Positions 1 to 64,000 of a stretch of 64,000 nucleotides of DNA are shown in pieces. Below the pieces are notes generated by a model. That model was not told the DNA's origin. It made no database searches and worked only from the letters and a program-made list of their open reading frames with translations. Origin of the DNA: a candidate division WOR-3 bacterium (GTDB taxonomy: Bacteria > SDB-A); contig JAFGSQ010000056.1 in the NCBI GenBank assembly GCA_016934535.1, forward strand, positions 1 to 64,000, written 5' to 3'. Both the position numbers and the translations under genes were made by a program. The first letter of the stretch is position 1. Each line of letters opens with the position of its first letter.

Positions 1-90
1 CCCGTTCCCATTCCGAACACGGTAGTTAAGCCTTCCAGCGCTGATGGTACTTCAGTGGCAACGCTGTGGGAGAGTAGGACGCCGCCGAGG
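1..90 (+). rRNA. rrf: 5S ribosomal RNA, 3' part
   Basis: The first 90 bases match the conserved core and 3' arm of bacterial 5S rRNA: CCCGTTCCCATTCCGAACAC near the left edge, then GTTAAGCC, the GGTACT loop and the GGGAGAGTAGG segment ending in GCCGCCGAGG. The 5' third is missing because the window starts inside the gene. The 3' end is approximate. A run of T (91-96) follows directly, consistent with termination of an rRNA operon lying to the left. Confidence 0.95.
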
Positions 91-144
91 TTTTTTATTT
101 ATATCTTTATTTCCAAAATACATCCTGTAGCGTATAAAATCTGC

Positions 145-172
145 TTGACACTTCAACAATTTGTGTTATAGA
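145..172 (+). promoter_or_regulatory. Sigma70-like promoter of the outer-membrane barrel gene
   Basis: A perfect -35 box TTGACA (145-150) is followed after 16 bases by TATAGA (167-172). A strong AGGAGG ribosome site (196-201) and the ATG at 206 come next. Inferred from sequence only. Confidence 0.6.
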
Positions 173-205
173 TTTCATTTAACTTAGTGAAAAACAGGAG
201 GCAAA

Positions 206-817
206 ATGAAAAAATTGATGCTAATGGCTATCGTTCTGACCGCGTTTTCGGCGGCGGCATTTTCGCAGTTGGCTCTTCCTATTCACTTCGGCGTAAAAGC
301 AGGTCTCGCTCTCGCTAATGTTTACGGTGAAGACGTAGGAGACAGCACTAGCGGTTGGAAGCCCGGATTTTACGGCGGAGCTTACGCCAACTACAGTTTC
401 AGTCCCATGATGGCCGTTCAGGGCGAACTTCTCTTCACACAGAAAGGCACCAAGTACGACGAGAACAACGTCTCCGGATCTTCTACTTTGAATTACATCA
501 ACATCCCTATTCTTCTCAGGTTAAACGTCCCGAATCTCACATTTGGACTTTCATTTTTAGGCGGAGTCGACATGGGAATTAACGTCGGAGCCACATGGGA
601 GTATGAAGCCAATGGAGTCAGTACAGACGGAGATTACGATGACATAAACACGTTAGATCTCGGAGCGGCTTTAGGAGCCGAGGCTTCATATCAGCAGTTC
701 CTTTTTGAAGTCAGGTATGTTCACGGCTTGACTAATATTCAAAAAGAAATCAACAGCGTACAATGGGAAGCGAAAAATCAGGTCATCTGTGCCGGTGTCG
801 GCTATCAGATAATGTAA
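206..817 (+). CDS. Outer-membrane beta-barrel protein (porin-like, PorT/OmpW-type fold)
   Basis: 203 residues. A Sec signal peptide is visible: MKKL, then a hydrophobic stretch, then an AFSQ cleavage region near residue 20. The mature part alternates polar and aromatic or hydrophobic residues in the manner of a small eight-stranded barrel, with motifs typical of the 'outer membrane protein beta-barrel' family (FGVKAGLALANV at the start, YGGAYANYSF, and LLRLNVP in the middle). The probable location is the outer membrane; the role is unknown. The start is fixed by AGGAGG four bases upstream. It has its own promoter and terminator, so it is probably a monocistronic, well-expressed gene. Confidence 0.8.
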   Translation: MKKLMLMAIVLTAFSAAAFSQLALPIHFGVKAGLALANVYGEDVGDSTSGWKPGFYGGAYANYSFSPMMAVQGELLFTQKGTKYDENNVSGSSTLNYINIPILLRLNVPNLTFGLSFLGGVDMGINVGATWEYEANGVSTDGDYDDINTLDLGAALGAEASYQQFLFEVRYVHGLTNIQKEINSVQWEAKNQVICAGVGYQIM

Positions 818-831
818 TTGAAGACTTTTTT

Positions 832-864
832 AAAAAAGCCGCTTTTCGAAGCGGCTTTTTTTTT
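832..864 (+). terminator. Rho-independent terminator of the barrel gene
   Basis: The arms AAAAAAGCCGCTT and AAGCGGCTTTTTT form a 13-bp stem around a TTCG tetraloop, and the T tract runs to 864. The start codon of the next gene (865) touches the T tract. Confidence 0.92.
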
Positions 865-1506
865 ATGAGGAAGATGATATCGGAAGATTGTTTGAAAAAA
901 ATTTACTGTGAAATTAAATCTGAAATAGAAAAACGGTTCGAAGATTTCAGAAAAATAGGCGCCGGCACCGAAGAGGATGTTTTCAGGGAATTGTGCTTCT
1001 GTATTCTGACGCCTCAGTCAAACGCCAAAAACTGCTGGAGAGCTGTTCTTGAACTCGAAAAAAGAGACCTGATCCTGAAAGGAAATTCAAAGGAAATATC
1101 GGAAGTGCTGAAACTGAAGACGCGTTTTCACAACTGCAAGGCGGAAAATATTGTGCTGGCGAGACAACTCCTGAAAGAATCCCGATTGAGCGGCATTTTG
1201 GAAATCGATGACGACTTTGAGATGAGAATCGAGATCGTAAAACGAGTCAAAGGCATGGGGTTGAAAGAAGCTAGCCATTTCATGAGGAACACGGGAAGAG
1301 GGGAAAACTTTGCCATTCTTGACAGACACGTTCTGAGATTTCTTGAGCAATTGAAAGTAATAAATGAAATCCCAAAAAATCTGACTTTGAAAAAGTATTG
1401 CGAAATAGAAAAACTATACATAAAATATTCAAAAAAAATATCTGTACCTCCAGCGCACCTCGACATGGTAGTTTGGTATTATTCCACGGGTGAGCTTTTC
1501 AAATGA
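865..1506 (+). CDS. ogg: N-glycosylase/DNA lyase, Ogg2 type (8-oxoguanine repair)
   Basis: About 213 residues from ATG 865 (another ATG lies at 874). The protein carries the helix-hairpin-helix-GPD core: VKRVKGMGLKEASHFM contains the catalytic lysine (GLKEA), and ILDRHVLRFL supplies the catalytic aspartate. Length and motif spacing match the Ogg2 family known from archaea and thermophilic bacteria, which excises 8-oxoguanine and cleaves the strand by beta-elimination. The reading frame stays open back to 763 inside the barrel gene, but that extension is not family-like. There is no good ribosome site, and the start abuts a terminator, so expression may rely on read-through. It overlaps the next gene by ATGA. 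Confidence 0.85.
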   Translation: MRKMISEDCLKKIYCEIKSEIEKRFEDFRKIGAGTEEDVFRELCFCILTPQSNAKNCWRAVLELEKRDLILKGNSKEISEVLKLKTRFHNCKAENIVLARQLLKESRLSGILEIDDDFEMRIEIVKRVKGMGLKEASHFMRNTGRGENFAILDRHVLRFLEQLKVINEIPKNLTLKKYCEIEKLYIKYSKKISVPPAHLDMVVWYYSTGELFK

Positions 1507-2156
1507 TTGGGAAACACTTTGTTTTTGCATTGACAGCTTTTACAATCAAGACGTTCATTTTGAGCGACTGCGTCCCTGCATTGAGCGCTGATGATCCATA
1601 CGAAAGTTACGACAGCTGGAGACGCTTCAAAGTCGCCGAATTCGCTCTTTGTAAAAATTATTCGAGACTTTCTTTCTTCGAAATATCGACGGGAAGTCTG
1701 AAATATAAATTCGGAAAAGGATTGGGATTCGTCGATTTGAACAGAATTGACAACGGCGGAGGAGAAATAAAAGAGGCTTTTACCGTTTCAGTTTTACCTT
1801 TTTCCATATACATGGCATTCCCCCTCGGAAAAGTTCCCAGGTCCGATCAAAATGAATCAGGTGAAGGAAGAATAATAGTCGTACCGAAACAGGGATTTTT
1901 TCAGTACCCGGCTTGTTTATATGTTAACTCGCGGACAAGTATTTTTTCAATGGCGAGTTTCGACGGTAAAAAAGAATACGCGGTCACTTTCGGTTTGTCC
2001 GTCGGTTTTGAAAAATCGCTCTGGTATCAGAGTTTTGCAGCCTGTGAGGCCGGTTTTTACGGATTTCTGTGTCCTGTTACGGACGAAAAAGACTTCGCCG
2101 TTTATGCCGGAATATCAGTTGGAATGTTGTCAAACTGGAAGAGAGTTGATATATAA
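1503..2156 (+). CDS. Hypothetical exported protein
   Basis: 217 residues, not recognised. The N-terminus looks like a Sec signal peptide: a hydrophobic stretch with cleavage probably after PALSA around residue 30. The rest is rich in aromatic residues and glycine, with short amphipathic stretches (YAVTFGLSVGFEKSLWY; a last strand ending VGMLSNWKRVDI), which would suit a small outer-membrane barrel. That is an inference. It is translationally coupled to the glycosylase gene by an ATGA overlap and lies five bases before nadE, so it is probably in the same transcript. Confidence 0.55.
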   Translation: MIGKHFVFALTAFTIKTFILSDCVPALSADDPYESYDSWRRFKVAEFALCKNYSRLSFFEISTGSLKYKFGKGLGFVDLNRIDNGGGEIKEAFTVSVLPFSIYMAFPLGKVPRSDQNESGEGRIIVVPKQGFFQYPACLYVNSRTSIFSMASFDGKKEYAVTFGLSVGFEKSLWYQSFAACEAGFYGFLCPVTDEKDFAVYAGISVGMLSNWKRVDI

Positions 2157-2161
2157 AATCT

Positions 2162-3829
2162 ATGAAAATCTGCATGGCTCAACTTAACACCACGGTGGGG
2201 GATTTTTCCGGTAATTTCGAAAAGGCCAGGAAGACTATCGAGACCGCTGTCGAAAAAAAAGCCGACATTGTTGTGTTTTCCGAACTGTTTGTTACGGGAT
2301 ACCCTCCAAAAGATCTTTTGGAGCAAAAATGGTTTATTGACAGAGCTGAAAGATATAACGAAAAATATCACAATTTGTCCAGATGTGCCCCTTCAACTGC
2401 GATTGTCGTCGGTTCGGTTCAGAGAAACCCTAAAAGGACTGGAAAAGGTCTTTATAATTCGGCTCTTGTGCTTTTAAACGGGGAAATTATTTTCAGTCAG
2501 CCCAAAACACTCCTGCCTTATTATGACATTTTCGACGAAGGCAGATATTTTGATTCATCCGGCGCGTCGGAAACATTTGTTTTCAAAAAAACAAAAATAG
2601 GATTGACCATTTGCGAAGACGCTTGGTCGGATCCGGATTTCTGGGGAGGAAATACACCTTACGAAAGAAATCCTGTGGACGAACTGTGTAAAAAGAGCGC
2701 GAAGATCATCATAAACATTTCCGCGTCGCCTTTTTCGGTGGGCAAACAAAAAAAAAGAAAGAGTTTGTTCGGTAACATTGCCGAAAAATACGGAGTGTTT
2801 CTTGTCTATCTGAATCAGGTTGGAGCGAATGACGAATTGATATTCGACGGAGACAGCTTTGCTCTTTCAGAAAAAGCCAAAACAGTGGTTTCATTGCAGT
2901 CTTTCAGAGAAGAGATAGCTGTAATTGATACCGGAGAAACCGGATTTAATTCTGTTTGGGACAGTCCGGATGAAACGGTGAGCATATTCAAAGCACTCTC
3001 TCTCGGCGTTAAAGACTATTTTATTAAATGCGGTTTTAAAAAAGCGCTGGTCGGTCTTTCAGGAGGCATAGATTCGGCAGTCACCGCCTGTGTAGCCGTC
3101 GATGCTCTCGGAAAGGAAAATGTTACGGGTATAACAATGCCGTCGAGATTTTCTTCTGATGGAAGCGTGGGAGACTCGGTAAAACTTGCCTCAAATCTCG
3201 GCATAAAGCTTTTAAACATAGATATTGATGGAATATATGAGTCGTATGTAGCGTGTTTGAAAAAGCATTTTGAGAACAGGCCTTTTGACTCTTCTGAAGA
3301 AAATATTCAGGCGAGGATAAGAGGCAACATACTCATGGCGTTGTCAAATAAGTTCGGATCAATTGTCCTTTCGACCGGAAACAAAAGCGAAATGGCAGTG
3401 GGCTACTGCACGCTATACGGAGACATGAGCGGCGGGCTTGCTGTATTATCTGATGTACCGAAAACGACGGTCTACAAACTCGCAGATTACATAAACAAAA
3501 ACAGTGAAAAAATACCGATGAACACAATTAAAAAAGCCCCTTCTGCGGAACTGAGATATAATCAGAAAGATCAGGACACCCTGCCGCCATATGATATTCT
3601 GGACAGAATTTTAGAATTGTTCATAGAAGAAAATTTTACCGCCGGACAAATAGTTAAAAGCGGTTTTAAAAAAGAAACCGTCGAGTGGGTCATAAAAAAA
3701 GTTTTTCAGAATGAGTATAAAAGACAGCAAGCGGCTCTCGGACTAAAAATTACGGAAAAAGCCTTCGGATCAGGACGCAGAATGCCTGTTGCCGCAAAAG
3801 CGGATTTTATATCTGATGATCCCATCTAA
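2162..3829 (+). CDS. nadE: Glutamine-dependent NAD+ synthetase
   Basis: 555 residues with two domains. The N-terminal nitrilase-type glutaminase (about 1-260) has its catalytic triad visible as Glu41 (VVFSELFVTGYPP), Lys115 (QPKTLLPYYD) and Cys151 (LTICEDAW). The C-terminal ATP-pyrophosphatase domain has the P-loop LSGGIDSAVTA near residues 299-309 and STGNKSEMAVGYCTLYGD further on. Ammonia released from glutamine amidates deamido-NAD+. The start matches the family N-terminus (MKI-MAQLN-TVGDF), although no Shine-Dalgarno is obvious. The 3' end overlaps the convergent mgtC by 23 bases. Confidence 0.96.
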   Translation: MKICMAQLNTTVGDFSGNFEKARKTIETAVEKKADIVVFSELFVTGYPPKDLLEQKWFIDRAERYNEKYHNLSRCAPSTAIVVGSVQRNPKRTGKGLYNSALVLLNGEIIFSQPKTLLPYYDIFDEGRYFDSSGASETFVFKKTKIGLTICEDAWSDPDFWGGNTPYERNPVDELCKKSAKIIINISASPFSVGKQKKRKSLFGNIAEKYGVFLVYLNQVGANDELIFDGDSFALSEKAKTVVSLQSFREEIAVIDTGETGFNSVWDSPDETVSIFKALSLGVKDYFIKCGFKKALVGLSGGIDSAVTACVAVDALGKENVTGITMPSRFSSDGSVGDSVKLASNLGIKLLNIDIDGIYESYVACLKKHFENRPFDSSEENIQARIRGNILMALSNKFGSIVLSTGNKSEMAVGYCTLYGDMSGGLAVLSDVPKTTVYKLADYINKNSEKIPMNTIKKAPSAELRYNQKDQDTLPPYDILDRILELFIEENFTAGQIVKSGFKKETVEWVIKKVFQNEYKRQQAALGLKITEKAFGSGRRMPVAAKADFISDDPI

Positions 3830-4493
3830 CGGATCTGATGGTGTTTTCGGGTGTTTCAAGCTCTTTCAGTATTTCGTGAGAAAGTTTGTCTGCCGGTCCG
3901 CTTTGAAAAAGTTTCGCGTATATTTTCAAGCGCACTGTTTTTTCGACATAATCTTTTTTCATGCTGAAAGTTATGATTTTAATCTTATGTTTTTTTAGAA
4001 GATCTATAAGGACCGTAGGATCAAAAGAATCATCTGCTTCGACAATCAAAAATCTGTAAGTGTCCTTGGTAAAGTTTTTTTCCAACAGGTGAATAAACAT
4101 AAGAGTTATAACCGCCAAAGCGGTTGAATAAAGAGCGATAAAAAAATAACCCGAAGCGACGGCCATTCCTATGCCTGCAGTTACCCACAAAGACGCGGCT
4201 GTCGTAAGCCCTCTGACGTTGAAACCCTCTTTGAGTATCGTTCCGGCACCGATAAAACCTATTCCGGTGAGTATCTGAGCGGCGATCCTTCCTGGATCTG
4301 CTGTCCCTTTAAAAACCGGATTTAAAGCCGTTTCAATAGATATTATCATGAAAAGCGCCGAACCCAGGCAGACGAGAATATGGGTTCTGAGTCCAGCCGC
4401 TCTGCCGTGGACGTCTCTTTCAATGCCTATGAGAGCTCCTAGCAAGGAGGCGACAGTCAGTTTTAGAATATAAGAATAATACTGCGGATCCAT
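3807..4493 (-). CDS. mgtC: MgtC/SapB family membrane protein
   Basis: 228 residues. The N-terminal hydrophobic half has about four to five membrane segments and the family signature: GALIGIERDVHGRAAGLRTH at residues ~18-37, then LTGIGFIGAGTILKEG and GLTTAASLWVTAGIG. The C-terminal ~75 residues form a soluble ACT-like domain. Family members are linked to Mg2+ homeostasis and to inhibition of ATP synthase in pathogens; the role here is not shown. It sits at the 3' end of the minus-strand sprA run but also has its own promoter-like sequence. There is no ribosome site, so the message may be leaderless. Confidence 0.9.
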   Translation of the reverse strand: MDPQYYSYILKLTVASLLGALIGIERDVHGRAAGLRTHILVCLGSALFMIISIETALNPVFKGTADPGRIAAQILTGIGFIGAGTILKEGFNVRGLTTAASLWVTAGIGMAVASGYFFIALYSTALAVITLMFIHLLEKNFTKDTYRFLIVEADDSFDPTVLIDLLKKHKIKIITFSMKKDYVEKTVRLKIYAKLFQSGPADKLSHEILKELETPENTIRSVRWDHQI

Positions 4494-4502
4494 GATAATT
4501 CA

Positions 4503-4531
4503 ATTATATTGTCAAAACGGAAAATTTGAAA
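4503..4531 (-). promoter_or_regulatory. Promoter-like sequence before mgtC
   Basis: Read on the minus strand: TTTCAA (4531-4526), a 17-base spacer, then TATAAT (4508-4503). The mgtC ATG begins only nine bases after the -10 box, so a normal start of transcription would leave almost no 5' leader. Confidence 0.5.
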
Positions 4532-4547
4532 GATAAAGATACCGGAT

Positions 4548-7500
4548 CTATTTCAGACATGAGATGATCTGACTAACGGTTCTTCTTTTTCTGAAGGCAT
4601 TTTTGGCATCTTCGGTTCTGAAAACTTTATCGTACCTGTTTATAATCTTTTTGCATTCTTCAGCAGTTCTTTCGTAATGTTTGCCGTGTTTTGGAAAAAT
4701 TGCGAGTAAAAATGCAAGACTTGCTAAGTCTTCAGGCCATTTATCGTCCGAATCGAGTTGTTTTTCAAGCCTTTTTAGGGAGGATGAAAATATTCTGCCG
4801 TTTCCGAACTTCTGAGCTAAAAAAGTAGAGACTATGCAGTGATTTAAAATGATTCCGGGAAGACCTTCATTTTTTAATTTACTGAACAGTCGTTCGAAAT
4901 CGCATTTGTAATCCTCGGCTAATTTGGAGTTTTCGATTTCAGCAGATCTTAGTAAAAGTATCTGAAGAATATAAAAATGCATATTTAAGCTTTTAATTTC
5001 GCTGAAAATCTTCATTGACTCAATCAGGTGGTTTATTGAAGCCGTTATCTCGTTTTTGTTGTATTTTACTTCCGCCAAACCGAGGTTGTAGTATCCTTCT
5101 CCTATTTTGTTTTCGATCTTCAGGTTAATTTTGTGATATGTTTCCAGCCATTTTATGGCTTCACTGTTTTTTCCGAATTCAGTGTAATAAGTTGAGATGT
5201 TGTAGGACGAGATTGCTTCGCCGAGCGCGTAGCCTGTTTTACGATCTATGTCGTTCGATTTTTCATACGCCAAAAGGGCTTTTTGAGGTTTCCCTAGGCT
5301 GTCGTAAATTACTCCGAGGTTGTTGTAGTTAGTCGATAGGATGGAGAGCAGTCTCTTTTTCGAGGCTTTTTTTTCGATTTCAAGACGAATTTTCAAAGCT
5401 TTCAAAGGCTCGTCTTTTTCATTGAGAATATCGGCCAGTTTACCTCTTAATGAAATAGTATCTGAATCGTCCTTTCGGGAAATAAATTTTTCCGCTTTTA
5501 AAAGATACTCGTGAGAGCCGTTTATGTCTCCAAAAAAATAAAGCACATCCGCTTTGTTCATGAAAATCCTGAAAAAGAATGTATTCTGCAGTTTACTGCG
5601 TTTTAATTTTTTCGCAAGGATAAGCGCTTTTTTCAGGCAATTCCGTGCTTCAGTAAATCGGCTCATCCTCACAAGCTGACTGGATAACTCCAAAAAATAT
5701 GTTATTTTCTCGGAATGATTAAGAGGAAGAGACCTGGCTTTTTCAAAAAATCGAAGGGATCTTTGATGGTTTCCGCTGAAACCGAGAAGTCTTCCCGATG
5801 TCATGAGAAAATCGAAGTAAATAGTTTTCTGAGGAGCGAAATGTCTGTTTTCAGTTATGTCTGAACATTTATCGAGATACTCTATTGAGTGATGAAAGGA
5901 ATAGCGTTTTTCGTCGTAATGCGCCGAAAAAAGATAATAACGGAATGCATCCTTCAAGTTCCCTGATGCTTCAGCGTGGTGAGCCAGCATATGAGCGTTG
6001 GAAATTTCATTTGAAAGTGATTTTTCAAGAAAACTGAAAATCCTTCCGTGTAAATTCGTTTTTTCTTCGTTTGTAAGACTGGCGTATATTGAATCTCTTA
6101 TGAGTATATGATTGAAAATGAATGCGCCTTCGTCGTTTTTTGATATAAAATTCCTACCTACCGTTTTAAAAATTGTCTCCTTGTCAGAAATTCCCGAAAT
6201 GAAAGAGGCCAGGTTTTGATCGAACGCATAACCGACTGCTGATGCGGTTTCGAGAAATATTTTTGATTTCTCGTCCAACATGTCAAAACGACTCAAAATG
6301 ATCTCACCAACGGATTGCGGTACTTCAAAATCGGCGGAAGGTCTGCCTTTCCATGTGTTATTTTCCTTCCACACAATACCTTTTTCGACGAGCATTTTCG
6401 TTATTTCTTCCAAAAACAGAGGGTTTCCCTGACTGTATTTGATGATTTTATCTTTCAAAACAGGAGGTATGTTTTCTATGTTGAGAATAAAAGAAATCAA
6501 TGAATCGGATTGCTCTTTTTTCAGAGGTTTCAGGTTCATTTCATGCAAATTTGAAATTCTTTCAAATTTATCCCTGTATTCTCTGAGTATTTCAACGTCT
6601 TGTATCGAGCGAGCGACCAGTATGAAAATGACTCTGTTCGGCGGAAGTTCCCTTATGAAAGTGTCAATCATGTCGAGCAGTGGTTTTCTCGCCCAATGAA
6701 GGTCTTCAAAAACCAAAACAAATTTTATTCCCGGAGATTTGTTTAATCTGTTGTTGGTCAATTCTGCGAGTGTTTTCAGCAGGAACCTGATTTTGGGTCT
6801 TTCGGTGTTGATTTTTTGTATTCCAGAAAAAAAATCCTTGAACGTTTCGGCGGCAAGCTTGTAGTAAAAAATGCCTTCACTTTTTAAAAATGCCTCTGTC
6901 TTTTCATTGTCTTTTATATTCGTTGAACCGAAAGGTATTCCCGGAAGCATATTTTCAACGAAGGATTTTACGCTGTAGAAACTGTCCGCACCGTACGGAA
7001 GAGTTCTTGTTTTAATGCTTTCAGATTCTTTTATATGGTTGTAAATGAATTCTTCGACGAATCTGGTTTTTCCGACTCCCGGCTCGCCCGTGACGAGTAA
7101 TAATCGGTGTTTATCGTTTTTCTTTTTGAAGTAATTGCAAACCGAAAGAGTTTCCGTTTCCCTGCCGACAAAAGGCACTTGAGTCCATTTGACACCCCTT
7201 CTGCTTTTCCTTTCAGTTTTCACCGAAAGAAATTTATACACGCATACACCTCTTTTTTTCCCTTTGAATTTAATGTCACCGATTAAACGATAATTGAACT
7301 GGTGAGAAGTCGCTTCAACGACTCTTTCGCTGACGTATATGTTATTTTTAGGACATATTTGCTGTAATCTGCTGGCAACGTTAATGGCGTCGCCTACGAT
7401 AGAAAACGATGAAACTCCGTTTACTTCAATGTGACCGCACAGAACATTACCGGAGTGTATGCCTATGTGAAAAGAGATCGGAATACCCGATTCAGAGGTA

Positions 7501-7772
7501 AGAGTGCCAGAGGATTTAAAAATAGAAAAAGCTGTAAAAACGGCTCTTTCGTCCTGGTTTTCAAGAGACGAAGGAACTCCAAACGAAAAAACTATCTGAT
7601 CGCCGACAACCTGATAAAGATTTCCTCCGAAGTTTTTGGCTATGGAGTCTGTTTTACAGAAAACTGACTCAAGAATTTTTTTTACTTTTTCGGGATCGTT
7701 TTTCTCGGCAATTGATGAAAATCCGACGATATCAACAAAAAGAAGAGTGCAGAATCTTCGGGAAGTTTTCAT
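4548..7772 (-). CDS. Class III nucleotidyl cyclase / AAA ATPase / TPR signalling protein
   Basis: 1074 residues. The class III cyclase domain (about 8-185) has metal-binding Asp14 (FVDIVGF) and Asp58 (VVGDQIVFSFG) and a GDAINVASR motif (127-135) with the usual Asn and Arg. The position that normally holds the adenine-specifying Lys is Gln54. An STAND-like ATPase follows, with Walker A GEPGVGKT (229-236) and Walker B-like VLVFEDLHW near 355. The C-terminal half is alpha-helical with tetratricopeptide-like repeats (for example YNNLGVIYDSLGKPQKALLAYEKS). This architecture is known for large bacterial cyclase regulators in which the repeats probably bind a partner. It starts eight bases after sprA, so the two are probably co-transcribed. 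Confidence 0.88.
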   Translation of the reverse strand: MKTSRRFCTLLFVDIVGFSSIAEKNDPEKVKKILESVFCKTDSIAKNFGGNLYQVVGDQIVFSFGVPSSLENQDERAVFTAFSIFKSSGTLTSESGIPISFHIGIHSGNVLCGHIEVNGVSSFSIVGDAINVASRLQQICPKNNIYVSERVVEATSHQFNYRLIGDIKFKGKKRGVCVYKFLSVKTERKSRRGVKWTQVPFVGRETETLSVCNYFKKKNDKHRLLLVTGEPGVGKTRFVEEFIYNHIKESESIKTRTLPYGADSFYSVKSFVENMLPGIPFGSTNIKDNEKTEAFLKSEGIFYYKLAAETFKDFFSGIQKINTERPKIRFLLKTLAELTNNRLNKSPGIKFVLVFEDLHWARKPLLDMIDTFIRELPPNRVIFILVARSIQDVEILREYRDKFERISNLHEMNLKPLKKEQSDSLISFILNIENIPPVLKDKIIKYSQGNPLFLEEITKMLVEKGIVWKENNTWKGRPSADFEVPQSVGEIILSRFDMLDEKSKIFLETASAVGYAFDQNLASFISGISDKETIFKTVGRNFISKNDEGAFIFNHILIRDSIYASLTNEEKTNLHGRIFSFLEKSLSNEISNAHMLAHHAEASGNLKDAFRYYLFSAHYDEKRYSFHHSIEYLDKCSDITENRHFAPQKTIYFDFLMTSGRLLGFSGNHQRSLRFFEKARSLPLNHSEKITYFLELSSQLVRMSRFTEARNCLKKALILAKKLKRSKLQNTFFFRIFMNKADVLYFFGDINGSHEYLLKAEKFISRKDDSDTISLRGKLADILNEKDEPLKALKIRLEIEKKASKKRLLSILSTNYNNLGVIYDSLGKPQKALLAYEKSNDIDRKTGYALGEAISSYNISTYYTEFGKNSEAIKWLETYHKINLKIENKIGEGYYNLGLAEVKYNKNEITASINHLIESMKIFSEIKSLNMHFYILQILLLRSAEIENSKLAEDYKCDFERLFSKLKNEGLPGIILNHCIVSTFLAQKFGNGRIFSSSLKRLEKQLDSDDKWPEDLASLAFLLAIFPKHGKHYERTAEECKKIINRYDKVFRTEDAKNAFRKRRTVSQIISCLK

Positions 7773-7780
7773 TTGATTTG

Positions 7781-10700
7781 TCAGAATCTGAATTCAGCCC
7801 AAAGATTAACTCCGACGTTCCTGATTTTTCTTCCCGTTTGCCTGTCTTCGTTGATGGAGTAAGTGCCGTTCATTCCTCCCGTGACGTTCTGAGAAAAATT
7901 ATAAGAAGCCATGGGAGAGATCGTGTAATTGGATCTGAATGAAATTATCTCTCCGGAGGTCCTGTAAAGTTCTTTTGCCGTATTGTAATTATAAGCGAGT
8001 GAAAAGGTCATCAGGCTGTTGAACTTGAGCGTCCTGCCGAAAAACGGCAGACCTCCCGGGGCTGAGAAACTGTAACCAACCGTCGCTGAATACGAATTGT
8101 TTTCCTGTCTGAGGTAGGTTTTAATGACGCCTATGTTGTCTATGTCGGTCTGTGTTTTTGTCGTCGAGAAATTAGTAAGAAATCCGTTTTTCCATCTTAC
8201 TTGCAAAGACAACAAAGGCGACAGATCTATCCCCAAAGTTGTTCTCGTAGGTTCCTGATCTTCTGGCCCCGATTTTGTCTTCGTGGTCGAAAAGCCGGTT
8301 GAAACGGTTGAACTTTCTATGGCTTTCAGTTTGAGCAGTTTTTGCAAATTTAAAAGACTGACTGTTAAACGCGGCCATGTGGTCGATTCAGTGTAAGTCA
8401 TGTTTCCTATATTGCCGCCGAAATTTCTTGACCAGGCAAAATGAACACCCGTTGTCAGATTGGGAAAACTGAGGCCGGAATTGCCTGTAAAACCATAGGT
8501 CCAGCCGAAATAATCGTTGGGAGATATATATTTACCCGTTTTTTCGGAGTCGATGTTTTCGACGAGTCCAAGTTGGTACTGCCAGTCAGGGATGCCGGTA
8601 AGTCTGTAAAGACGGGTCGTCCTCGTTCGTGAAACAGTTAAACTTAAAGGATTTATGTTGCGGCCCAACCGCCCGATGTTCATCAACAACCAGTGCGGAG
8701 ATCCGACTGTTGCAGATGAATCGCGATTTTCGTCCCTTATTTTTCCTACGAATTCCAGGGGTTGTACAAAACTTATAGAAGTGTTGAAAGAAAGAGTGTT
8801 GGTGTTTGAAACGTTGAAAATGTCGGTAGTATCGTATGTCATAATCAATTCGGGGCGGGAATCTTCCGAATAATTTGTTTCAAAGGATACTGTAGGTCTT
8901 ATAAAAGGAAGAGGAAGAGGTGTGTATCTGGCTGAAACTCTCTGAGTTTTCAATATCTGTCTCCCGAGAAAATATTCCGATATTTCAATGTCTCTGTTCT
9001 GGGAGATTGAATAAGTCAGATTAAGCGGTTTTAAAAGATTGTATCCGAGGGTCATAGTGGAATTCAGATTTCTCTGAAGAAGATTTTGCAGAAGCTGTCC
9101 CGACGTATCCGGAATCAGATGAGACGCGACTTTTGTGTAGGAATATGTGGAGGTAAAACTTATGTTGTTGAAGAACGTTCCGATTTCCTGTCCGGCGAAT
9201 TTTATTGTTTTAATTGAAGGGTTGTGCGACCAGGAGTAAGTAGCCGTTTTTACCCAGGACGAATCCGCTCTGTTGTAACTCAGATTGTTCACATTTGTCC
9301 ATGAGTAATTAAACCTTGAATGATCAATTACCAGAGAGGCAAGAAGATTTAGCGTTCTGCCGGATTTTGAAAAAGCAAAAGAGTAGTGACGCGTTTCCGA
9401 CGATGAAGATTTGTCGTTTGATTCATCCGGATTGAGTCTTATGTCCGATCCGGGATAGAATTTGGGGAGACTGTTGGTTTTCGAGTAAGAGGCGGTGAAG
9501 GGAAGCGACAACATCCATCTTGAAGGTAAAAATTTTCCGCCCTGAAAAATAGCTATTCCGGAATAATTCGTCGAGGTCGAGCCGCTGCCTCTTTCCTCTG
9601 TAATTCTCTGATAGTCGGCGCCATACTGGTAACCGGCAAGGTTTACAGTCAAGACATCTCCGAAAGACATCCCGACGTTGACGTTCGCGGCCATGCCTCT
9701 CTCACGGTAAGGAGAGATCAGCCGAAGGTCATCTATCCATATCTCACCGCCAAGGCCGGCCGTTTGATTCTGGCTGACAATGCTAATGGATGTCCTGTTT
9801 ATTTTTGTAAGGGAAGGTTTGTTAGCTCCGTATGTCGTGACGAAATAATTTCCGGAATTCCAAGTCCCGGAGGTGTCTCCTTCGATGGTTTTTTTCAATT
9901 CTATGAATTCATCGAACTCAATCGAAAGCTCCTGCCACCCATTCGGAACAGGCGTGCGGTATTCGTAGTAGGAAAGCGTGTCCCCGCCGAATTTAATTGA
10001 AAAATACCCGTTCTGTCCTTCTCCGTGAACGTAAACGAGCATTTTTCTGTAGTTGTTGTAATTATCTTCGAGTACGGTTGAATAATAGCAACTGGCTGAT
10101 CTGTTGTAACCGAGATTCCTAATGACAAAAGCGAGGGATTGTTCTTTTTTTGTGTTTCCGTAATTGTCTCTGCCCGGGTCGAACGGAGGCGTGTAATTCG
10201 GGTCGTCGTAATTGTTTCTCGTGGTGACTTCGAAGAACTCTTCAGGAAGAATTACCGCGGCGGAATCCACAGAAAAAACGTCGTTTCTTTTCCATCTGTT
10301 GCCGGACACTGAAATCCCGCCGAAAACCAGCGAGTCTGTGTTTGTAGTAAAGCTGTCGATCCAGATTCTGGCGTATCGCACTCTTTCCCAGTCCGGATAA
10401 CCGACGACAGTTCCTATACCGCTGTCGTGAAGAGGGATTTTGTATAGTCTCCAGCCGTTTCCTCTGTCTATGTCAAGAAAAGAAGTGTCGCCGGGAGAAA
10501 ACGAATATTCGACGTAGTCGCGCGAGAGATTTAGTATTCCGTCGCCGTTCAGATCTTCGGTGTCAAGTATTTTATTGCCCTCTGTTCCCTTGAGCTGTCT
10601 GTAAGTGGAAGAGTTTACGTCGTCAGGGTAATCGTCGTTCCATTCGTCGCCGGGAACATGATTGGCGTCTACGCCTTCGATGCCGTCCAGACCGAAATCT

Positions 10701-13369
10701 TCGCCTATGTCGAGAACGCCGTTTCTGTTTTTATCTTCGGTGTTGAGAATCCCGTTCCAGCCGGCAATCGAATCCGAAACTCCGGTTCTTCTAGCGACGT
10801 CCTCCGTTATACTGTAACCGAGGTCGATGTTAACTCTGCCCCCGTCTCCGTATACCCACACTTCGAGATATCTGAACTGAGACAAGTCGGCTCCCGTCTT
10901 TGATATACACTGCTGAATGGATACGAACGAGGCCGGGGACTGATTCCTCGGTTCGATTACGAGACTGAGAACCTGAATGTTGTCGTTTCTCTCCTGTTCG
11001 GGAAGATTGGGATATAAATGGCCTTTTGTGAACCAGTCGTTAGGGCTGTACCAGTAAATATGTCCAAGATCCGCCGTGTCAAGGTAAACAGGCGAGTTGT
11101 TTATTATTTCGTCGGGTATGCTTCCAAAATGCCAGTTTGCTCTGCTGACACCGAGATTCAGCGACATTTTGTTTCCATCCATATCGTCGAGATAGACAAA
11201 TCCCTTAGTGTTGGGATTAGGCATGGAAAACGCGACGGCGCCTCTTATGGAAAGATTGGACGGAACGGTAGAAGTGATAAACGGCAAAATATCGACGGCT
11301 TTGGTCATAAAAGAAGGGCTGAACGTCAGATTGGCGTCCATAGTAGCCATTGTGATGTTTCTCGGTTCGTTTCCGAGTTGAGGGTGTTCTTCTTTTGTGC
11401 TTATACTGCGGTACATAGTTGTCGCGCCAATGTTTATGGCCGGGGATATGCTGTAATTGAACCTGACACCGAGTAGAGATTTGTCTGCGAGGCTTATGAA
11501 AGGGGCGTATTGAAAATCTATATTTACCACAGCGTTTACGTCGTTGACCTTGTCGGTTATGAACGTGATTATCCCGATGTCGTAATCTATTGTGTAATCG
11601 ACGTTCCTCACAAGTCTTTCTCCGTTGATGGTTACGACTTCGGAACCTTCGAGTATGTTCATCGCTCCCAGGGAAAACACAGATCTTATTCCCTTGTAAG
11701 ACAAGACCAGTTTGTATTTTCTTCCGACGTTTGTAGAGGTCGTGTCGTAAATTATCGAATCCGGGTCAAGTAGTGCCGCGCTCGCGAAGGGCTTTTGAAG
11801 AGAGTCGGGAAAAGCGATAAATCCCCTGTCGTAATCTATGTATCCGTCGTCAATGTATCCGTTGTCATCGTCGTCCAGACCGAGCAGTCTCAAATAAGTA
11901 GTGGCGCCCTGTGTTTCTTCGTCAATACCTGAACCAGTATTATGTTTGAAAATTTTCAGCTCGAAACTGCCTGGGACAATCGCCGTGGACCTGAGTGAAT
12001 ATCTGTTTCTTATCTGCAAATCCCAGGTTGGATAATATGTCCTTTCGACTATCGGTTTTAATACTTTTATGTCGATGGTCTGAGATGTGTCGTATTGGTC
12101 CTGAACCGTACCTACGGTGTCTACTCTGTAAACCTGACCGCCGGGAACATTTCTTCTGTTAATGACATAACACACTCCGAGAGCGTAATTCTGATCCAAA
12201 GGAATCCTGAGTTCCAGAGTTTTGCTTTGATAATTGAAAATATAAAAATTGTCTGAGCCCGCTTCCTGAGGATCGAAATATCCGAGTGACATGACAGTGT
12301 CAGGATAAGGAGAAGCCGTGTAAAAGCGAAGTCTGCCTTTTATGGCGCCGGTCAAGGCGTTGTTTGTTCCGTTGTTGTCGTCAACCCAAACAATAAGCTT
12401 TGTTATTGAGTCGTATGGATTTATGTCGCCCAAAGAATCACCCGGCCGGCCTAACCAGAAGTATTGCCTTCTGATGTAATCAGTGTCCCAGAGTACTAGG
12501 GTGTCGACGGAAGCTCTGCCCACGAAAGTACGACGTTCAGCTTTTCCCTCTTCCTTTGTTGCTATTGCAGTGATATTTATTCCGGCTACCTGCATTTCTG
12601 ATTTTATTCCGAAAAGACCCATCTGGATCGGCGGCATTCCAATCAGTTCAGTGCCGGGAAGCGATAGCTGAGTGTGCCCCATTTCTATCAGGTGAATTAT
12701 TTCGTCCTGCTCACCCCTGTATTGCAGTCTTATTTTGTTTTTCAGATCCGCCTGAGCTTCACTGTTGTGATCGACAAAAACGTTAATCTTTTCTCCGATC
12801 GTGCCCTGGAGGTTGACGTTCAGTTGTTGTTTCATCTCAAGTTCCGGAAGGAAATCGTTCTGTGTGTATTCGGTCTGTATGGCGTTGAGATCGGTGGACT
12901 GGCTTCCTCCGAACTGGATTCGCTGGGACCCGCTGATTTTCAGATTGCCTCCCTGGCCGATGAAACCGGCAATCGCGCGAGGTATTCTTATGGGAAGATC
13001 GATGTCAGGTATCAGACCTTGATTGGAGAGGGTCTGCTGCTGCTGGAGAAAGCTCATTGTGTAATCTGCCAGTTTGTTTTTCAGTGTCGAAGAATAGGCA
13101 TAAGCTTTGTAATCTTTTACTGAGATAATATTTTCCGTCCACAGGGATAGGGAATCGTAATAAGCCTCTTCGATCAGCATTCCCCTGTCCGGCAGTATAG
13201 TCTGCCTGAATCGGAGTTTCGTCATGTTTCTGTAAACGTAATCTCTCATCATGCCGCCAATGCGGGAATTAAAATCAGTTGTCTGTGAGTTTATAGGAAA
13301 CGACGGCTGTAACAAAAAAGCCGCGGTCTGAAGCACCAGAAAAAATAAAGGTTTTCTTATTTTATTCAA
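7781..13369 (-). CDS. sprA: SprA/Sov-family outer-membrane protein (type IX secretion translocon)
   Basis: 1862 residues with a signal peptide (residues ~1-30). SprA-family traits are visible: long beta-rich stretches, the segment LEVWVYGDGGRVNIDLGYS, Asp-rich loops such as DDDDNGYIDDGYIDYDRG (~500) and LDTEDLNGDGI (~945), GYPDWERVRYARIWIDS, and a C-terminal third of repeated short strands ending in Phe. In Bacteroidetes SprA is a very large (~2400 residue) 36-stranded barrel that passes T9SS cargo across the outer membrane; this copy is shorter. Two proteins in the window have T9SS-like tails and are plausible cargo. Its ATG overlaps the upstream ferredoxin gene by eight bases. No other T9SS component is in the window. 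Confidence 0.88.
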   Translation of the reverse strand: MNKIRKPLFFLVLQTAAFLLQPSFPINSQTTDFNSRIGGMMRDYVYRNMTKLRFRQTILPDRGMLIEEAYYDSLSLWTENIISVKDYKAYAYSSTLKNKLADYTMSFLQQQQTLSNQGLIPDIDLPIRIPRAIAGFIGQGGNLKISGSQRIQFGGSQSTDLNAIQTEYTQNDFLPELEMKQQLNVNLQGTIGEKINVFVDHNSEAQADLKNKIRLQYRGEQDEIIHLIEMGHTQLSLPGTELIGMPPIQMGLFGIKSEMQVAGINITAIATKEEGKAERRTFVGRASVDTLVLWDTDYIRRQYFWLGRPGDSLGDINPYDSITKLIVWVDDNNGTNNALTGAIKGRLRFYTASPYPDTVMSLGYFDPQEAGSDNFYIFNYQSKTLELRIPLDQNYALGVCYVINRRNVPGGQVYRVDTVGTVQDQYDTSQTIDIKVLKPIVERTYYPTWDLQIRNRYSLRSTAIVPGSFELKIFKHNTGSGIDEETQGATTYLRLLGLDDDDNGYIDDGYIDYDRGFIAFPDSLQKPFASAALLDPDSIIYDTTSTNVGRKYKLVLSYKGIRSVFSLGAMNILEGSEVVTINGERLVRNVDYTIDYDIGIITFITDKVNDVNAVVNIDFQYAPFISLADKSLLGVRFNYSISPAINIGATTMYRSISTKEEHPQLGNEPRNITMATMDANLTFSPSFMTKAVDILPFITSTVPSNLSIRGAVAFSMPNPNTKGFVYLDDMDGNKMSLNLGVSRANWHFGSIPDEIINNSPVYLDTADLGHIYWYSPNDWFTKGHLYPNLPEQERNDNIQVLSLVIEPRNQSPASFVSIQQCISKTGADLSQFRYLEVWVYGDGGRVNIDLGYSITEDVARRTGVSDSIAGWNGILNTEDKNRNGVLDIGEDFGLDGIEGVDANHVPGDEWNDDYPDDVNSSTYRQLKGTEGNKILDTEDLNGDGILNLSRDYVEYSFSPGDTSFLDIDRGNGWRLYKIPLHDSGIGTVVGYPDWERVRYARIWIDSFTTNTDSLVFGGISVSGNRWKRNDVFSVDSAAVILPEEFFEVTTRNNYDDPNYTPPFDPGRDNYGNTKKEQSLAFVIRNLGYNRSASCYYSTVLEDNYNNYRKMLVYVHGEGQNGYFSIKFGGDTLSYYEYRTPVPNGWQELSIEFDEFIELKKTIEGDTSGTWNSGNYFVTTYGANKPSLTKINRTSISIVSQNQTAGLGGEIWIDDLRLISPYRERGMAANVNVGMSFGDVLTVNLAGYQYGADYQRITEERGSGSTSTNYSGIAIFQGGKFLPSRWMLSLPFTASYSKTNSLPKFYPGSDIRLNPDESNDKSSSSETRHYSFAFSKSGRTLNLLASLVIDHSRFNYSWTNVNNLSYNRADSSWVKTATYSWSHNPSIKTIKFAGQEIGTFFNNISFTSTYSYTKVASHLIPDTSGQLLQNLLQRNLNSTMTLGYNLLKPLNLTYSISQNRDIEISEYFLGRQILKTQRVSARYTPLPLPFIRPTVSFETNYSEDSRPELIMTYDTTDIFNVSNTNTLSFNTSISFVQPLEFVGKIRDENRDSSATVGSPHWLLMNIGRLGRNINPLSLTVSRTRTTRLYRLTGIPDWQYQLGLVENIDSEKTGKYISPNDYFGWTYGFTGNSGLSFPNLTTGVHFAWSRNFGGNIGNMTYTESTTWPRLTVSLLNLQKLLKLKAIESSTVSTGFSTTKTKSGPEDQEPTRTTLGIDLSPLLSLQVRWKNGFLTNFSTTKTQTDIDNIGVIKTYLRQENNSYSATVGYSFSAPGGLPFFGRTLKFNSLMTFSLAYNYNTAKELYRTSGEIISFRSNYTISPMASYNFSQNVTGGMNGTYSINEDRQTGRKIRNVGVNLWAEFRF

Positions 13370-14279
13370 TATTTCTTTTCTTGCCGCCGACAGCCTGAAA
13401 TATCTTTTTAAACAAAAATTCGAAGTTCTCGTTCAAGCCGAAATTGAGAGCGTTTTTTTTGCACACCTTCACGCATTCTCCGCACAGAAAACAATTGCCA
13501 GACACGACGGCTTTTTCAATGGGCAATTCGATGTGGCATACTTTTTCGCACAGTCCGCAGGAAGTGCAGGCGTCTTTGCTCAGCCTGACCCTGACAAGAC
13601 TGAAACGCCCGAAAAATGAAAAAACTGCTCCCACCGGACACGCCAGTCTGCAGAAAGGTCTTTTGGCGTAAATGGAAAAAACGAGGGTTAACAACAGTAT
13701 GGAAAGCTTGAGAGAAAACATCGATTGGGCGAGATCTCTTAATGCTGAACTTGCGGCTCCGAATGAAATCAGAGGTATTCCCGCTTCGAGAGAACCGACC
13801 GGGCAGAGTTTGCAGAACCAGGGTTCGCCCGTAACTGCTGGAAGAAAAACAATGGCGACGACGAATATCAGATATTTGAGATGAGTTGCAAAATGGGGTA
13901 TTTTGATCTTTGTTGTTTTTATTCTGTTCAGAAGAGTTTGTATCAATCCGAAAGGGCATAGCCATCCGCAGAAAAGCTTGCCGAAAATCAGTGAAATAGA
14001 AAGCATAAATCCGAGGACGAATTGAGGAATTATCATCTCTCCGGTCAAATGTTTATACGTAAATACATGCTGAGTGACGCCGACCGGACAGGCGAAAGTG
14101 GCTGAAGGGCAGCTGTGGCAGTTAATAAAAGGTGTACAGTAGCGTTTTGCCGGTCCCGTGTATATCCCCTGGCTGAAGCCTTTGAAATAGCTGTTAAAGG
14201 CGGCGAAAGAAATCACTCCAATGAGAGTCCGGAATTTTAAAAAAACTTCTGTTATTCTATTCCTATGCATGAAAGGCAT
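13362..14279 (-). CDS. NapH/CcoG-like membrane 4Fe-4S protein
   Basis: 305 residues. It has about five membrane helices with two polyferredoxin membrane motifs, FCGWLCPFGLIQ and FCRLACPVGAVFS, followed near the C-terminus by two classical 4Fe-4S sites (CTSCGLCEKVC and CFLCGECVKVC). An additional Cys cluster, CTPFINCHSCPSATFACPVG, sits near residue 50. Such proteins pass electrons between quinols or cytosolic donors and periplasmic partners. The partner is not evident here, because the neighbours are small membrane proteins and SprA. The start is ATG 14279 or ATG 14270 (MHRNRI), overlapping the upstream small gene by 28 or 19 bases. Confidence 0.85.
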   Translation of the reverse strand: MPFMHRNRITEVFLKFRTLIGVISFAAFNSYFKGFSQGIYTGPAKRYCTPFINCHSCPSATFACPVGVTQHVFTYKHLTGEMIIPQFVLGFMLSISLIFGKLFCGWLCPFGLIQTLLNRIKTTKIKIPHFATHLKYLIFVVAIVFLPAVTGEPWFCKLCPVGSLEAGIPLISFGAASSALRDLAQSMFSLKLSILLLTLVFSIYAKRPFCRLACPVGAVFSFFGRFSLVRVRLSKDACTSCGLCEKVCHIELPIEKAVVSGNCFLCGECVKVCKKNALNFGLNENFEFLFKKIFQAVGGKKRNIE

Positions 14280-14560
14280 ATCCTCGAAGCGTAAGATCTG
14301 TATTCAGACAGCTCGGAAACGATGACGGAGTTTTGATTATCTTTCAGCCCCGAGACGATCAGTTTAGCCGAAACCAGTAAAAGGTAAGCGAACAAAAAAA
14401 GCTTGAGCCATAATAATTTTTTCGAACGCATAAATCCTATGAACAACAGTGCGGCAAAAAATACAAAAAATATATTGACCGCGATGGGATTTGCAGGAAA
14501 AGGAACCAGGATTTTTGTGAAATATTTAAAAGTCATTACAAAATAATTCATCACAAACAT
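14252..14560 (-). CDS. Small membrane protein, unknown
   Basis: 102 residues, with two clear hydrophobic helices (about 22-44 and 48-70) and a short C-terminal tail containing CLSC. A good ribosome site, AGGTGAG, precedes the ATG on the minus strand, which supports it as a real gene despite its size. It overlaps the membrane ferredoxin by 28 bases, so the two are probably made together; it might be an accessory subunit of that electron-transfer protein (inference). No family recognised. Confidence 0.6.
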   Translation of the reverse strand: MFVMNYFVMTFKYFTKILVPFPANPIAVNIFFVFFAALLFIGFMRSKKLLWLKLFLFAYLLLVSAKLIVSGLKDNQNSVIVSELSEYRSYASRICLSCIGIE

Positions 14561-14605
14561 TAAATCTCACCTTTTTTAACCTGCAAGCAGGACTTTTTAT
14601 TCTGC

Positions 14606-14788
14606 TTATTTTTTTCTGAGAAACGGATACACCGCTAAAATTATAATTCCTATTGCGATTAAAACCCAGAATGCTTCGAAATTTGTTCCTCTGACGACAA
14701 ACTTGGATTTTGTAAAAAAACTGACCGCCTTGAGCGCTACGCCGGCGGTAAAAATTACAACGCCTGTTATTAAATCGCCTTTTTTCAT
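14606..14788 (-). CDS. Very small membrane protein, unknown
   Basis: 60 residues from the ATG at 14788 (a TTG six codons upstream, 14806, is an alternative). Two hydrophobic segments flank a short polar loop (SKFVVRGTNFEA), and it ends with basic residues (PFLRKK), as in a two-helix inner-membrane protein with both ends in the cytoplasm. No ribosome site is obvious. It is the first gene of the minus-strand run leading into sprA. Confidence 0.45.
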   Translation of the reverse strand: MKKGDLITGVVIFTAGVALKAVSFFTKSKFVVRGTNFEAFWVLIAIGIIILAVYPFLRKK

Positions 14789-14927
14789 AATTTCGCGAAT
14801 TCTCAAAAAAATTATTAACTGAATTTTCGCAAGAATTATGTAACATATACACTTTGAAAAGCATCAAGTCAACACAAAATCAACTCTGGAGTTTCCAATG
14901 AGTCTTTATTAGGTGTAAGGTTTATCC

Positions 14928-14955
14928 TTGACAGTTTAAGGACGTGTGGTAAAAT
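14928..14955 (+). promoter_or_regulatory. Sigma70-like promoter of the secD operon
   Basis: TTGACA (14928-14933), a 16-base spacer, then TAAAAT (14950-14955). Transcription would start near 14962, giving a leader of roughly 55 bases with the strong ribosome site AAGGAGGGAGG (14998-15008). Confidence 0.6.
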
Positions 14956-15017
14956 GTTTGACTTTATTATTGAATTTTTAATCCAAATAAATCTCTAAGG
15001 AGGGAGGACCCCTTATT

Positions 15018-16538
15018 ATGAAGAAAAGTCAGTTATGGAAGTTAATAGTAATCGTAGCGGCCATCGGAATATCTCTTTTTCAGTTGTCATTTTCTTACAG
15101 GTATTACAGCCTGCCCAGAGAAGAAAGATATTTGCCTGAAAATGCACCTCTGAGAATGAGGTCGATTAAGCTGGGATTGGACCTCGAAGGAGGTTCTCAT
15201 TTTCTGCTCGCGGTCGACACTTCGGGAACAGGCGGAACTGACATGGTCAATCAGGTCGTCGAGATACTTATGAGCCGCGTTGACAAATACGGCGTAAGCG
15301 AACCCGTTATTGAAGTTCAGGGAAAAAACAACATAGTGATAGAATTGCCGGGCGAAATGGATCCAATGATCGCCAAAAAGCTGATCGGTACAACCGCCAC
15401 TCTCGATTTCAGAGTCGCGAGAAGAGCCGAGGAACTGAGAAACATAATAGACAGAATCGACAGGGAAAACGAAGGCAGATTTTCAGCTCTTCTTAAAACA
15501 TTTCCCGGAGGTCAAAGTATAATATGCAGCGCAAGCGACTGGAAAGTTCTTGATTCCATGATTGTAGATGCCAGATCCAAAGGCATAGCGGATTCAGCGT
15601 CCGGGAAAGTCCTTCTCTGGAGCGTAGTCGAAGAAGGCGAAGATTTCGGAATACCAGATTACAGAGAACTTCTTCTGGTCAGTTCAGTCCCTGAAATACT
15701 CGGAGCCTCTATAGTTTCGGCAAGGGCTGCGCTGGGAACGAGCAACAGCCAGACAGAGCCGAGGGTAGACCTCGAAATAGGAGGCATGGCGAGAGCGGAT
15801 TGGGCGAGAGTCACCTCGGAAAATATAGGGAACAGAATAGCCATAGTTCTCGACAACGAGGTTTTTTCAGCCCCGGTAGTAAACAGCGCTTCGACGACAG
15901 GAAAATCGACCATTACCCTCGGACGTGGGACTCTCGACGACGCAAAAGCGCTCGCTTCAGTCCTTCAGGCCGGAAGAATGCCCGCGAGAGCGGACATCGA
16001 GGAAAGTTTTGTCATAGGACCCAGCCTCGGCGCCGATTCGATAAGGACAGGAATCAAGAGCCTGCTGATTGCCGCCGCTCTCATAATGCTAATTATGCTG
16101 GTATATTACAGGTTGAGCGGCCTTGTGGCGGATTTTACCCTGGTGCTCAACATGCTTTTCCTTCTGGCCATACTGTCTGCGTTCAATCTCACGCTAACTC
16201 TTCCCGGAATTGCAGGTCTGGTCCTTGTTATTGGAACGGCGGTTGACGCCAACGTACTCATTTTCGAGAGAATCAGAGAAGAACTTGAACAGAACAAGTC
16301 CGTAAAAAAGGCTGTTGAAACCGGGTTTTCAAAAGCCTTCATTACGATTCTCGACGCCAATGTCACCACTCTATTATCGGCTCTCATACTCTGGTGGTTT
16401 GGGAAGGGTCCGATAAGAGGATTCGCCGTTACTCTCAGCGTGGGGCTCATAGCGAACGTCTTCACGGCTGTTTTTATCAGCCGCTTCATTTTCGACACTT
16501 TATTGACTAAAGATAAAACACAGAAGCTGAGCATATAG
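15018..16538 (+). CDS. secD: Protein translocase subunit SecD
   Basis: 506 residues. The architecture is an N-terminal membrane anchor, the GLDLEGGSHFLLAV motif near residue 53, a periplasmic P1 domain, and five C-terminal membrane helices with the RND-type core (LPGIAGLVLVIGTAVDANVLIFERIREEL). With SecF it uses the proton or sodium gradient to pull exported chains through SecYEG. The gene has its own promoter and a very strong ribosome site. It is followed 13 bases later by secF, the usual order. Confidence 0.97.
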   Translation: MKKSQLWKLIVIVAAIGISLFQLSFSYRYYSLPREERYLPENAPLRMRSIKLGLDLEGGSHFLLAVDTSGTGGTDMVNQVVEILMSRVDKYGVSEPVIEVQGKNNIVIELPGEMDPMIAKKLIGTTATLDFRVARRAEELRNIIDRIDRENEGRFSALLKTFPGGQSIICSASDWKVLDSMIVDARSKGIADSASGKVLLWSVVEEGEDFGIPDYRELLLVSSVPEILGASIVSARAALGTSNSQTEPRVDLEIGGMARADWARVTSENIGNRIAIVLDNEVFSAPVVNSASTTGKSTITLGRGTLDDAKALASVLQAGRMPARADIEESFVIGPSLGADSIRTGIKSLLIAAALIMLIMLVYYRLSGLVADFTLVLNMLFLLAILSAFNLTLTLPGIAGLVLVIGTAVDANVLIFERIREELEQNKSVKKAVETGFSKAFITILDANVTTLLSALILWWFGKGPIRGFAVTLSVGLIANVFTAVFISRFIFDTLLTKDKTQKLSI

Positions 16539-16551
16539 GAGGATCCCGGAG

Positions 16552-17925
16552 ATGACAAAGATATTTAAAAACCCCAACGTAAATTTCATAAAAGCAAGAA
16601 AAATCGCATATTCGATATCGGTTGTACTCTTTATTCTTTCTGCTGTATCTCTTGTTTTTCTTTGGAATTCGAGGCAGGGAATCGATTTCACAGGCGGAAC
16701 AATTATTAGGTTGACCGTCGACGAGGGAAAACTCAGCACAGCGAATATCAGGGGCATACTGTCCGGCATGGGAATAGGCAGGAGTATAATTCAGGAGACA
16801 AAGAATGAGAATTCAACTGGATACATAATAAGAATACCTATCATAGCGGAAGATACAGCCCACACAGCTTCCTCAATCCAAACAGCCGACAGCGCTCTCA
16901 TAAAATTCGTGGATGAATACGGAAGATCTGAAGTAAAGCTCGGCATATTTGTTAAGGAGGATTTGGCTCAGGACATTAGAGCGTTGGCCGACACAAACCT
17001 TTTCAAATTAAAGGGATTCGCAGTTCTCGAAGGAGAAACTCTCTATCTGATGGAAGGTGAATTCTCCGGAAACCTCACCGGAATTCGGGTGGCGGAGGGA
17101 TTGGGAAATATGATCCAGCTGACCACGCCGCTTGAACCAACTGTAAAAACGAGCGACAAAATGACAGGCAGAGGTTTCGACAGCGTTGTTGTTTTTTCGG
17201 ACATTGAAAATCCGGCTCTGTCGTTGAGGGTTTTCGCCGATTCTGCCAAGTGGGATTCGCTTGAAAAGGCTGCGTATCCTGAAGTCCGAGAGCAGGAGAT
17301 TTCAACTTCGATAGACGTGAGATTGAAAGAGGCCATAGAAAGCAGACACGAAGACGTCACAGTGACCGTTGCAGGAACCGAGCACGTCGGCGCGAGAATG
17401 AGCCACAACCTCAAAATGAGGACTCTTTGGGTCGTGCTTCTCGGGATAGCGGTTATACTCGGATACGTCAGCATAAGATTCACATACCGTTTCGGCGTTG
17501 CATCCGTCATAGCTTTGATCCACGACGTCATAGTAACCGCAGGAATATACGCCCTCACGGGATTTGAATTCAACATGTCTACAATAGCCGCTCTTTTGAC
17601 TCTCATAGGCTACTCAATAAACGACTCGATCATAGTCTCCGACAGAATAAGAGAAACAAACAAGATGAACAAGGGCAAGGAATTCGGCGAAATTGTAAAT
17701 CAGAGCATAAACGCAACTCTGAGCAGGACCATAATAACCGCCTTTACGACTTTCGTAGTACTTCTCGTGCTATTTATAGTCGGATCCACTACGATTAAGG
17801 ATTTCGCTTTCGTCCTCATGATGGGTGTAATAGTCGGAACTTATTCATCCATTTTCATAGTCGCGACAGTCGTTTATGACTGGGAAAAAAGATTTCCCAC
17901 TCCGTTAGGAAAATCAAGAGCCTGA
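16552..17925 (+). CDS. secF: Protein translocase subunit SecF with enlarged periplasmic domain
   Basis: 457 residues, against about 300-325 in most bacteria. The first helix and the RQGIDFTGGTIIRL motif (near residue 40) are normal, as are the last five helices from about residue 285 (FEFNMSTIAALLTLIGYSIN, DSIIVSDRIRE). The extra length lies in the periplasmic part between them, roughly 240 residues instead of about 100. The frame is uninterrupted and the flanks are intact, so this is a real insertion or expansion and not a frameshift. It follows secD with an AGGAGG site. tgt starts six bases downstream. Confidence 0.95.
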   Translation: MTKIFKNPNVNFIKARKIAYSISVVLFILSAVSLVFLWNSRQGIDFTGGTIIRLTVDEGKLSTANIRGILSGMGIGRSIIQETKNENSTGYIIRIPIIAEDTAHTASSIQTADSALIKFVDEYGRSEVKLGIFVKEDLAQDIRALADTNLFKLKGFAVLEGETLYLMEGEFSGNLTGIRVAEGLGNMIQLTTPLEPTVKTSDKMTGRGFDSVVVFSDIENPALSLRVFADSAKWDSLEKAAYPEVREQEISTSIDVRLKEAIESRHEDVTVTVAGTEHVGARMSHNLKMRTLWVVLLGIAVILGYVSIRFTYRFGVASVIALIHDVIVTAGIYALTGFEFNMSTIAALLTLIGYSINDSIIVSDRIRETNKMNKGKEFGEIVNQSINATLSRTIITAFTTFVVLLVLFIVGSTTIKDFAFVLMMGVIVGTYSSIFIVATVVYDWEKRFPTPLGKSRA

Positions 17926-17931
17926 CGGTTA

Positions 17932-19077
17932 ATGGACAAAACTGAAAGAGCCCGGGCGTCTTTTGATTTTACAGTAACGGCTGAAGACGCCGGCTCTTTT
18001 GCCAGAAGAGGTGTTTTCAGAACCCCGAACGGCGTAGTGGACACACCGAATTTCATGCCCGTTGCGACATACGCCAACGTGCGGGCTTTGAATTCTTTAC
18101 AACTGAAAGAATCGGGCGCTCAAGCCGTTATTTCCAATGCCTATCACCTAATGCTGAGACCCGGAATTGAAGTTCTCAAAAAAGCGGGGAAAATCCACAA
18201 GTTCATGAATTTCTGCGGAACTGTTTTCACGGATTCTGGCGGATTTCAGGTGATGAGTCTCGCTTCACTGAGAAAAGTGACTGAAGAGGGAGTGGCGTTC
18301 AAAAGCCACATCGACGGGTCTTCTCTGTTTCTCACACCTAAAACCGCGATTGATTCTCAGAGAACAATAGGCTCCGACGTCGCCATGATGCTCGATATTT
18401 GTCCTGAATATCCTTCCGATTACAGTAAATTGAAAGAACAGACGGCAAGGTCCGGCAGGTGGGCAGAAGAGGCTAAAAAATTCATCCGCGAAAACCCTTG
18501 TCGGGATCAGCAGGTCTTCGGGATAGTCCAGGGAGGAGCCTACCTTGATCTCAGGCTTGAATCACTGGATAAATTAATTAAGCTCGATTTTGACGGATAT
18601 GCCGTCGGTGGAGTCGCGGTGGGTGAACCGAAGGAAGAGGTAATGAAAGTTGTCGATTTTACGGCTAAAAAACTGCCGAGAGAAAAAATGCGCTATCTCA
18701 TGGGAGTTGGTTTTCCCGAAGACATATTGTTTTCGGTTTCGTGTGGAGTAGACATTTTCGACTGCGTCGCTCCGACCAGACACGCGAGAACCGGGACTTT
18801 TTACCACATGGACGAAGGAAAGATAAACATAAGAAACGCGAAGTTTAAAGACGATTTCGAACCCATAGAAAATAATTGCGACTGTTTCACGTGCCGGAAT
18901 CACTCGAGGGCTTACCTGAGACATCTTTTCAAAACGGGAGATTCACTCGCCGGGCAGTTGGGAACAATACACAATATAAGGTTTTACATCCGCTTCATGA
19001 ATGAAGTGAGAGAGAGAATTACAAACGGGAATTTTACGGTCTGGTCGGAAAAAAAGGTGGAACTTTTCAGGAGATGA
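17932..19077 (+). CDS. tgt: tRNA-guanine transglycosylase
   Basis: 381 residues. The enzyme exchanges G34 for a 7-deazaguanine (preQ1) in GUN-anticodon tRNAs. Visible motifs are the active-site region FTDSGGFQVMSLASL, GIVQGGAYLDLR, the nucleophile region DCVAPTRHARTGTFY, and the zinc site CDCFTCRNHSRAYLRHL near residue 310. Length is typical. It is coupled to the next gene by an ATGA overlap, so it is part of the secDF-tgt transcript; linkage of sec genes with tgt is common in bacteria. Confidence 0.97.
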   Translation: MDKTERARASFDFTVTAEDAGSFARRGVFRTPNGVVDTPNFMPVATYANVRALNSLQLKESGAQAVISNAYHLMLRPGIEVLKKAGKIHKFMNFCGTVFTDSGGFQVMSLASLRKVTEEGVAFKSHIDGSSLFLTPKTAIDSQRTIGSDVAMMLDICPEYPSDYSKLKEQTARSGRWAEEAKKFIRENPCRDQQVFGIVQGGAYLDLRLESLDKLIKLDFDGYAVGGVAVGEPKEEVMKVVDFTAKKLPREKMRYLMGVGFPEDILFSVSCGVDIFDCVAPTRHARTGTFYHMDEGKINIRNAKFKDDFEPIENNCDCFTCRNHSRAYLRHLFKTGDSLAGQLGTIHNIRFYIRFMNEVRERITNGNFTVWSEKKVELFRR

Positions 19078-20348
19078 ACCTAAAAACAGTGGAAATAGTA
19101 AAAAACGTCAGTTCCGGCGAGGGATTGGGAAAAATGGAAGGAAAAGTGATTTTTGTTCCATTCGCCGTCGCGGGTGAAGTTGTAGACGTGCGAACAGTTG
19201 AAAAAACGAGAGATTTCGACAGAGGCGAGATTGTTTCGTACAGGAAAAGGATTTCAGATCCTGATCTAGCGAAGTGTCCGTATTTTTTTTCCTGCGGAGG
19301 CTGTTCTTACCAGCATGTTCAAAGGAGCCATGAACAGTCCATAAAAGAGGAATTCGCTTTTGAAACAATAAAAAGGGCGGGTTTTTCGTCTGTTATTGAG
19401 AGCAGGATAACGGATACTGAAATCAGATACAATTACAGGACGAAGCTGACGCTCGCTGTCCGAACAAGAGGAGAAAAGACGGGAGCCGGATATTTCAGAA
19501 AAAAATCGGACGATTTTTTCACAGTCGATGCCTGTTGTCTCGCCGAAGATTGCATCAACTCCAAAATAACAGACGCTTTGACAGTTGCAAAAAATATTTC
19601 TGAAGTCGGCCTTGAAATCGATGCATTTTCAATAAGCCGTTACGAAGACGGAGACGGAGCCGTTTTTTACCATAGACCGCCAAAAAATACGCTCGTTCCC
19701 GAATTACATTCCGACATTAAATTTGCTTCAGTTTCCGTCTGTTCACGCTCGGACAATTTTCAAAACGGAAATGATTGCTTTCTGGTTTGTGGAAAAAAAA
19801 GAATGACAATTTCGTATTTGAAAGACATATCAGTTTCCTGCGGAAGTTTCACACAGGTAAACAGGGAAACTACGATGAAAATCCTGGAATTTCTGTCAGA
19901 AAATCTGAGAGAGAACGACTGGCTTATAGATCTTTACTGCGGGGCCGGATTTTTTTCGCTTCAGCTGGAAAAATTTGCGAAAAAAATCATTGGAGTGGAT
20001 TCCAATCCTGTTTCCGTGATGGACGCGGTTTACAACGCTCATGAAAAGGGCGTCGGTAAAGCGAAGTATTACAACATTGAAGACAGAGAAATCGGTTCAG
20101 AATTACTGAGAAAAAACTCTACAGTTATTATCGATCCCCCGAGGGCGGGAATGAATGCGAATCTACTTAAAAAAGTGACTGAAAAAAAATGCAGAGATAT
20201 ATTCTACCTGAGCTGCAGTTTACCTACCCTTCTGAGGGACCTGAGAGTTTTTTCTTCCTCAGGTTATAAAATTGAAAAAATAGTTTTGTTCGACATGTTT
20301 CCTTTGACGCCTCACCTCGAAGCGCTCGCGGTCATCAAAACAGAGTAA
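19074..20348 (+). CDS. rlmD: 23S rRNA (uracil-5-)-methyltransferase, RumA/RlmD family
   Basis: 424 residues. It has an N-terminal TRAM domain (1-60), then an iron-sulfur site CPYFFSCGGCSYQH near residue 65-78 with a fourth Cys further on, and a C-terminal SAM methyltransferase domain with LIDLYCGAGFFSLQL and VIIDPPRAGM. The catalytic Cys is in FYLSCSLPTLLRDL. The family makes m5U in 23S rRNA or tRNA; which uridine is modified cannot be decided from sequence. It overlaps tgt by ATGA. Confidence 0.9.
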   Translation: MNLKTVEIVKNVSSGEGLGKMEGKVIFVPFAVAGEVVDVRTVEKTRDFDRGEIVSYRKRISDPDLAKCPYFFSCGGCSYQHVQRSHEQSIKEEFAFETIKRAGFSSVIESRITDTEIRYNYRTKLTLAVRTRGEKTGAGYFRKKSDDFFTVDACCLAEDCINSKITDALTVAKNISEVGLEIDAFSISRYEDGDGAVFYHRPPKNTLVPELHSDIKFASVSVCSRSDNFQNGNDCFLVCGKKRMTISYLKDISVSCGSFTQVNRETTMKILEFLSENLRENDWLIDLYCGAGFFSLQLEKFAKKIIGVDSNPVSVMDAVYNAHEKGVGKAKYYNIEDREIGSELLRKNSTVIIDPPRAGMNANLLKKVTEKKCRDIFYLSCSLPTLLRDLRVFSSSGYKIEKIVLFDMFPLTPHLEALAVIKTE

Positions 20349-20361
20349 AATATCATTTGAT

Positions 20362-20389
20362 TTGAAAAAATATTCCGATAAAATATAAA
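20362..20389 (+). promoter_or_regulatory. Promoter-like sequence before ackA
   Basis: TTGAAA (20362-20367), a 16-base spacer, then TATAAA (20384-20389). GGGAGGAAAG precedes the ATG at 20440. Confidence 0.5.
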
Positions 20390-20439
20390 ATCGGTTAAAT
20401 TTTGCCAATTATTCGATACATCATAAATCGGGAGGAAAG

Positions 20440-21633
20440 ATGAAGGTCCTTGTCATAAACAGCGGCAGTTCTTCTATCAAATATCAACTCATTGAAACGA
20501 ACGACGAAAACTGCCTCGCGTCGGGTCTGATAGAGAGAGTTTCCTTGCCGATGGGAATAATAACTCACAAGAAGCATGGCGTACTTTCTCACAAAGATGA
20601 AATCCCCGTCAAGGATCATCAGGCAGGCCTGGATATGATGTTAAAGCTTCTCATGCATGAAAAACATGGTGTCATAAAAAATTACACTGAGATTAACGCA
20701 ATAGGCCACAGAGTGGTTCACGGAGGCGAGAAATTTACACATTCAGTTATGATTGACGACTCGGTCATGGAGGCTCTTGAAAACTCAACTTACTTGGCTC
20801 CACTGCACAATCCGGCGAATATACTGGGAATAAAAGCCGCGAGAAAGCTTTTGCCAAAGATTCCTAATGTGGCGGTATTTGACACGGCTTTCCATCAGAC
20901 GATGCCTAAAGTTGCATACATCTATTCTTTGCCTTACGAGTTTTACGAAAAAAGAGGAATCAGAAAGTACGGTTTTCACGGGACAAGCCATCAATACGTC
21001 GCTCAGAAAGCGGCGGAAACACTCGGTAAAGCATACGACCAGACAAACGTAATAACATGTCATCTCGGGAACGGCTGCAGTTTAGCTGCTGTGAAAAACG
21101 GAAAAAGCATTGACACGAGCCTTGGTTACGGAACGATGTGCGGAGTCGTCATGGGTACGAGAGCAGGAGACATCGATCCCGCCATAATAGTCTCTATGGT
21201 CGAAGAACTTAACATGACTCCGGCGGATATTAAAAACGTTTTGTATAAGAAAAGCGGCCTGCTGGGTCTTTCCGGAGTGTCAAGCGACATGAGAGACATT
21301 GAAAAAGAGGAGGAAAATGGAAATGAAAGGGCGAAACTCGCTCTTGATGTTTTTGCCGACAGGGTGAGGAAATACATAGGCGCCTACGCTGTAACGCTTG
21401 GCAAAGTTGACGCAATCGTTTTTACTGCCGGAATAGGCGAAAACGGATGGGAAATAAGAGAAAGGATATGCGCGGGACTTGAAGGGATAGGCGCTTTTCT
21501 CGACACAGAAAAAAACAAAGTTCGTGGTAAACTGGCCATAATCTCGAAAGAAGACAGTCCGGTAAAAATCATTTCTGTACCGACCAACGAAGAGCTTATG
21601 ATAGCCAAAGAAACTGTAAAAATAGTTTTATGA
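20440..21633 (+). CDS. ackA: Acetate kinase
   Basis: 397 residues, the usual length. The ASKHA-fold motifs are complete: LVINSGSSSIKYQL at the N-terminus, GHRVVHGGEKFTHS, VFDTAFHQTMP with the catalytic Asp, GYGTMCGVVMGTRAGDIDP, and VFTAGIGENGWEIRE. It interconverts acetyl phosphate and acetate with ATP, giving substrate-level phosphorylation. No phosphotransacetylase gene is next to it. The last six bases overlap the end of the convergent membrane-protein gene. Confidence 0.97.
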   Translation: MKVLVINSGSSSIKYQLIETNDENCLASGLIERVSLPMGIITHKKHGVLSHKDEIPVKDHQAGLDMMLKLLMHEKHGVIKNYTEINAIGHRVVHGGEKFTHSVMIDDSVMEALENSTYLAPLHNPANILGIKAARKLLPKIPNVAVFDTAFHQTMPKVAYIYSLPYEFYEKRGIRKYGFHGTSHQYVAQKAAETLGKAYDQTNVITCHLGNGCSLAAVKNGKSIDTSLGYGTMCGVVMGTRAGDIDPAIIVSMVEELNMTPADIKNVLYKKSGLLGLSGVSSDMRDIEKEEENGNERAKLALDVFADRVRKYIGAYAVTLGKVDAIVFTAGIGENGWEIRERICAGLEGIGAFLDTEKNKVRGKLAIISKEDSPVKIISVPTNEELMIAKETVKIVL

Positions 21634-22212
21634 GTTCGGCTGGTCAGCGGGATCAGTTCTGTTTTTTTTCGACTTTTTTCTTCTTTTGATCTGTACAAAA
21701 AAACCGATTACTGCAATCAGCAGGGCTGCTGTCCCGTAGACCGTTAAGCTTGCCTGTTCTTTCAGCAAAAATGAAAAGCCTAGAAAAAGCATAAGAGCCC
21801 CCGAAATAGAAAGCCACCCGGAAAGCATGAATCTTCTCATAAGAACCGTCAGAACACCCGATATCAGAGAAATAGAAGCGGTTAAAACAATGTTTAATCT
21901 GAAAATGGAAACAAGCAAAAAGAGAGGCAGAGCGAAGCCTATAAAAAAAATCGCAATTGTCCTGTAAAGAAAAAAAGTCAGCGAAAACACAGCCGCTCCG
22001 AAAATTCCAAGAAGAATAATTACTGTATAGTTGTATGAGTAGTTTATACCCGCCAGAGCGCCTAAAACCAAGCCGGAGGCGGCCCCTGCAAGAAACAGAA
22101 AATACTTGAATACAGCATTACCGAAAAAAGATGCCGCGGCACCGGATACTATGAAAAAAAGACCGATGTGGAGCGAATGTGAGGTCAGAAGTTTGTTGAG
22201 GAAATCAAGCAT
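21628..22212 (-). CDS. Multi-pass membrane protein, DUF4203-like
   Basis: 194 residues with about seven hydrophobic helices and a basic, hydrophilic tail (KRRKKSKKNRTDPADQ). The Gly/Ala-rich helices (GAASGLVLGALAGINYSYNY) recall TMEM198/DUF4203 proteins, but the match is only by general look. It is the last gene of the heptose operon and overlaps gmhB by eight bases. Function unknown. Confidence 0.6.
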   Translation of the reverse strand: MLDFLNKLLTSHSLHIGLFFIVSGAAASFFGNAVFKYFLFLAGAASGLVLGALAGINYSYNYTVIILLGIFGAAVFSLTFFLYRTIAIFFIGFALPLFLLVSIFRLNIVLTASISLISGVLTVLMRRFMLSGWLSISGALMLFLGFSFLLKEQASLTVYGTAALLIAVIGFFVQIKRRKKSKKNRTDPADQPNS

Positions 22213-22753
22213 TTAGGACGATTTGAACCGCTTCGCCTATGTCGTTGGCGATTGTGAAATGTTTTCTTGAATCATGGGACTGGGACAAAACGTTTTTACC
22301 GTATCCGGTCAGCACGAGAATGAATTTGATTCCGGTTTTGAGAGAAAGCATCAAGTCCGAGTAGTCGTCACCGACAATCCAGGAAAGGGAAGTGTCTATG
22401 CCGAACAGTGAACACGCGGAGTCTATCATTCCTCTTTCAGGTTTTCTGAAACCGGATCCATGATCGGGAGACGACGGGTCGTAATAAATCCCGTCGAGTT
22501 TTGCGGGCAACAGAAGTTTTTCCATCTTTTCAGAGACCTGGAAAAGCTCTTTGAAAGAAAAAAAACCTCTGCCGATGCCGGACTGATTGCTGACAACGAC
22601 AGCCAGAACTGATGCCTCGTTCAATTTAAGGATTGAATCACGTGCTCCGTCTATGAGTTCGGTTTGAGCGGGATCCCTCAGATACGGCACCGGTTTTAGA
22701 ATTGTGCCGTCTCTATCGAGAAAAACCGCGGGTCTTTTGACTTTCTTTTCCAT
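22205..22753 (-). CDS. gmhB: D-glycero-D-manno-heptose 1,7-bisphosphate 7-phosphatase (HAD-IIIA)
   Basis: 182 residues. HAD motifs: FLDRDGTIL (nucleophile and acid/base Asp), VVVSNQSGIGRGFF (motif II Ser), FRKPERGMI (Lys) and IVGDDYSDLMLSLKTG (acidic motif). The usual zinc-site cysteines of GmhB between motifs II and III are not evident (the region reads YYDPSSPDHGSGFRKPE), so this is a zinc-free HisB-N/GmhB-like form and substrate assignment rests partly on context. The neighbouring GT9 heptosyltransferases and a separate hldD fit ADP-heptose synthesis. Confidence 0.82.
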   Translation of the reverse strand: MEKKVKRPAVFLDRDGTILKPVPYLRDPAQTELIDGARDSILKLNEASVLAVVVSNQSGIGRGFFSFKELFQVSEKMEKLLLPAKLDGIYYDPSSPDHGSGFRKPERGMIDSACSLFGIDTSLSWIVGDDYSDLMLSLKTGIKFILVLTGYGKNVLSQSHDSRKHFTIANDIGEAVQIVLNA

Positions 22754-22777
22754 AGCGGGATTTTAAACTGTTTGAAG

Positions 22778-23749
22778 CTATACTTCAACTTTTAGTGTAT
22801 CCGAGACCGCTTGATAGACTTCTTCGACAGAAATGCTTTTCATGCAGAGGGCTTCTCCATTGGGACATGTCTTTTTAAAGCAGGGACTGCAGGATAGATT
22901 TTTATAAATTACTGTGCTTTTTCCTTTGCCCCATGGAGCAGTCCAAACAGGCGAGCTCGACCCGAAAAGCGAAACCGTGCTGACTCCGAGAGCAGCAGCC
23001 AGGTGCATGCTTCCGGTGTCGCAAGAAACAAGTACCGAAGATTTTGAGAGAACAAAAGGAATATCACCGATTTTTGTTTTCGATGAAAGGTTAATAGTTC
23101 CGGAAAAATTTCTTTCCCAACCCGAGAGGTCTCTGACTCCGACTAATACGGTTTTCGTCAGTTTTTCCGTTTTTTGTATCAGCTCTATCCATTTATCGTC
23201 TTCCCACATTTTTGCCTCTCCGTAGGCGGCACCGGGATCTACCGCAACGTAACCGGTTTCATTTTCAAGAATTTTCGCTATTCGTGAGTCCGGTTCCGGA
23301 ACGAAGAAACTGATTTCAGTTGGGGGAGGTGATTTCAAGTGGTTTTTGAAAAGCCGGAAATAATAATGTCTCATAGGTTTTGATTTACGGTTTTTAGGGT
23401 CGAGTTTTTCGGTCAGAAGAAAACCCCTGTTGTCTGTAGAATAACCTATTCTTGTTTTTATGCCTGAAAGTCTCGCGATTAAAGCCGAAGAAAACGATTT
23501 TGGAAGAACAAAACATGCATCCGGACGTTCTCTTTTCAAAGCCGACACGGTTTCCAAAAACCCTTTTTTACTTTTTTCGACAGGCACGAACAAGTCTGAA
23601 CCGGGGAAATTTCCAAAAATGCCTTCGAGTGATTTTCTGCCGATGAGTATCAACTGGTCCGATTCCCTCTCCTTTTTTATCCATCCTACAATCGAAGACG
23701 CGACTACTGCGTCTCCGAGGTGGTTAGGGAGATAAATTGCCGTTTTCAA
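22778..23749 (-). CDS. ADP-heptose:LPS heptosyltransferase, GT9 family (first copy)
   Basis: 323 residues. The N-terminus AIYLPNHLGDAVVASSIVGW and the C-terminal nucleotide-sugar site SCDTGSMHLAAALGVSTVSLFG are characteristic of WaaC/WaaF/WaaQ. A Cys-rich tail segment, CSPCFKKTCPNGEALCM, is also common in this family. It acts on the inner-membrane cytoplasmic face, adding heptose to the lipopolysaccharide core. The start appears to be TTG at 23749, 26 bases inside the upstream GT9 gene, which implies translational coupling. Confidence 0.9.
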   Translation of the reverse strand: MKTAIYLPNHLGDAVVASSIVGWIKKERESDQLILIGRKSLEGIFGNFPGSDLFVPVEKSKKGFLETVSALKRERPDACFVLPKSFSSALIARLSGIKTRIGYSTDNRGFLLTEKLDPKNRKSKPMRHYYFRLFKNHLKSPPPTEISFFVPEPDSRIAKILENETGYVAVDPGAAYGEAKMWEDDKWIELIQKTEKLTKTVLVGVRDLSGWERNFSGTINLSSKTKIGDIPFVLSKSSVLVSCDTGSMHLAAALGVSTVSLFGSSSPVWTAPWGKGKSTVIYKNLSCSPCFKKTCPNGEALCMKSISVEEVYQAVSDTLKVEV

Positions 23750-24701
23750 TTATTTGTCTCGCTTTGTTGAAAATCGTTTCGGAGTCGTAAAATTTTGTGC
23801 AGGCAAAATCTCTTCTCGGGCAGGAATTTCTCCCATGCAGTGAACAGGGACAGCATTTTAAACCGGATGTCAGGAAATCGGATTCTGGCATCCAGGGTCT
23901 GAATCCGAAAACAGGAGACGTCGAGCAAAAGACTGCCAATACGGGAGTGCCGACGGCTTCGGAAACGTGCAGAGGGCCGGAATCGCTGGTTATCAAAACG
24001 GAAGAAATGCTGAGAATCGCTTTGAGGTCTGACAAATCGTCCGTCATGCCTCTCATGTCCTTGTCTGCAAAGACAGGAAATGAATCCCTGGGTCCTAGTA
24101 AAACAGTTTTGTATCCGCAGGCGGACAATTTTTTTGAAGCCTCGGATATGATATTTGGGTCGAGGTGTTTTGATTTTTGGGAGGAATGAGCATGGATCGC
24201 TGCAATTTTGCCTATGCCCGCAATTGTAATTGCTTTTTCAATGGATTTATTTGTCACGTGCAATCTGGGTTTTGGCGCCGGTTTTTCATCGAAACCTAAT
24301 TTTTTAATAGTATCGGCGTAAGCTTCGTAAGTGAAAAAAGGAGTAAAAGTTTTTGATTTGTTTTTGACGAAGTTTCTTCTTTGTTTTTTCCTGGAATCAT
24401 ATCTGGCGGTTTTTGTGCCGGTCAATAAAGAGACAGCGAATGTTCGAAGCTTCAAATGGGCGTCAATGATAAAGTCCGGCGATATTTTCTTTATTTCGCG
24501 GGCGTGCTTATACAACGACGACGGTCTGTCGTCTTTTAAAAAAAACATACCGTCTATCCTCGGATCTTCTTCAAAAAGTTCTGCGTATTTTTTTCTCGTC
24601 GCAAAAAAGCACGAAAAACCCAGATTTTTAATAGATTCAAAAAGAGAAGCCAGGAGAACAACGTCGCCGAGCTGTCCATACCTGAGTACGACAAATTTCA
24701 T
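23724..24701 (-). CDS. ADP-heptose:LPS heptosyltransferase, GT9 family (second copy)
   Basis: 325 residues. The N-terminus KFVVLRYGQLGDVVLLASL, the ITSDSGPLHVSEAVGTPVLAVF site and the Cys-rich tail (CCPCSLHGRNSCPRRDFACT) define the GT9 fold. It is clearly paralogous to its downstream neighbour, and the pair would add two successive core heptoses, as WaaC and WaaF do (inference). The ATG shares one base with the stop of the upstream small membrane protein gene. Confidence 0.9.
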   Translation of the reverse strand: MKFVVLRYGQLGDVVLLASLFESIKNLGFSCFFATRKKYAELFEEDPRIDGMFFLKDDRPSSLYKHAREIKKISPDFIIDAHLKLRTFAVSLLTGTKTARYDSRKKQRRNFVKNKSKTFTPFFTYEAYADTIKKLGFDEKPAPKPRLHVTNKSIEKAITIAGIGKIAAIHAHSSQKSKHLDPNIISEASKKLSACGYKTVLLGPRDSFPVFADKDMRGMTDDLSDLKAILSISSVLITSDSGPLHVSEAVGTPVLAVFCSTSPVFGFRPWMPESDFLTSGLKCCPCSLHGRNSCPRRDFACTKFYDSETIFNKARQIIENGNLSP

Positions 24702-25099
24702 CAGAATTGCCAGAAATTGTGCAAACCTGAAGTAAATTCGTAAGAAGCGCCGGAAAATGCGCCGGCTAAAGCGCTGAAAATCAGGATTGTCAAAATGGCT
24801 GTTCCGGCAAAAGAAAACATAAGGATTGAATAAACAATTGTCTTATATTTAAAATATTTCTCCAGACCCGACATGTTGAAAGCAACATCTTTGGTGTCTG
24901 AAACATTAATTTTTTGTTTTGAGTTGCCTGAGATTGAAAAAAGATGAGAACCTGACACAATCAACATGGCGCCGAGTATAACCGAAAGCGGAAAAAAACA
25001 CATTAACGCGCCTAAAATTATTTCTAAAACAGCCGCAGTTTTAAACCAAAAATAATTGGTCTTTTTTACATCAGCTTTGACTTCAGAATTTTCTTCCAA
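24701..25099 (-). CDS. Small membrane protein, unknown
   Basis: 132 residues with a hydrophilic acidic N-terminus (MEENSEVKADVKK), two closely spaced helices near residues 20-55, and a third and possibly a fourth helix from residue 88. No conserved motif recognised. It opens the lipopolysaccharide-core operon, with a TATAAT promoter upstream and an AAGGAG ribosome site. Confidence 0.6.
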   Translation of the reverse strand: MEENSEVKADVKKTNYFWFKTAAVLEIILGALMCFFPLSVILGAMLIVSGSHLFSISGNSKQKINVSDTKDVAFNMSGLEKYFKYKTIVYSILMFSFAGTAILTILIFSALAGAFSGASYEFTSGLHNFWQF

Positions 25100-25134
25100 A
25101 AAAGCTCCTTGATTTAACAGAAGTTTCGAGTTGA

Positions 25135-25163
25135 ATTATACTTAAGAGAATGTCCCGCGTAAA
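25135..25163 (-). promoter_or_regulatory. Promoter-like sequence of the heptose operon
   Basis: On the minus strand, TTTACG (25163-25158), a 17-base spacer, then TATAAT (25140-25135). It is divergent from the promoter of the gene at 25209. Confidence 0.5.
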
Positions 25164-25173
25164 GTTTTTTTTG

Positions 25174-25201
25174 TTGTTTTTTAACGGATATCTGTTAAAA
25201 T
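25174..25201 (+). promoter_or_regulatory. Promoter with overlapping palindrome before 25209
   Basis: TTGTTT (25174-25179), a 16-base spacer, then TAAAAT (25196-25201). A 22-base near-perfect palindrome (25179-25200, arms TTTTAAC and GTTAAAA around GATATC) covers the spacer and most of the -10 box, as an operator would. The start codon is seven bases after the -10 box. Confidence 0.45.
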
Positions 25202-25208
25202 TAACCGC

Positions 25209-25616
25209 ATGAGAGATTATTCTGATTTTTTCAACGAGGAATTCGGGGATTACCTCGATTCTGACGGTTTCGTAAAAGCAAGAAGCTCTATCGGAAAAAA
25301 ACTTCACGAATTATGCGAAACCAACTTAAAAAACCTGGAACTCCTGACTGAAACGAAAATCAGGATATACGATGATTTCCATGCTCAATCTTCCTCTCTT
25401 GCCGAAATAATATGCCAGATGCCTGAAAATCTTTTCAAAAAAGGCGTCGACCTGGTCACAAAAATCGTCTTCTGCGGTATCCTGTCGAGAGTGATGGGAA
25501 CAGAGGATTATTTTGACGAGAACATTTCGGATTTTTTCGAGTGCGTAATCTTTCACATCGCTGTCATAGGAAGAAAACAGAGGGATCTAAGAAAAAAGAA
25601 TCTGGATCAAAACTGA
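25209..25616 (+). CDS. Hypothetical cytosolic protein
   Basis: 135 residues, not recognised. No signal peptide or membrane helix. It is predicted to be mostly helical and acidic at the start (DYSDFFNEEFGDYLDSDGF), ending with a basic, hydrophilic tail (GRKQRDLRKKNLDQN). There is no ribosome site, and the -10-like box is immediately upstream, so translation may be leaderless. It stands alone between divergent and unidirectional neighbours. Confidence 0.55.
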   Translation: MRDYSDFFNEEFGDYLDSDGFVKARSSIGKKLHELCETNLKNLELLTETKIRIYDDFHAQSSSLAEIICQMPENLFKKGVDLVTKIVFCGILSRVMGTEDYFDENISDFFECVIFHIAVIGRKQRDLRKKNLDQN

Positions 25617-25762
25617 TTTTTTATCTCATGTAATTTTTGCGTCAACATCGCGAATCCGGTTTTTATTAACAATTCCAAACAGCATGAAATTGAAACACCT
25701 GAATGCGCCTTTTGGGTATTGCTTTGGCGCCTTCAATGGATGATAATAACCGCGATGTCGGA

Positions 25763-25771
25763 TGGTATAAA
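25763..25771 (+). promoter_or_regulatory. Extended -10 promoter before 25795
   Basis: TGGTATAAA (25763-25771) fits an extended -10 element. A second candidate, TTGCTT (25719-25724), 17 bases, GATAAT (25742-25747), lies just upstream. AAAGGAGGT (25782-25790) then leads to the GTG start. Confidence 0.4.
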
Positions 25772-25794
25772 TTGACGCCGCAAAGGAGGTAATA

Positions 25795-26229
25795 GTGTAC
25801 CCTTTTTTAATGTCTCTTTTGTCTCAGTACTCGTCAACGGGTAATTATGATTACGAAACGGAAGGTTTGGCCGGGACTTTCATGGCGCTGGGTATTATAT
25901 GGATATTGGTAATTGCTCTTGTTTATGTAGCTGTTTTCGTCTTCCAGATAATTGTTTTGTGGAGAATTTTCTCTAAAACAGGTTATTCAGGAGCTTTAAG
26001 CCTTTTCATTCTGTTGCCCGGAATAGGGCATATCGTACTGCTCATATTCTCGCTGGTTCTTGCCTTTTCAAAATGGCCGATAGAAAAGGAGCTCGAAGAT
26101 TATAAGATGAGACTTTACGGGAAACCTTACAACGCACAAGGATCTCAGGGAACAAACATATACCTCCAGCAGCAGACTCCTCAACAGCAGACACCTCCGC
26201 CCCCGCCTCCGCCTCCGACAGTTCAGTAG
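25795..26229 (+). CDS. Membrane protein with Gln/Pro-rich tail
   Basis: 144 residues from GTG 25795, fixed by the AAAGGAGGT site four bases upstream. Two strong hydrophobic segments (about 32-58 and 69-92) are joined by LWRIFSKTGYSGALSLFIL, a pattern also seen in small membrane proteins that resemble the N-terminal part of some signal-peptidase-like families. The last ~25 residues are low-complexity Gln and Pro (QQQTPQQQT followed by a run of prolines). Function unknown. Probably co-transcribed with the exported protein at 26257. Confidence 0.6.
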   Translation: MYPFLMSLLSQYSSTGNYDYETEGLAGTFMALGIIWILVIALVYVAVFVFQIIVLWRIFSKTGYSGALSLFILLPGIGHIVLLIFSLVLAFSKWPIEKELEDYKMRLYGKPYNAQGSQGTNIYLQQQTPQQQTPPPPPPPPTVQ

Positions 26230-26256
26230 AATTTTTTAGAAAAAAAAGGAGAAAAA

Positions 26257-26769
26257 ATGAAAAGAACGTTTTTAATAATTGCCTTTATAGCAATTTCATC
26301 CGGCCTGCAGACTTCTCCTCTGTTGAAGTTCGGCGCGACTGTTTCTCTCTGGGATCCTCCGGGAGACGCAAATTACGCCCCGCTGGTTGAAACATGGGCG
26401 GAGTATTACATTTCTTCGGTTTTTTCACTCAGAGGTACGGGGGCCTATTCCACTTGGTCTCAGGACACGGTTGATTACACTCACAGGAGAGGAACTCTGG
26501 ACGGAATTTTTCATCCCGACATAGGCACGGGATTTCAGATAGGGATAGGCGGAGGTCTCGGGTATTACGAGACACAAACGTCTTTGACCGGAGACGACGA
26601 CAATGGAACATTAGGTATTCAGGCGATAGGCGACCTGAATTACGCGATTGCCCAGAACGTCGGTGTGAATTTCACAGCCAGAGCGGTAATTCCCGATCTC
26701 AACGAATCATCTGAGATATCATGGCAGTTCGGCGGTGGAATAACCGGAGAAATGCAGATAGGATTTTAA
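26257..26769 (+). CDS. Hypothetical outer-membrane barrel protein
   Basis: 170 residues. A Sec signal peptide (about 1-19) is followed by glycine- and aromatic-rich amphipathic strands (FGATVSLWDPPGD, IGIGGGLGYYETQTSL, and a last strand GGGITGEMQIGF ending in Phe), as in small outer-membrane beta-barrels. An AAAAGGAG site precedes the ATG. No specific function can be given. It lies directly before hisS. Confidence 0.65.
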   Translation: MKRTFLIIAFIAISSGLQTSPLLKFGATVSLWDPPGDANYAPLVETWAEYYISSVFSLRGTGAYSTWSQDTVDYTHRRGTLDGIFHPDIGTGFQIGIGGGLGYYETQTSLTGDDDNGTLGIQAIGDLNYAIAQNVGVNFTARAVIPDLNESSEISWQFGGGITGEMQIGF

Positions 26770-26794
26770 CCTGACTCTTCAACCTGTAAGAGGA

Positions 26795-28030
26795 ATGAGG
26801 GATTTCTATCCCGAGGAAATGAGAAAGAGGGAGTGGCTTTTTTCGGTTTGGAAAGAAGTGTCTTATCTTTACGGCTTCGAACCATACGACGCTCCGATAG
26901 TCGAAAGCCTGGACCTGCTCAAAAGAAAAGCTGGAGAGGAAATCTCTCAGCAACTCTATTCATTTCTCGATAAATCAGGCAGAGAAATAGCTCTCAGGGC
27001 GGAAATGACGCCTTCTTTGGCCCGCATGATTGTATCCAGGCAGAATTCTCTGTCTATGCCCGTGAAGTGGTTTACCATCGCCCAGTGTTTCCGTTACGAA
27101 AGAATGACGAAAGGCAGGAAAAGAGAGCATTATCAGTGGAACGCGGACATCCTCGGAGTGGACGATATTTCAGCCGAGACTGAGATAATTTCCATGCTTG
27201 TATGCGCTCTCAAAAAACTGGGATTAGGCAAGGACGATGCCCTTGTGAAAATCAACAGCAGAAAAATAGTAGAAGACATTCTTAGAAGCGCAGAAATATC
27301 CGAAGACCTTTTTCCGAAGGTGATGATAGTAATTGACAAGAAAGACAAGGTTTCTCCCGATGATTTGGTTGAAATGCTTGAGGCAATTCCCCTGGACAAG
27401 CGATCGGCTGAAAGAATAACCGGAACTTTTGAAAAGTGCCAAACCGAAGGAGTGAGATCTGTTCTCGGAGAAAACGAAAATGTCAGGGAAATTGAATCTC
27501 TCCTGGAGAACTTGGGAGGATTTATGGACTACATAAGCTTTGACACCTCGGTTGTAAGAGGCCTTTCATATTACACAGGAACGGTTTTTGAGGTTTATTC
27601 AAAAAAAGGAAGTTCAAGAGCCATAGCCGGAGGAGGAAGATACGCCGGTCTGCTTGAAAAAATCGGGGGAAAACCGCTTTCCGGAGTAGGATTCGGTTTC
27701 GGCGACGTTGTGGTTATGGACGTTCTCGAAGAAGCCGGAAAAATACAACAGAGCGGATACCTTCTCGATTATTACATAATACCTTACGATAAAACACACT
27801 TTTCAAAGGCATTTGAGATTGCCGGAGCCGCGAGAGAAAAAAAACTGTCAGCGGACATTGATTTCAAATGCAGAAAAGTCGGCGCCGCTCTCTCGGAAGC
27901 GGTTCGAAAAAATGCAAGGTTCAGCGTCCTTATATTTCCTGACGAATTGAAAGACGGTAAAATTAAAATCAAGAACATGAAAACACAGGAGGAAAAGACG
28001 GTTCTTTTGAGCGAATTTCCGGTTATGTGA
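26795..28030 (+). CDS. hisS: Histidyl-tRNA synthetase
   Basis: 411 residues counted from ATG 26795. Class II synthetase motifs: motif 2 QCFRYERMTKGRKREHYQW, the HisRS-specific RGLSYYTGTVFEVY, GGGRYAGLLEKIGG and motif 3 SGVGFGFGDVVV; a C-terminal anticodon-binding domain follows. Codons immediately upstream of the ATG encode LQPVRG in frame, which together with MRDFYPEE reproduces the family N-terminus (PRGTRDFLPEE-like). The true start therefore probably lies upstream. An in-frame stop at 26759-26761 leaves only CTG 26771 as a start-like codon in that gap, preceded by AGGA. The presence of motif HisA and complete length argues against a HisZ paralogue. Confidence 0.92.
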   Translation: MRDFYPEEMRKREWLFSVWKEVSYLYGFEPYDAPIVESLDLLKRKAGEEISQQLYSFLDKSGREIALRAEMTPSLARMIVSRQNSLSMPVKWFTIAQCFRYERMTKGRKREHYQWNADILGVDDISAETEIISMLVCALKKLGLGKDDALVKINSRKIVEDILRSAEISEDLFPKVMIVIDKKDKVSPDDLVEMLEAIPLDKRSAERITGTFEKCQTEGVRSVLGENENVREIESLLENLGGFMDYISFDTSVVRGLSYYTGTVFEVYSKKGSSRAIAGGGRYAGLLEKIGGKPLSGVGFGFGDVVVMDVLEEAGKIQQSGYLLDYYIIPYDKTHFSKAFEIAGAAREKKLSADIDFKCRKVGAALSEAVRKNARFSVLIFPDELKDGKIKIKNMKTQEEKTVLLSEFPVM

Positions 28031-28081
28031 GAGGGCTCATCAAAACCGACTGTTTCCAGGGACCGACAGAATTTTTTTAAG

Positions 28082-29923
28082 ATGAAACAAACTCAAGTGG
28101 TAATAATTGGAGGCGGTCACGCAGGTTGTGAAGCAGCTGTAGCGGCGGCTAAAATTGTTTCAGATGTCGTTCTCGTCACCGCCCGGGCAGATAAAATCGG
28201 ACATCTCTCCTGTAATCCGGCAGTAGGCGGGCAGGCGAAAAGCCATCTCGTACACGAAATAGACGCTCTGGGCGGAGTCATTGGACTTGTGGCCGACAAG
28301 GCCGGCATCCAGTTCAGGACATTGAGGGCGGGGAGAGGACCCGCGCTGAAAGCGCTGAGGGTTCAGGTTGACAGAAACTTGTTTATAAAAAATATGAACA
28401 GAGAACTTTTTTCCTTAAAAAATCTGAAAATCCTAGAGGCCGAAGCAATCGGTTTGGTAACTGACGGAGGCAGACTCACTGCGATAGAAACCACAGAAGG
28501 CATGATAAAATGCGAATCTGCAGTGTTGGCTCCCGGAACTTTTCTTAACGGAGTAATGTACACGGGTTTTGAGAAGATTCGGGGCGGAAGAAGAGGAGAT
28601 CACACGTCGGAACTTCTGAGCCGGGACATGGCGAGAATCGGTTTTTTGCTCGAAAGGCTAAAAACCGGAACTTGTCCGAGGATAGACGGAAAGACGGTAA
28701 ATTTTTCAGAGATGATCGAGCAAAAAGGTGACGAAGAACCGTATCCATTTTCTGCAGGGACTGACAGGAGATCAATAAGAAATTCAGCTTCATGTTATAT
28801 AACAAAAACCGAATTGAAGACTCACGAAGTAATAAGGCAAAACATAAGCAGAAGCCCGCTTTTTACCGGGATGATCACAGGTAAAGGACCGCCATTCTGC
28901 CCTTCAATTGAAGATAAAGTAATGAGATTCGGTGACAGGGCAGGGCATCCGGTATATGTCGAACCCGAAGGACTGGACGAAGACCTGAAATATCTGGCCG
29001 GGCTTTCCACTTCGCTGCCGCCGGACGTTCAGCAGGAGATTCTTGGGAGCATTCCCGGATTGAAGGACGCAGTTATTGTCATTCCAGGTTACGCTGTCGA
29101 ATACGATTATCTTCAGCCTACCAATCTTTATCCTACGCTCGAAACAAAACTTGTCTCAGGTCTTTTTACGGCAGGACAACTTAACGGAACCTCCGGTTAT
29201 GAAGAAGCGGCGGGACAAGGTGTTATAGCGGGTATAAACGCCGCGTGTCACGCCGCAGGTCTTGAAAAAGTTACGGTGGCCAGGGATGTGGCTTACATTG
29301 GAGTTATGATAGACGACCTGGTCAACAGAGGCGTCAACGAACCCTACAGGCTTTTCACTTCGCGGTCTGAATACAGGCTTTTACTAAGAAAAGACAACGC
29401 CAGGGAAAGACTGGTCGGAATAGCCGAAAAATACGGACTGATAGAAACAAATAAAATCGAAAAAGTTAAAAAACTGAAAACGATAACCGATGAGATAATG
29501 TCGCGACTCAGAAAAGAAAGATTTATGGTCCGGATAAAATCGGGCAAAGAAAAAGTCGAAGAAATAGCCTTTGTCAGGGACTTCTTTTCAGAACTCGGTG
29601 ATTCAGACATCGAATACGTCCTGGAAAGAATCGAGTCTGAAATAACTTACGACGGATACCTTCAGCGCCAGGAAGAAGAGGCTTTGAAAATGAAACAATA
29701 CGAGCAAATTGAGATACCCCTGGGCATAGATTTCTGGAGCGTTAAAAATGTCTCCAATTCGGCAAAAGAAATGTTTTCGAAGGTTAAACCTGTCAATCTG
29801 GGGCAAGCTTCAAGACTGCCGGATGTCTCTCCTTCGGACATTTTTTCACTGATGATAGGTATATCCTTATCAAAAGGCGGTTTGACTGATTTTGAAAAGG
29901 CTCAAAACGGCAGCTTGCATTGA
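28082..29923 (+). CDS. mnmG: tRNA uridine-5-carboxymethylaminomethyl modification enzyme MnmG (GidA)
   Basis: 613 residues. The N-terminal FAD site is IIGGGHAGCEAAVAAAKI. GidA signatures include SCNPAVGGQAKSHLVHEIDALGG, GRGPALKALRVQVDR, CPSIEDKVMRF and AGQLNGTSGYEEAAGQG. With MnmE it makes the cmnm5 group at U34 of several tRNAs. Length is standard. No mnmE lies in the window. The start is the family start, although the ribosome site is poor. Confidence 0.97.
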   Translation: MKQTQVVIIGGGHAGCEAAVAAAKIVSDVVLVTARADKIGHLSCNPAVGGQAKSHLVHEIDALGGVIGLVADKAGIQFRTLRAGRGPALKALRVQVDRNLFIKNMNRELFSLKNLKILEAEAIGLVTDGGRLTAIETTEGMIKCESAVLAPGTFLNGVMYTGFEKIRGGRRGDHTSELLSRDMARIGFLLERLKTGTCPRIDGKTVNFSEMIEQKGDEEPYPFSAGTDRRSIRNSASCYITKTELKTHEVIRQNISRSPLFTGMITGKGPPFCPSIEDKVMRFGDRAGHPVYVEPEGLDEDLKYLAGLSTSLPPDVQQEILGSIPGLKDAVIVIPGYAVEYDYLQPTNLYPTLETKLVSGLFTAGQLNGTSGYEEAAGQGVIAGINAACHAAGLEKVTVARDVAYIGVMIDDLVNRGVNEPYRLFTSRSEYRLLLRKDNARERLVGIAEKYGLIETNKIEKVKKLKTITDEIMSRLRKERFMVRIKSGKEKVEEIAFVRDFFSELGDSDIEYVLERIESEITYDGYLQRQEEEALKMKQYEQIEIPLGIDFWSVKNVSNSAKEMFSKVKPVNLGQASRLPDVSPSDIFSLMIGISLSKGGLTDFEKAQNGSLH

Positions 29924-29978
29924 AAAAGACAGTCTGGAAATCTGAAACTTTATTGATTGGAAACTGTGTATAAAAATA

Positions 29979-30007
29979 TTGACAAAGGGATTTTATACCG
30001 ATAAAAT
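29979..30007 (+). promoter_or_regulatory. Promoter of the rplM-rpsI operon
   Basis: TTGACA (29979-29984), a 17-base spacer, then TAAAAT (30002-30007). It heads the long translation and envelope cluster. Confidence 0.6.
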
Positions 30008-30013
30008 ACACGT

Positions 30014-30109
30014 CTTTGAATTTATATGCGCAAAAGCTTTCCTGTTTATACCGGCAGGCGAGTAAGCGCTGTTAATTATCGTGTTATTTAATATAAAAGG
30101 AGCGATAGA
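30014..30109 (+). promoter_or_regulatory. 5' leader of rplM, possible ribosomal-protein regulatory leader
   Basis: About 95 bases lie between the predicted transcription start and the GTG of rplM. It can fold into a stem with outer arms GCGC (30028-30031 and 30066-30069) and inner arms CCTG/CAGG (30041-30044 and 30055-30058). r-protein leaders controlling the L13 operon are known in other bacteria; equivalence here is only a suggestion. Confidence 0.3.
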
Positions 30110-30538
30110 GTGAAAACTTACGTGCCGAAACTTGGCGAAATAAATAAAAAATGGGTGGTCGTCGACGCCAAAGACAAATCTCTCGGAAGACTTGCTTCCG
30201 GAATTGCAAAAATCCTCAGGGGCAAGAACAAGCCGAATTTCACTCCTTTCCTTGACTGCGGAGACAACGTCATTTGCGTCAATGCGGAAAAGGTCATGCT
30301 GACAGGCAAAAAACTCGATCAGAAAATATATTGGAGACATTCCGGATACATGAGCGGCATAACTCTAAGAACGGCAAGACAGGTCCTTCAGAAAAATCCC
30401 GAAAGACTTATCGAAAAGGCTGTCAAAGGCATGCTTCCAAAGGGTCCTCTCGGAAGAAAAATGTTGAGGAACCTCAAGGTTTGCAAAGGGAGCGAACATG
30501 GACACGCGGCTCAGAAACCTGAACAGATAAGCATTTAG
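30110..30538 (+). CDS. rplM: 50S ribosomal protein L13
   Basis: 142 residues, the typical length. Characteristic sequences: [20 protein letters not shown] near the start, [37 protein letters not shown] and [18 protein letters not shown]. It starts with GTG 30110 behind AAGGAG (30097-30102). It is an early-assembly protein of the large subunit. rpsI follows after ten bases, the universal rplM-rpsI pairing. Confidence 0.98.
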
Positions 30539-30548
30539 GAGGAAAAAA

Positions 30549-30953
30549 GTGCCCGAAGAATTAAACAAAACCGATGACATAAAAACCGGGAGAAGGAAAA
30601 CTGCGGTAGCCAGAGTCAGACTTGTTCCGGGTTCAGGAAAAAGAATGATAAACGGAAGAAGGTTTGGAGATTATTTCAAAAGAGGAAGCGTATTAACCCT
30701 CATAGAGTCCCCTTTGAAATTACTCAATCTCAGCGAAAAATTCGACGTACTCGCAAAAGTTCACGGAGGCGGAGTGACTGGACAAGCGGGCGCCCTTCAA
30801 CTCGGCATATCCCGTTCGATAGTAAAGCTTTTTCCCGAGAAAAAAGTGGAACTGAGAAAGCAGGGTTTCTTGACGAGAAACGCGAAAATAGTCGAAAGAA
30901 AGAAATACGGCAGACCGAAAGCCAGAAAAAGATTTCAGTTTTCTAAGCGTTAA
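30549..30953 (+). CDS. rpsI: 30S ribosomal protein S9
   Basis: 134 residues with the family pattern GRRKTAVARVRLVPGSG, INGRRFGDYF, VHGGGVTGQAGALQLGISR and the strictly conserved basic C-terminus GRPKARKRFQFSKR, whose last arginine reaches the P-site tRNA. It starts with GTG, with AGGAGG upstream. The N-terminal 15 residues are a short lineage-specific extension. Confidence 0.98.
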   Translation: MPEELNKTDDIKTGRRKTAVARVRLVPGSGKRMINGRRFGDYFKRGSVLTLIESPLKLLNLSEKFDVLAKVHGGGVTGQAGALQLGISRSIVKLFPEKKVELRKQGFLTRNAKIVERKKYGRPKARKRFQFSKR

Positions 30954-30977
30954 TATTTTTACAATCACATGGTCCGA

Positions 30978-31013
30978 GTCCGTTTGGGTCCTGATTAATT
31001 CAGGTTGGCGGAC
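30978..31013 (+). ncRNA. Structured leader between rpsI and rpsB
   Basis: The outer stem GTCCG (30978-30982) with CGGAC (31009-31013) encloses an inner hairpin CCTGA-TTAAT-TCAGG (30990-31004). No T tract follows, so it is not a terminator. A CATGGTC segment occurs on both sides (30969-30975 and 31023-31029). It may be an rpsB leader sensing S2 (inference). Confidence 0.4.
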
Positions 31014-31051
31014 GCTGACGATCATGGTCGCGAAACCCAAAAGGAGGAAAA

Positions 31052-31822
31052 ATGCTCAATATCGAAATCACCGAGCTTCTCAAAGCCGGTGCCCATTTCG
31101 GTCACAAGACTGACAGATGGAATCCAAAGATGAAACCTTACATTTTCGACGTAAGGCAGGGCACGCATATAATAAACATAAGGAAAACAGTTACGGGTCT
31201 CGAAAAAGCTTCAAATGTCCTGGCAAAAATCTCGTCGCAAAACAAACCCATCCTTTTTGTCGGCACAAAGAGACAGGCGAGACCTATCATATCAGCAGAA
31301 GCCGACAGAGCGGGCGTTTTCAGTGTAACTGAAAGATGGCTCGGCGGGACTCTGACCAATTTCAAGACCATAAGAAACAGCATTTCGAAACTGAAAGAAC
31401 TTGAAAAACAGCTTCACGAAAAAGGGTCCGAAAGGCTGACTAAAAAAGAAATTCTCATGCTTCAGAAAAAGAAAGAAAAATTGGAAAGATACCTGAGCGG
31501 CATAAAAGAAATGGATATGCTTCCGTCTGCGCTGTTTGTGGTTGACGTAAAACACGAAAATATTGCCGTTCACGAAGCGAAGATACTCGGAATACCTGTT
31601 GTAGGAATTGTAGACACGAATTCGGATCCTGACCAGATAGATTATGTAATACCAGCCAATGACGATGCAATGAGATCCGTGGCTCTGATTACTCAGTATC
31701 TTGCTGATGCAATACTGCTCGGAAAAATCCAGCACAAGGAAGAAGAACCTGTTCCGAACAAAGACGACGAAACTGAAATCGAGGACGAAATACTGGAAAA
31801 GATTGAACTAAAAGAATCCTGA
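31052..31822 (+). CDS. rpsB: 30S ribosomal protein S2
   Basis: 256 residues. Signatures: LLKAGAHFGHKTDRWNPKMK at the N-terminus, FVGTKRQARPIISAEADRAG, RWLGGTLTNFKTIRNSI and PVVGIVDTNSDPDQIDYVIP. A very acidic tail (KDDETEIEDEILEKIE) extends the C-terminus. An AAGGAGG site precedes the ATG. It sits in the classical order rpsB-tsf-pyrH-frr. Confidence 0.98.
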   Translation: MLNIEITELLKAGAHFGHKTDRWNPKMKPYIFDVRQGTHIINIRKTVTGLEKASNVLAKISSQNKPILFVGTKRQARPIISAEADRAGVFSVTERWLGGTLTNFKTIRNSISKLKELEKQLHEKGSERLTKKEILMLQKKKEKLERYLSGIKEMDMLPSALFVVDVKHENIAVHEAKILGIPVVGIVDTNSDPDQIDYVIPANDDAMRSVALITQYLADAILLGKIQHKEEEPVPNKDDETEIEDEILEKIELKES

Positions 31823-31857
31823 TATAAATCTACTCAATAGAAAACACTGGAGGAAAA

Positions 31858-32460
31858 GTGCCGGATAAAGACGTCAACATGGAAAAAGTGAAGGACTTGA
31901 GAAGGATCACTGACGCGGGAATAAAAGAGTGCAAGGCGACTCTTGAGGAAACGGGATGGGACCTCGATAAAGCCGTAAAAGCCCTCAGAGAAAAGGGCAT
32001 AGCTAAAGCAGACACTAAAAGCGGAAGAGCGACAAAAGAAGGAATGATTTCCTGCTATCTTCACCAGAACAAGATCGCGGGGCTGGTAGAACTGGCCTGC
32101 GAAACCGATTTTGTCGCCAGAACGGAAGTTTTTCAGAATTTAGCGAAAGATCTCGCGGTGCAGGTGGTCACATCCTCTCCGAAATCACTTAAAAAAGAAG
32201 ATCTTTCGCCTGAATTAATAGAGGCGGAGAAGGAGATATACTACAATCAGGAGAAAAAAGCCGGTAAACCTGAGAAAATTATCGGGAAAATAGTTGAAGG
32301 TAAAATTGAAAAGTTTTTCAAGGAGTCCTGTTTTTACGATCAGCCTTTTTACAAGGACGAATCAAAAACTGTGGATGAGGTCGTAAAAGAAGCCATAGCG
32401 AAAACAGGGGAAAACATTCAGATAAAAAGATTTTTCAGGATGCAGCTGGGAGAAGAATGA
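31858..32460 (+). CDS. tsf: Elongation factor Ts (short form)
   Basis: 200 residues, so this is the short form as in Thermus and cyanobacteria rather than the ~280-residue E. coli type. The N-terminal UBA domain (VKDLRRITDAGIKECKATLEETGWDLDKAVKALR) and the TDFVAR core motif are clear. It catalyses GDP/GTP exchange on EF-Tu. It starts with GTG 31858 behind TGGAGG; an internal ATG (31879) is less likely because it lacks a site. It overlaps pyrH by ATGA. Confidence 0.97.
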   Translation: MPDKDVNMEKVKDLRRITDAGIKECKATLEETGWDLDKAVKALREKGIAKADTKSGRATKEGMISCYLHQNKIAGLVELACETDFVARTEVFQNLAKDLAVQVVTSSPKSLKKEDLSPELIEAEKEIYYNQEKKAGKPEKIIGKIVEGKIEKFFKESCFYDQPFYKDESKTVDEVVKEAIAKTGENIQIKRFFRMQLGEE

Positions 32461-33167
32461 AATCCGGTTACGGCAGAGTGATGATAAAACTGAGCGGTGA
32501 AGCCATCGGAGAGCAGGGTAAAGTGGTTTCTCCCGAACTTCTTCAGCATATTTCCAGCGAAATAGCTCAAGTTTCGAAAAGGGGCGTTTCAATAGGACTG
32601 GTAATCGGAGCCGGGAACATTTTCAGGGGTCAGGAAATTATAGAAAGCCTCGGAATAGAAAGAGTGGTCGCTGATCAGGTAGGCATGCTGGCGACCATGA
32701 TAAACGCGCTTCTTTTCAAGGAAGTTCTGTCCTTAAAAGGAATAAAAACTTCGATATTATCAGCGCTTGATGTACCGCAACTGGCCGAAGTATATACACC
32801 TCAGAAAGCATGGGAATATATGGTAGACGGAACCTGTGTTATTTTTGCCGGCGGAACCGGCAATCCTTTTTTCACTACCGACACGGCCGCGGCACTAAGA
32901 GCGGCGGAAGTAAAAGCTGAAGTTCTAATAAAGGCTACGAAAGTTGACGGAGTTTACGACGAAGATCCGAATTGCAATCCTTCGGCAAAAAAATTCGAAA
33001 AATTGACTTACCTCGACGTCATAAACAAGGGGCTGAAAGTTATGGATGCTACAGCCATTTCGCTCTGCAGAGAGAATAAAATTCCCATATTGGTCTACAA
33101 CATGTATGAAAAAGGTAATTTGGCTGCCGCAGTGTTCAATAAAAATGTCGGCACAATTATTCAGTGA
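32457..33167 (+). CDS. pyrH: Uridylate kinase (UMP kinase)
   Basis: 236 residues of the amino-acid-kinase fold. Motifs: RVMIKLSGEAIGEQGK, IGLVIGAGNIFRGQEI, DQVGMLATMINALLF, FAGGTGNPFFTTDTAAALRA and the C-terminal LKVMDATAISLCRENKIPI. It phosphorylates UMP to UDP for RNA and for UDP-sugars. The start overlaps the tsf stop by ATGA. Confidence 0.98.
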   Translation: MKSGYGRVMIKLSGEAIGEQGKVVSPELLQHISSEIAQVSKRGVSIGLVIGAGNIFRGQEIIESLGIERVVADQVGMLATMINALLFKEVLSLKGIKTSILSALDVPQLAEVYTPQKAWEYMVDGTCVIFAGGTGNPFFTTDTAAALRAAEVKAEVLIKATKVDGVYDEDPNCNPSAKKFEKLTYLDVINKGLKVMDATAISLCRENKIPILVYNMYEKGNLAAAVFNKNVGTIIQ

Positions 33168-33176
33168 GGAGGGTAT

Positions 33177-33740
33177 ATGCCTGATCTCAAAAAGCTGATC
33201 GGTCTTGAGAGAGACAAAATGGATAAAAGCGTGGATCACTTCAAGAGCATGCTGTCTAAGATTCAGACAGGCAGAGCAGTCCCCGCGTTGCTTGAAGGCA
33301 TAACAGTTAACTATTACGGAACTGAAAGCCCGGTAAAGCAGGTTTGCAACGTGACGGTCCCGGAACCGAGGATGATAGTATTACAGCCCTACGACAAGAC
33401 GACAATTAACGACATAGAAAAAGCAATATCCGCTTCCAACATTGGAGTCAATCCCCAAAGTGACGGTAAAGTAATCAGGCTTGTTTTCCCGATGCTTTCT
33501 GAAGAGAGAAGAGAGGAATCAGTTAAACTTGTCAAAAAAATGGGAGAGGACACTAAAACAGCCGTGCGAAACATAAGGCACCAGTTTATCAATCAGGCTA
33601 AAAAAATGCTCAAAGACAATGAAATCTCGGACGACGAACACGAAACCTACAACGAGGAGATCCAGAGTTTGACCAACGAATTCATAAGCGAAATCGACAA
33701 ACTGATAATGAACAAGGAAAAAGAAATAAAAACGATCTGA
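33177..33740 (+). CDS. frr: Ribosome recycling factor
   Basis: 187 residues, standard length. The three-helix bundle sequence DKSVDHFKSMLSKIQTGRAV, PLLEG-like ALLEGITVNYYGTESPVKQV, VPEPRMIVLQPYDKTTINDIEKAI, GVNPQSDGKVIRLVFPMLSEERREE and KDNEISDDEHE are all family-specific. It splits post-termination ribosomes with EF-G. It follows pyrH by nine bases with a GAGGAGGG site. Confidence 0.98.
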   Translation: MPDLKKLIGLERDKMDKSVDHFKSMLSKIQTGRAVPALLEGITVNYYGTESPVKQVCNVTVPEPRMIVLQPYDKTTINDIEKAISASNIGVNPQSDGKVIRLVFPMLSEERREESVKLVKKMGEDTKTAVRNIRHQFINQAKKMLKDNEISDDEHETYNEEIQSLTNEFISEIDKLIMNKEKEIKTI

Positions 33741-33742
33741 CA

Positions 33743-34462
33743 ATGACCCGCAACCGGACTAAAACTGATTTTTTAATGCCTTCTCACATTGGCATTATTA
33801 TGGACGGAAACGGGAGATGGGCAAAAGAAAGAAAATTGCCGAGGGTTTCCGGCCACGTCGAAGGAGTCAATACGGTCCGGAGAATAGTCAGACATGCAGG
33901 CAAAACAGGGCTGAAAAACCTCACTCTTTACGCTTTTTCAACAGAAAATTGGAAAAGACCGGCTGAAGAAGTAGGTTTTCTGATGAAGATGTTCGGAAAA
34001 CTTATTAAATCTGAAATTGACGAATTGATGAAAAACGACGTCAAGCTTTCATTCATAGGAAGAAAAGACTCTCTCAATAAAAGCATAGTGAATGAAATGG
34101 AGAGGTCTGCCGAGAGGACTCAAAAAAATAAAGGTCTCAATCTTGTAATTGCCATCTCTTACGGCGGAAGAGACGAGATAATTTATGCCGTAAACTCTGC
34201 CGCGCGTGATCTGGCAGACGGAAAAATCGGCGAAATCGACGAAAAAATTTTCAGGGATTACCTTTTCACAAAAGACATTCCCGATCCCGACCTTATTATC
34301 AGAACGAGCGGCGAAAAACGGCTGTCCAACTTTCTTATTTTTCAATCCGCTTATTCCGAACTGTTTTTTTCCCCGAAATACTGGCCGGAATTCAGCGAAG
34401 TAGATTTTGACGAGGCTGTGAAAGACTATTCGGGAAGACTGAGAAGGTATGGAAAAATTTGA
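33743..34462 (+). CDS. uppS: Undecaprenyl diphosphate synthase (cis-prenyltransferase)
   Basis: 239 residues. Motifs: HIGIIMDGNGRWAKERKLPR with the catalytic Asp, GHVEGVNTVRRIVRHAG, TLYAFSTENWKRPAEEVGFL, AISYGGRDEII, and DPDLIIRTSGEKRLSNFLIFQ-SAYSELFF. It makes the C55 lipid carrier for peptidoglycan and lipopolysaccharide from farnesyl and isopentenyl diphosphates. It lies two bases after frr and overlaps cdsA by TTGA. Confidence 0.97.
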   Translation: MTRNRTKTDFLMPSHIGIIMDGNGRWAKERKLPRVSGHVEGVNTVRRIVRHAGKTGLKNLTLYAFSTENWKRPAEEVGFLMKMFGKLIKSEIDELMKNDVKLSFIGRKDSLNKSIVNEMERSAERTQKNKGLNLVIAISYGGRDEIIYAVNSAARDLADGKIGEIDEKIFRDYLFTKDIPDPDLIIRTSGEKRLSNFLIFQSAYSELFFSPKYWPEFSEVDFDEAVKDYSGRLRRYGKI

Positions 34463-35334
34463 AAAAAAGCTTCACAGATAAAAAGAATTTAATCGCGAGA
34501 ATCGCGGTTTCGCTTATTTTCATCCCCCTGATCATTTTTTTTATAGTAAAAGGCGGATTGTTTTTTTTCATCCCGATTTTGTTGACGGCGCTGATTTCTT
34601 CAGCCGAGGCCTATAACATCGCTCAAAAAGCGCTGGGATTAGAAAAAGGAACAGACAGCAAAATGAGATATGTTTTTGTCATATCAGGGATATGCATCCT
34701 TCTTGTGAATACTTATTTCACCGGAATGCATCCTCTTCTCGTTTTGGCTTTTATCTTTTTTCTTTTTTTCGTCGAAGTGGTCACGGAAAAGCCGGAAAAT
34801 TTCGCGAAGAGAATTTCATCCGTTATATACGCAGTAGTTTATGTTTCGTGGGGATTTTGCAGCCTTTCTCTTCTGAGAGCCGCCGGATCTGAAAGTCCTT
34901 TGGGTGACAAGACAGGAGTTTATCTCCTGTTTTTGGCTTTCACGATCGCCTGGTCGTCCGATGCTTTCGGATTCGCGTTCGGATATCTGCTCGGAAAAAA
35001 ACCTCTCATTCCTTCCATCAGCCCCAATAAAACAGTCGAAGGAAGCATTGGCGGAATTGTGGGAGCTGTAATCGGAGCGGCTGTTATCAAATTGGTTCAG
35101 ATGCGACTATGCCCTTCTTTGCATTTTCCCTGGCTTTTTGTCTTTATTTGCGCGGTCTTGGGAGGGGTGGCTTCTCAATTGGGCGACCTGGTTGAGTCAA
35201 TGATGAAGAGAGATGCAAAAATTGATCAGTCATCTTTCATTCTCCCCGGACACGGCGGGATACTTGACAAGTTCGACAGCGTATTTTTTGCCGCATTCGT
35301 TATATATTTTCTGCACAGTTTTCTGATGAGCTGA
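34459..35334 (+). CDS. cdsA: Phosphatidate cytidylyltransferase
   Basis: 291 residues with about eight membrane helices. The C-terminal signature is present: SDAFGFAFGYLLGKKPLIPSISPNKTVEGSIGG and ASQLGDLVESMMKRDAKIDQSSFILPGHGGILDKFDS. It makes CDP-diacylglycerol for phospholipids. It starts with TTG 34459, sharing TTGA with the uppS stop, so it is translated by coupling. Confidence 0.96.
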   Translation: MKKSFTDKKNLIARIAVSLIFIPLIIFFIVKGGLFFFIPILLTALISSAEAYNIAQKALGLEKGTDSKMRYVFVISGICILLVNTYFTGMHPLLVLAFIFFLFFVEVVTEKPENFAKRISSVIYAVVYVSWGFCSLSLLRAAGSESPLGDKTGVYLLFLAFTIAWSSDAFGFAFGYLLGKKPLIPSISPNKTVEGSIGGIVGAVIGAAVIKLVQMRLCPSLHFPWLFVFICAVLGGVASQLGDLVESMMKRDAKIDQSSFILPGHGGILDKFDSVFFAAFVIYFLHSFLMS

Positions 35335-35338
35335 CGGC

Positions 35339-36478
35339 ATGGAGGTAATCCTTCTCGGTGCGACAGGTTCCATAGGGAAGTCCGCTCTCGAAGTTGTAAA
35401 AAAGCAGACTGGCAAGTTCAGAATAACTGCAATCTCGGCGAACAGAAACATAGATTCGCTTATTAAAATTGCTACGGAATTCAGGGTGCCCAAAGTCATA
35501 GTGACTGACGAGAACGCACCCGGTATTGAAAAACTGAAAGAACTCAGCGGCGTTGAAATCCTTACGGGAATCGAAGCCGCTGCAGAAATTTGCGCCACAG
35601 ACAGTGCCGGAATCGTATTGAACGCCGTTGTCGGAAGCGCCGGTTATCTTCCGACAAAAAAAGCACTTGTTTCAGGAAAAACCGTAGCCTTGGCAAACAA
35701 AGAAACTCTTGTAGCTTTCGGGGATGTAATAAACAAAATACTCGAACGCGGGACAGGAAGAATAATACCTGTTGACAGCGAACACAGCGCCGTATTCCAA
35801 CTCATCGAAGGAAGGAAAAAAGACGAAATAGCCAGTGTAATCCTGACTGCCTCAGGAGGATCTCTGAGAAATCATCCCGATCCTGAAAATGCTTCGGTTG
35901 AAGATGTCCTGAAGCATCCCACCTGGAATATGGGGGCAAAAATAACTGTAGACTCAGCGACGCTTGCCAACAAGGGTCTCGAGGTCATTGAAGCGGCAAG
36001 GCTTTTCGGAATGAAGCCTGAAAGAATCAAAGTAATTGTTCACCCTACTTCGATTGTCCATTCTCTTGTAGAACTCACGGACGGATCAATTCTGGCACAG
36101 CTTGCTGTTCCTGACATGAAACTTCCTATACAATACGCGCTGAATTACCCGGATAGGCAGGATAGATTTATAAAAAGTCTGCCTCTTCACAAAGTGTCGC
36201 CTCTTGAGTTTTTTGAACCGGAAAAAGAAAAATTCCCCTGCCTGTCACACGCATACGAAGCTCTCGAAGCAGGAGGGACGATGCCGGCTGTCTTCAATGC
36301 CGGTAACGAAGAAGCTGTAGGCTTGTTTCTCAAAAAGAAGATAAAATTCGGAAGAATAAGCAAGTTGATCCGGGAGGTCATGGATAACCATATAACAGGA
36401 CCAGCCACCGAAGATGCGGTTTTCAAAGCCGACGAGTGGGCCAGACGGTATGTGTTAAATTCCGTGGAGAGTATATGA
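35339..36478 (+). CDS. dxr: 1-deoxy-D-xylulose-5-phosphate reductoisomerase
   Basis: 379 residues. The NADPH site is LLGATGSIGKSALEVV; further motifs are NAVVGSAGYLPTKKALVSGK, the metal/substrate site PVDSEHSAVFQLIEG near residue 145, and MGAKITVDSATLANKGLEVIEA. It is the committed step of the methylerythritol-phosphate isoprenoid pathway, supplying precursors to uppS in the same transcript. It overlaps rseP by ATGA. Confidence 0.98.
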   Translation: MEVILLGATGSIGKSALEVVKKQTGKFRITAISANRNIDSLIKIATEFRVPKVIVTDENAPGIEKLKELSGVEILTGIEAAAEICATDSAGIVLNAVVGSAGYLPTKKALVSGKTVALANKETLVAFGDVINKILERGTGRIIPVDSEHSAVFQLIEGRKKDEIASVILTASGGSLRNHPDPENASVEDVLKHPTWNMGAKITVDSATLANKGLEVIEAARLFGMKPERIKVIVHPTSIVHSLVELTDGSILAQLAVPDMKLPIQYALNYPDRQDRFIKSLPLHKVSPLEFFEPEKEKFPCLSHAYEALEAGGTMPAVFNAGNEEAVGLFLKKKIKFGRISKLIREVMDNHITGPATEDAVFKADEWARRYVLNSVESI

Positions 36479-37878
36479 ATTTCGTTTCGACGGTCGTTCT
36501 TCTCGGTGTTTTGATTTCATTTCACGAATTCGGGCATTTTATCTTTGCCGGGCTTTTCGGTGTCACCGTTCCGAAATTTTCTTTGGGTTTCGGGCCAAAA
36601 CTGTTCGGATTCAATTTCAAAGGCACTTATTTTCAGCTGTCCGCAGTTCCACTCGGAGGCTTCGTAAAAATGAAAGGCGAATCCGAAGCGGAAAAAGAAA
36701 CAATTTCATATGATAAAGACGATTTCCGAGCGAAGAATTTCATCCAAAAAACACTCATAGTAACTGCCGGTCCTTTGTTCAACGTTTTTCTCGCGTGGCT
36801 GTTCATGTTCGGGGCTAATCTTATGATGAGCGGTTTTTATATCCCCATGACTGTTGCCGGCAGAATAAATGAGAATTCCGCTTCCTGGAGAGCCGGATTG
36901 AGATCAGGCGATTCCATCATTCTTATCGGAGAGGAAAGAGTGTCCGAATGGAGAGACGTCGAAATTTCCATGGAGATGGCGAAAAACGAAAAAATCAAAA
37001 TGCTCGTTTCAAGGTATGTATCCGGTAAGCACGACACAGTCTCTTTTATAATTGAGACTGATTCAGCGGACCCTCTGCTGAGAGGCATCAGTCCTTTTCT
37101 TCCGGCTGTAATAGGAGGAGTTTCCGGAGGACCGGCTGAAGAAGCCGGGCTAAAAGACGGTGATTCAATTGTTTTTATAGCGCCGGTCGGTCCTGTTCGC
37201 GATGAAGACTCGGCTGGTCTTGATGCACTGGGACACAGGCCTGGTTATGCGGACAACTCTTCTTTCAGAATTTATGAAAAGGCGGAAAAGAACAGAATTT
37301 TCGGTTACAAAGTCCTGTATTGGCAAGATGTATCTACTCTTGTCAACGCAATGGAAAACTCCGAATTTTTTATCGCCGTGATAAGAAAGGGAGAACCGTT
37401 TTTGATCAGACTGAAACCGGCAGAAATCGAGGACAGAAGAATAATCGGGGTAAGTATAGACCTGCCTTCCAAAAGAGCGAGCGTGTTACAGGCTCTTTCA
37501 ATGTCCTTTGATCAGATGAAAATGACATTAATCGTACTCACAAAAATTCCAGGAATGATCGCTGAAAAGAAGATTACTTTGAGGGAGACTTTCGGAGGTC
37601 CCGTCAGGGTTTTTCACGAAACTTCAAAAGCGGCAAAACTCGGATTCGACACTTTTCTTTTTTTAGCCGGCTTCATATCTCTCAACCTGGCGATTTTCAA
37701 CCTTTTGCCTGTTCTCCCGCTGGACGGAGGGCACGTTTTGATTTTCCTTATAGAAACAGTCACGAGAAAGCGAGTTCCGGCTAAAGTCTTAAGAGGTTTG
37801 CAGGCGGCCGGTTTTGCGCTTCTTTTGTTTTTCGCTATGCTGGTGACCGCTAACGATCTTGTCAATTTATTCTCATGA
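36475..37878 (+). CDS. rseP: RIP metalloprotease RseP (site-2 protease family)
   Basis: 467 residues from ATG 36475, which overlaps the dxr stop and is preceded by GGAGAG. The zinc motif HEFGH is at residues ~17-21 in the first helix. The second active-site motif, NLLPVLPLDGGHVL, is near the C-terminus. Two periplasmic PDZ-like segments lie between (around SGDSIILIGEERV and AEEAGLKDGDSIVFI). It cleaves membrane-embedded anti-sigma factors or signal-peptide remnants. No sigma/anti-sigma pair is in the window. Confidence 0.96.
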   Translation: MNFVSTVVLLGVLISFHEFGHFIFAGLFGVTVPKFSLGFGPKLFGFNFKGTYFQLSAVPLGGFVKMKGESEAEKETISYDKDDFRAKNFIQKTLIVTAGPLFNVFLAWLFMFGANLMMSGFYIPMTVAGRINENSASWRAGLRSGDSIILIGEERVSEWRDVEISMEMAKNEKIKMLVSRYVSGKHDTVSFIIETDSADPLLRGISPFLPAVIGGVSGGPAEEAGLKDGDSIVFIAPVGPVRDEDSAGLDALGHRPGYADNSSFRIYEKAEKNRIFGYKVLYWQDVSTLVNAMENSEFFIAVIRKGEPFLIRLKPAEIEDRRIIGVSIDLPSKRASVLQALSMSFDQMKMTLIVLTKIPGMIAEKKITLRETFGGPVRVFHETSKAAKLGFDTFLFLAGFISLNLAIFNLLPVLPLDGGHVLIFLIETVTRKRVPAKVLRGLQAAGFALLLFFAMLVTANDLVNLFS

Positions 37879-39134
37879 AGAATGCGGGAATAATCCTCGT
37901 CGGAGATGAACTGCTCGACGGTAAAAAACCTGATAGAAACGGCCCCTTTATAGCATCTGAGCTGACAAGAGCAGGCTTTCAGGTTGTGTCGCTGACTGTG
38001 TGTCCTGACGACAAAAATAAAATCGAATCTTCACTCGGATTCGCTTTCGACAAGTCGGACATGGTTTTAGTAGCGGGAGGACTTGGACCGACAAGCGACG
38101 ACCTGACGCGTTTCGCGGCTTCGGAATATTTTGAGGCTGATCTCGTGACGGATGAAAATGCTTTGAATCACATATTGGGGTTTTTTGAAAAGCGTAAATT
38201 AAAGATGCCCCCCGAAAATGAAATTCAGGCAAAAATACCCCGGGGCGCTGAATTGTGGCTTAATCCGGCGGGAACCGCTTGCCCGTTTGTTATGAAAAAA
38301 AATGATTTGCCGGCAATATTTTTACCGGGAGTCCCGTCTGAAATTGAAGCAATATTTTCTTCTTTTCTCAGGGATTATTTGAGAAAAATATCGGGGGAAA
38401 GCGAGAAACAGAGTTTTCTAATTAGGACGTTCGGAATATCGGAATCTTCTCTGTACGCATTGATGTCTGAAAAAAGAAAGATCTTCGAATTGAGCAAAGT
38501 CGCGTTTTTGCCGCAGATCCCGGGAGTTGATGTGAGAATAGAAGAAAAATGCGGCACAGATTCTCTCAACGACGTCCGGGATGAAATAGTCAAATGCGCG
38601 GGAAAATGGATATGGAACATTGGTGAGAACAGCATTCAGCAGGTAGTATCGTCGATGCTTAAAGACCTGTCCCTGACAATTTCTGTGGCGGAAAGCTGTA
38701 CGGGAGGCTATATTTCCAATATGCTGACTGATGTGCCGGGTTCTTCGGATTATTTCAAAATGTCAATAGTCGCTTACGGAAATGATGTCAAAAAATTGAT
38801 TTTGGGAGTCGAAAAGGAAACACTTGAGAAAAATGGAAGTGTCAGCCCGGAGACAGCCGCCGGTATGGCGGAAAAAATCAGACTTCTCGCCGAAACAGAT
38901 ATTGGGCTTTCTTCGACGGGAATCGCCGGCCCGGGCGGAGGATCCGCCGAAAAACCTGTTGGCCTTCTTTACACTGCTGTCAGCTCGGCAAAAAATACAA
39001 AAACAGGGAAATTTTCAGGTTTTGACGACAGGCTGAAAAATAAAAAATGGTTCTCGTTTTTTGTCTTTGATTTTTTGAGGCGGTATTTGCTCGATAATTT
39101 CCCTTTTGACAGGGGCCGGTATTTTGATGCGTAA
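37875..39134 (+). CDS. cinA: CinA family protein (nicotinamide-nucleotide amidohydrolase / pyrophosphatase)
   Basis: 419 residues. The N-terminal MoCF/COG1058 domain (GIILVGDELLDGKKPDRNGPF, MVLVAGGLGPTSDDLTR, FLPGVPSEIEAIF) and the C-terminal PncC-type deamidase domain (SVAESCTGGYISNMLTDVPGSS, GLSSTGIAGPGGGSAEKPVGLLY) are both complete. The family recycles NMN and hydrolyses ADP-ribose. ATGA overlap with rseP, eight-base overlap with ddl. Confidence 0.93.
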   Translation: MKNAGIILVGDELLDGKKPDRNGPFIASELTRAGFQVVSLTVCPDDKNKIESSLGFAFDKSDMVLVAGGLGPTSDDLTRFAASEYFEADLVTDENALNHILGFFEKRKLKMPPENEIQAKIPRGAELWLNPAGTACPFVMKKNDLPAIFLPGVPSEIEAIFSSFLRDYLRKISGESEKQSFLIRTFGISESSLYALMSEKRKIFELSKVAFLPQIPGVDVRIEEKCGTDSLNDVRDEIVKCAGKWIWNIGENSIQQVVSSMLKDLSLTISVAESCTGGYISNMLTDVPGSSDYFKMSIVAYGNDVKKLILGVEKETLEKNGSVSPETAAGMAEKIRLLAETDIGLSSTGIAGPGGGSAEKPVGLLYTAVSSAKNTKTGKFSGFDDRLKNKKWFSFFVFDFLRRYLLDNFPFDRGRYFDA

Positions 39135-40200
39135 AATGAATTTGGTGGTATTGTACGGAGGGAGATCTACCGAGCACGAAGTGTCCATAGTCTCAGCCGA
39201 ATTCGTTCTCAGAGAGGCAGACAAAACTCTTTTCAACCCGCTTCCCGTTAAAATCGAAAAAGACGGAAGGTGGAAATTGACCCTGAAAAATCCGTTTTCC
39301 GGATCAAAAAAAACCGTCGAGGTTTTTCCGGTTCCGCATAAAAAGGGCGCCGCCTTGTATTTTTTTGACGGGACCAGGAAACCTTTAAAAATCGACGCCG
39401 TGTTTCCGGTTCTTCACGGTCCCCTCGGCGAAGACGGAACGGTTCAGGGGCTGTTCAGAATTTTGAACGTGCCCTATGTCGGTTCAGGCGTTCTCGGTTC
39501 GTCAATATCAATGGACAAAGAGGCGTCAAAAAAACTTCTCGAGCAAAGCCGGTTGCCGGTCTGCAAATATTTATCCTCGAACAAAATAGCTAAAAACAAA
39601 TTGTCTTTCGAACAAGCCAAAAAGGAACTTGGGTTACCCATGTTCGTAAAACCGTCCAATGCGGGGTCTTCAGTAGGTGTGGGTAAGATAAAAAACAGGA
39701 AAGATTTTATTGTCAAAACGAGGGAGGTTTTCAAGTACGGAGAAAAAGCGATTTACGAGGAATATGTCAGAGGAAGAGAAATAGAATGTGCGGTTCTCGG
39801 AAACGAAAATGCCGTCGCGTCAGTTCCGGGAGAGATAATAGTCAGAACCGAGTTTTATTCGTACGAAGCAAAATATATATTAAAAAACGCCGCCAAGATC
39901 ATATACCCGGCGGATATTTCCCCGGCAATTTCGAAGAAAATCCGCGTTTTAGCCGTAAAAGCATTTGAGGCGCTTTACTGCGAAGGAATGGCGAGAGTTG
40001 ATTTTTTTCTGAAAGAAGAAAAGATTTATATCAACGAGGTAAACACGATACCCGGTTTCACGTCGATAAGCATGTATCCTAAACTGTGGGAAGCGAGCGG
40101 AATAAAACCGACGGAACTCATAACGAGGCTGATCGAACTCGCGTGTCAAAGACACAAAAAGGAAAATTCGGTTTTGACCGAATTCAAAGCCGCAAAATGA
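39127..40200 (+). CDS. ddl: D-alanine--D-alanine ligase
   Basis: 357 residues from ATG 39127, which overlaps the cinA stop; an in-frame TTG at 39106 is also possible. ATP-grasp motifs: LVVLYGGRSTEHEVSIVSA, PVLHGPLGEDGTVQGLF, GSSISMDKEASKKLLEQ, LPMFVKPSNAGSSVGVGKI and INEVNTIPGFTSISMYPKLW. It makes the D-Ala-D-Ala end of peptidoglycan precursors. Overlaps hldD by ATGA. Confidence 0.97.
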   Translation: MRKMNLVVLYGGRSTEHEVSIVSAEFVLREADKTLFNPLPVKIEKDGRWKLTLKNPFSGSKKTVEVFPVPHKKGAALYFFDGTRKPLKIDAVFPVLHGPLGEDGTVQGLFRILNVPYVGSGVLGSSISMDKEASKKLLEQSRLPVCKYLSSNKIAKNKLSFEQAKKELGLPMFVKPSNAGSSVGVGKIKNRKDFIVKTREVFKYGEKAIYEEYVRGREIECAVLGNENAVASVPGEIIVRTEFYSYEAKYILKNAAKIIYPADISPAISKKIRVLAVKAFEALYCEGMARVDFFLKEEKIYINEVNTIPGFTSISMYPKLWEASGIKPTELITRLIELACQRHKKENSVLTEFKAAK

Positions 40201-41180
40201 ACGCTAAATACTTTGTTTTGACGGGAGGAGCGGGATTTATAGGAAGCTGTGTGCTCTCGTATTTGAACGGGATGGGAAAAGATGACGTCATAGTCGTCGA
40301 CGATATGGGAAGAGGCGAAAAGTGGAGAAATTTGTCGGGTAAACGCTTTGAAGACTACATAAACAAGGAAGAATTCGCCGCGAAAATCGAAAAAGGAGTT
40401 TTTGACCGTGATGTCTGTTGCGTAGTACACATGGGAGCCTGCTCCTCGACGACAGAGACTGACGCAGAATACATGATGAACAACAACTATGCCTATACAA
40501 AAAAACTGGCGCAGTGGAGTGCGAAAAAAGGGATCCGATTCATATACGCCAGCAGCGGAGCCACTTACGGAGACGGATATCTGGGTTTCAGCGATGACGA
40601 CGAAAACACATTAAAATTGAAACCCCGCAACGTCTACGGTTTTTCAAAGGCCGCCTTCGACAATTGGGCTATTAAATCCGGTTTGGTCTCAAAAATCGCC
40701 GGGCTTAAATTTTTCAACGTTTTCGGACCTAACGAATATCACAAAGGCGACATGTCGAGTGTTGTGTATAAGTCATACCTGAGCGTAAAAGAAAAAGGCT
40801 TCATCGAGCTTTTTGAATCCGACAGCCGAAAATACGAAAACGGCATGCAGATGAGGGATTTCGTCTACGTAAAGAGTTGTCAGAAGATTATATGGTGGCT
40901 CATAGAAAACGAAAATGTCTGCGGTATATACAATGTCGGAACAGGAAAACCGAGGACCTGGAACGACCTGGCGAAGTCGGTTTTCGCGGCGACAGGAAAA
41001 AAAGAAGACATAAGATACAAGAAAATGCCGGAGCAATTGAAGGGCAAGTACCAGAATTTTACTTGCGCAGAAAATATTAAACTGAAAAGGGCCGGTTACA
41101 CTGAAAAATTTCCAGAGCTCGAAGACAGCGTGAAGGATTACGTAAAAAATTATCTCGAAAATGATTTTTCAGTCATCTGA
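40197..41180 (+). CDS. hldD: ADP-L-glycero-D-manno-heptose 6-epimerase
   Basis: 327 residues from ATG 40197 (ATGA overlap with ddl). It is an extended short-chain dehydrogenase with nucleotide site LTGGAGFIGSCVLSYLNGMG, HMGACSSTTETDAEYMMNNN, and YGFSKAAFDNWA carrying the Tyr/Lys pair. The HldD-specific FNVFGPNEYHKGDMSSVVYK and MQMRDFVYVKS are present. It produces ADP-L-heptose for the GT9 transferases encoded at 22778-24701. Confidence 0.95.
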   Translation: MNAKYFVLTGGAGFIGSCVLSYLNGMGKDDVIVVDDMGRGEKWRNLSGKRFEDYINKEEFAAKIEKGVFDRDVCCVVHMGACSSTTETDAEYMMNNNYAYTKKLAQWSAKKGIRFIYASSGATYGDGYLGFSDDDENTLKLKPRNVYGFSKAAFDNWAIKSGLVSKIAGLKFFNVFGPNEYHKGDMSSVVYKSYLSVKEKGFIELFESDSRKYENGMQMRDFVYVKSCQKIIWWLIENENVCGIYNVGTGKPRTWNDLAKSVFAATGKKEDIRYKKMPEQLKGKYQNFTCAENIKLKRAGYTEKFPELEDSVKDYVKNYLENDFSVI

Positions 41181-41205
41181 AAAAAATACGCACGACGGGA
41201 AAGAC

Positions 41206-41934
41206 ATGTCGTGGCTTTCAGAAAAAATGGAAGAGATCGAAAGTGTTACCCGCGGAGCCCACAAAAGGGGCTGGGCCGATTCAAAAGCAGGAAATTATTC
41301 TTTTGAAATCTCTGATGTACAGGCCAAAACGGATCTATTCAGGGACGTCAAAAAAATAAACGGCAGGGTCGGGTTTTTTCCTGAACTAAGCGATTCAGCG
41401 TTTCTGGTCAGCGCCGCTGGAGCGGATTTCGGAAAAGAAGTTTTTGAGCCCGCAGACGAGTTTATGCTCGTCCTGACGGGCAAAAACGGAGAAGTGAGTT
41501 TTGGAAGTTTTTCTGACTCCCTAACTGTTTTTCCAACTTCCGAGATTGAGAGTCATTTACTGGTTCACTCGGTTTTGAGAAATGTAAATTCAGAGCACAA
41601 AGCCGTTCTGCATTTGCACCCCCCTGAAATCGCGGCTCTTTCGGGCAAATATTTTCTCGAACCCTCGTCAAAGAACGCGATCGAAAAAGCCTTGAAAAAT
41701 TTTCTCGCTGTTCATCCGGCTGAAGAAAAAAAAGAAACTGCGTCGCCGTTTGTCGATTTTTTTCCCGCAGGTTCAAAAAGACTGGCCGAAGAGACGGCAA
41801 TAGTTTTCAGTGGATTTAATTTTGCCGCCTGGGCCGGCCACGGCGTAATATGTTCCGGCAAAGACCTCTATGAGGCGTTTAAAAGGATAGAGGTTTTGAA
41901 CCGTATTTCTGAAGATATCCTTAAATCCGTATAA
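41206..41934 (+). CDS. Class II aldolase/adducin family protein
   Basis: 242 residues from ATG 41206; ATG 41161, 20 bases inside hldD, is an alternative. The zinc-aldolase pattern is visible: RGWADSKAGNYSFEI at the N-terminus, LHLHPPEIAAL with two ligand histidines, and WAGHGVICSGKDLYEAFKRIEVL with the third. It is most like rhamnulose-1-phosphate or fuculose-1-phosphate aldolases (inference). The actual substrate is not evident, since no sugar kinase or isomerase is adjacent. Confidence 0.8.
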   Translation: MSWLSEKMEEIESVTRGAHKRGWADSKAGNYSFEISDVQAKTDLFRDVKKINGRVGFFPELSDSAFLVSAAGADFGKEVFEPADEFMLVLTGKNGEVSFGSFSDSLTVFPTSEIESHLLVHSVLRNVNSEHKAVLHLHPPEIAALSGKYFLEPSSKNAIEKALKNFLAVHPAEEKKETASPFVDFFPAGSKRLAEETAIVFSGFNFAAWAGHGVICSGKDLYEAFKRIEVLNRISEDILKSV

Positions 41935-41948
41935 AATTTTTAAGGGAC

Positions 41949-41977
41949 TTCGAGAAACGGATAAAAAACAGTAAAAT
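41949..41977 (+). promoter_or_regulatory. Weak promoter-like sequence before the VWA lipoprotein
   Basis: TTCGAG (41949-41954), a 17-base spacer, then TAAAAT (41972-41977). An AAAGGAGG site precedes the ATG at 42025. Confidence 0.3.
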
Positions 41978-42024
41978 GGAATATTTTCTATTTTTGAGGG
42001 GTATTACCTGAAAAAGGAGGAAAA

Positions 42025-43755
42025 ATGAAAGGCAAATTTTTGACGGCAGTTCTGGTTCCGGTCGTTTTGGCGTCTTTTTTCTGCACGCCTAAAGAAATAA
42101 TCAAGGAAAAAGTAGACGACTGGCAGTATTCCGTAGAATCTTATGATGAAGACGAAGAATACCTTAAAAGGTCTTTCGGAGGAGCGCAGATGTCACCGAC
42201 CGTGACTTACTCATCGGCTCCGATGGTATTAGAGAGTGCGGATGACGGGATCGGTTTTTCCGTCGGCGGCGCGAAGGACATAAACAATTTCAGGGAAAAC
42301 ATAGAGAATGGATACCTTCCGCTTCCGACCGACATAACCGTCGAGGGCATATATTATGATTATTTCTTCGAGACGGGACAGACAGAACCGTGCGAAGAGC
42401 TTTTCTGCCCGTCATACAGCAAAGCCGTTTCCATGGATCCTTTCACGGGCGAACCGGTGTACTATCTTTCTGTCGGACTCAATTCGGGAATGAAAGAGAG
42501 TGATTTTTCACGGAAAAAACTCAATCTCGTCGTCGTCATAGATATATCGGGATCCATGAGCTCTCCGTTCGACAGATATTATTACGACAGATTCGGCAGT
42601 CAGCAGGAGTCGCAGGACACGGCCGACTTTGACAAATCCAAAATGGAAATAGCCAACAGAGCTGTCGTCGAACTGCTGGATCATCTTGGACCTGATGACA
42701 GACTGGGAATAGTCCTCTTCGACGACAGAGGGTATCTCGCAAAACCTCTGAGAAGAGTCGACGAGACTGACATGGAGAGCATTAAGGGCCACGTTCTCGA
42801 AATAGAGCCCATGGGCGGAACGAACATGGAAGCAGGAATGTTTATTGCGTCAACACTTTACGACAGTCTCGAAAGCCTGGACAGAGACGAATACGAGAAC
42901 AGGGTGATATTTTTGACGGACGCCATGCCGAACACGGGTTCTACGGACGAGAACAGTCTTTTCGGAATGTTTGAAAAAAACTCAGAAAGAGGCGTCTTTA
43001 CAACCTTTATAGGAGTAGGGGTAGATCTCAACACAGAACTCGTCGAAATACTGACCAAGATCAAGGGAGCGAATTACTTCAGCGTTCATTCGCCGACGGC
43101 TTTCAAAGAACAGATGGACGACAATTTCGATTACATGGTGACTCCGCTCGTTTTCGACCTCGAACTCGTCCTCGAATCGGATGGTTACGAAATTGAAAAA
43201 GTTTACGGCTCTCCCGAAGCAAACCTTTCGACGGGCGAGATAATGAAAGTCAACACGCTTTTCCCCTCGAAAAGAGTTGAAGGAGAAACGAGAGGCGGTC
43301 TCGTTTTGCTGAGGCTTAAAAAAACGTCAGGTGACGCGAGAATTTCACTCGGTGTCTCTTACGAGGACAGAAACGGCGTCAAAGATGAGAATTCACAGAC
43401 GATTGAGTTCGGCGGATCGGAGACGGAATATTACGACAACAGCGGAATAAGAAAGGGAATACTTTTGGCGCGTTTTGTAGAACTCGTGAAAAGCTGGCTA
43501 ACCGATCAAAGGGCTGAGGGAGAATATCTTGCAGGACACCCCATGGTGTCCAGAAACACCGGCATAATTGTATACGACGAAAAAATACTGGAACTCGGAA
43601 GATGGGAAAGGCAATCCATGGGACTTGAGGTCTCGTCGCATTACACTGAACTATTTGAGGATTTTCACGATTACTTCATGAAAGAAGCTGAAGCCATAGG
43701 CGACACGGCGTTGTCAAGAGAACTCGATGTCCTCAAGAAACTGTCGGAAATGTAG
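42025..43755 (+). CDS. von Willebrand factor A lipoprotein, YfbK-like
   Basis: 576 residues. A lipoprotein signal (hydrophobic stretch ending ASFFC, Cys20) suggests outer- or inner-membrane anchoring. The VWA N-terminal segment (GYLPLPTDITVEGIYYDY) is followed by a VWA domain with a complete MIDAS: DISGSMSS near residue 173, GGTNMEAGM and LTDAMPN. The C-terminal region (GILLARFVELVKSWL) resembles DUF3520 of YfbK-type proteins. Such proteins bind partner proteins through metal; the partner is unknown. An AAAGGAGG site fixes the start. Confidence 0.88.
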   Translation: MKGKFLTAVLVPVVLASFFCTPKEIIKEKVDDWQYSVESYDEDEEYLKRSFGGAQMSPTVTYSSAPMVLESADDGIGFSVGGAKDINNFRENIENGYLPLPTDITVEGIYYDYFFETGQTEPCEELFCPSYSKAVSMDPFTGEPVYYLSVGLNSGMKESDFSRKKLNLVVVIDISGSMSSPFDRYYYDRFGSQQESQDTADFDKSKMEIANRAVVELLDHLGPDDRLGIVLFDDRGYLAKPLRRVDETDMESIKGHVLEIEPMGGTNMEAGMFIASTLYDSLESLDRDEYENRVIFLTDAMPNTGSTDENSLFGMFEKNSERGVFTTFIGVGVDLNTELVEILTKIKGANYFSVHSPTAFKEQMDDNFDYMVTPLVFDLELVLESDGYEIEKVYGSPEANLSTGEIMKVNTLFPSKRVEGETRGGLVLLRLKKTSGDARISLGVSYEDRNGVKDENSQTIEFGGSETEYYDNSGIRKGILLARFVELVKSWLTDQRAEGEYLAGHPMVSRNTGIIVYDEKILELGRWERQSMGLEVSSHYTELFEDFHDYFMKEAEAIGDTALSRELDVLKKLSEM

Positions 43756-43814
43756 AAAGACATCAAGAAAGCGGGGATTCTAAAGAAGGATTCCCTCGAT
43801 TAATTGAAAATGAA

Positions 43815-43840
43815 AGAGGGCGGGGATGAACCCGCCCTCT
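43815..43840. terminator. Bidirectional terminator between convergent genes
   Basis: A perfect 10-bp stem AGAGGGCGGG / CCCGCCCTCT closes a GATGAA loop. The T-rich flank is on the minus-strand exit (TTTCATTTTC), so it fits best as the terminator of the T9SS-type gene on the minus strand, but it lies between both converging genes. Confidence 0.75.
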
Positions 43841-43866
43841 CTTGGTTTAGCCCTAACTGTTTTGTA

Positions 43867-45906
43867 TCAGTATACTCTTGTGAATTTACCCGTGAAAACG
43901 TTGCCGTTGGAAGTTACTTTGTAGAAGTAAACGCCGCTGGATACATTTTCAGAATTCCACGAGAGGACCGAAGACTGGTTGACTGTTCCGGAGAAAGGAG
44001 TCGCCACGAGTCTTCCCGTCGCGTCAAATATCTCGAACTCGACCTGTGACGAAGAAGGAACCGTCACTGCGAGCCTTAATACATTGCCTACCTGGGCGAT
44101 CGATCTTACCGAGAAAGTCTCGGGATTGGCAATCGGATTTTCTTCGACTGCGTTGGGTATCCTTATAGTGACGTCGTCGATGTAGAATCCGGGGTAAGCC
44201 ACTGAGCCGTCAGATCCGAAATCCCACTGCAACCATATTGTCTGGCCGCCGTAAGTAGAAAGATCCATCGTGTACTGGTTCCATGCGTTCATTCCCGCTA
44301 CGTGACCCGTCCATATAGCCTGACCGTTGAGAGGATTCGAGGAATTCCCCGTTCCCGTATAGGCGGGCGCGACTCCGGTGAAAATATTGAAGGTCGTGCC
44401 GTCTGTCGAGATCTTCATGTTAGCGCCGTCGTAGCTGGCTTCTGAGTCCCACCACATCCAGAAATAACACTCAGATGCTGACATGTCAGCCGGAAGAGTT
44501 ATCCCGGGTGTAGTCAGCTGAGCGTTTGCAGAGTTGGGATAGTTGCCTGCCAGGACGGTCGCCCATACGTTGGATCCGCTATATGCCGCTCCGGGGCCTG
44601 AAGTCGGAGCGCCCCACTGCCATACACTCGCCGTTCCCGTGACCGTCATGTTTCCGCTGTCGGCTTCAAAGTCCTCGACGTAGAGGTCCTGGAACAACCA
44701 GGTGTGAAAATCTACGACGACCGTGTCGTTTGTCGTGACAGATCCGCCCGGATCGGTGACGAATGTCGCCGTGAAGTTGTGCCTGTACCACCAGGTCGTC
44801 CAGCTCGGGAAAGTGACCTGCTGTGAGTCTCCCGGGGCGAGGTTCGTGACCTGAACGGTCTGATCGTAAATCACTCCAGAAACGGATTCTTCAATAGTCA
44901 GGTCGACGTCAAATGTCTGAGGTCCGGAGCAGTAAGCACCCGCGAAGACCCAGCATTCGGGTGTGATAGCAGTCGCCGGAGGATATTGACCCTCGACGGG
45001 GACTACAACTCTCTGAATCCCGACATCGTTTATTGAAGGAGCGAGGCCGAGGGCGTAGACGAAATCCTGGTCACCCTGGCAGAATCCGATGAGACACGGA
45101 CCGAAACCGAGGAAATCCGGATAAAAATCGCCGCCGCCTGCCATATGATCTGTAAATCCAGCTGCGAAAGCAGGAATCGCGCAGTACAGGGTTTCCCTCG
45201 TCCATGTTCCCGTGTGATAATTGAGTCCGAACCACGTGCATTCCCAGCCGAGAGGGTTTGTCACCTGGCCGTGGTACCAAACTTTGTCTCCGTTGGGTAC
45301 AGAACCGGGAACAAATGCTGATCCGTAAACGGAGTAATCACCTGTTCCGCTCCATGGCGAGCCCGTCTTCTGGAATCTGCCCATCGATGTGCTGAAGTTG
45401 CCTGTCCAGAAAGTGTCGCCGGGAACCCAGGCTATTCCCCTGTTGGGGTTGGACTGTCCGGTGTAAGTGTTGACCTGAGTCATCGAAAAAGGCGACAGAC
45501 CCAGGACGTAGCCTCTGACGCCTGTTCCTGACTGGTCTCCGGCGTAAATGGTATCACCGGCGTCCCTGTCCATGTCTCTGTGTCCCCACGTTCCGGCGGC
45601 CTGGCCGGTTTGGGCGACGGAGCCGATGTAAGTTCCAGATACGTAATTAATCAAAAGAAAAACAGGCTGTGCTGTGTTCGCGTCGGTGATTATCATCAGA
45701 GAGTCGTCTATGACCTCTACACCGAGGAGTCTGTTGCTCGCGACACCGCCGAGACCCTCGATTACGAGAGACCAGACAAGCGGCATTTCAATTCCGTCTG
45801 TTGCCGGCATTGAGGGAATGTAGGGAGCGGCGTCTGTGTTCCCGCCTGCTGCGAACATTCCGGATGCGGCGAAAACCATCACCGCAAAGAACATGAGCGA
45901 CCTCAT
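43867..45906 (-). CDS. Exported protein with T9SS type A-like C-terminal sorting domain
   Basis: 679 residues from ATG 45906, which has AGGAGG six bases upstream; a longer in-frame reading to 45954 lacks one. There is a signal peptide (1-20). The first half reads like a repeated-blade or propeller region. Residues ~410-600 resemble the VEG/MAM-like jelly-roll module of immune inhibitor A peptidases (YVEDFEADSG... WQWGAPTSGP... QLTTPG... FYIDDVTI), but no HEXXH protease motif is present. The last ~75 residues (FEIFDATGRLVATPFSG... GVYFYKVTSNG... GKFTRVY) are a T9SS-type sorting tail. Probable surface or secreted protein using the SprA system. Confidence 0.8.
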   Translation of the reverse strand: MRSLMFFAVMVFAASGMFAAGGNTDAAPYIPSMPATDGIEMPLVWSLVIEGLGGVASNRLLGVEVIDDSLMIITDANTAQPVFLLINYVSGTYIGSVAQTGQAAGTWGHRDMDRDAGDTIYAGDQSGTGVRGYVLGLSPFSMTQVNTYTGQSNPNRGIAWVPGDTFWTGNFSTSMGRFQKTGSPWSGTGDYSVYGSAFVPGSVPNGDKVWYHGQVTNPLGWECTWFGLNYHTGTWTRETLYCAIPAFAAGFTDHMAGGGDFYPDFLGFGPCLIGFCQGDQDFVYALGLAPSINDVGIQRVVVPVEGQYPPATAITPECWVFAGAYCSGPQTFDVDLTIEESVSGVIYDQTVQVTNLAPGDSQQVTFPSWTTWWYRHNFTATFVTDPGGSVTTNDTVVVDFHTWLFQDLYVEDFEADSGNMTVTGTASVWQWGAPTSGPGAAYSGSNVWATVLAGNYPNSANAQLTTPGITLPADMSASECYFWMWWDSEASYDGANMKISTDGTTFNIFTGVAPAYTGTGNSSNPLNGQAIWTGHVAGMNAWNQYTMDLSTYGGQTIWLQWDFGSDGSVAYPGFYIDDVTIRIPNAVEENPIANPETFSVRSIAQVGNVLRLAVTVPSSSQVEFEIFDATGRLVATPFSGTVNQSSVLSWNSENVSSGVYFYKVTSNGNVFTGKFTRVY

Positions 45907-45957
45907 AGTTCCTCCTTGTTTAAAATTGTTCAATCGTGCCATAGCACATTTCACTTA

Positions 45958-45970
45958 TGACAAATTGTCA
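45958..45970. promoter_or_regulatory. Small palindrome in the divergent intergenic region
   Basis: TGACAA-A-TTGTCA, six-base arms around one central base, lies between the T9SS cargo gene and the symporter gene. It could be an operator or two opposed -35-like boxes; short enough to be chance. Confidence 0.25.
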
Positions 45971-46016
45971 GTCAGGTAAAGAACATCTGTCAAGAGCAAA
46001 TTTATTTTTTGCGGGA

Positions 46017-46046
46017 TTGTCAAAAAGTTTTTATTACTGTTATACT
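46017..46046 (+). promoter_or_regulatory. Promoter of the Na+/solute symporter
   Basis: TTGTCA (46017-46022), an 18-base spacer, then TATACT (46041-46046). The ATG is at 46055, only eight bases after the -10 box, and no ribosome site is present, so the message may be leaderless. Confidence 0.55.
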
Positions 46047-46054
46047 CTGGAATC

Positions 46055-47578
46055 ATGATTTTAGACATTGCCGTGATAATTGTTTACTCGGCAGCTGTAA
46101 TTGCCGTCGGTTATTTTGCCGGAAAAAAAGAATCTTCCGCCGAAGATTTCTTTTTAGCGGGAAGAGCCATGAAGTGGTGGGCCGTGACTATATCAGTATA
46201 TGCCACAGCTCTGTCGGCCATGACTTTTATTGGAGTTCCTGGCGCCGTAGTCGCCGCTGGAGGCGATTTTAACTATTTACAACTCGCTTTCGGAGACCTT
46301 TTCGCGAGATTTTTGGTTTCATTCGTCTTCCTGAAAGCGTTTTACGGCAGGAAAGTCATGACGCCGTATGAGTTTTTGGGACAAAGATTCGGCAGGATGA
46401 CGTGGTTTTCCTCATCCGCCATATACATCGTCAGCAGAGTGCTTGCAAGCTCCGTCAGATTAGCCGCTTGTGCTGTCGGCCTTTCCGTGATTTTCGGGAT
46501 CTCTTTCGGTTCTTCTGTTTTTTACGTTTGTTCAGTCGCTCTTTTGTACACGGCTTTTGGCGGAATAAAAGCGGTTATATGGACCGACATTTTTCAGTTC
46601 GTTCTGTTTATCGCCTCGGCTGTTTTTGCCGCTGTGTTCATATTCAGATCAATGCCGGGAGGTTTCGGCGAGTTTCTTTCCGTCGGTTTTGAAGCGGGAA
46701 AATTCACCGTTTTCCACATTTCATTCGACTCCTCTTCACCGGATTTTGTTCTGAATTTTGCAAATTCCAAGTCCTTTCTGGCGGGTTCTCTTTTCGGTTT
46801 TTTCACTACTTTGGCCGTAATGGGCACAGACCATGACTTTGTGCAGAGAACTCTGACGTGCAAAAATCTTAACGAAGGAAGAAAAGCGCTCATATATTCC
46901 GCCGTACTGAATTTTCCCGTGACACTTTTGTTTTTAACAGTCGGTGCGGCACTTTTTGCGTATTACAGAGTCTTTCCTCACGACGCTACAGTCACCGGAT
47001 ATCTGGTTGATAATCCTGATTACGTTTTTCCGTATTTTATTAAAACAGTCTTGCCTCCCGGAGCCCGTGGACTTCTTATAGCCGGGCTTTTAGCCGCGGC
47101 GATGTCTTCGATAGATTCTTCGGCCAATTCTCTCGCTTCTTCTTTTTACAGGGACTTTTTGAAAAATTTGTTTACAATTCCGGAAAAGAGGTCCGTATTT
47201 CTTTCAAGATTCCTGGTCCTGGTATTCGTGCTGGTACTCGGTGTTGTGGCCGTATTTTTCGGAAAAACACAGTCCGTTCTTTGGCTGGGATTCAAGGTTT
47301 TCGGTTATTCCTACGGAGCTCTGCTTGGAGTCACTCTCGCAGGCATTGCGACGAAAAAAAGGGGGATAGATATAGCGAGCACAATCGCAATGCTTTCAAG
47401 CATTTTGGTTGTCACGTTTCTTACAAGTGACGGCGTCGGAATTCTGGAGCCGTTCAGATCTTTTGTTTTAAAGCCGTTAGGCGTTAAATGCGTCGCCTGG
47501 ACATGGTCAATAATCATCGGTACGGCCTGGACTTTCCTTATGACGATAGCCTTTCGAAGCAGGGTGAAAAGTAAATGA
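46055..47578 (+). CDS. Sodium:solute symporter family protein
   Basis: 507 residues with about 13 hydrophobic helices. SSS traits: GYFAGKKESSAEDFFLAGRAMKWW at the N-terminus, GGIKAVIWTDIFQFVLF in the middle, and MSSIDSSANSLASSFYRDF, the sodium-site region in helix 8. Substrate cannot be named; the sequence is of the general SGLT/PutP-like type. Promoter and start are so close that translation may be leaderless. The stop overlaps the helicase start by ATGA, an unusual partner. Confidence 0.9.
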   Translation: MILDIAVIIVYSAAVIAVGYFAGKKESSAEDFFLAGRAMKWWAVTISVYATALSAMTFIGVPGAVVAAGGDFNYLQLAFGDLFARFLVSFVFLKAFYGRKVMTPYEFLGQRFGRMTWFSSSAIYIVSRVLASSVRLAACAVGLSVIFGISFGSSVFYVCSVALLYTAFGGIKAVIWTDIFQFVLFIASAVFAAVFIFRSMPGGFGEFLSVGFEAGKFTVFHISFDSSSPDFVLNFANSKSFLAGSLFGFFTTLAVMGTDHDFVQRTLTCKNLNEGRKALIYSAVLNFPVTLLFLTVGAALFAYYRVFPHDATVTGYLVDNPDYVFPYFIKTVLPPGARGLLIAGLLAAAMSSIDSSANSLASSFYRDFLKNLFTIPEKRSVFLSRFLVLVFVLVLGVVAVFFGKTQSVLWLGFKVFGYSYGALLGVTLAGIATKKRGIDIASTIAMLSSILVVTFLTSDGVGILEPFRSFVLKPLGVKCVAWTWSIIIGTAWTFLMTIAFRSRVKSK

Positions 47579-49545
47579 ACACTGTTACGGAAAAAATCTA
47601 CAGCATTGATTACGAAAAACAGTTGAACGCAGAGCAGATGAAAGCGGTCACGCATCTCGAAGGACCTCTTCTCGTCATAGCTGGAGCCGGCAGCGGAAAG
47701 ACGCGAACTCTCGTTTATAGGGTCGCCTTTCTTGTAGAAAACAGAATTGACGCCAGAAACGTCCTCCTGCTTACTTTCACGAGGAAAGCCGCGCAGGAAA
47801 TGCTGAGGAGAGCATCTTCACTTCTCGACGAAAGATGCTCCCGGGTTGCCGGAGGTACATACCATTCCTTCGCATGTCTGATTCTAAGAAAGAACGCGGA
47901 AAAAATAGGTTACGGCTCAGGTTTTTCAATTCTTGACAGATCCGATTCAGAAGACCTGATCAACCTTCTGAGATCGGAAATGAAATTTTCGTCAAAAGAA
48001 ACCAGATTTCCGAGAAAAAACACTCTGGGCGACATCTTCAGCAAGGCGGCGAACTGCCTGACCGACGCGACAACGATTGTAGAGAGGCATTATCCGCAGT
48101 TTTCCCATTTGGCCGAAGATATCGAATCTCTGAGATTCAAATACGAAGACAACAAGAAGAACAGCCTTCTCATGGATTACGACGACCTTCTCGTCAATCT
48201 TAAAAAACTGCTGGAACAAAAAGAGGAGACGAGAAAAAAACTCAGTTCTTTTTTCAGGTACATAATGGTGGACGAATATCAGGACACTAACAAAATTCAA
48301 TCCTCTATCACGGCTCTTCTCGCTTCAGAACATCAGAATGTAATGGCAGTTGGAGACGATTCCCAGAGCATATACTCTTTCAGAGGGGCGAATTTCAAAA
48401 ATATAATGGATTTTCCCAATATTTTTCCGGGGACAAAAATTGTGACTATTGAGGAAAATTACAGGAGCACTCAGCCGATTTTGAATCTGACTAACGAAAT
48501 AATCCGTTTCGCCGCCGAAAAATATTCGAAAAAGCTTAGGACCGAAATCAAGGGAGGGAGAAAGCCTCTTTTTATAGAAGCCAAAGACGAAAACGATCAG
48601 TCCCGATACATCTGCGGCAGAATACTCGACCTGCGCGAAGAAGGCGTCCGCCTGAACGACATCGCGGTCCTGTTCAGAGCCGGGTGGCATTCTAACGACC
48701 TGGAACTCGAATTGAGAAAATTCGGACTGCCTTTCAGGAAGTATGGAGGCATAAAATTCACGGAGGCTTCGCACGTAAAAGATGTCCTCGCTTTTCTCAA
48801 AGCTCTCAGCAATCCGAGAGATTCTGTCAGCTGGTTCAGATGTTTGAAACTCATCGAAGGAGTGGGCGACAAAACTTCAAAAATGATATGGGAAAAAATT
48901 GCCGAAAAAGGAAGCATAGAAAAAATTGACGAGTCTCTTTACGCTTCCAAAACTTACAAAGAGGATATTTTGGGGCTCAAAAAACTGTCTTCTTTAGTCA
49001 ACGACGGAGCCGTTTCGGCTTCGGAATGCGTGAGGGAAGTTCTCGATTTTTACAGGAACGCATTTACGAAAATATACAGCGAGGACTATTCAAAAAGAGC
49101 CAACGACCTCGATTCCCTCGCTCTCGTGGCGGAAAGATATTCGGGTCTCGAAGAATTTCTTACCGATCTGACTCTCGAACCCATCGAAAGAAGTCAGATA
49201 GGCGCCATGAGAGAAAACAGCGACGACGAGATACTGACGCTTTCAACTATACATTCAGCCAAGGGTCTTGAGTGGCATTCAGTTTTCATTCTACACCTCG
49301 CAGACGGATATTTTCCTTCTTCTTATTGTTTTGAGGAACCCGACGAATTGGAAGAGGAAAGACGGCTTCTTTACGTCGCCGCGACGAGAGCCAAGAGGAA
49401 TCTTTTTCTGGTCAAACCCGGTTATCTCAATCCGGCGAGGAATTATTATGGTTTCAGTTATTTCAGCACTTCTCAGGTTTCAAGGTTTCTGGCCGAAGGC
49501 AGAATACTGGAGGATTTTGTTGAAAGGAAATCGGCCGATGTTTAA
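47575..49545 (+). CDS. UvrD/PcrA-like superfamily 1 DNA helicase
   Basis: 656 residues. The SF1A motifs run in order: LNAEQMKAVTHLEGPLLVIAG then AGSGKT (Walker A), LLTFTRKAAQEMLRRA, MVDEYQDTN, AVGDDSQSIYSFRGA, VTIEENYRSTQPIL, LSTIHSAKGLEWHSVFI and EERRLLYVAATRAKR. It unwinds DNA 3'-5' in repair or replication restart. It is shorter at the C-terminus than most PcrA proteins. The 3' end overlaps the RNase HIII gene by eight bases. Confidence 0.94.
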   Translation: MNTVTEKIYSIDYEKQLNAEQMKAVTHLEGPLLVIAGAGSGKTRTLVYRVAFLVENRIDARNVLLLTFTRKAAQEMLRRASSLLDERCSRVAGGTYHSFACLILRKNAEKIGYGSGFSILDRSDSEDLINLLRSEMKFSSKETRFPRKNTLGDIFSKAANCLTDATTIVERHYPQFSHLAEDIESLRFKYEDNKKNSLLMDYDDLLVNLKKLLEQKEETRKKLSSFFRYIMVDEYQDTNKIQSSITALLASEHQNVMAVGDDSQSIYSFRGANFKNIMDFPNIFPGTKIVTIEENYRSTQPILNLTNEIIRFAAEKYSKKLRTEIKGGRKPLFIEAKDENDQSRYICGRILDLREEGVRLNDIAVLFRAGWHSNDLELELRKFGLPFRKYGGIKFTEASHVKDVLAFLKALSNPRDSVSWFRCLKLIEGVGDKTSKMIWEKIAEKGSIEKIDESLYASKTYKEDILGLKKLSSLVNDGAVSASECVREVLDFYRNAFTKIYSEDYSKRANDLDSLALVAERYSGLEEFLTDLTLEPIERSQIGAMRENSDDEILTLSTIHSAKGLEWHSVFILHLADGYFPSSYCFEEPDELEEERRLLYVAATRAKRNLFLVKPGYLNPARNYYGFSYFSTSQVSRFLAEGRILEDFVERKSADV

Positions 49546-50476
49546 AAACGGCGTTGCGGAACTGGTCTTCAAAACGAAAAAAGGTCTGAAAAAGTTCGGC
49601 GCGGAAATTTCAGGGGAAAAGCAAATTGCCAACGGAGTGCAGTTTTTCGTAAAAAGTTCATGCGGTTCGGGTTACGTAAGGGTATACAGCAACAGAAAAA
49701 AAGGCGTACAAATTGACTGCTCCCAGCTCGACAGCGAAGAACTTGCTCAAGCTGTCAAAGACATAGGAAATGGAGTTGATCCCGAAACCAATCAGAAGAC
49801 TCCGGTAATTGAATATCCGCTCGTGGGATGTGACGAGTCCGGAAAAGGAGATTTGTTCGGACCTCTCGTATGCGCGGCGGTTTTCGCCAGCGAAGAGACT
49901 TCGAAAAAGCTTGCGATGATGGGAGTGAGAGATTCAAAATTGAACACAGATAAAAAAAACATTTGTCTGGCCGAAGAATTGAATTCTTTCCTCGGCTCCA
50001 AATGCGAAACATTAATTCTCGTTCCGGGCAAGTACAACGAGATTTACGCCGAATACTCGCGAAAGTCAAAGACCCTCAACGACGTTTTGTGTTTTTGTCA
50101 CGAAAAAACCACAGGACATCTCGTTAAAAGACATGTCCCGAAAACAATAATCGTCGATAAATTTTCTTCGGGCTGTTCTTTTGATAAAAGCTTTGCCGGA
50201 AAAACCAGGTTTTTTTTTCGGGCCGAAAATATACCGGCCGTCGCGGCGGCATCGATCCTGGCAAGAGCGGCATTTCTCGGGGAGATAGAAAAAATGTCCC
50301 GTAAATACGGCGTGAAAATTCCTCTCGGATCGTCGGACGCCGCGTTTGAAACAGCCGTAAAAATTGCAAAAAAATACGGCGTTATGGAAATGCAAAAGAC
50401 GGTAAAAATGAATTTCAGAACGGCTCAAAGGGCACTCGAATCGGCCGCCTCGACAAACAAACTGTTTTCAGAGTAA
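49538..50476 (+). CDS. rnhC: Ribonuclease HIII
   Basis: 312 residues from ATG 49538, inside the end of the helicase gene, with GAAAGGAAA upstream. The N-terminal TBP-like domain (about 1-85, with the SCGSGYVRVYSNRKKGV strand) is typical of RNase HIII. The catalytic domain starts with GCDESGKGDLFGPLV (DEDE-type residues), then RDSKLN, IVDKFSSG and ARAAFLGEIEKMS. It removes RNA from RNA:DNA hybrids. The adjacent UvrD helicase suggests joint work on R-loops (inference). Confidence 0.95.
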   Translation: MFKNGVAELVFKTKKGLKKFGAEISGEKQIANGVQFFVKSSCGSGYVRVYSNRKKGVQIDCSQLDSEELAQAVKDIGNGVDPETNQKTPVIEYPLVGCDESGKGDLFGPLVCAAVFASEETSKKLAMMGVRDSKLNTDKKNICLAEELNSFLGSKCETLILVPGKYNEIYAEYSRKSKTLNDVLCFCHEKTTGHLVKRHVPKTIIVDKFSSGCSFDKSFAGKTRFFFRAENIPAVAAASILARAAFLGEIEKMSRKYGVKIPLGSSDAAFETAVKIAKKYGVMEMQKTVKMNFRTAQRALESAASTNKLFSE

Positions 50477-50525
50477 AATTGGTTTTTCAAACCTTGGTCA
50501 TTACAGCTTTTAAAAAGGAGTTTTG

Positions 50526-51824
50526 ATGCCTGCCACCGCTGTCGTCGGAGCCAATTGGGGAGACGAGGGAAAAGGCAAAATGACTGATTATTTTGCCAAG
50601 AATTCGGACGTCGTCGTCAGATATCAGGGCGGAAACAACGCGGGACACACTATCATAAACGATTACGGCAAGTTTGCCCTTCATCTTCTTCCTTCGGGTG
50701 TGTTTTACAAACACGTCACCAATGTTCTCGGACCCGGAGTGGCCTTAAACGTCCGCAGTTTCATAAATGAACTCGAAACACTTCGGAAAAATGGAGTGCC
50801 TGAACCGGACGTAATTGTCTCAGACAGAGCGCAGATAGTTATGCCGTATCATGTTCTTTTCGACGAGTGCGAGGAAGAACGGCTCAAAGACAGGAAATTC
50901 GGTTCGACGAAATCGGGTATAGCTCCATTTTATTCCGATAAATATTTAAAAACAGGAGTTGAAGCCTCACTGCTTTTCGACGAAGAAGGATTGGCGACGG
51001 CCGTAAAAAAAGCGGTGGAGATAAAGAATGTTTTCCTGAAAAATTTGTACGGCAAAGATCTTTTGAACGCAGACCCGATACTGGATGAAATGCTGATACA
51101 GGGAAAAATGATTGAACCCTATCTCAGGGACACGACCGAATATTTTAACGAAGCGCTTAAGAAAAAGAAAAAAATTCTGCTCGAAGGCCAGCTCGGCACT
51201 CTGAGAGATCCCGACCACGGCATATACCCGTATTCGACGTCTTCATCGCCTCTCGCAGGTTTTGCTTCGGTCGGAGCCGGAATCCCGCCTTACGAAATAA
51301 CCGAGATAATAGCGGTCGTAAAAGCTTACTCATCCTGTGTAGGAAACGGACCGTTTACGACCGAGATATTCGAAGAAGAAGCCGAAGAGCTGAGAAAGCG
51401 CGGAGGAGACGCAGGGGAATACGGAGCCACTACTGGAAGACCCCGCAGGATGGGCTGGTTCGACTGCGTCGCAACTAGATACGGATGCAAAGTCCAGGGG
51501 GCGACTCAGGCCGTCCTGACTAATCTCGACGTTCTCGGATATTTAGACGAAATACCTGTCTGCACTGCCTATGAAACGACAAGAGGATTGATGAAAAATT
51601 TCCCGACGACTTCCATTCTCGAGAAAGCGGTTCCCGTTTTCGAGAAAATGCCCGGATGGAAAAGCGATATATCAAAAGTCGGAAAATTCCGCGACCTGCC
51701 TGAGAATGCAAAAAATTACGTGGAAAGAATAGAAAAAGAAATCGGCGTCAGAGTATCATGGGTTTCGGTGGGACCAAGGCGCGCCGAACTCATAGAGAGA
51801 GACGGCGCGCGTATTTTCAGCTGA
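50526..51824 (+). CDS. purA: Adenylosuccinate synthetase
   Basis: 432 residues. The start is ATG 50526, five bases after AAGGAG; TTG 50523 is too close. Motifs: VVGANWGDEGKGKMTDYF (GTP-binding loop and catalytic Asp), YQGGNNAGHTI (catalytic His), IAPFYSDK, EGQLGTLRDPDHGIYPY-like region, and TTGRPRRMGWFDCV. It converts IMP and Asp to adenylosuccinate. The stop is six bases from the end of the convergent lipoprotein gene. Confidence 0.98.
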   Translation: MPATAVVGANWGDEGKGKMTDYFAKNSDVVVRYQGGNNAGHTIINDYGKFALHLLPSGVFYKHVTNVLGPGVALNVRSFINELETLRKNGVPEPDVIVSDRAQIVMPYHVLFDECEEERLKDRKFGSTKSGIAPFYSDKYLKTGVEASLLFDEEGLATAVKKAVEIKNVFLKNLYGKDLLNADPILDEMLIQGKMIEPYLRDTTEYFNEALKKKKKILLEGQLGTLRDPDHGIYPYSTSSSPLAGFASVGAGIPPYEITEIIAVVKAYSSCVGNGPFTTEIFEEEAEELRKRGGDAGEYGATTGRPRRMGWFDCVATRYGCKVQGATQAVLTNLDVLGYLDEIPVCTAYETTRGLMKNFPTTSILEKAVPVFEKMPGWKSDISKVGKFRDLPENAKNYVERIEKEIGVRVSWVSVGPRRAELIERDGARIFS

Positions 51825-51830
51825 TCAACT

Positions 51831-52760
51831 TCAGAAAAGGGAGAGATAAATTTTGGCTCTTTCTTCAGCCGGACCTTTCATTCCAGTGTAAAAATTCGTG
51901 AATGTTATTGTTCCGCCGTTTGTCCCTCCTTCGTTCCATCTGAAGGCGACGGGCGAATCTGAAAGCCATTGTCCGCCTTCAACCGGAACCGTAGCCCTTA
52001 TGAGGACTGTTATACCGGTCTGAACCATGCTTATCGGAACATAGGGCATTGTAAATACCACAGACAGGGTTCCTCCGACATAGGATGACAGCGAGGATTC
52101 TAGTTCGATGTTAGTCGCCGTTCCTGCAACGCCGTCCGTCGAATGTCTTTCAAACTGTTGAGGGAACATGGCCAAAAGCCATGTGTATGCGCTGCTCGAA
52201 GCGTAGAGGTGGTTTCCCTGCTGTTCCGCCCAGTTTTTAAGTTCTGTGGGCTGTGAGGGGGGGGTGTAACCGCTGTCAGAGACCAGGAATATGTATTTCC
52301 TTCCGTTTATGTCTGAAGCGCTCAGGTTGTGAAGTCTGACAGAATCGTAAACTATTCCGGCGCTGTTTAAGACGGACGTCAGTTCATCCCAGAAATCGCC
52401 GCCGTATACAACCAGAAAATAGCTTCTTGCGGGAACTGAAGAATATAGAGTTCTCGACGAAGTATCGTTTTTGACTACCGTCACCGTAACCGATGCCGTG
52501 AAGACTCCCATTGTAGCGGTGAGGACTTGATCGCCCTCCGGGACATTTTGAAGGAAGAAATAACCATCCGCTGCTGTCGTGGTGCTTATACTGCCGATGG
52601 ACACGGTCGCTCCGGGAACTGCAAAACCTCCCGAAGGCAGTCTGAAATATCCGTCAACGCAACCGGCGTTGGCTGGTTGCGTGGGAGAAGAGCTCTTCGT
52701 ACAGGAAGAAAAAGCTATAAGAGCCGTTGCCGCCAGCAAGAGAGTTAAAATATTTCTCAC
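51831..52760 (-). CDS. Lipoprotein with carboxypeptidase-regulatory-like domain
   Basis: 309 residues from a GTG start with GGAGG upstream. The N-terminus is a lipoprotein signal with lipobox IAFSSC (Cys20). Residues ~33-105 form a carboxypeptidase regulatory-like (Ig) fold (GCVDGYFRLPSGGFAVPGATVSIG, TTAADGYFFLQNVPEGDQVL). The rest resembles a ThuA/GATase-like region (YFLVVYGGDFWDELTSVLNSAGI, YIFLVSDSGY) followed by a beta-rich end. Function unknown; probably envelope-anchored. Confidence 0.7.
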   Translation of the reverse strand: MRNILTLLLAATALIAFSSCTKSSSPTQPANAGCVDGYFRLPSGGFAVPGATVSIGSISTTTAADGYFFLQNVPEGDQVLTATMGVFTASVTVTVVKNDTSSRTLYSSVPARSYFLVVYGGDFWDELTSVLNSAGIVYDSVRLHNLSASDINGRKYIFLVSDSGYTPPSQPTELKNWAEQQGNHLYASSSAYTWLLAMFPQQFERHSTDGVAGTATNIELESSLSSYVGGTLSVVFTMPYVPISMVQTGITVLIRATVPVEGGQWLSDSPVAFRWNEGGTNGGTITFTNFYTGMKGPAEERAKIYLSLF

Positions 52761-52797
52761 GAAGCCTCCTTTTTTTTAAATAAGGTTATTGTAAAGC

Positions 52798-52806
52798 ATT
52801 ATATCA
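52798..52806 (-). promoter_or_regulatory. Extended -10 promoter of the lipoprotein gene
   Basis: On the minus strand, TGATATAAT fits an extended -10 element (TATAAT at 52803-52798 preceded by TG). No good -35 box. Confidence 0.45.
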
Positions 52807-52842
52807 CGAAAGAGGTTTCGGCAGAACACTGAGCAACGGGTT

Positions 52843-53967
52843 TCATTTTACGGCAGTGAAAAGATCGCTGACAGAAATATTGTAGTGCAGTCTGTTTATT
52901 GTCGAAGCGAACCTCTTTGAAAGATTGTGTACTTTGACGAAATCAAGTTCGAGTATTTCCGGAATCTGGGGAATCGTGTCAGTGACGTGCATTTCGGTCA
53001 GCCCGAATTTTTCGTGAGCCTCAATAAGGCCGGGAATGTGATTCTTTTTAATCTTGAGATGGGAAATAGCGACATATATATCTTCTATTCCGTGGTTTGT
53101 TTTAAGATTTTTTACAACGTTCAAAAATGAACTTCCGGTGACCGTTTCGTCATCAATGATCAGTGCGGTCTTTTTCCCCTCGAGATCGCCTATTACTCCG
53201 AGCATGTCGGATTTGTCCTTGGCGTGTCTGAATTTATTCACTATCGCGTGAGAGATTCCCATGGCGTCGGCAAAATGAATGGTGAACTTGGCTCCTCCCG
53301 AATCAGTCGAGACTGCCACTGCTTCTTTCAATTTTCTGAACTTGCTGAAAATCTCGAGAAAAAGATCAAGTCCGCTGAGTGCGACCAGTGTCATGTCAGG
53401 CTCGTAGAGCCCGAAAATAGAGAGAGCATGAAGATGATACGTCAGATGGATGTTTGCTCCCGCCACTTTCAGCTGGTCAGCGAAAAGCTTCGCGAGAGTC
53501 GCTTCTCTCTGCATGAAAGTCGGTTTGTCCTGTCTTGAATAAGGTGAATAAGGCGTGACAACAGTTATGTTCTGGGCTCTGTGGGCTTTCAGCGTCCTTA
53601 CGGCCTGAAGAAGCTGTTGAAGGTTTTCGTTGACTGTGTTACCCGAGGTGTTTTCGTGGATGCATTGAAATACGAAAGCGTTTGATCCTGCGACGTGTCT
53701 TGTCAAGCGCGGACATGTTTCCATGTCCTGAAATATCATTGTAAGTGGCGCTTCCTGCGTTCCTATCAAGGGAATGTCTTTCAGGTCACTGCCGTTTATT
53801 CTGAGCATTTCTTCGTATTGCTTTTTGACATCGGCCGCCAGAGAAATTCCCGAATTGCATGCGACGAAAAGAAGCCATCCGTTAGGGCCGAGAAGAAGGC
53901 GGCTTTTTGTCTTTTCGAATCTTTCAGGGGCAATGAAATTTTGGCTGAACTTGTCCATGTTTATCAT
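52843..53967 (-). CDS. prs: Variant ribose-phosphate pyrophosphokinase
   Basis: 374 residues, about 60 longer than the usual enzyme, mainly at the N-terminus. PRPP synthetase landmarks remain: TPYSPYSRQDKPTFMQREA (flexible loop with RQD), the catalytic His in YHLHALSIFGLYEP, STDSGGAKF and VTDTIPQIPE. The PRPP-binding loop reads LIIDDETVTGSSF, where typical enzymes have DD-IDT-GT, so it is a divergent form. It makes PRPP for nucleotides and NAD. ATG 53967 has GGAGGT upstream. It is in line with the carrier gene, 18 bases away. Confidence 0.85.
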   Translation of the reverse strand: MINMDKFSQNFIAPERFEKTKSRLLLGPNGWLLFVACNSGISLAADVKKQYEEMLRINGSDLKDIPLIGTQEAPLTMIFQDMETCPRLTRHVAGSNAFVFQCIHENTSGNTVNENLQQLLQAVRTLKAHRAQNITVVTPYSPYSRQDKPTFMQREATLAKLFADQLKVAGANIHLTYHLHALSIFGLYEPDMTLVALSGLDLFLEIFSKFRKLKEAVAVSTDSGGAKFTIHFADAMGISHAIVNKFRHAKDKSDMLGVIGDLEGKKTALIIDDETVTGSSFLNVVKNLKTNHGIEDIYVAISHLKIKKNHIPGLIEAHEKFGLTEMHVTDTIPQIPEILELDFVKVHNLSKRFASTINRLHYNISVSDLFTAVK

Positions 53968-53985
53968 GATTTTACCTCCGAATTA

Positions 53986-55350
53986 TTAACCGTTCCCAGC
54001 TAACTTCGTGTATGATCTGTAAAAATCGAGCTTGTAGCCGTGAGAAGAAACAATTTTCCTGTAAGGAATGAACAAATATGCGTTTGCCAGAGCTCTTCCC
54101 AAAACTACCGCCGCCGCCGCCGAGTAAATACCTATTGGATTGAAAAGTTTTTGCGACAAAGTCATAATAAGCCCTATAAAAATGACCTCCAGAACAGTTG
54201 CGACAGTGATCGGGTATGTAAGCCTGGAATTGACGAGAACTGATCTTTGCCACGCCAGGAGAGTCGTCAGAGCCGGCATAAAAGATAGAATTGAAAACGG
54301 GACTATGGTGATTAGAAGAAGTTCGTCTGTGAGAAAGGACACATGTTTAAACCATAGAATTACGAGAGGAGTTACAGATATGATAGCGGGGATTACACTT
54401 GTAATCAGACCGAGTTTGAAAGCAAAATTTCTCAGAGGTATGAAGTTTTCGTATTTTTTACCTAAAAGAGCGAGACCAGCTTCCTGAAAAGAGAGTCCGA
54501 AACTTCTGAAAATAAAAATAAATCCGTTTATGACAGGTAAAACGGCGAGAGATTCGATGGTCATTCTCGATTTGGCCATGAAAAAAGTGAGAAGAGGATT
54601 AATGCCGAGGATGAGATAGGAAGTCAGTGCGAGAGGATAGTAAAATGATAATATCTCTCTAAAAGAAAGATATTTTCCGTCCGATTCGATAGATGTCACG
54701 CTCTTGACTGCTTTTATGCTCATTATGCGGGTGGCAATAGATTCCAGAATCACTCCGGCTGAAAGAGAAGCCGCGCCGACGCACGCGCCCGGAATTTCGG
54801 AAAAAAGAAACAAAAGAAATCCGGTAATAGACATAGTTGAAAGCCTTACAAAAGTTCCCGCCGCAACTTTTTTAGTCTGGCCTGATCGAATCAGAATACC
54901 CTGATAAAACCTTCTGTATCCTATCGCACCCGCCCAAGGGATCATGATTATTGAAGAAGCGTGAGCCAGGGAAGCTATTTCGTCGTTGAGGTTGAGGACT
55001 TTCCGGGAGATAAAACTAAAAACCGGAGGCAGATTTAAAATGACATGAAGCAATGTCACGGATATTATCAGAGTAACAATAAAATTTCTCAGTTTTAAAT
55101 ATTTATTTCTGTCGCTGACAAGAGCAACAGAAGCCGAAAGAATCATAACTACAGGAGCTTCGACGAGCATGGCTATTGCGAAAGCCACTCCGTAAGCGGC
55201 CAGGTTGAATTTTGCGTCATGAATTCTTCCTATTATGGCGGTTATGAAAGGTGCTTCAGCCGCCATCATCAGCCAGGTGAAAGAAAGAGGGATCCAGAAA
55301 ACGATAATTTCTTTTGTAGTAATGCCGTTGCTTACGGAGTCTTTTGACAT
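53986..55350 (-). CDS. MATE-like membrane carrier, possibly ANKH-type
   Basis: 454 residues from ATG 55350. About 12 hydrophobic helices. The overall pattern is of the MATE/MOP superfamily, and YRRFYQGILIRSGQTKKVA in the middle resembles the motif of bacterial relatives of the animal ANKH protein; that link is by recollection and not tested. Substrate unknown. Upstream, TTGACA, 17 bases and TTTAAT are followed by the ATG after seven bases, with no ribosome site, so it is probably leaderless. prs follows it. Confidence 0.7.
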   Translation of the reverse strand: MSKDSVSNGITTKEIIVFWIPLSFTWLMMAAEAPFITAIIGRIHDAKFNLAAYGVAFAIAMLVEAPVVMILSASVALVSDRNKYLKLRNFIVTLIISVTLLHVILNLPPVFSFISRKVLNLNDEIASLAHASSIIMIPWAGAIGYRRFYQGILIRSGQTKKVAAGTFVRLSTMSITGFLLFLFSEIPGACVGAASLSAGVILESIATRIMSIKAVKSVTSIESDGKYLSFREILSFYYPLALTSYLILGINPLLTFFMAKSRMTIESLAVLPVINGFIFIFRSFGLSFQEAGLALLGKKYENFIPLRNFAFKLGLITSVIPAIISVTPLVILWFKHVSFLTDELLLITIVPFSILSFMPALTTLLAWQRSVLVNSRLTYPITVATVLEVIFIGLIMTLSQKLFNPIGIYSAAAAVVLGRALANAYLFIPYRKIVSSHGYKLDFYRSYTKLAGNG

Positions 55351-55357
55351 GATAAAG

Positions 55358-55386
55358 ATTAAAATGGCTGGGTCGAACGTTGTCAA
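55358..55386 (-). promoter_or_regulatory. Promoter of the MATE-like gene, sharing its -35 with the opposite promoter
   Basis: On the minus strand: TTGACA (55386-55381), 17 bases, TTTAAT (55363-55358), then seven bases to the ATG. Confidence 0.6.
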
Positions 55387-55407
55387 ATCTATTTTTCATG
55401 TTATATT
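55380..55407 (+). promoter_or_regulatory. Promoter of the glutaredoxin gene
   Basis: TTGTCA (55380-55385), a 16-base spacer, then TATATT (55402-55407). The -35 box is the reverse complement of the divergent promoter's -35 and occupies the same bases. Confidence 0.55.
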
Positions 55408-55427
55408 TAGACAAAAAGGAGAAAAAA

Positions 55428-55661
55428 TTGTCAGTGAAAATTTATACTACCCCTTCATGTTCCTACTGCAATTCGGTCAAGACATATCTCAGGCAGAAAG
55501 GAATATCTTTCAGTGAAGTAGACGTCTCAAAAAATCAGGCGGCGGCAGATGAAATGGTAAGAAAGAGCAATCAGCAGGGAGTGCCGGTCATAGAAGCCAA
55601 TGGTAAAATCATAGTTGGATTCAACAAGCCTGCTCTGGACAAAGCTCTGAATTTAACATAA
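55428..55661 (+). CDS. Glutaredoxin-like thiol-disulfide protein
   Basis: 77 residues from TTG 55428, chosen because AAGGAG (55416-55421) is six bases upstream; a longer in-frame extension does not fit the fold. It is a thioredoxin-fold minimal domain with active site PSCSYC (residues ~9-14) and the cis-proline motif VPVIEANGKIIVGF. NrdH- or glutaredoxin-like redox carrier in the cytosol. It is divergent from the MATE-like gene. Confidence 0.88.
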   Translation: MSVKIYTTPSCSYCNSVKTYLRQKGISFSEVDVSKNQAAADEMVRKSNQQGVPVIEANGKIIVGFNKPALDKALNLT

Positions 55662-55670
55662 CACTGTCCA

Positions 55671-57179
55671 TTATTTCAGTATACAGTTCATAGACCCATC
55701 TGAAGGACTTTTTTCTACGGCTTTTATGCCCTTGGACACTTCGTGGTCTTCTTCGACGTGAGGGAATTTTGCCCTGACGAAATCGAAGATTTGTGTGGTT
55801 CCCTTCCCGAGTTTTTCCCTCTTGTTCTCAAGGTCGACAGCCCTTGCAGCCGTCAGCAGTTCTATGGCTATGATGCTTGAGACAAAACCTTCTGATTCCA
55901 GACACTTGAGAGCTGAGTTCGATCCGAAACTGACGTGATCCTCTCTTCCCGCCGAAGTCGGCAGTGAATCCGAAGAGCACGGATTTGCCCTGTTTTTTAC
56001 GAGGTTGAGAAGTGAAGCTGCAGTGAGGTGTGCGATCATATATCCGGACTCGACTCCCGGTTTTGACGCCAAAAAAGGAGGCAGACCGCTTCTCTTGTCG
56101 TCGAGCAGGAGGTCGGTCCTTCTCTCTGAAATGCCTGCGATGTTGGAAAGAGCTATTGCGAGCGAGTCCATGGCAAAAGCTATGGGCTGGCCGTGGAAAT
56201 TGCCGCCTGAAAGGATTTCATTTTGGTCGGGAAATACGAGCGGGTTGTCTGTTACGGAGTTTATTTCAATTTCGAGCGTCTTTTTAACCTGAGCAAGTGA
56301 GTCTTTGAGGACGCCGTGGACTTGCGGTATACATCTGAGGGAATAGGGGTCCTGAACCCGCGGGTGTGAAGAGGAATGGATGTTTTTGCTCCCAGCGCAT
56401 AGATGTCTGATGTTTTCCGCCGTTTTTATCTGTCCCTCGTAGGGTCTGAGTTCGTGGATTTTTGCGTCGAACGCTTCCGGTCTTCCGTCGAAAGCTTCGA
56501 GAGTCAGCGCTCCCGCCATGTCTCCGGAAATTGAAATATTTTTAGCTTTTTCGTACGCGAGGATTCCGACCGCAGTCATGAACTGGGTCCCGTTCAAGAG
56601 CGCGAGACCTTCCTTTGCCTTGAGGACGAGAGGTTTCAGACCGCTTTTTTCGAAGAAGGACTGCGCCTCCATTCTTTCTCCCTTGAAGTAGACAAAACCC
56701 CTTCCTATTAGTCCGAGTGTAAGATGCGCAAGAGGGGCGAGATCACCGGATGCGCCGACTGAACCGAGGGACGGGACTTCAGGGTATGCACCCGTGTTCA
56801 AAAAATCTTTTATAAGTATTAATATTTCTGGTCTGACTCCGGAATGCCCTTTGGCAAGGACGCAGGCCCTGAGGAACATCATTGCGCGGACGGCTTCTTC
56901 CGGTAAAACAGGTCCAGTTCCGCAACTGTGAGAGAGGACCAGATTCAGCTGAAGCCTGTCTATGAGATCGGGAGGTATCTTTTTTTCGGCCAGCGATCCG
57001 AATCCCGTGTTGACTCCGTAGACGGAAGTATTCCCGGAAGCTGCTTTTTCAACTGCGGCTCTCGCTTTTTTAACTTTTTCCATAGCGCTTTCGGTTACCG
57101 AAACCTCTGCTTTTTCGACGGCGACTGAGATTACGTCTTCTATTGATATGTCTTTTTCGGATAACATAACTTTTTTCAC
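55671..57179 (-). CDS. hutH: Histidine ammonia-lyase
   Basis: About 502 residues from GTG 57179, placed four bases after GGAGGAA. The first in-frame ATG (57191) lies before that site. The MIO-forming motif GSVGASGDLAPLAHL has the Ala-Ser-Gly triad. YGVNTGFGSLAEKKIP, the LALLNGTQF-type segment and QDPYSLRCIPQVHG are all HAL/PAL family sequence. It deaminates histidine to urocanate. No other hut gene is near, so it may serve histidine catabolism encoded elsewhere. It does not carry evident tyrosine-lyase features. Confidence 0.94.
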   Translation of the reverse strand: MKKVMLSEKDISIEDVISVAVEKAEVSVTESAMEKVKKARAAVEKAASGNTSVYGVNTGFGSLAEKKIPPDLIDRLQLNLVLSHSCGTGPVLPEEAVRAMMFLRACVLAKGHSGVRPEILILIKDFLNTGAYPEVPSLGSVGASGDLAPLAHLTLGLIGRGFVYFKGERMEAQSFFEKSGLKPLVLKAKEGLALLNGTQFMTAVGILAYEKAKNISISGDMAGALTLEAFDGRPEAFDAKIHELRPYEGQIKTAENIRHLCAGSKNIHSSSHPRVQDPYSLRCIPQVHGVLKDSLAQVKKTLEIEINSVTDNPLVFPDQNEILSGGNFHGQPIAFAMDSLAIALSNIAGISERRTDLLLDDKRSGLPPFLASKPGVESGYMIAHLTAASLLNLVKNRANPCSSDSLPTSAGREDHVSFGSNSALKCLESEGFVSSIIAIELLTAARAVDLENKREKLGKGTTQIFDFVRAKFPHVEEDHEVSKGIKAVEKSPSDGSMNCILK

Positions 57180-57191
57180 AATTTCCTCCAT

Positions 57192-57476
57192 TCGGATGTA
57201 GTGACAAGTATATGAGAAATTTATTTTAGCAAATTATTGAGCTAATGGAATTATCTTATTATGTTTTTATAAAACAATTAATGAACACTGAAAGAAGAAA
57301 CAGAATAAAATGCGCACGAAGATCGAAATAAATCTCGATATCACGAAGAGTCAAATCATGTCGATTTGCCCTGCGCGAAGGTGAAGAATAAGAGAAATAA
57401 TATTTTTCTTTTAAAATTTGTATCTCAAATTTTATAACTTCGTGGTAGAAATTTTCTTTTTTATTTGATTTTTTCT
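57192..57476. other. AT-rich intergenic region
   Basis: About 285 bases with no plausible gene; the longest ATG frame seen codes 24 residues. It has several A/T runs, and neither a convincing hairpin nor a clear promoter was found. Confidence 0.5.
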
Positions 57477-57815
57477 TCAGCAGGTCAGATGTATAGCCGC
57501 GGCGGTTTTATATAGCACGCTTGTTTCGTTGAATTTTGCGACGGCTGACTTTGAGTCCAGCACGTGAAGCATACAGCCCGTGGCGTTGAAGAATTCTGCG
57601 AGATTTTTGTCAACTTTCATCATGCCGAAACATCCGGTGCCAACGACCAGACATTCCGGTTTAAAATCCACTATATCCCCGGCGTCGGCCAGAGAAAACA
57701 TATGACCTTCCGATCTTATCCAAGGGCTTAAAACGGCGTCTCCGAGAATGACGACGTCTTTTCTGTACTTTTTTGAATCTATTGTGATTTCTCCGAAAAC
57801 ATATTTTTCTATCAA
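57477..57815 (-). CDS. Mth938-like domain protein
   Basis: 112 residues with the Mth938/DUF498 pattern: FGEITIDSKKYRKDVVI at the start, LSPWIRSEGHMFSLAD, and LVVGTGCFGMMKVD. Family members include human AAMDC and NDUFAF3 homologues; their bacterial role is uncertain. The start is TTG, overlapping the stop of the BatA-like gene as TTGA. Confidence 0.85.
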   Translation of the reverse strand: MIEKYVFGEITIDSKKYRKDVVILGDAVLSPWIRSEGHMFSLADAGDIVDFKPECLVVGTGCFGMMKVDKNLAEFFNATGCMLHVLDSKSAVAKFNETSVLYKTAAAIHLTC

Positions 57816-59353
57816 TTTCTTTTTCCCAGATAAAAAGAATAAAAACCTTCGGCTAAAAGAAGAAAAATAAGTATATACGTCAAAAAAGGACTCATGTCGA
57901 AAAGAGCGCTTTTTTTTACAAGAGAAGTCATTTCATCGAGAGAGCACGATTTCGACGAGGCGAAATCATCATTTAAATAATCGGACGCCCGTTCTTCGTC
58001 CGGAACGAAAGGGGAGATCGAATGGCTTTCCCCGGATCCAAGCGCGAGATTCAGCAACAAAACGGGAAAGTTTTTCAGCGAGAAAATTGTCGAGTTTTCC
58101 GGACTGAATGCGAATACGAAATTATTTCCGCATTTTATCAGGGCCGGATTGCCGTCTTCAAATCTGTTTATGACTGAATGAGAATTTGCTAAGTCTTTCG
58201 GAGGGGTCAGCAAGACTTTATACAAAACTGTCGTACCGAGAAAACCTGTTAAACCCTGACGGATCACCGCAGGTTTATCCGGCAAAGGGGACGATGATAC
58301 CCCGGTAAGAACCTCGACGTAATTTCCCAGTTTTGATGCGTCGTCGAGAAAAACGAAGACTTTGACTTCACCTGAGCCGGGAAGCGTAAAATCAAGAAAC
58401 TCAGATTCGTCTATGAAGGCGATGGAAGCGCTTTCGGGAAAAAAAGTTTTGACGGCTTTTCCTTCGGGGAATACTGAAAAAATTCTTCTGAATATCTCTT
58501 CATTGTTAGAAAATATTTTTATTTGGTTTTTTGAATGCAAAATTACAAATAAACTGTCGGCCGTTGAGGAAATTAAAACCGTATCGGATGATGAGCTGAC
58601 AAACAAAGGCAGGAAAATACCGTCTTCGGCTTCTACAACGGTGTCGGTTTTCTGGGAATGAACCCCGGCGTAAAACCCAGGGTTTGTCGAGAGAAATATG
58701 TAAGCGGTGTCATCGCTGAGAAACCATTCGGGAAGAATTACGGATTTCACGGCAAAAACGTATTGGGAGTCGGGAAATGTTACGGCGTCAAAATCCTCGC
58801 AAAGCGATTCCATGCCCCTCCATGAAATTTTCTGTCTGTCTGTAATCAGCAGTGGTTCACCGCACCCCATTTCACGGCACAGTAGAAGCGAAAAAGGTAT
58901 ATCGGCTGAACCGTCTATTTCGCGTGGACAAAACACTGATCTGTCAAAAGCGTCTTCATCAATAAAATCGGTCTGTCCTTTACCCGTGACGCAGACCCCT
59001 GATACGTAATCGAGAAGTCCTGAAAATTCTTTTTCGTATATTCCGCTTCTTGTGACGCTTTCAGATATGTCCGCAACGACAGCGACCTGGGAAATCGTCC
59101 TGCTGAAAGGAAATTTTATTTTTGTCGCCGGCCGGGAAAAAGCCGCTGCCGTGCAAAAAATAACAAGTATTCTCAAAATGAGCTGAATCAGTTCTCTCAA
59201 ACGGAATTTTTTCTTAAGCGGGACACCCGAGTCCTTTATGAGGCAGGCGGCTGGAAAGAGAATCTCTTTTTTACCGAATTTTCTCATCAGATGAAAAATG
59301 ACTGGGAATACAGCGGCTGAGGATATCAGCAAATAGAGAGGGTTTATTAACAT
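57812..59353 (-). CDS. BatA-like N-terminal domain membrane protein
   Basis: 513 residues. The N-terminus LINPLYLLISSAAVFPVIFHL and the following LRELIQLILRILVIFCTAAAFSRP are the BatA/aerotolerance two-helix domain (PF07584-like). The middle is a VWA-like region (VAVVADISESVTRSG) with an incomplete MIDAS. A final membrane helix closes the protein (LTYILIFLLLAEGFYSFYL). Such proteins are usually encoded with MoxR ATPases; none is present. It overlaps the methyltransferase end by seven bases. Confidence 0.8.
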   Translation of the reverse strand: MLINPLYLLISSAAVFPVIFHLMRKFGKKEILFPAACLIKDSGVPLKKKFRLRELIQLILRILVIFCTAAAFSRPATKIKFPFSRTISQVAVVADISESVTRSGIYEKEFSGLLDYVSGVCVTGKGQTDFIDEDAFDRSVFCPREIDGSADIPFSLLLCREMGCGEPLLITDRQKISWRGMESLCEDFDAVTFPDSQYVFAVKSVILPEWFLSDDTAYIFLSTNPGFYAGVHSQKTDTVVEAEDGIFLPLFVSSSSDTVLISSTADSLFVILHSKNQIKIFSNNEEIFRRIFSVFPEGKAVKTFFPESASIAFIDESEFLDFTLPGSGEVKVFVFLDDASKLGNYVEVLTGVSSSPLPDKPAVIRQGLTGFLGTTVLYKVLLTPPKDLANSHSVINRFEDGNPALIKCGNNFVFAFSPENSTIFSLKNFPVLLLNLALGSGESHSISPFVPDEERASDYLNDDFASSKSCSLDEMTSLVKKSALFDMSPFLTYILIFLLLAEGFYSFYLGKRN

Positions 59354-60441
59354 TTTTCTGAAATTAAAACGGTGTAAAAACCTTTTTCTACTGACGACAC
59401 GTTCTTGAAAATATGCTTCATCCTCTGAGCATACCCGGCCGTTCTGTGGACGACAAAAGCCGCGGTTCCGCCTTTTTTGAGAGATAAAAACGCCTGACCG
59501 AGTATGAAATCGGCAGCGTTGCCTCCGAAATGAGTGGGCGGATTCGAAAGAAAATAATCTGCACTGGCGTAAAGTCTTTCCGGGACTCTGTCATCGAATA
59601 TGACTTCACAGTTGCCGGCCGAATTGATACCTGCATTTTTCCAACTGCATTTGACAGCGATAAGATTATTTTCAATCAAAAAACACTTTTCGGATGTTTT
59701 GGAGAGGCAAATTCCGATTGGTCCGTATCCGCATCCGAAGTCGATCACTGAAGAATATTTTATCGGCGAAACATTTTCAATTAGGTGTTTGGTTCCTTCG
59801 TCAATTTTCTTTCTCGAAAAAACGCCCGGAACGGTTTTAAAGACGTTTTGACCGAAATTGATTTTTCTTGAAAAATCTCCGGGAGTGAAGTTTTTTTTGT
59901 GACAGCACCTGAGGGTCCTGTATCCTCCTGAAATCCCGAGAACTTCGACCTCTTCGAAAAGGTTTTTCAGATATTTTTGATACCATTTTGCGCCGAAATC
60001 TCTTCGGCATATAAAAAAAAGTTTTCCGTTTTCTTTCAGGAAAGAAAGAGAGTTCTCGAACATCGAAATTGTCAGTTCTCTTCCGCCGTGAGGGTCAGGA
60101 TTTACGATGACGGCGTCTGATTTTTCAGAAAGCTTAAATCCGTCTGACAGGACAGGCGTGACGTTATTCAGACAATTGGCCGAAATGTTATCTTTGAGAG
60201 TTCTGTAAGCTGTCAGATTCCATTCAACAGAAACAACTTTATCACAAAATTTAGAAAGAGGAAGCGACACAAAACCAGGTCCCGAGGCGTAGTCTGTAAC
60301 TTTACCCAATTCTTTTTCTTTTTCAAGTTCAGAAAGGATGTACTGGGCCGATTTGGGAGGCTGAGAACAGCCTGCAAATCCAGTCACCGGAATGACGTTT
60401 ATTCCGTATCTTTCGAATTTGACAGGAGTTAACGGCTTCAA
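59347..60441 (-). CDS. RsmC/RlmG-like rRNA guanine methyltransferase
   Basis: 364 residues from TTG 60441, which shares TTGA with the upstream stop; the frame is open to a TTG at 60495 without a ribosome site. Two tandem class I SAM methyltransferase-like halves: the first (GPGFVSLPLSKFCDKVVSVE, IVNPDPHGGREL) is degenerate, the second (VIDFGCGYGPIGICLSK) has the catalytic FLSNPPTHFGG motif. This is the layout of RsmC and RlmG, which make m2G in rRNA. The exact target site is not known. Confidence 0.82.
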   Translation of the reverse strand: MKPLTPVKFERYGINVIPVTGFAGCSQPPKSAQYILSELEKEKELGKVTDYASGPGFVSLPLSKFCDKVVSVEWNLTAYRTLKDNISANCLNNVTPVLSDGFKLSEKSDAVIVNPDPHGGRELTISMFENSLSFLKENGKLFFICRRDFGAKWYQKYLKNLFEEVEVLGISGGYRTLRCCHKKNFTPGDFSRKINFGQNVFKTVPGVFSRKKIDEGTKHLIENVSPIKYSSVIDFGCGYGPIGICLSKTSEKCFLIENNLIAVKCSWKNAGINSAGNCEVIFDDRVPERLYASADYFLSNPPTHFGGNAADFILGQAFLSLKKGGTAAFVVHRTAGYAQRMKHIFKNVSSVEKGFYTVLISEKC

Positions 60442-61232
60442 GACTCTGCCTTCGATTTCACCAAAGTCAGGTAGAGGTCGAGTTTTTCCGGACAATGTTT
60501 TTTTAGCGCCTTTATGTGCTTCCGGATGACGTCTTCGGATTTTCTCGCTAGTGGTCCGGTCTCCGCTTTTTCAGTTCCCATCTTTTCTATGTTGCTGATT
60601 ATGTCGGCTGAAAAAAAAGTGCAAGTCTTCAGGGCGGTCTTTCTGTCAACACCGGATTTTTCAAGAATCTCTGCGGCGTTTTTTATTGATTTTATCATAC
60701 CTTCGACGAGTATAACTGCCGAAGCGTGGTAGAGCGGTAACATATCACCGCGAATTTTTACTGGTCTGGCGCCGATTTTTTTGGCGAGTTCTGAAAAAAC
60801 ATTGAAATACTTGTCCTTGCACGAGATACCGAAGATGAAACCGCTGAAGTCTTCAATTTTGGTATCTACGGCAGGAAATGACATGAAGGGATGAAAAACA
60901 GAAACGCTCTGAATTTTATCGTTGGCCGAGAAAGAAGCGCTGGTGTGGGCTATCAAATGCTTTTTGTTCAAAAATTTGCTTATTTCAGACAGCGCGCCGC
61001 CAATGTCTTTCTCCTGGGTGCATATAATTATCACGTCGCTGTTTTCAGCAAATTTTCCCGAGTCGCGGAAAAGCTGAATTTTCATTTCTTTCAAAAAGTC
61101 GCTGACATAACGGGGAGGCGTTGTTTTTGTTTTTATGGAAACCTGAAAACCTTTTTTCTTAAAAACAGACGCCAGAGTCGTTCCGACTTTTCCGGCGCCT
61201 ATGATCCCTATTCTCTTTTCAGTAATATTCAA
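60438..61232 (-). CDS. Rossmann-fold/DUF2520 protein (oxidoreductase-like)
   Basis: 264 residues with an N-terminal dinucleotide fold (RIGIIGAGKVGTTLASVFKKKG) and the DUF2520 C-terminal helical domain (LPLYHASAVILVEGMIKSI). Similar to NADP-dependent pyrroline or ketopantoate reductase-like proteins; substrate unknown. The start is TTG 61232 with AGGGG upstream, overlapping the DUF503 gene by 14 bases. Confidence 0.82.
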   Translation of the reverse strand: MNITEKRIGIIGAGKVGTTLASVFKKKGFQVSIKTKTTPPRYVSDFLKEMKIQLFRDSGKFAENSDVIIICTQEKDIGGALSEISKFLNKKHLIAHTSASFSANDKIQSVSVFHPFMSFPAVDTKIEDFSGFIFGISCKDKYFNVFSELAKKIGARPVKIRGDMLPLYHASAVILVEGMIKSIKNAAEILEKSGVDRKTALKTCTFFSADIISNIEKMGTEKAETGPLARKSEDVIRKHIKALKKHCPEKLDLYLTLVKSKAES

Positions 61233-61500
61233 CGCGCACCCCTTCTAATATTACGTTTTTGTCGTTTTCGACGAACTTTATCATGGAGTGTATCTGCGGT
61301 TCGACGGAACTCTTGTCGGTTCCGATTATTGCCGCAGAAAGTGTCGCTCTGTTGAAAAAGTCGTGGTTGTCGGTCTCGGCTACGGAGGCGTTGAATTTGT
61401 TTTTAAGTCTTTCCTTTATGCTTCTCACCGCCTGTCTTTTGTCTTTGAGCGAATAAGCCCATTCTATTGACAAAGTAAAATTTACTACGCCGAGACACAT
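61219..61500 (-). CDS. DUF503 family protein
   Basis: 93 residues. The family signature SLKDKRQAVRSIKERLKNKFNASVAETDNHD and the ferredoxin-like end (VEPQIHSMIKFVENDKNVILE) are clear. DUF503/YlxP-type proteins are often near translation genes; a ribosome-binding role has been suggested for the family. The ATG is at 61500. It opens the run of five tightly overlapping genes. Confidence 0.88.
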   Translation of the reverse strand: MCLGVVNFTLSIEWAYSLKDKRQAVRSIKERLKNKFNASVAETDNHDFFNRATLSAAIIGTDKSSVEPQIHSMIKFVENDKNVILEGVRVEYY

Positions 61501-61580
61501 AAGATTTTACGTCCTTCATTTACGAGGAGCGAGCCATCCGGAATGTTTGAAACACTACGAATGGCCGACTTGAAAAAAAT

Positions 61581-62804
61581 TTATTTTATAAAATCGACTT
61601 TTTCCCTCATCTCTCCTTCGGGAGTGGATAAAGTTATGAAATATGTTCCGTTGATACAGTCGTTTCCAGTGCCGTCGTGTCCGTCCCAGTAAAATGAATG
61701 ATTTCCGGCGTCAAGCATTCCTTCGTTGAGAACTCTTACTTTTGAACCGTTGACGGAATATATTGAAACCGATACGAATTGCGGATATGTCAAACTGATA
61801 TTAATTTCGAGACTGTTGGCGAAAGGATTTGGGAATAATCTTAATACATTTATTCCAGTGTGTTGTTCGACAGGTTCTTCCACTCCGAGACCTGTCTCGT
61901 AAAGTTCAATGAACCTGCACTGTCCGGAATACTTTACTGCAATCTGCGCACCTGTGGCTGAATCGAGCTCGACAACTCCGACAGAACTTGTCGCAAGAAT
62001 GTTGCCGTTTCCGAGTCTGTAAACGCCTCTGGCGCCGCTGAAAGGCAGTGTCCTGAATATAGTTCCGCTCGTGTCAAAATCAGTGACGTTGTTCGCGGAA
62101 AATCCGGCTACCAGAAATTCTCCTGGCTGAACCGGATCGGAAATTATCTGCTCGGGAAAATTAATAGATATAATTTGTTTCACGAAACTCCCCGAAGCGT
62201 CGTAGAGTCTTACGTTGTCTGAAGATCCTTCTATGTCGGCCACAAGAGCGCTTCCGTCCGAGAGGAAAAATATGTCGAAAGGATCTATGGTTCCTGCGGG
62301 GACGAAAAAGCCCGCAGACGAATGAGGACCGCTGAACATGAAAATAGCCTTGTTGCCGGTTCCTCCGCATGTGACGAACAGAGTGTCGTTTCTGAAAGCG
62401 ATTCCCCTGACGTTGTCCAATCCGTCGGAGGCGTCTGCCGCTATGTACAAGAAATTTCCCAGAGAATCGAAAGCGTATACGGCGTCTGATACTTGATCTG
62501 AGAGGAAAATAATATTAGATGGTCCCTGTATGGCGTTGATAGGTGTTTGAAGGTCGTAATTGAGTCCGGTGGGATCGTCTACAATTATGTTTCCGATGTA
62601 TGTTCCGTCGTAGGGCGAAAACATGCCTACTACGTCGGCGTTTGAATCCGGGATAAGAAGAACCGACGCCTTGGGCATAGAAGATTTCTCATAGACTTGT
62701 TTTCCTGTCCAAGGATTGATACCCGACATCTCAGCCTCTTCCTGATTTGCAAAAATCATGATGGGAAGAGACAACAAAAACATGACACTGATTAAACGCT
62801 TCAT
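61581..62804 (-). CDS. Exported beta-propeller protein with FlgD-Ig/T9SS-like tail
   Basis: 407 residues. Signal peptide (1-19, ending FAN), then a repeated-blade propeller region (IIFLSDQVSDAVYAFDSLGNFLYIA, VRGIAFRNDTLFVTCGG, EQIISDPVQPGEFLVAGF). The C-terminal ~90 residues are a FlgD-type Ig tail: LRLFPNPFANSLEINISLT, VSIYSVNGSKVRVL, HSFYWDGHDGTGNDCINGTYFITL. In related lineages such tails substitute for or accompany T9SS sorting signals. An AAAAGGAGG site precedes the ATG. Confidence 0.82.
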   Translation of the reverse strand: MKRLISVMFLLSLPIMIFANQEEAEMSGINPWTGKQVYEKSSMPKASVLLIPDSNADVVGMFSPYDGTYIGNIIVDDPTGLNYDLQTPINAIQGPSNIIFLSDQVSDAVYAFDSLGNFLYIAADASDGLDNVRGIAFRNDTLFVTCGGTGNKAIFMFSGPHSSAGFFVPAGTIDPFDIFFLSDGSALVADIEGSSDNVRLYDASGSFVKQIISINFPEQIISDPVQPGEFLVAGFSANNVTDFDTSGTIFRTLPFSGARGVYRLGNGNILATSSVGVVELDSATGAQIAVKYSGQCRFIELYETGLGVEEPVEQHTGINVLRLFPNPFANSLEINISLTYPQFVSVSIYSVNGSKVRVLNEGMLDAGNHSFYWDGHDGTGNDCINGTYFITLSTPEGEMREKVDFIK

Positions 62805-62839
62805 TTTTCCTCCTTTTTTCGTTACGGTTAATATAATTA

Positions 62840-62848
62840 ATTATAACA
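62840..62848 (-). promoter_or_regulatory. Extended -10 promoter of the propeller gene
   Basis: On the minus strand, TGTTATAAT fits an extended -10 element; TTTCAA lies 15 bases upstream of it. Confidence 0.5.
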
Positions 62849-62881
62849 TAATTACAGGCGTTGAAAAAAGAAACTGAGGTC

Positions 62882-63235
62882 TCAACCACCGAAAATCGTC
62901 TTTCTGAAAATGAAAAAAACGGCGCCGAGAATGCAGAGTCCGGCCCAGAGAAAATCAATGTCGGGTTTTTCTCTGAAATAGAAAACAGAAAAAGGAATGA
63001 AAACGGAAAGTGTTATGACTTCCTGGAGGATTTTAAGCTGTCCTAAGTTCATCGCCTGATGACCAATCCTGTTGGCCGGAACCTGAATAAGGTATTCGAA
63101 AAAAGCGATTGCCCAGCTGGCAATTGAGGCTATTATCCAGGGTTTTTGCGATAAATTTTTGAGGTGTGCATACCAGGCGAAGGTCATAAAGATGTTGCTG
63201 CAGATCAATAGAATTACCGTAATTAAATAATGCAT
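62882..63235 (-). CDS. DUF486 (DMT-like) small membrane protein
   Basis: 117 residues with four hydrophobic helices and the DUF486 patterns FMTFAWYAHLKN, ASWAIAFFEYLIQVPANRIGH and LKILQEVITLSVFIPFSVFY. The family resembles half-size drug/metabolite transporters; substrate unknown. AAAGGA precedes the ATG by six bases. Confidence 0.9.
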   Translation of the reverse strand: MHYLITVILLICSNIFMTFAWYAHLKNLSQKPWIIASIASWAIAFFEYLIQVPANRIGHQAMNLGQLKILQEVITLSVFIPFSVFYFREKPDIDFLWAGLCILGAVFFIFRKTIFGG

Positions 63236-63256
63236 ATAAAATCCTTTTAGCCGGAA

Positions 63257-63284
63257 ATTATAAGGGATTTTTTATTCCTGCAAA
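63257..63284 (-). promoter_or_regulatory. Promoter of the DUF486 gene
   Basis: On the minus strand, TTTGCA (63284-63279), a 16-base spacer, then TATAAT (63262-63257). Confidence 0.5.
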
Positions 63285-63325
63285 GTATTATTTGCGCCGA
63301 TTTTAATGCGGAGAAAAATTCTTTC

Positions 63326-63334
63326 TGATAGAAT
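63326..63334 (+). promoter_or_regulatory. Extended -10-like element before the second cyclase
   Basis: TGATAGAAT (63326-63334), with no -35 match; GAGAGGA precedes the ATG at 63352. Confidence 0.3.
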
Positions 63335-63351
63335 TTCGGCAGAGAGGACGG

Positions 63352-64000
63352 ATGAAAAATTCAATGAAGACAAGAAGGTTAGTCCCAAACATTGTCGAAG
63401 ATTTTTTCCTCAATAAAATACAGTTCAAAGAGTTTGAAGGAGCGGTTTTGTTCCTCGACATTTCCGGCTTCACTTCGACAACGGAAGAGCTGATGAAAAA
63501 CGGAAAAGAAGGCGCTGAGGTACTTTCAAAAATAATAAACGACGTCTTCACTCCGGCGATATCCGCCGTCGAAAGACATTCCGGGTTCGTCCCAGTTTTT
63601 GCAGGAGACGCGTTTTATGCCGTGTTTCCAGCCGGAAAGAAAATTAATAAATCCTCCACAGTGTCCGCTCTTTTAGCCGCCGGCGAGATTGTGAGTGAAT
63701 TCACCGGTTTGAATCCCGTCAAAACCAGGTTTGGAGATTTCGTTTTCTCGCCTAAAATCGCCCTATCGTCTGGTAAAATCATTTTTAAGACAATCGATTG
63801 CGGCGGACGGTACTTGTATTATTTTCAGGGAAAACCGTTTGACGAGACGGCTGAACTGCAAAAAAAATGTGGTGACAATGAAGTTTTGGCGAATACAAAA
63901 ATAAAAAAAGCCGTAAAAACTGACAAAAGATACAAGTTTATAAAGAAAACCGAAAATTTTTTTGCCGCGGATATTAGATTAAAAAAAAACAAAGAGCTGA
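63352..64000 (+). CDS. Class III cyclase-domain protein, 5' part
   Basis: 216 codons are visible, then the frame runs off the window. The domain is visible from residue ~30: AVLFLDISGFTSTTEELMKNG with metal Asp36, and VPVFAGDAFYAVFPAG with Asp86. The later GD-N-R motif of active cyclases is not seen, as that area reads YLYYFQGKPFDETAEL, so this domain may be degenerate or the first of a tandem pair. Large proteins that start this way usually continue into an ATPase and TPR repeats, as in the gene at 4548-7772. ATG 63352 has GAGAGGA upstream. Confidence 0.75.
   Translation, partial: MKNSMKTRRLVPNIVEDFFLNKIQFKEFEGAVLFLDISGFTSTTEELMKNGKEGAEVLSKIINDVFTPAISAVERHSGFVPVFAGDAFYAVFPAGKKINKSSTVSALLAAGEIVSEFTGLNPVKTRFGDFVFSPKIALSSGKIIFKTIDCGGRYLYYFQGKPFDETAELQKKCGDNEVLANTKIKKAVKTDKRYKFIKKTENFFAADIRLKKNKEL

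Follow-up and report, generated by a model that had tools for sequence, protein, structure and literature searches.

A SprA-family pore in a candidate division WOR-3 genome without a recognisable PorL/PorM motor

The reverse-strand gene at 7781-13369 of the window (the stretch of 64,000 nucleotides analysed here, on contig C56 of its assembly) very probably encodes SprA, the pore of a type-9-like export system, in which the energy for cargo extraction would not come from a recognisable PorL/PorM motor with a PorK/PorN ring. The type 9 secretion system (T9SS) is mostly described as a machine of Bacteroidota (or of the FCB group) that is driven by one of the three rotary motors known to be powered by protons (PMC9127263; here and below, citations refer to the accessible parts of the papers). 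Since the motor and GldN were tested for and not found, the system is, on its gene content, filed as T9SS-like and not as a canonical T9SS.

The long protein is a member of the SprA/Sov family

The gene in question is the following:

7781..13369, (-): sprA/sov, SprA-family outer-membrane translocon, 1862 aa, TTG start

In profile searches, its product exceeds the equivalog cut-off of TIGR04189 (441 bits; cut-off 200) and matches PF14349 (55 bits; cut-off 27). A PDB search with the single sequence retrieved Flavobacterium johnsoniae SprA only (6h3i/6h3j); with a three-sequence profile of the phylum, 6h3i and 6h3j were found at 159 bits together with one unrelated chain (E 0.18), and the alignment to 6h3i falls into five collinear blocks. 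The motif LEVWVYGDGG, a landmark named in the original prediction, is located at residue 835, and E836, G851 and E856 in the area of this block are invariant in an alignment of 26 diverse SprA proteins. Judged by these matches, the protein belongs to the SprA/Sov family. The prediction of a SprA-type translocon, which had proposed just this profile search, is thereby borne out.

The protein is homologous to F. johnsoniae SprA (PDB 6h3i, 8gl6 series) over most of its length, and TIGR04189 also covers Porphyromonas gingivalis Sov, a likeness by family model only. It differs from F. johnsoniae SprA in its operon and in its length (1862 versus 2403 aa). The remark that it is several hundred residues shorter than Bacteroidetes SprA therefore holds as a number (approximately 540 aa), but the length itself is ordinary. 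The 26 aligned proteins span 1852-2390 aa, mostly near 2000-2100, and the window protein is missing just three blocks of at least 12 columns (48 columns in all) that are present in most of them. On this alignment, 1862 aa is not an odd length; it is the Bacteroidota-like proteins that form the long end of the range. AlphaFold2 models of two fragments (residues 120-1180 and 780-1862), built from an input alignment of the window and L042 sequences only, had a mean pLDDT of 26 and are meaningless; the likeness to a 36-strand barrel with lateral gate is one of sequence homology to 6h3i only.

sprA lies in a conserved gene run

The genes around sprA are listed below from the start of the run, followed by the divergent neighbours.

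14606..14806, (-): membrane protein of 66 aa whose gene opens the run, with homologues at the same place in 4/4 phylum genomes
14252..14560, (-): 102-aa membrane protein ending RICLSCIGIE, overlapping the NapH-like gene
13362..14279, (-): NapH-like membrane protein with 4Fe-4S motifs, overlapping the sprA start by 8 bases (Fer4_5, 78.7 bits)
4548..7772, (-): protein with nucleotide cyclase, AAA ATPase and TPR domains, 8 bases downstream of sprA (Guanylate_cyc 84.7, AAA_16 50.2, TPR_12 54.6 bits)
15018..17925, (+): secD (15018-16538) and secF (16552-17925), divergent from the sprA run and neighbours by position (Pfam SecD_1st, SecD_SecF_C)

The run thus reads 66-aa protein, 102-aa protein, NapH-like protein, sprA and cyclase/AAA/TPR protein, with gaps of +45, -28, -8 and +8 in the window. 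It is also tight in genome G001; G003 has the same order with 101 bases before sprA, and the order is kept in all four phylum genomes as far as their contigs reach. The NapH-like gene is upstream of sprA in all four, the cyclase/AAA/TPR gene downstream in the three genomes whose contig extends that far; secD is at the same place in all four and secF in three, the fourth contig ending there. SecDF is itself proton-driven. The description of the operon partners as a membrane ferredoxin and a cyclase/AAA/TPR protein agrees with the Fer4_5, Guanylate_cyc, AAA_16 and TPR_12 matches.

Against TIGR02163, the NapH-like protein scores 95.9 bits, below the cut-off of 213, and the 66-aa protein had no family match in the profile search. 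The window, L047 and L049 share an identical CLSCIGIE ending of the 102-aa protein, and this protein matches the end of NF040920 weakly in all four genomes (10-14 bits; cut-off 32). Its end resembles the CD1871A CXXC family, under the cut-off of that family, and its gene adjoins that of the NapH-like ferredoxin. The cyclase/AAA/TPR protein reaches 175 bits against TIGR03903 (TOMM kinase/cyclase; cut-off 706) and diverges faster than SprA, with identities of 51% and 34% compared to 80% and 62% for SprA in the same genome pairs.

We compared this neighbourhood with 40 sprA loci outside the phylum, and none of them has the 102-aa, NapH-like or cyclase families of the window run. Near sprA at these loci are an M28 peptidase family (17/40) and an LptF/LptG family (8/40), each named from one representative among the ten neighbour representatives profiled. 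A common sprA neighbour was considered as a motor candidate and rejected, since the commonest are the M28 and LptF/LptG families and no motor-like gene was recognised among the ten representatives from the 40 loci. The M28 family is found downstream of sprA in many lineages (the 17 loci lie within L075-L110). M28 includes glutaminyl cyclases.

The host genome and the position of its SprA

The assembly (2.23 Mb in 76 contigs, completeness 100, contamination 3.92%) belongs with candidate division WOR-3, which is now Caldifarciminota in the NCBI taxonomy. Our phylum sample consists of four genomes, all of one family, and SprA is present in each. In a FastTree of 43 SprA proteins, from which the truncated copy of genome G002 was excluded, the proteins of the phylum form a deep group away from those of the two GldM-bearing genomes, the deep nodes being poorly supported (0.19-0.76). 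Because of this deep and separate position, the tree speaks against a recent transfer of sprA from Bacteroidota. That the contig strayed in from a Bacteroidota bin is scarcely credible: the 3.92% contamination estimate could be counted in favour, but the same gene run and flanks recur in all four genomes as far as their contigs reach, in the tree the SprA proteins stand well apart from those of the GldM-bearing pair, and a WOR-3 MAG (isolate Zod_Metabat.185, our G002) carries the sprA run as well.

Sortase, PorV-family barrels and predicted cargo

The original prediction proposed a search for porU and porV elsewhere in the genome, and this yielded a PorU on contig C4 and, next after it, a PorV-family barrel. 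The 1367-aa PorU scores 478 bits against NF033707 (equivalog cut-off 420), has PorU 6za2 as its sole PDB match and keeps the GHGN and SCGVG blocks, which we take to be the His and Cys catalytic positions of C25 peptidases. The barrel is over the PorV/PorQ subfamily cut-off (207.9 bits; cut-off 90) but under the PorV equivalog cut-off (130.6 bits; cut-off 250); its sole PDB match is the PorV of 6h3i. Genome-wide, there are 7 PorV/PorQ-family hits (5 over cut-off), 10 C25 peptidase hits (9 over cut-off) and 78 sorting-tail matches to TIGR04183 at E ≤ 0.001, several of the tailed proteins being C25 peptidases themselves. The window holds two tailed proteins, as had been predicted, both over the TIGR04183 cut-off of 23 bits:

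43867..45954, (-): predicted cargo, 695 aa, MAM-like domain and type-A sorting tail (TIGR04183 38.3 bits; InhA-like_MAM 51 bits)
61581..62804, (-): predicted cargo, 407 aa, sorting tail / FlgD-Ig domain (TIGR04183 37.9 bits; FlgD_ig 37.9 bits)

Given that SprA, PorU, a PorV-family barrel, C25 peptidases and tails were all found, this genome has the outer-membrane half of a T9SS, which probably works.

Two further observations concern predicted cargo. A gene for a 576-aa VWA-domain protein (window 42025-43755) is convergent with that of the 695-aa tailed protein. At L056:8481-12299, the gene of a 985-aa tailed protein weakly similar to extracellular nucleases is directly followed by a weak PorV-family match (55.7 bits), and the two are possibly a dedicated shuttle-cargo pair.

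In the known system, binding of the tail to PorV loops inside SprA takes no energy, and extraction needs energy from the motor; in F. johnsoniae the motor is required for cargo release (PMC10994853). As the genome has SprA, a PorV-family protein, PorU and tails, we take the energy-free tail-binding half to be conserved. Having reached the periplasm through Sec, cargo would dock by its C-terminal tail on a PorV-type shuttle within the SprA pore; shuttle and cargo would then exit SprA sideways as a complex, and PorU would cut the tail. The energy for extraction may come either from a motor that has diverged beyond the profiles or from another device.

Motor and ring genes

The genome resembles a canonical Bacteroidota T9SS in having SprA, PorU, a PorV-family barrel and many tails; unlike it, the phylum has no detected GldL, GldM or GldN (4/4 genomes), and its GldK-like proteins are indistinguishable from generic FGE proteins. 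The expectation that porK-porN would be encoded elsewhere in the genome thus failed in the four genomes searched. GldM has no match in any of them even at E ≤ 1. GldL has none over cut-off (68.3 bits) and weak matches in two, the best at 18.5 bits on the coiled-coil end and none in the window's own genome (G000). The GldL hit in G001 (E 0.003) was rejected, as it covers only the coiled-coil end (144-241 of 247) and 9 of 14 control genomes match too. For GldN there is no match over the cut-off of 23 bits; G002 has a single 16.5-bit match containing 2 stops, and the other three genomes have none.

The GldK profile does find proteins in all four genomes, none over the cut-off of 350 bits, and these are FGE-domain proteins. 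One of them, an FGE-domain lipoprotein with its own N-terminal domain, scores 130.5 bits, GldK being its best NCBIfam match. Matches of 108-126 bits were not accepted as ring evidence, because 104-105 bits are also reached, in G002 and G003, by an FGE protein of plainly another type, whose start resembles a zinc ribbon. At these scores GldK is not distinguishable from generic FGE proteins, and the GldK-like hits are read as generic FGE-domain matches.

As a positive control, the GldM of genome G205 (394 bits) sits inside a four-gene run sized as expected for GldK-L-M-N (GldM alone was profiled). We also scanned 216 kb of the window's own genome (the window and nine loci) for genes of short 2-TM proteins with a 1-TM protein gene next in line; the GldL/GldM pair of G205, used as a control, has this arrangement. 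No GldL/GldM-sized pair was seen near T9SS genes in this sequence. The scan gave three 2-TM ORFs, two of them without a codirectional 1-TM partner. The ORF at 25795-26229 of the window was rejected as GldL: it encodes 144 aa with helices at 37 and 70, and the next ORF encodes 170 aa with one N-terminal helix, much below the size of GldM.

SprA, tails and GldM in 386 genomes

SprA, GldM and tail profiles were each searched over the same 386 genomes, nearly all of which are related at domain level only. SprA is present in 153 genomes at E ≤ 0.001 (127 of 327 genera; 90 over cut-off) and tails in 155 at E ≤ 1e-4, while GldM is found in 8 at E ≤ 0.01, of which 3 are over cut-off (G205, G335 and G064). 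SprA and tails occur together in 141 genomes and are both missing in 219; 12 genomes, mostly with weak matches, have SprA only, and 14 have tails only. Tail counts are lower bounds, no more than 14 candidates being scored in each genome. At least five tails were counted in 115 genomes, 114 of them with SprA (the exception, G179, has nine tails and no SprA match), and GldM is missing in 112 of these 114. These co-occurrence counts indicate that SprA and cargo travel together and that the GldM motor does not follow them.

In G205 and G335, GldM scores 0.13-0.15 times as many bits as SprA (394/2705 and 264/2064). This ratio, applied under equal divergence, would lead one to expect a GldM of approximately 55-65 bits in the phylum; the figure is an inferred one, GldM may evolve faster, and the reach of the profiles limits the survey. 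In the genus of G091, G231 and G359, SprA scores 1126-1154 bits, yet these genomes show no GldM.

What might drive extraction

The reading of a complete T9SS, in which a GldL/GldM motor and a GldN/GldK ring have diverged past profiles built from Bacteroidota, has in our view about an even chance. Gld profiles are built mostly from Bacteroidota, GldL and GldN are short, and the FGE lipoprotein has GldK as its best NCBIfam match, FGE matches being found in all four genomes. Some motor is moreover expected, because known motor mutants load cargo without releasing it (PMC10994853). On the other side, a GldM of approximately 55-65 bits would be expected under equal divergence but four genomes searched at E ≤ 1 gave none, the three genomes with far stronger SprA scores also show none, the GldK-like score is not telling when a different FGE protein reaches 104-105 bits, and no pair of suitable size lies near the T9SS genes in the 216 kb scanned. 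That there is no PorL/PorM motor, and that the drive is an ExbBD/TolQR-type stator, SecDF or NapH-like/CxxC redox chemistry, or else that release takes place without a dedicated motor, is a real possibility, if one we would place somewhat short of even. It is favoured by the absence of GldM, GldL and GldN by profile in the four genomes, by the lack of GldM in nearly all SprA genomes with at least five tails, and by secD and redox genes beside sprA in 4/4 genomes. However, nothing positive links these neighbours to secretion, the other 40 loci have neither the NapH-like nor the CxxC gene beside sprA, and the absence rests on few profiles, with GldL and GldN tested in four genomes only.

It is very unlikely that SprA serves something other than the secretion of tailed proteins, such as outer-membrane assembly. 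The M28 and LptF/LptG genes near sprA in other lineages (17/40 and 8/40, one representative each) would suit such a role, as would genome G063, with a strong SprA (434 bits) and no tail at E ≤ 1e-4; but SprA is found in 114 of the 115 genomes with at least five tails, and the window's own genome retains PorU and a PorV-family barrel. An SprA pore exporting tailed proteins remains the preferred reading. A broader proposal is that the PorL/PorM motor is a Bacteroidota addition and that in many other bacterial lineages, this phylum among them, SprA, PorV and PorU would export dozens of tailed proteins per genome by another device, with no PorL/PorM homologue; we offer this tentatively and consider it rather doubtful.

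Relation to earlier reports

Type 9 export outside Bacteroidota has been reported or suggested before: a T9SS was inferred in Fibrobacter succinogenes (PMC6851124), FCB phyla are listed for T9SS (PMC11285876) and sorting tails occur in Kryptonia (PMC4737851). The present case is like these in its tails and inferred type-9 export; in their accessible parts, the three papers do not name WOR-3 or state whether a motor is present. Poribacteria are described as having tails but no Por structural genes (PMC3909097), and Abby 2016 found T9SS in Bacteroidetes only (PMC4793230). Our literature search, with most subscription papers outside its reach, found neither a report of T9SS in WOR-3 nor a statement that the motor is missing from SprA-bearing lineages other than Bacteroidota.

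Should the known motor be missing from most lineages that have SprA and cargo, the energy step is not universal, and these lineages would be the place to seek an alternative drive or an ancestral form. The question raised is what powers SprA pores outside Bacteroidota. With SprA in 153, tails in 155 and GldM over cut-off in 3 of 386 genomes, it can be tested by genome comparison, as can the main alternative that motor genes have diverged past the profiles.

Two surveyed genomes are of separate interest. G064 (locus L064) has a GldM over cut-off (362 bits), one tail and no SprA match. G199 (locus L083), a 0.9-Mb genome that is 98% complete, has a strong SprA (540.6 bits) and only 3 tails, and is possibly a minimal system.
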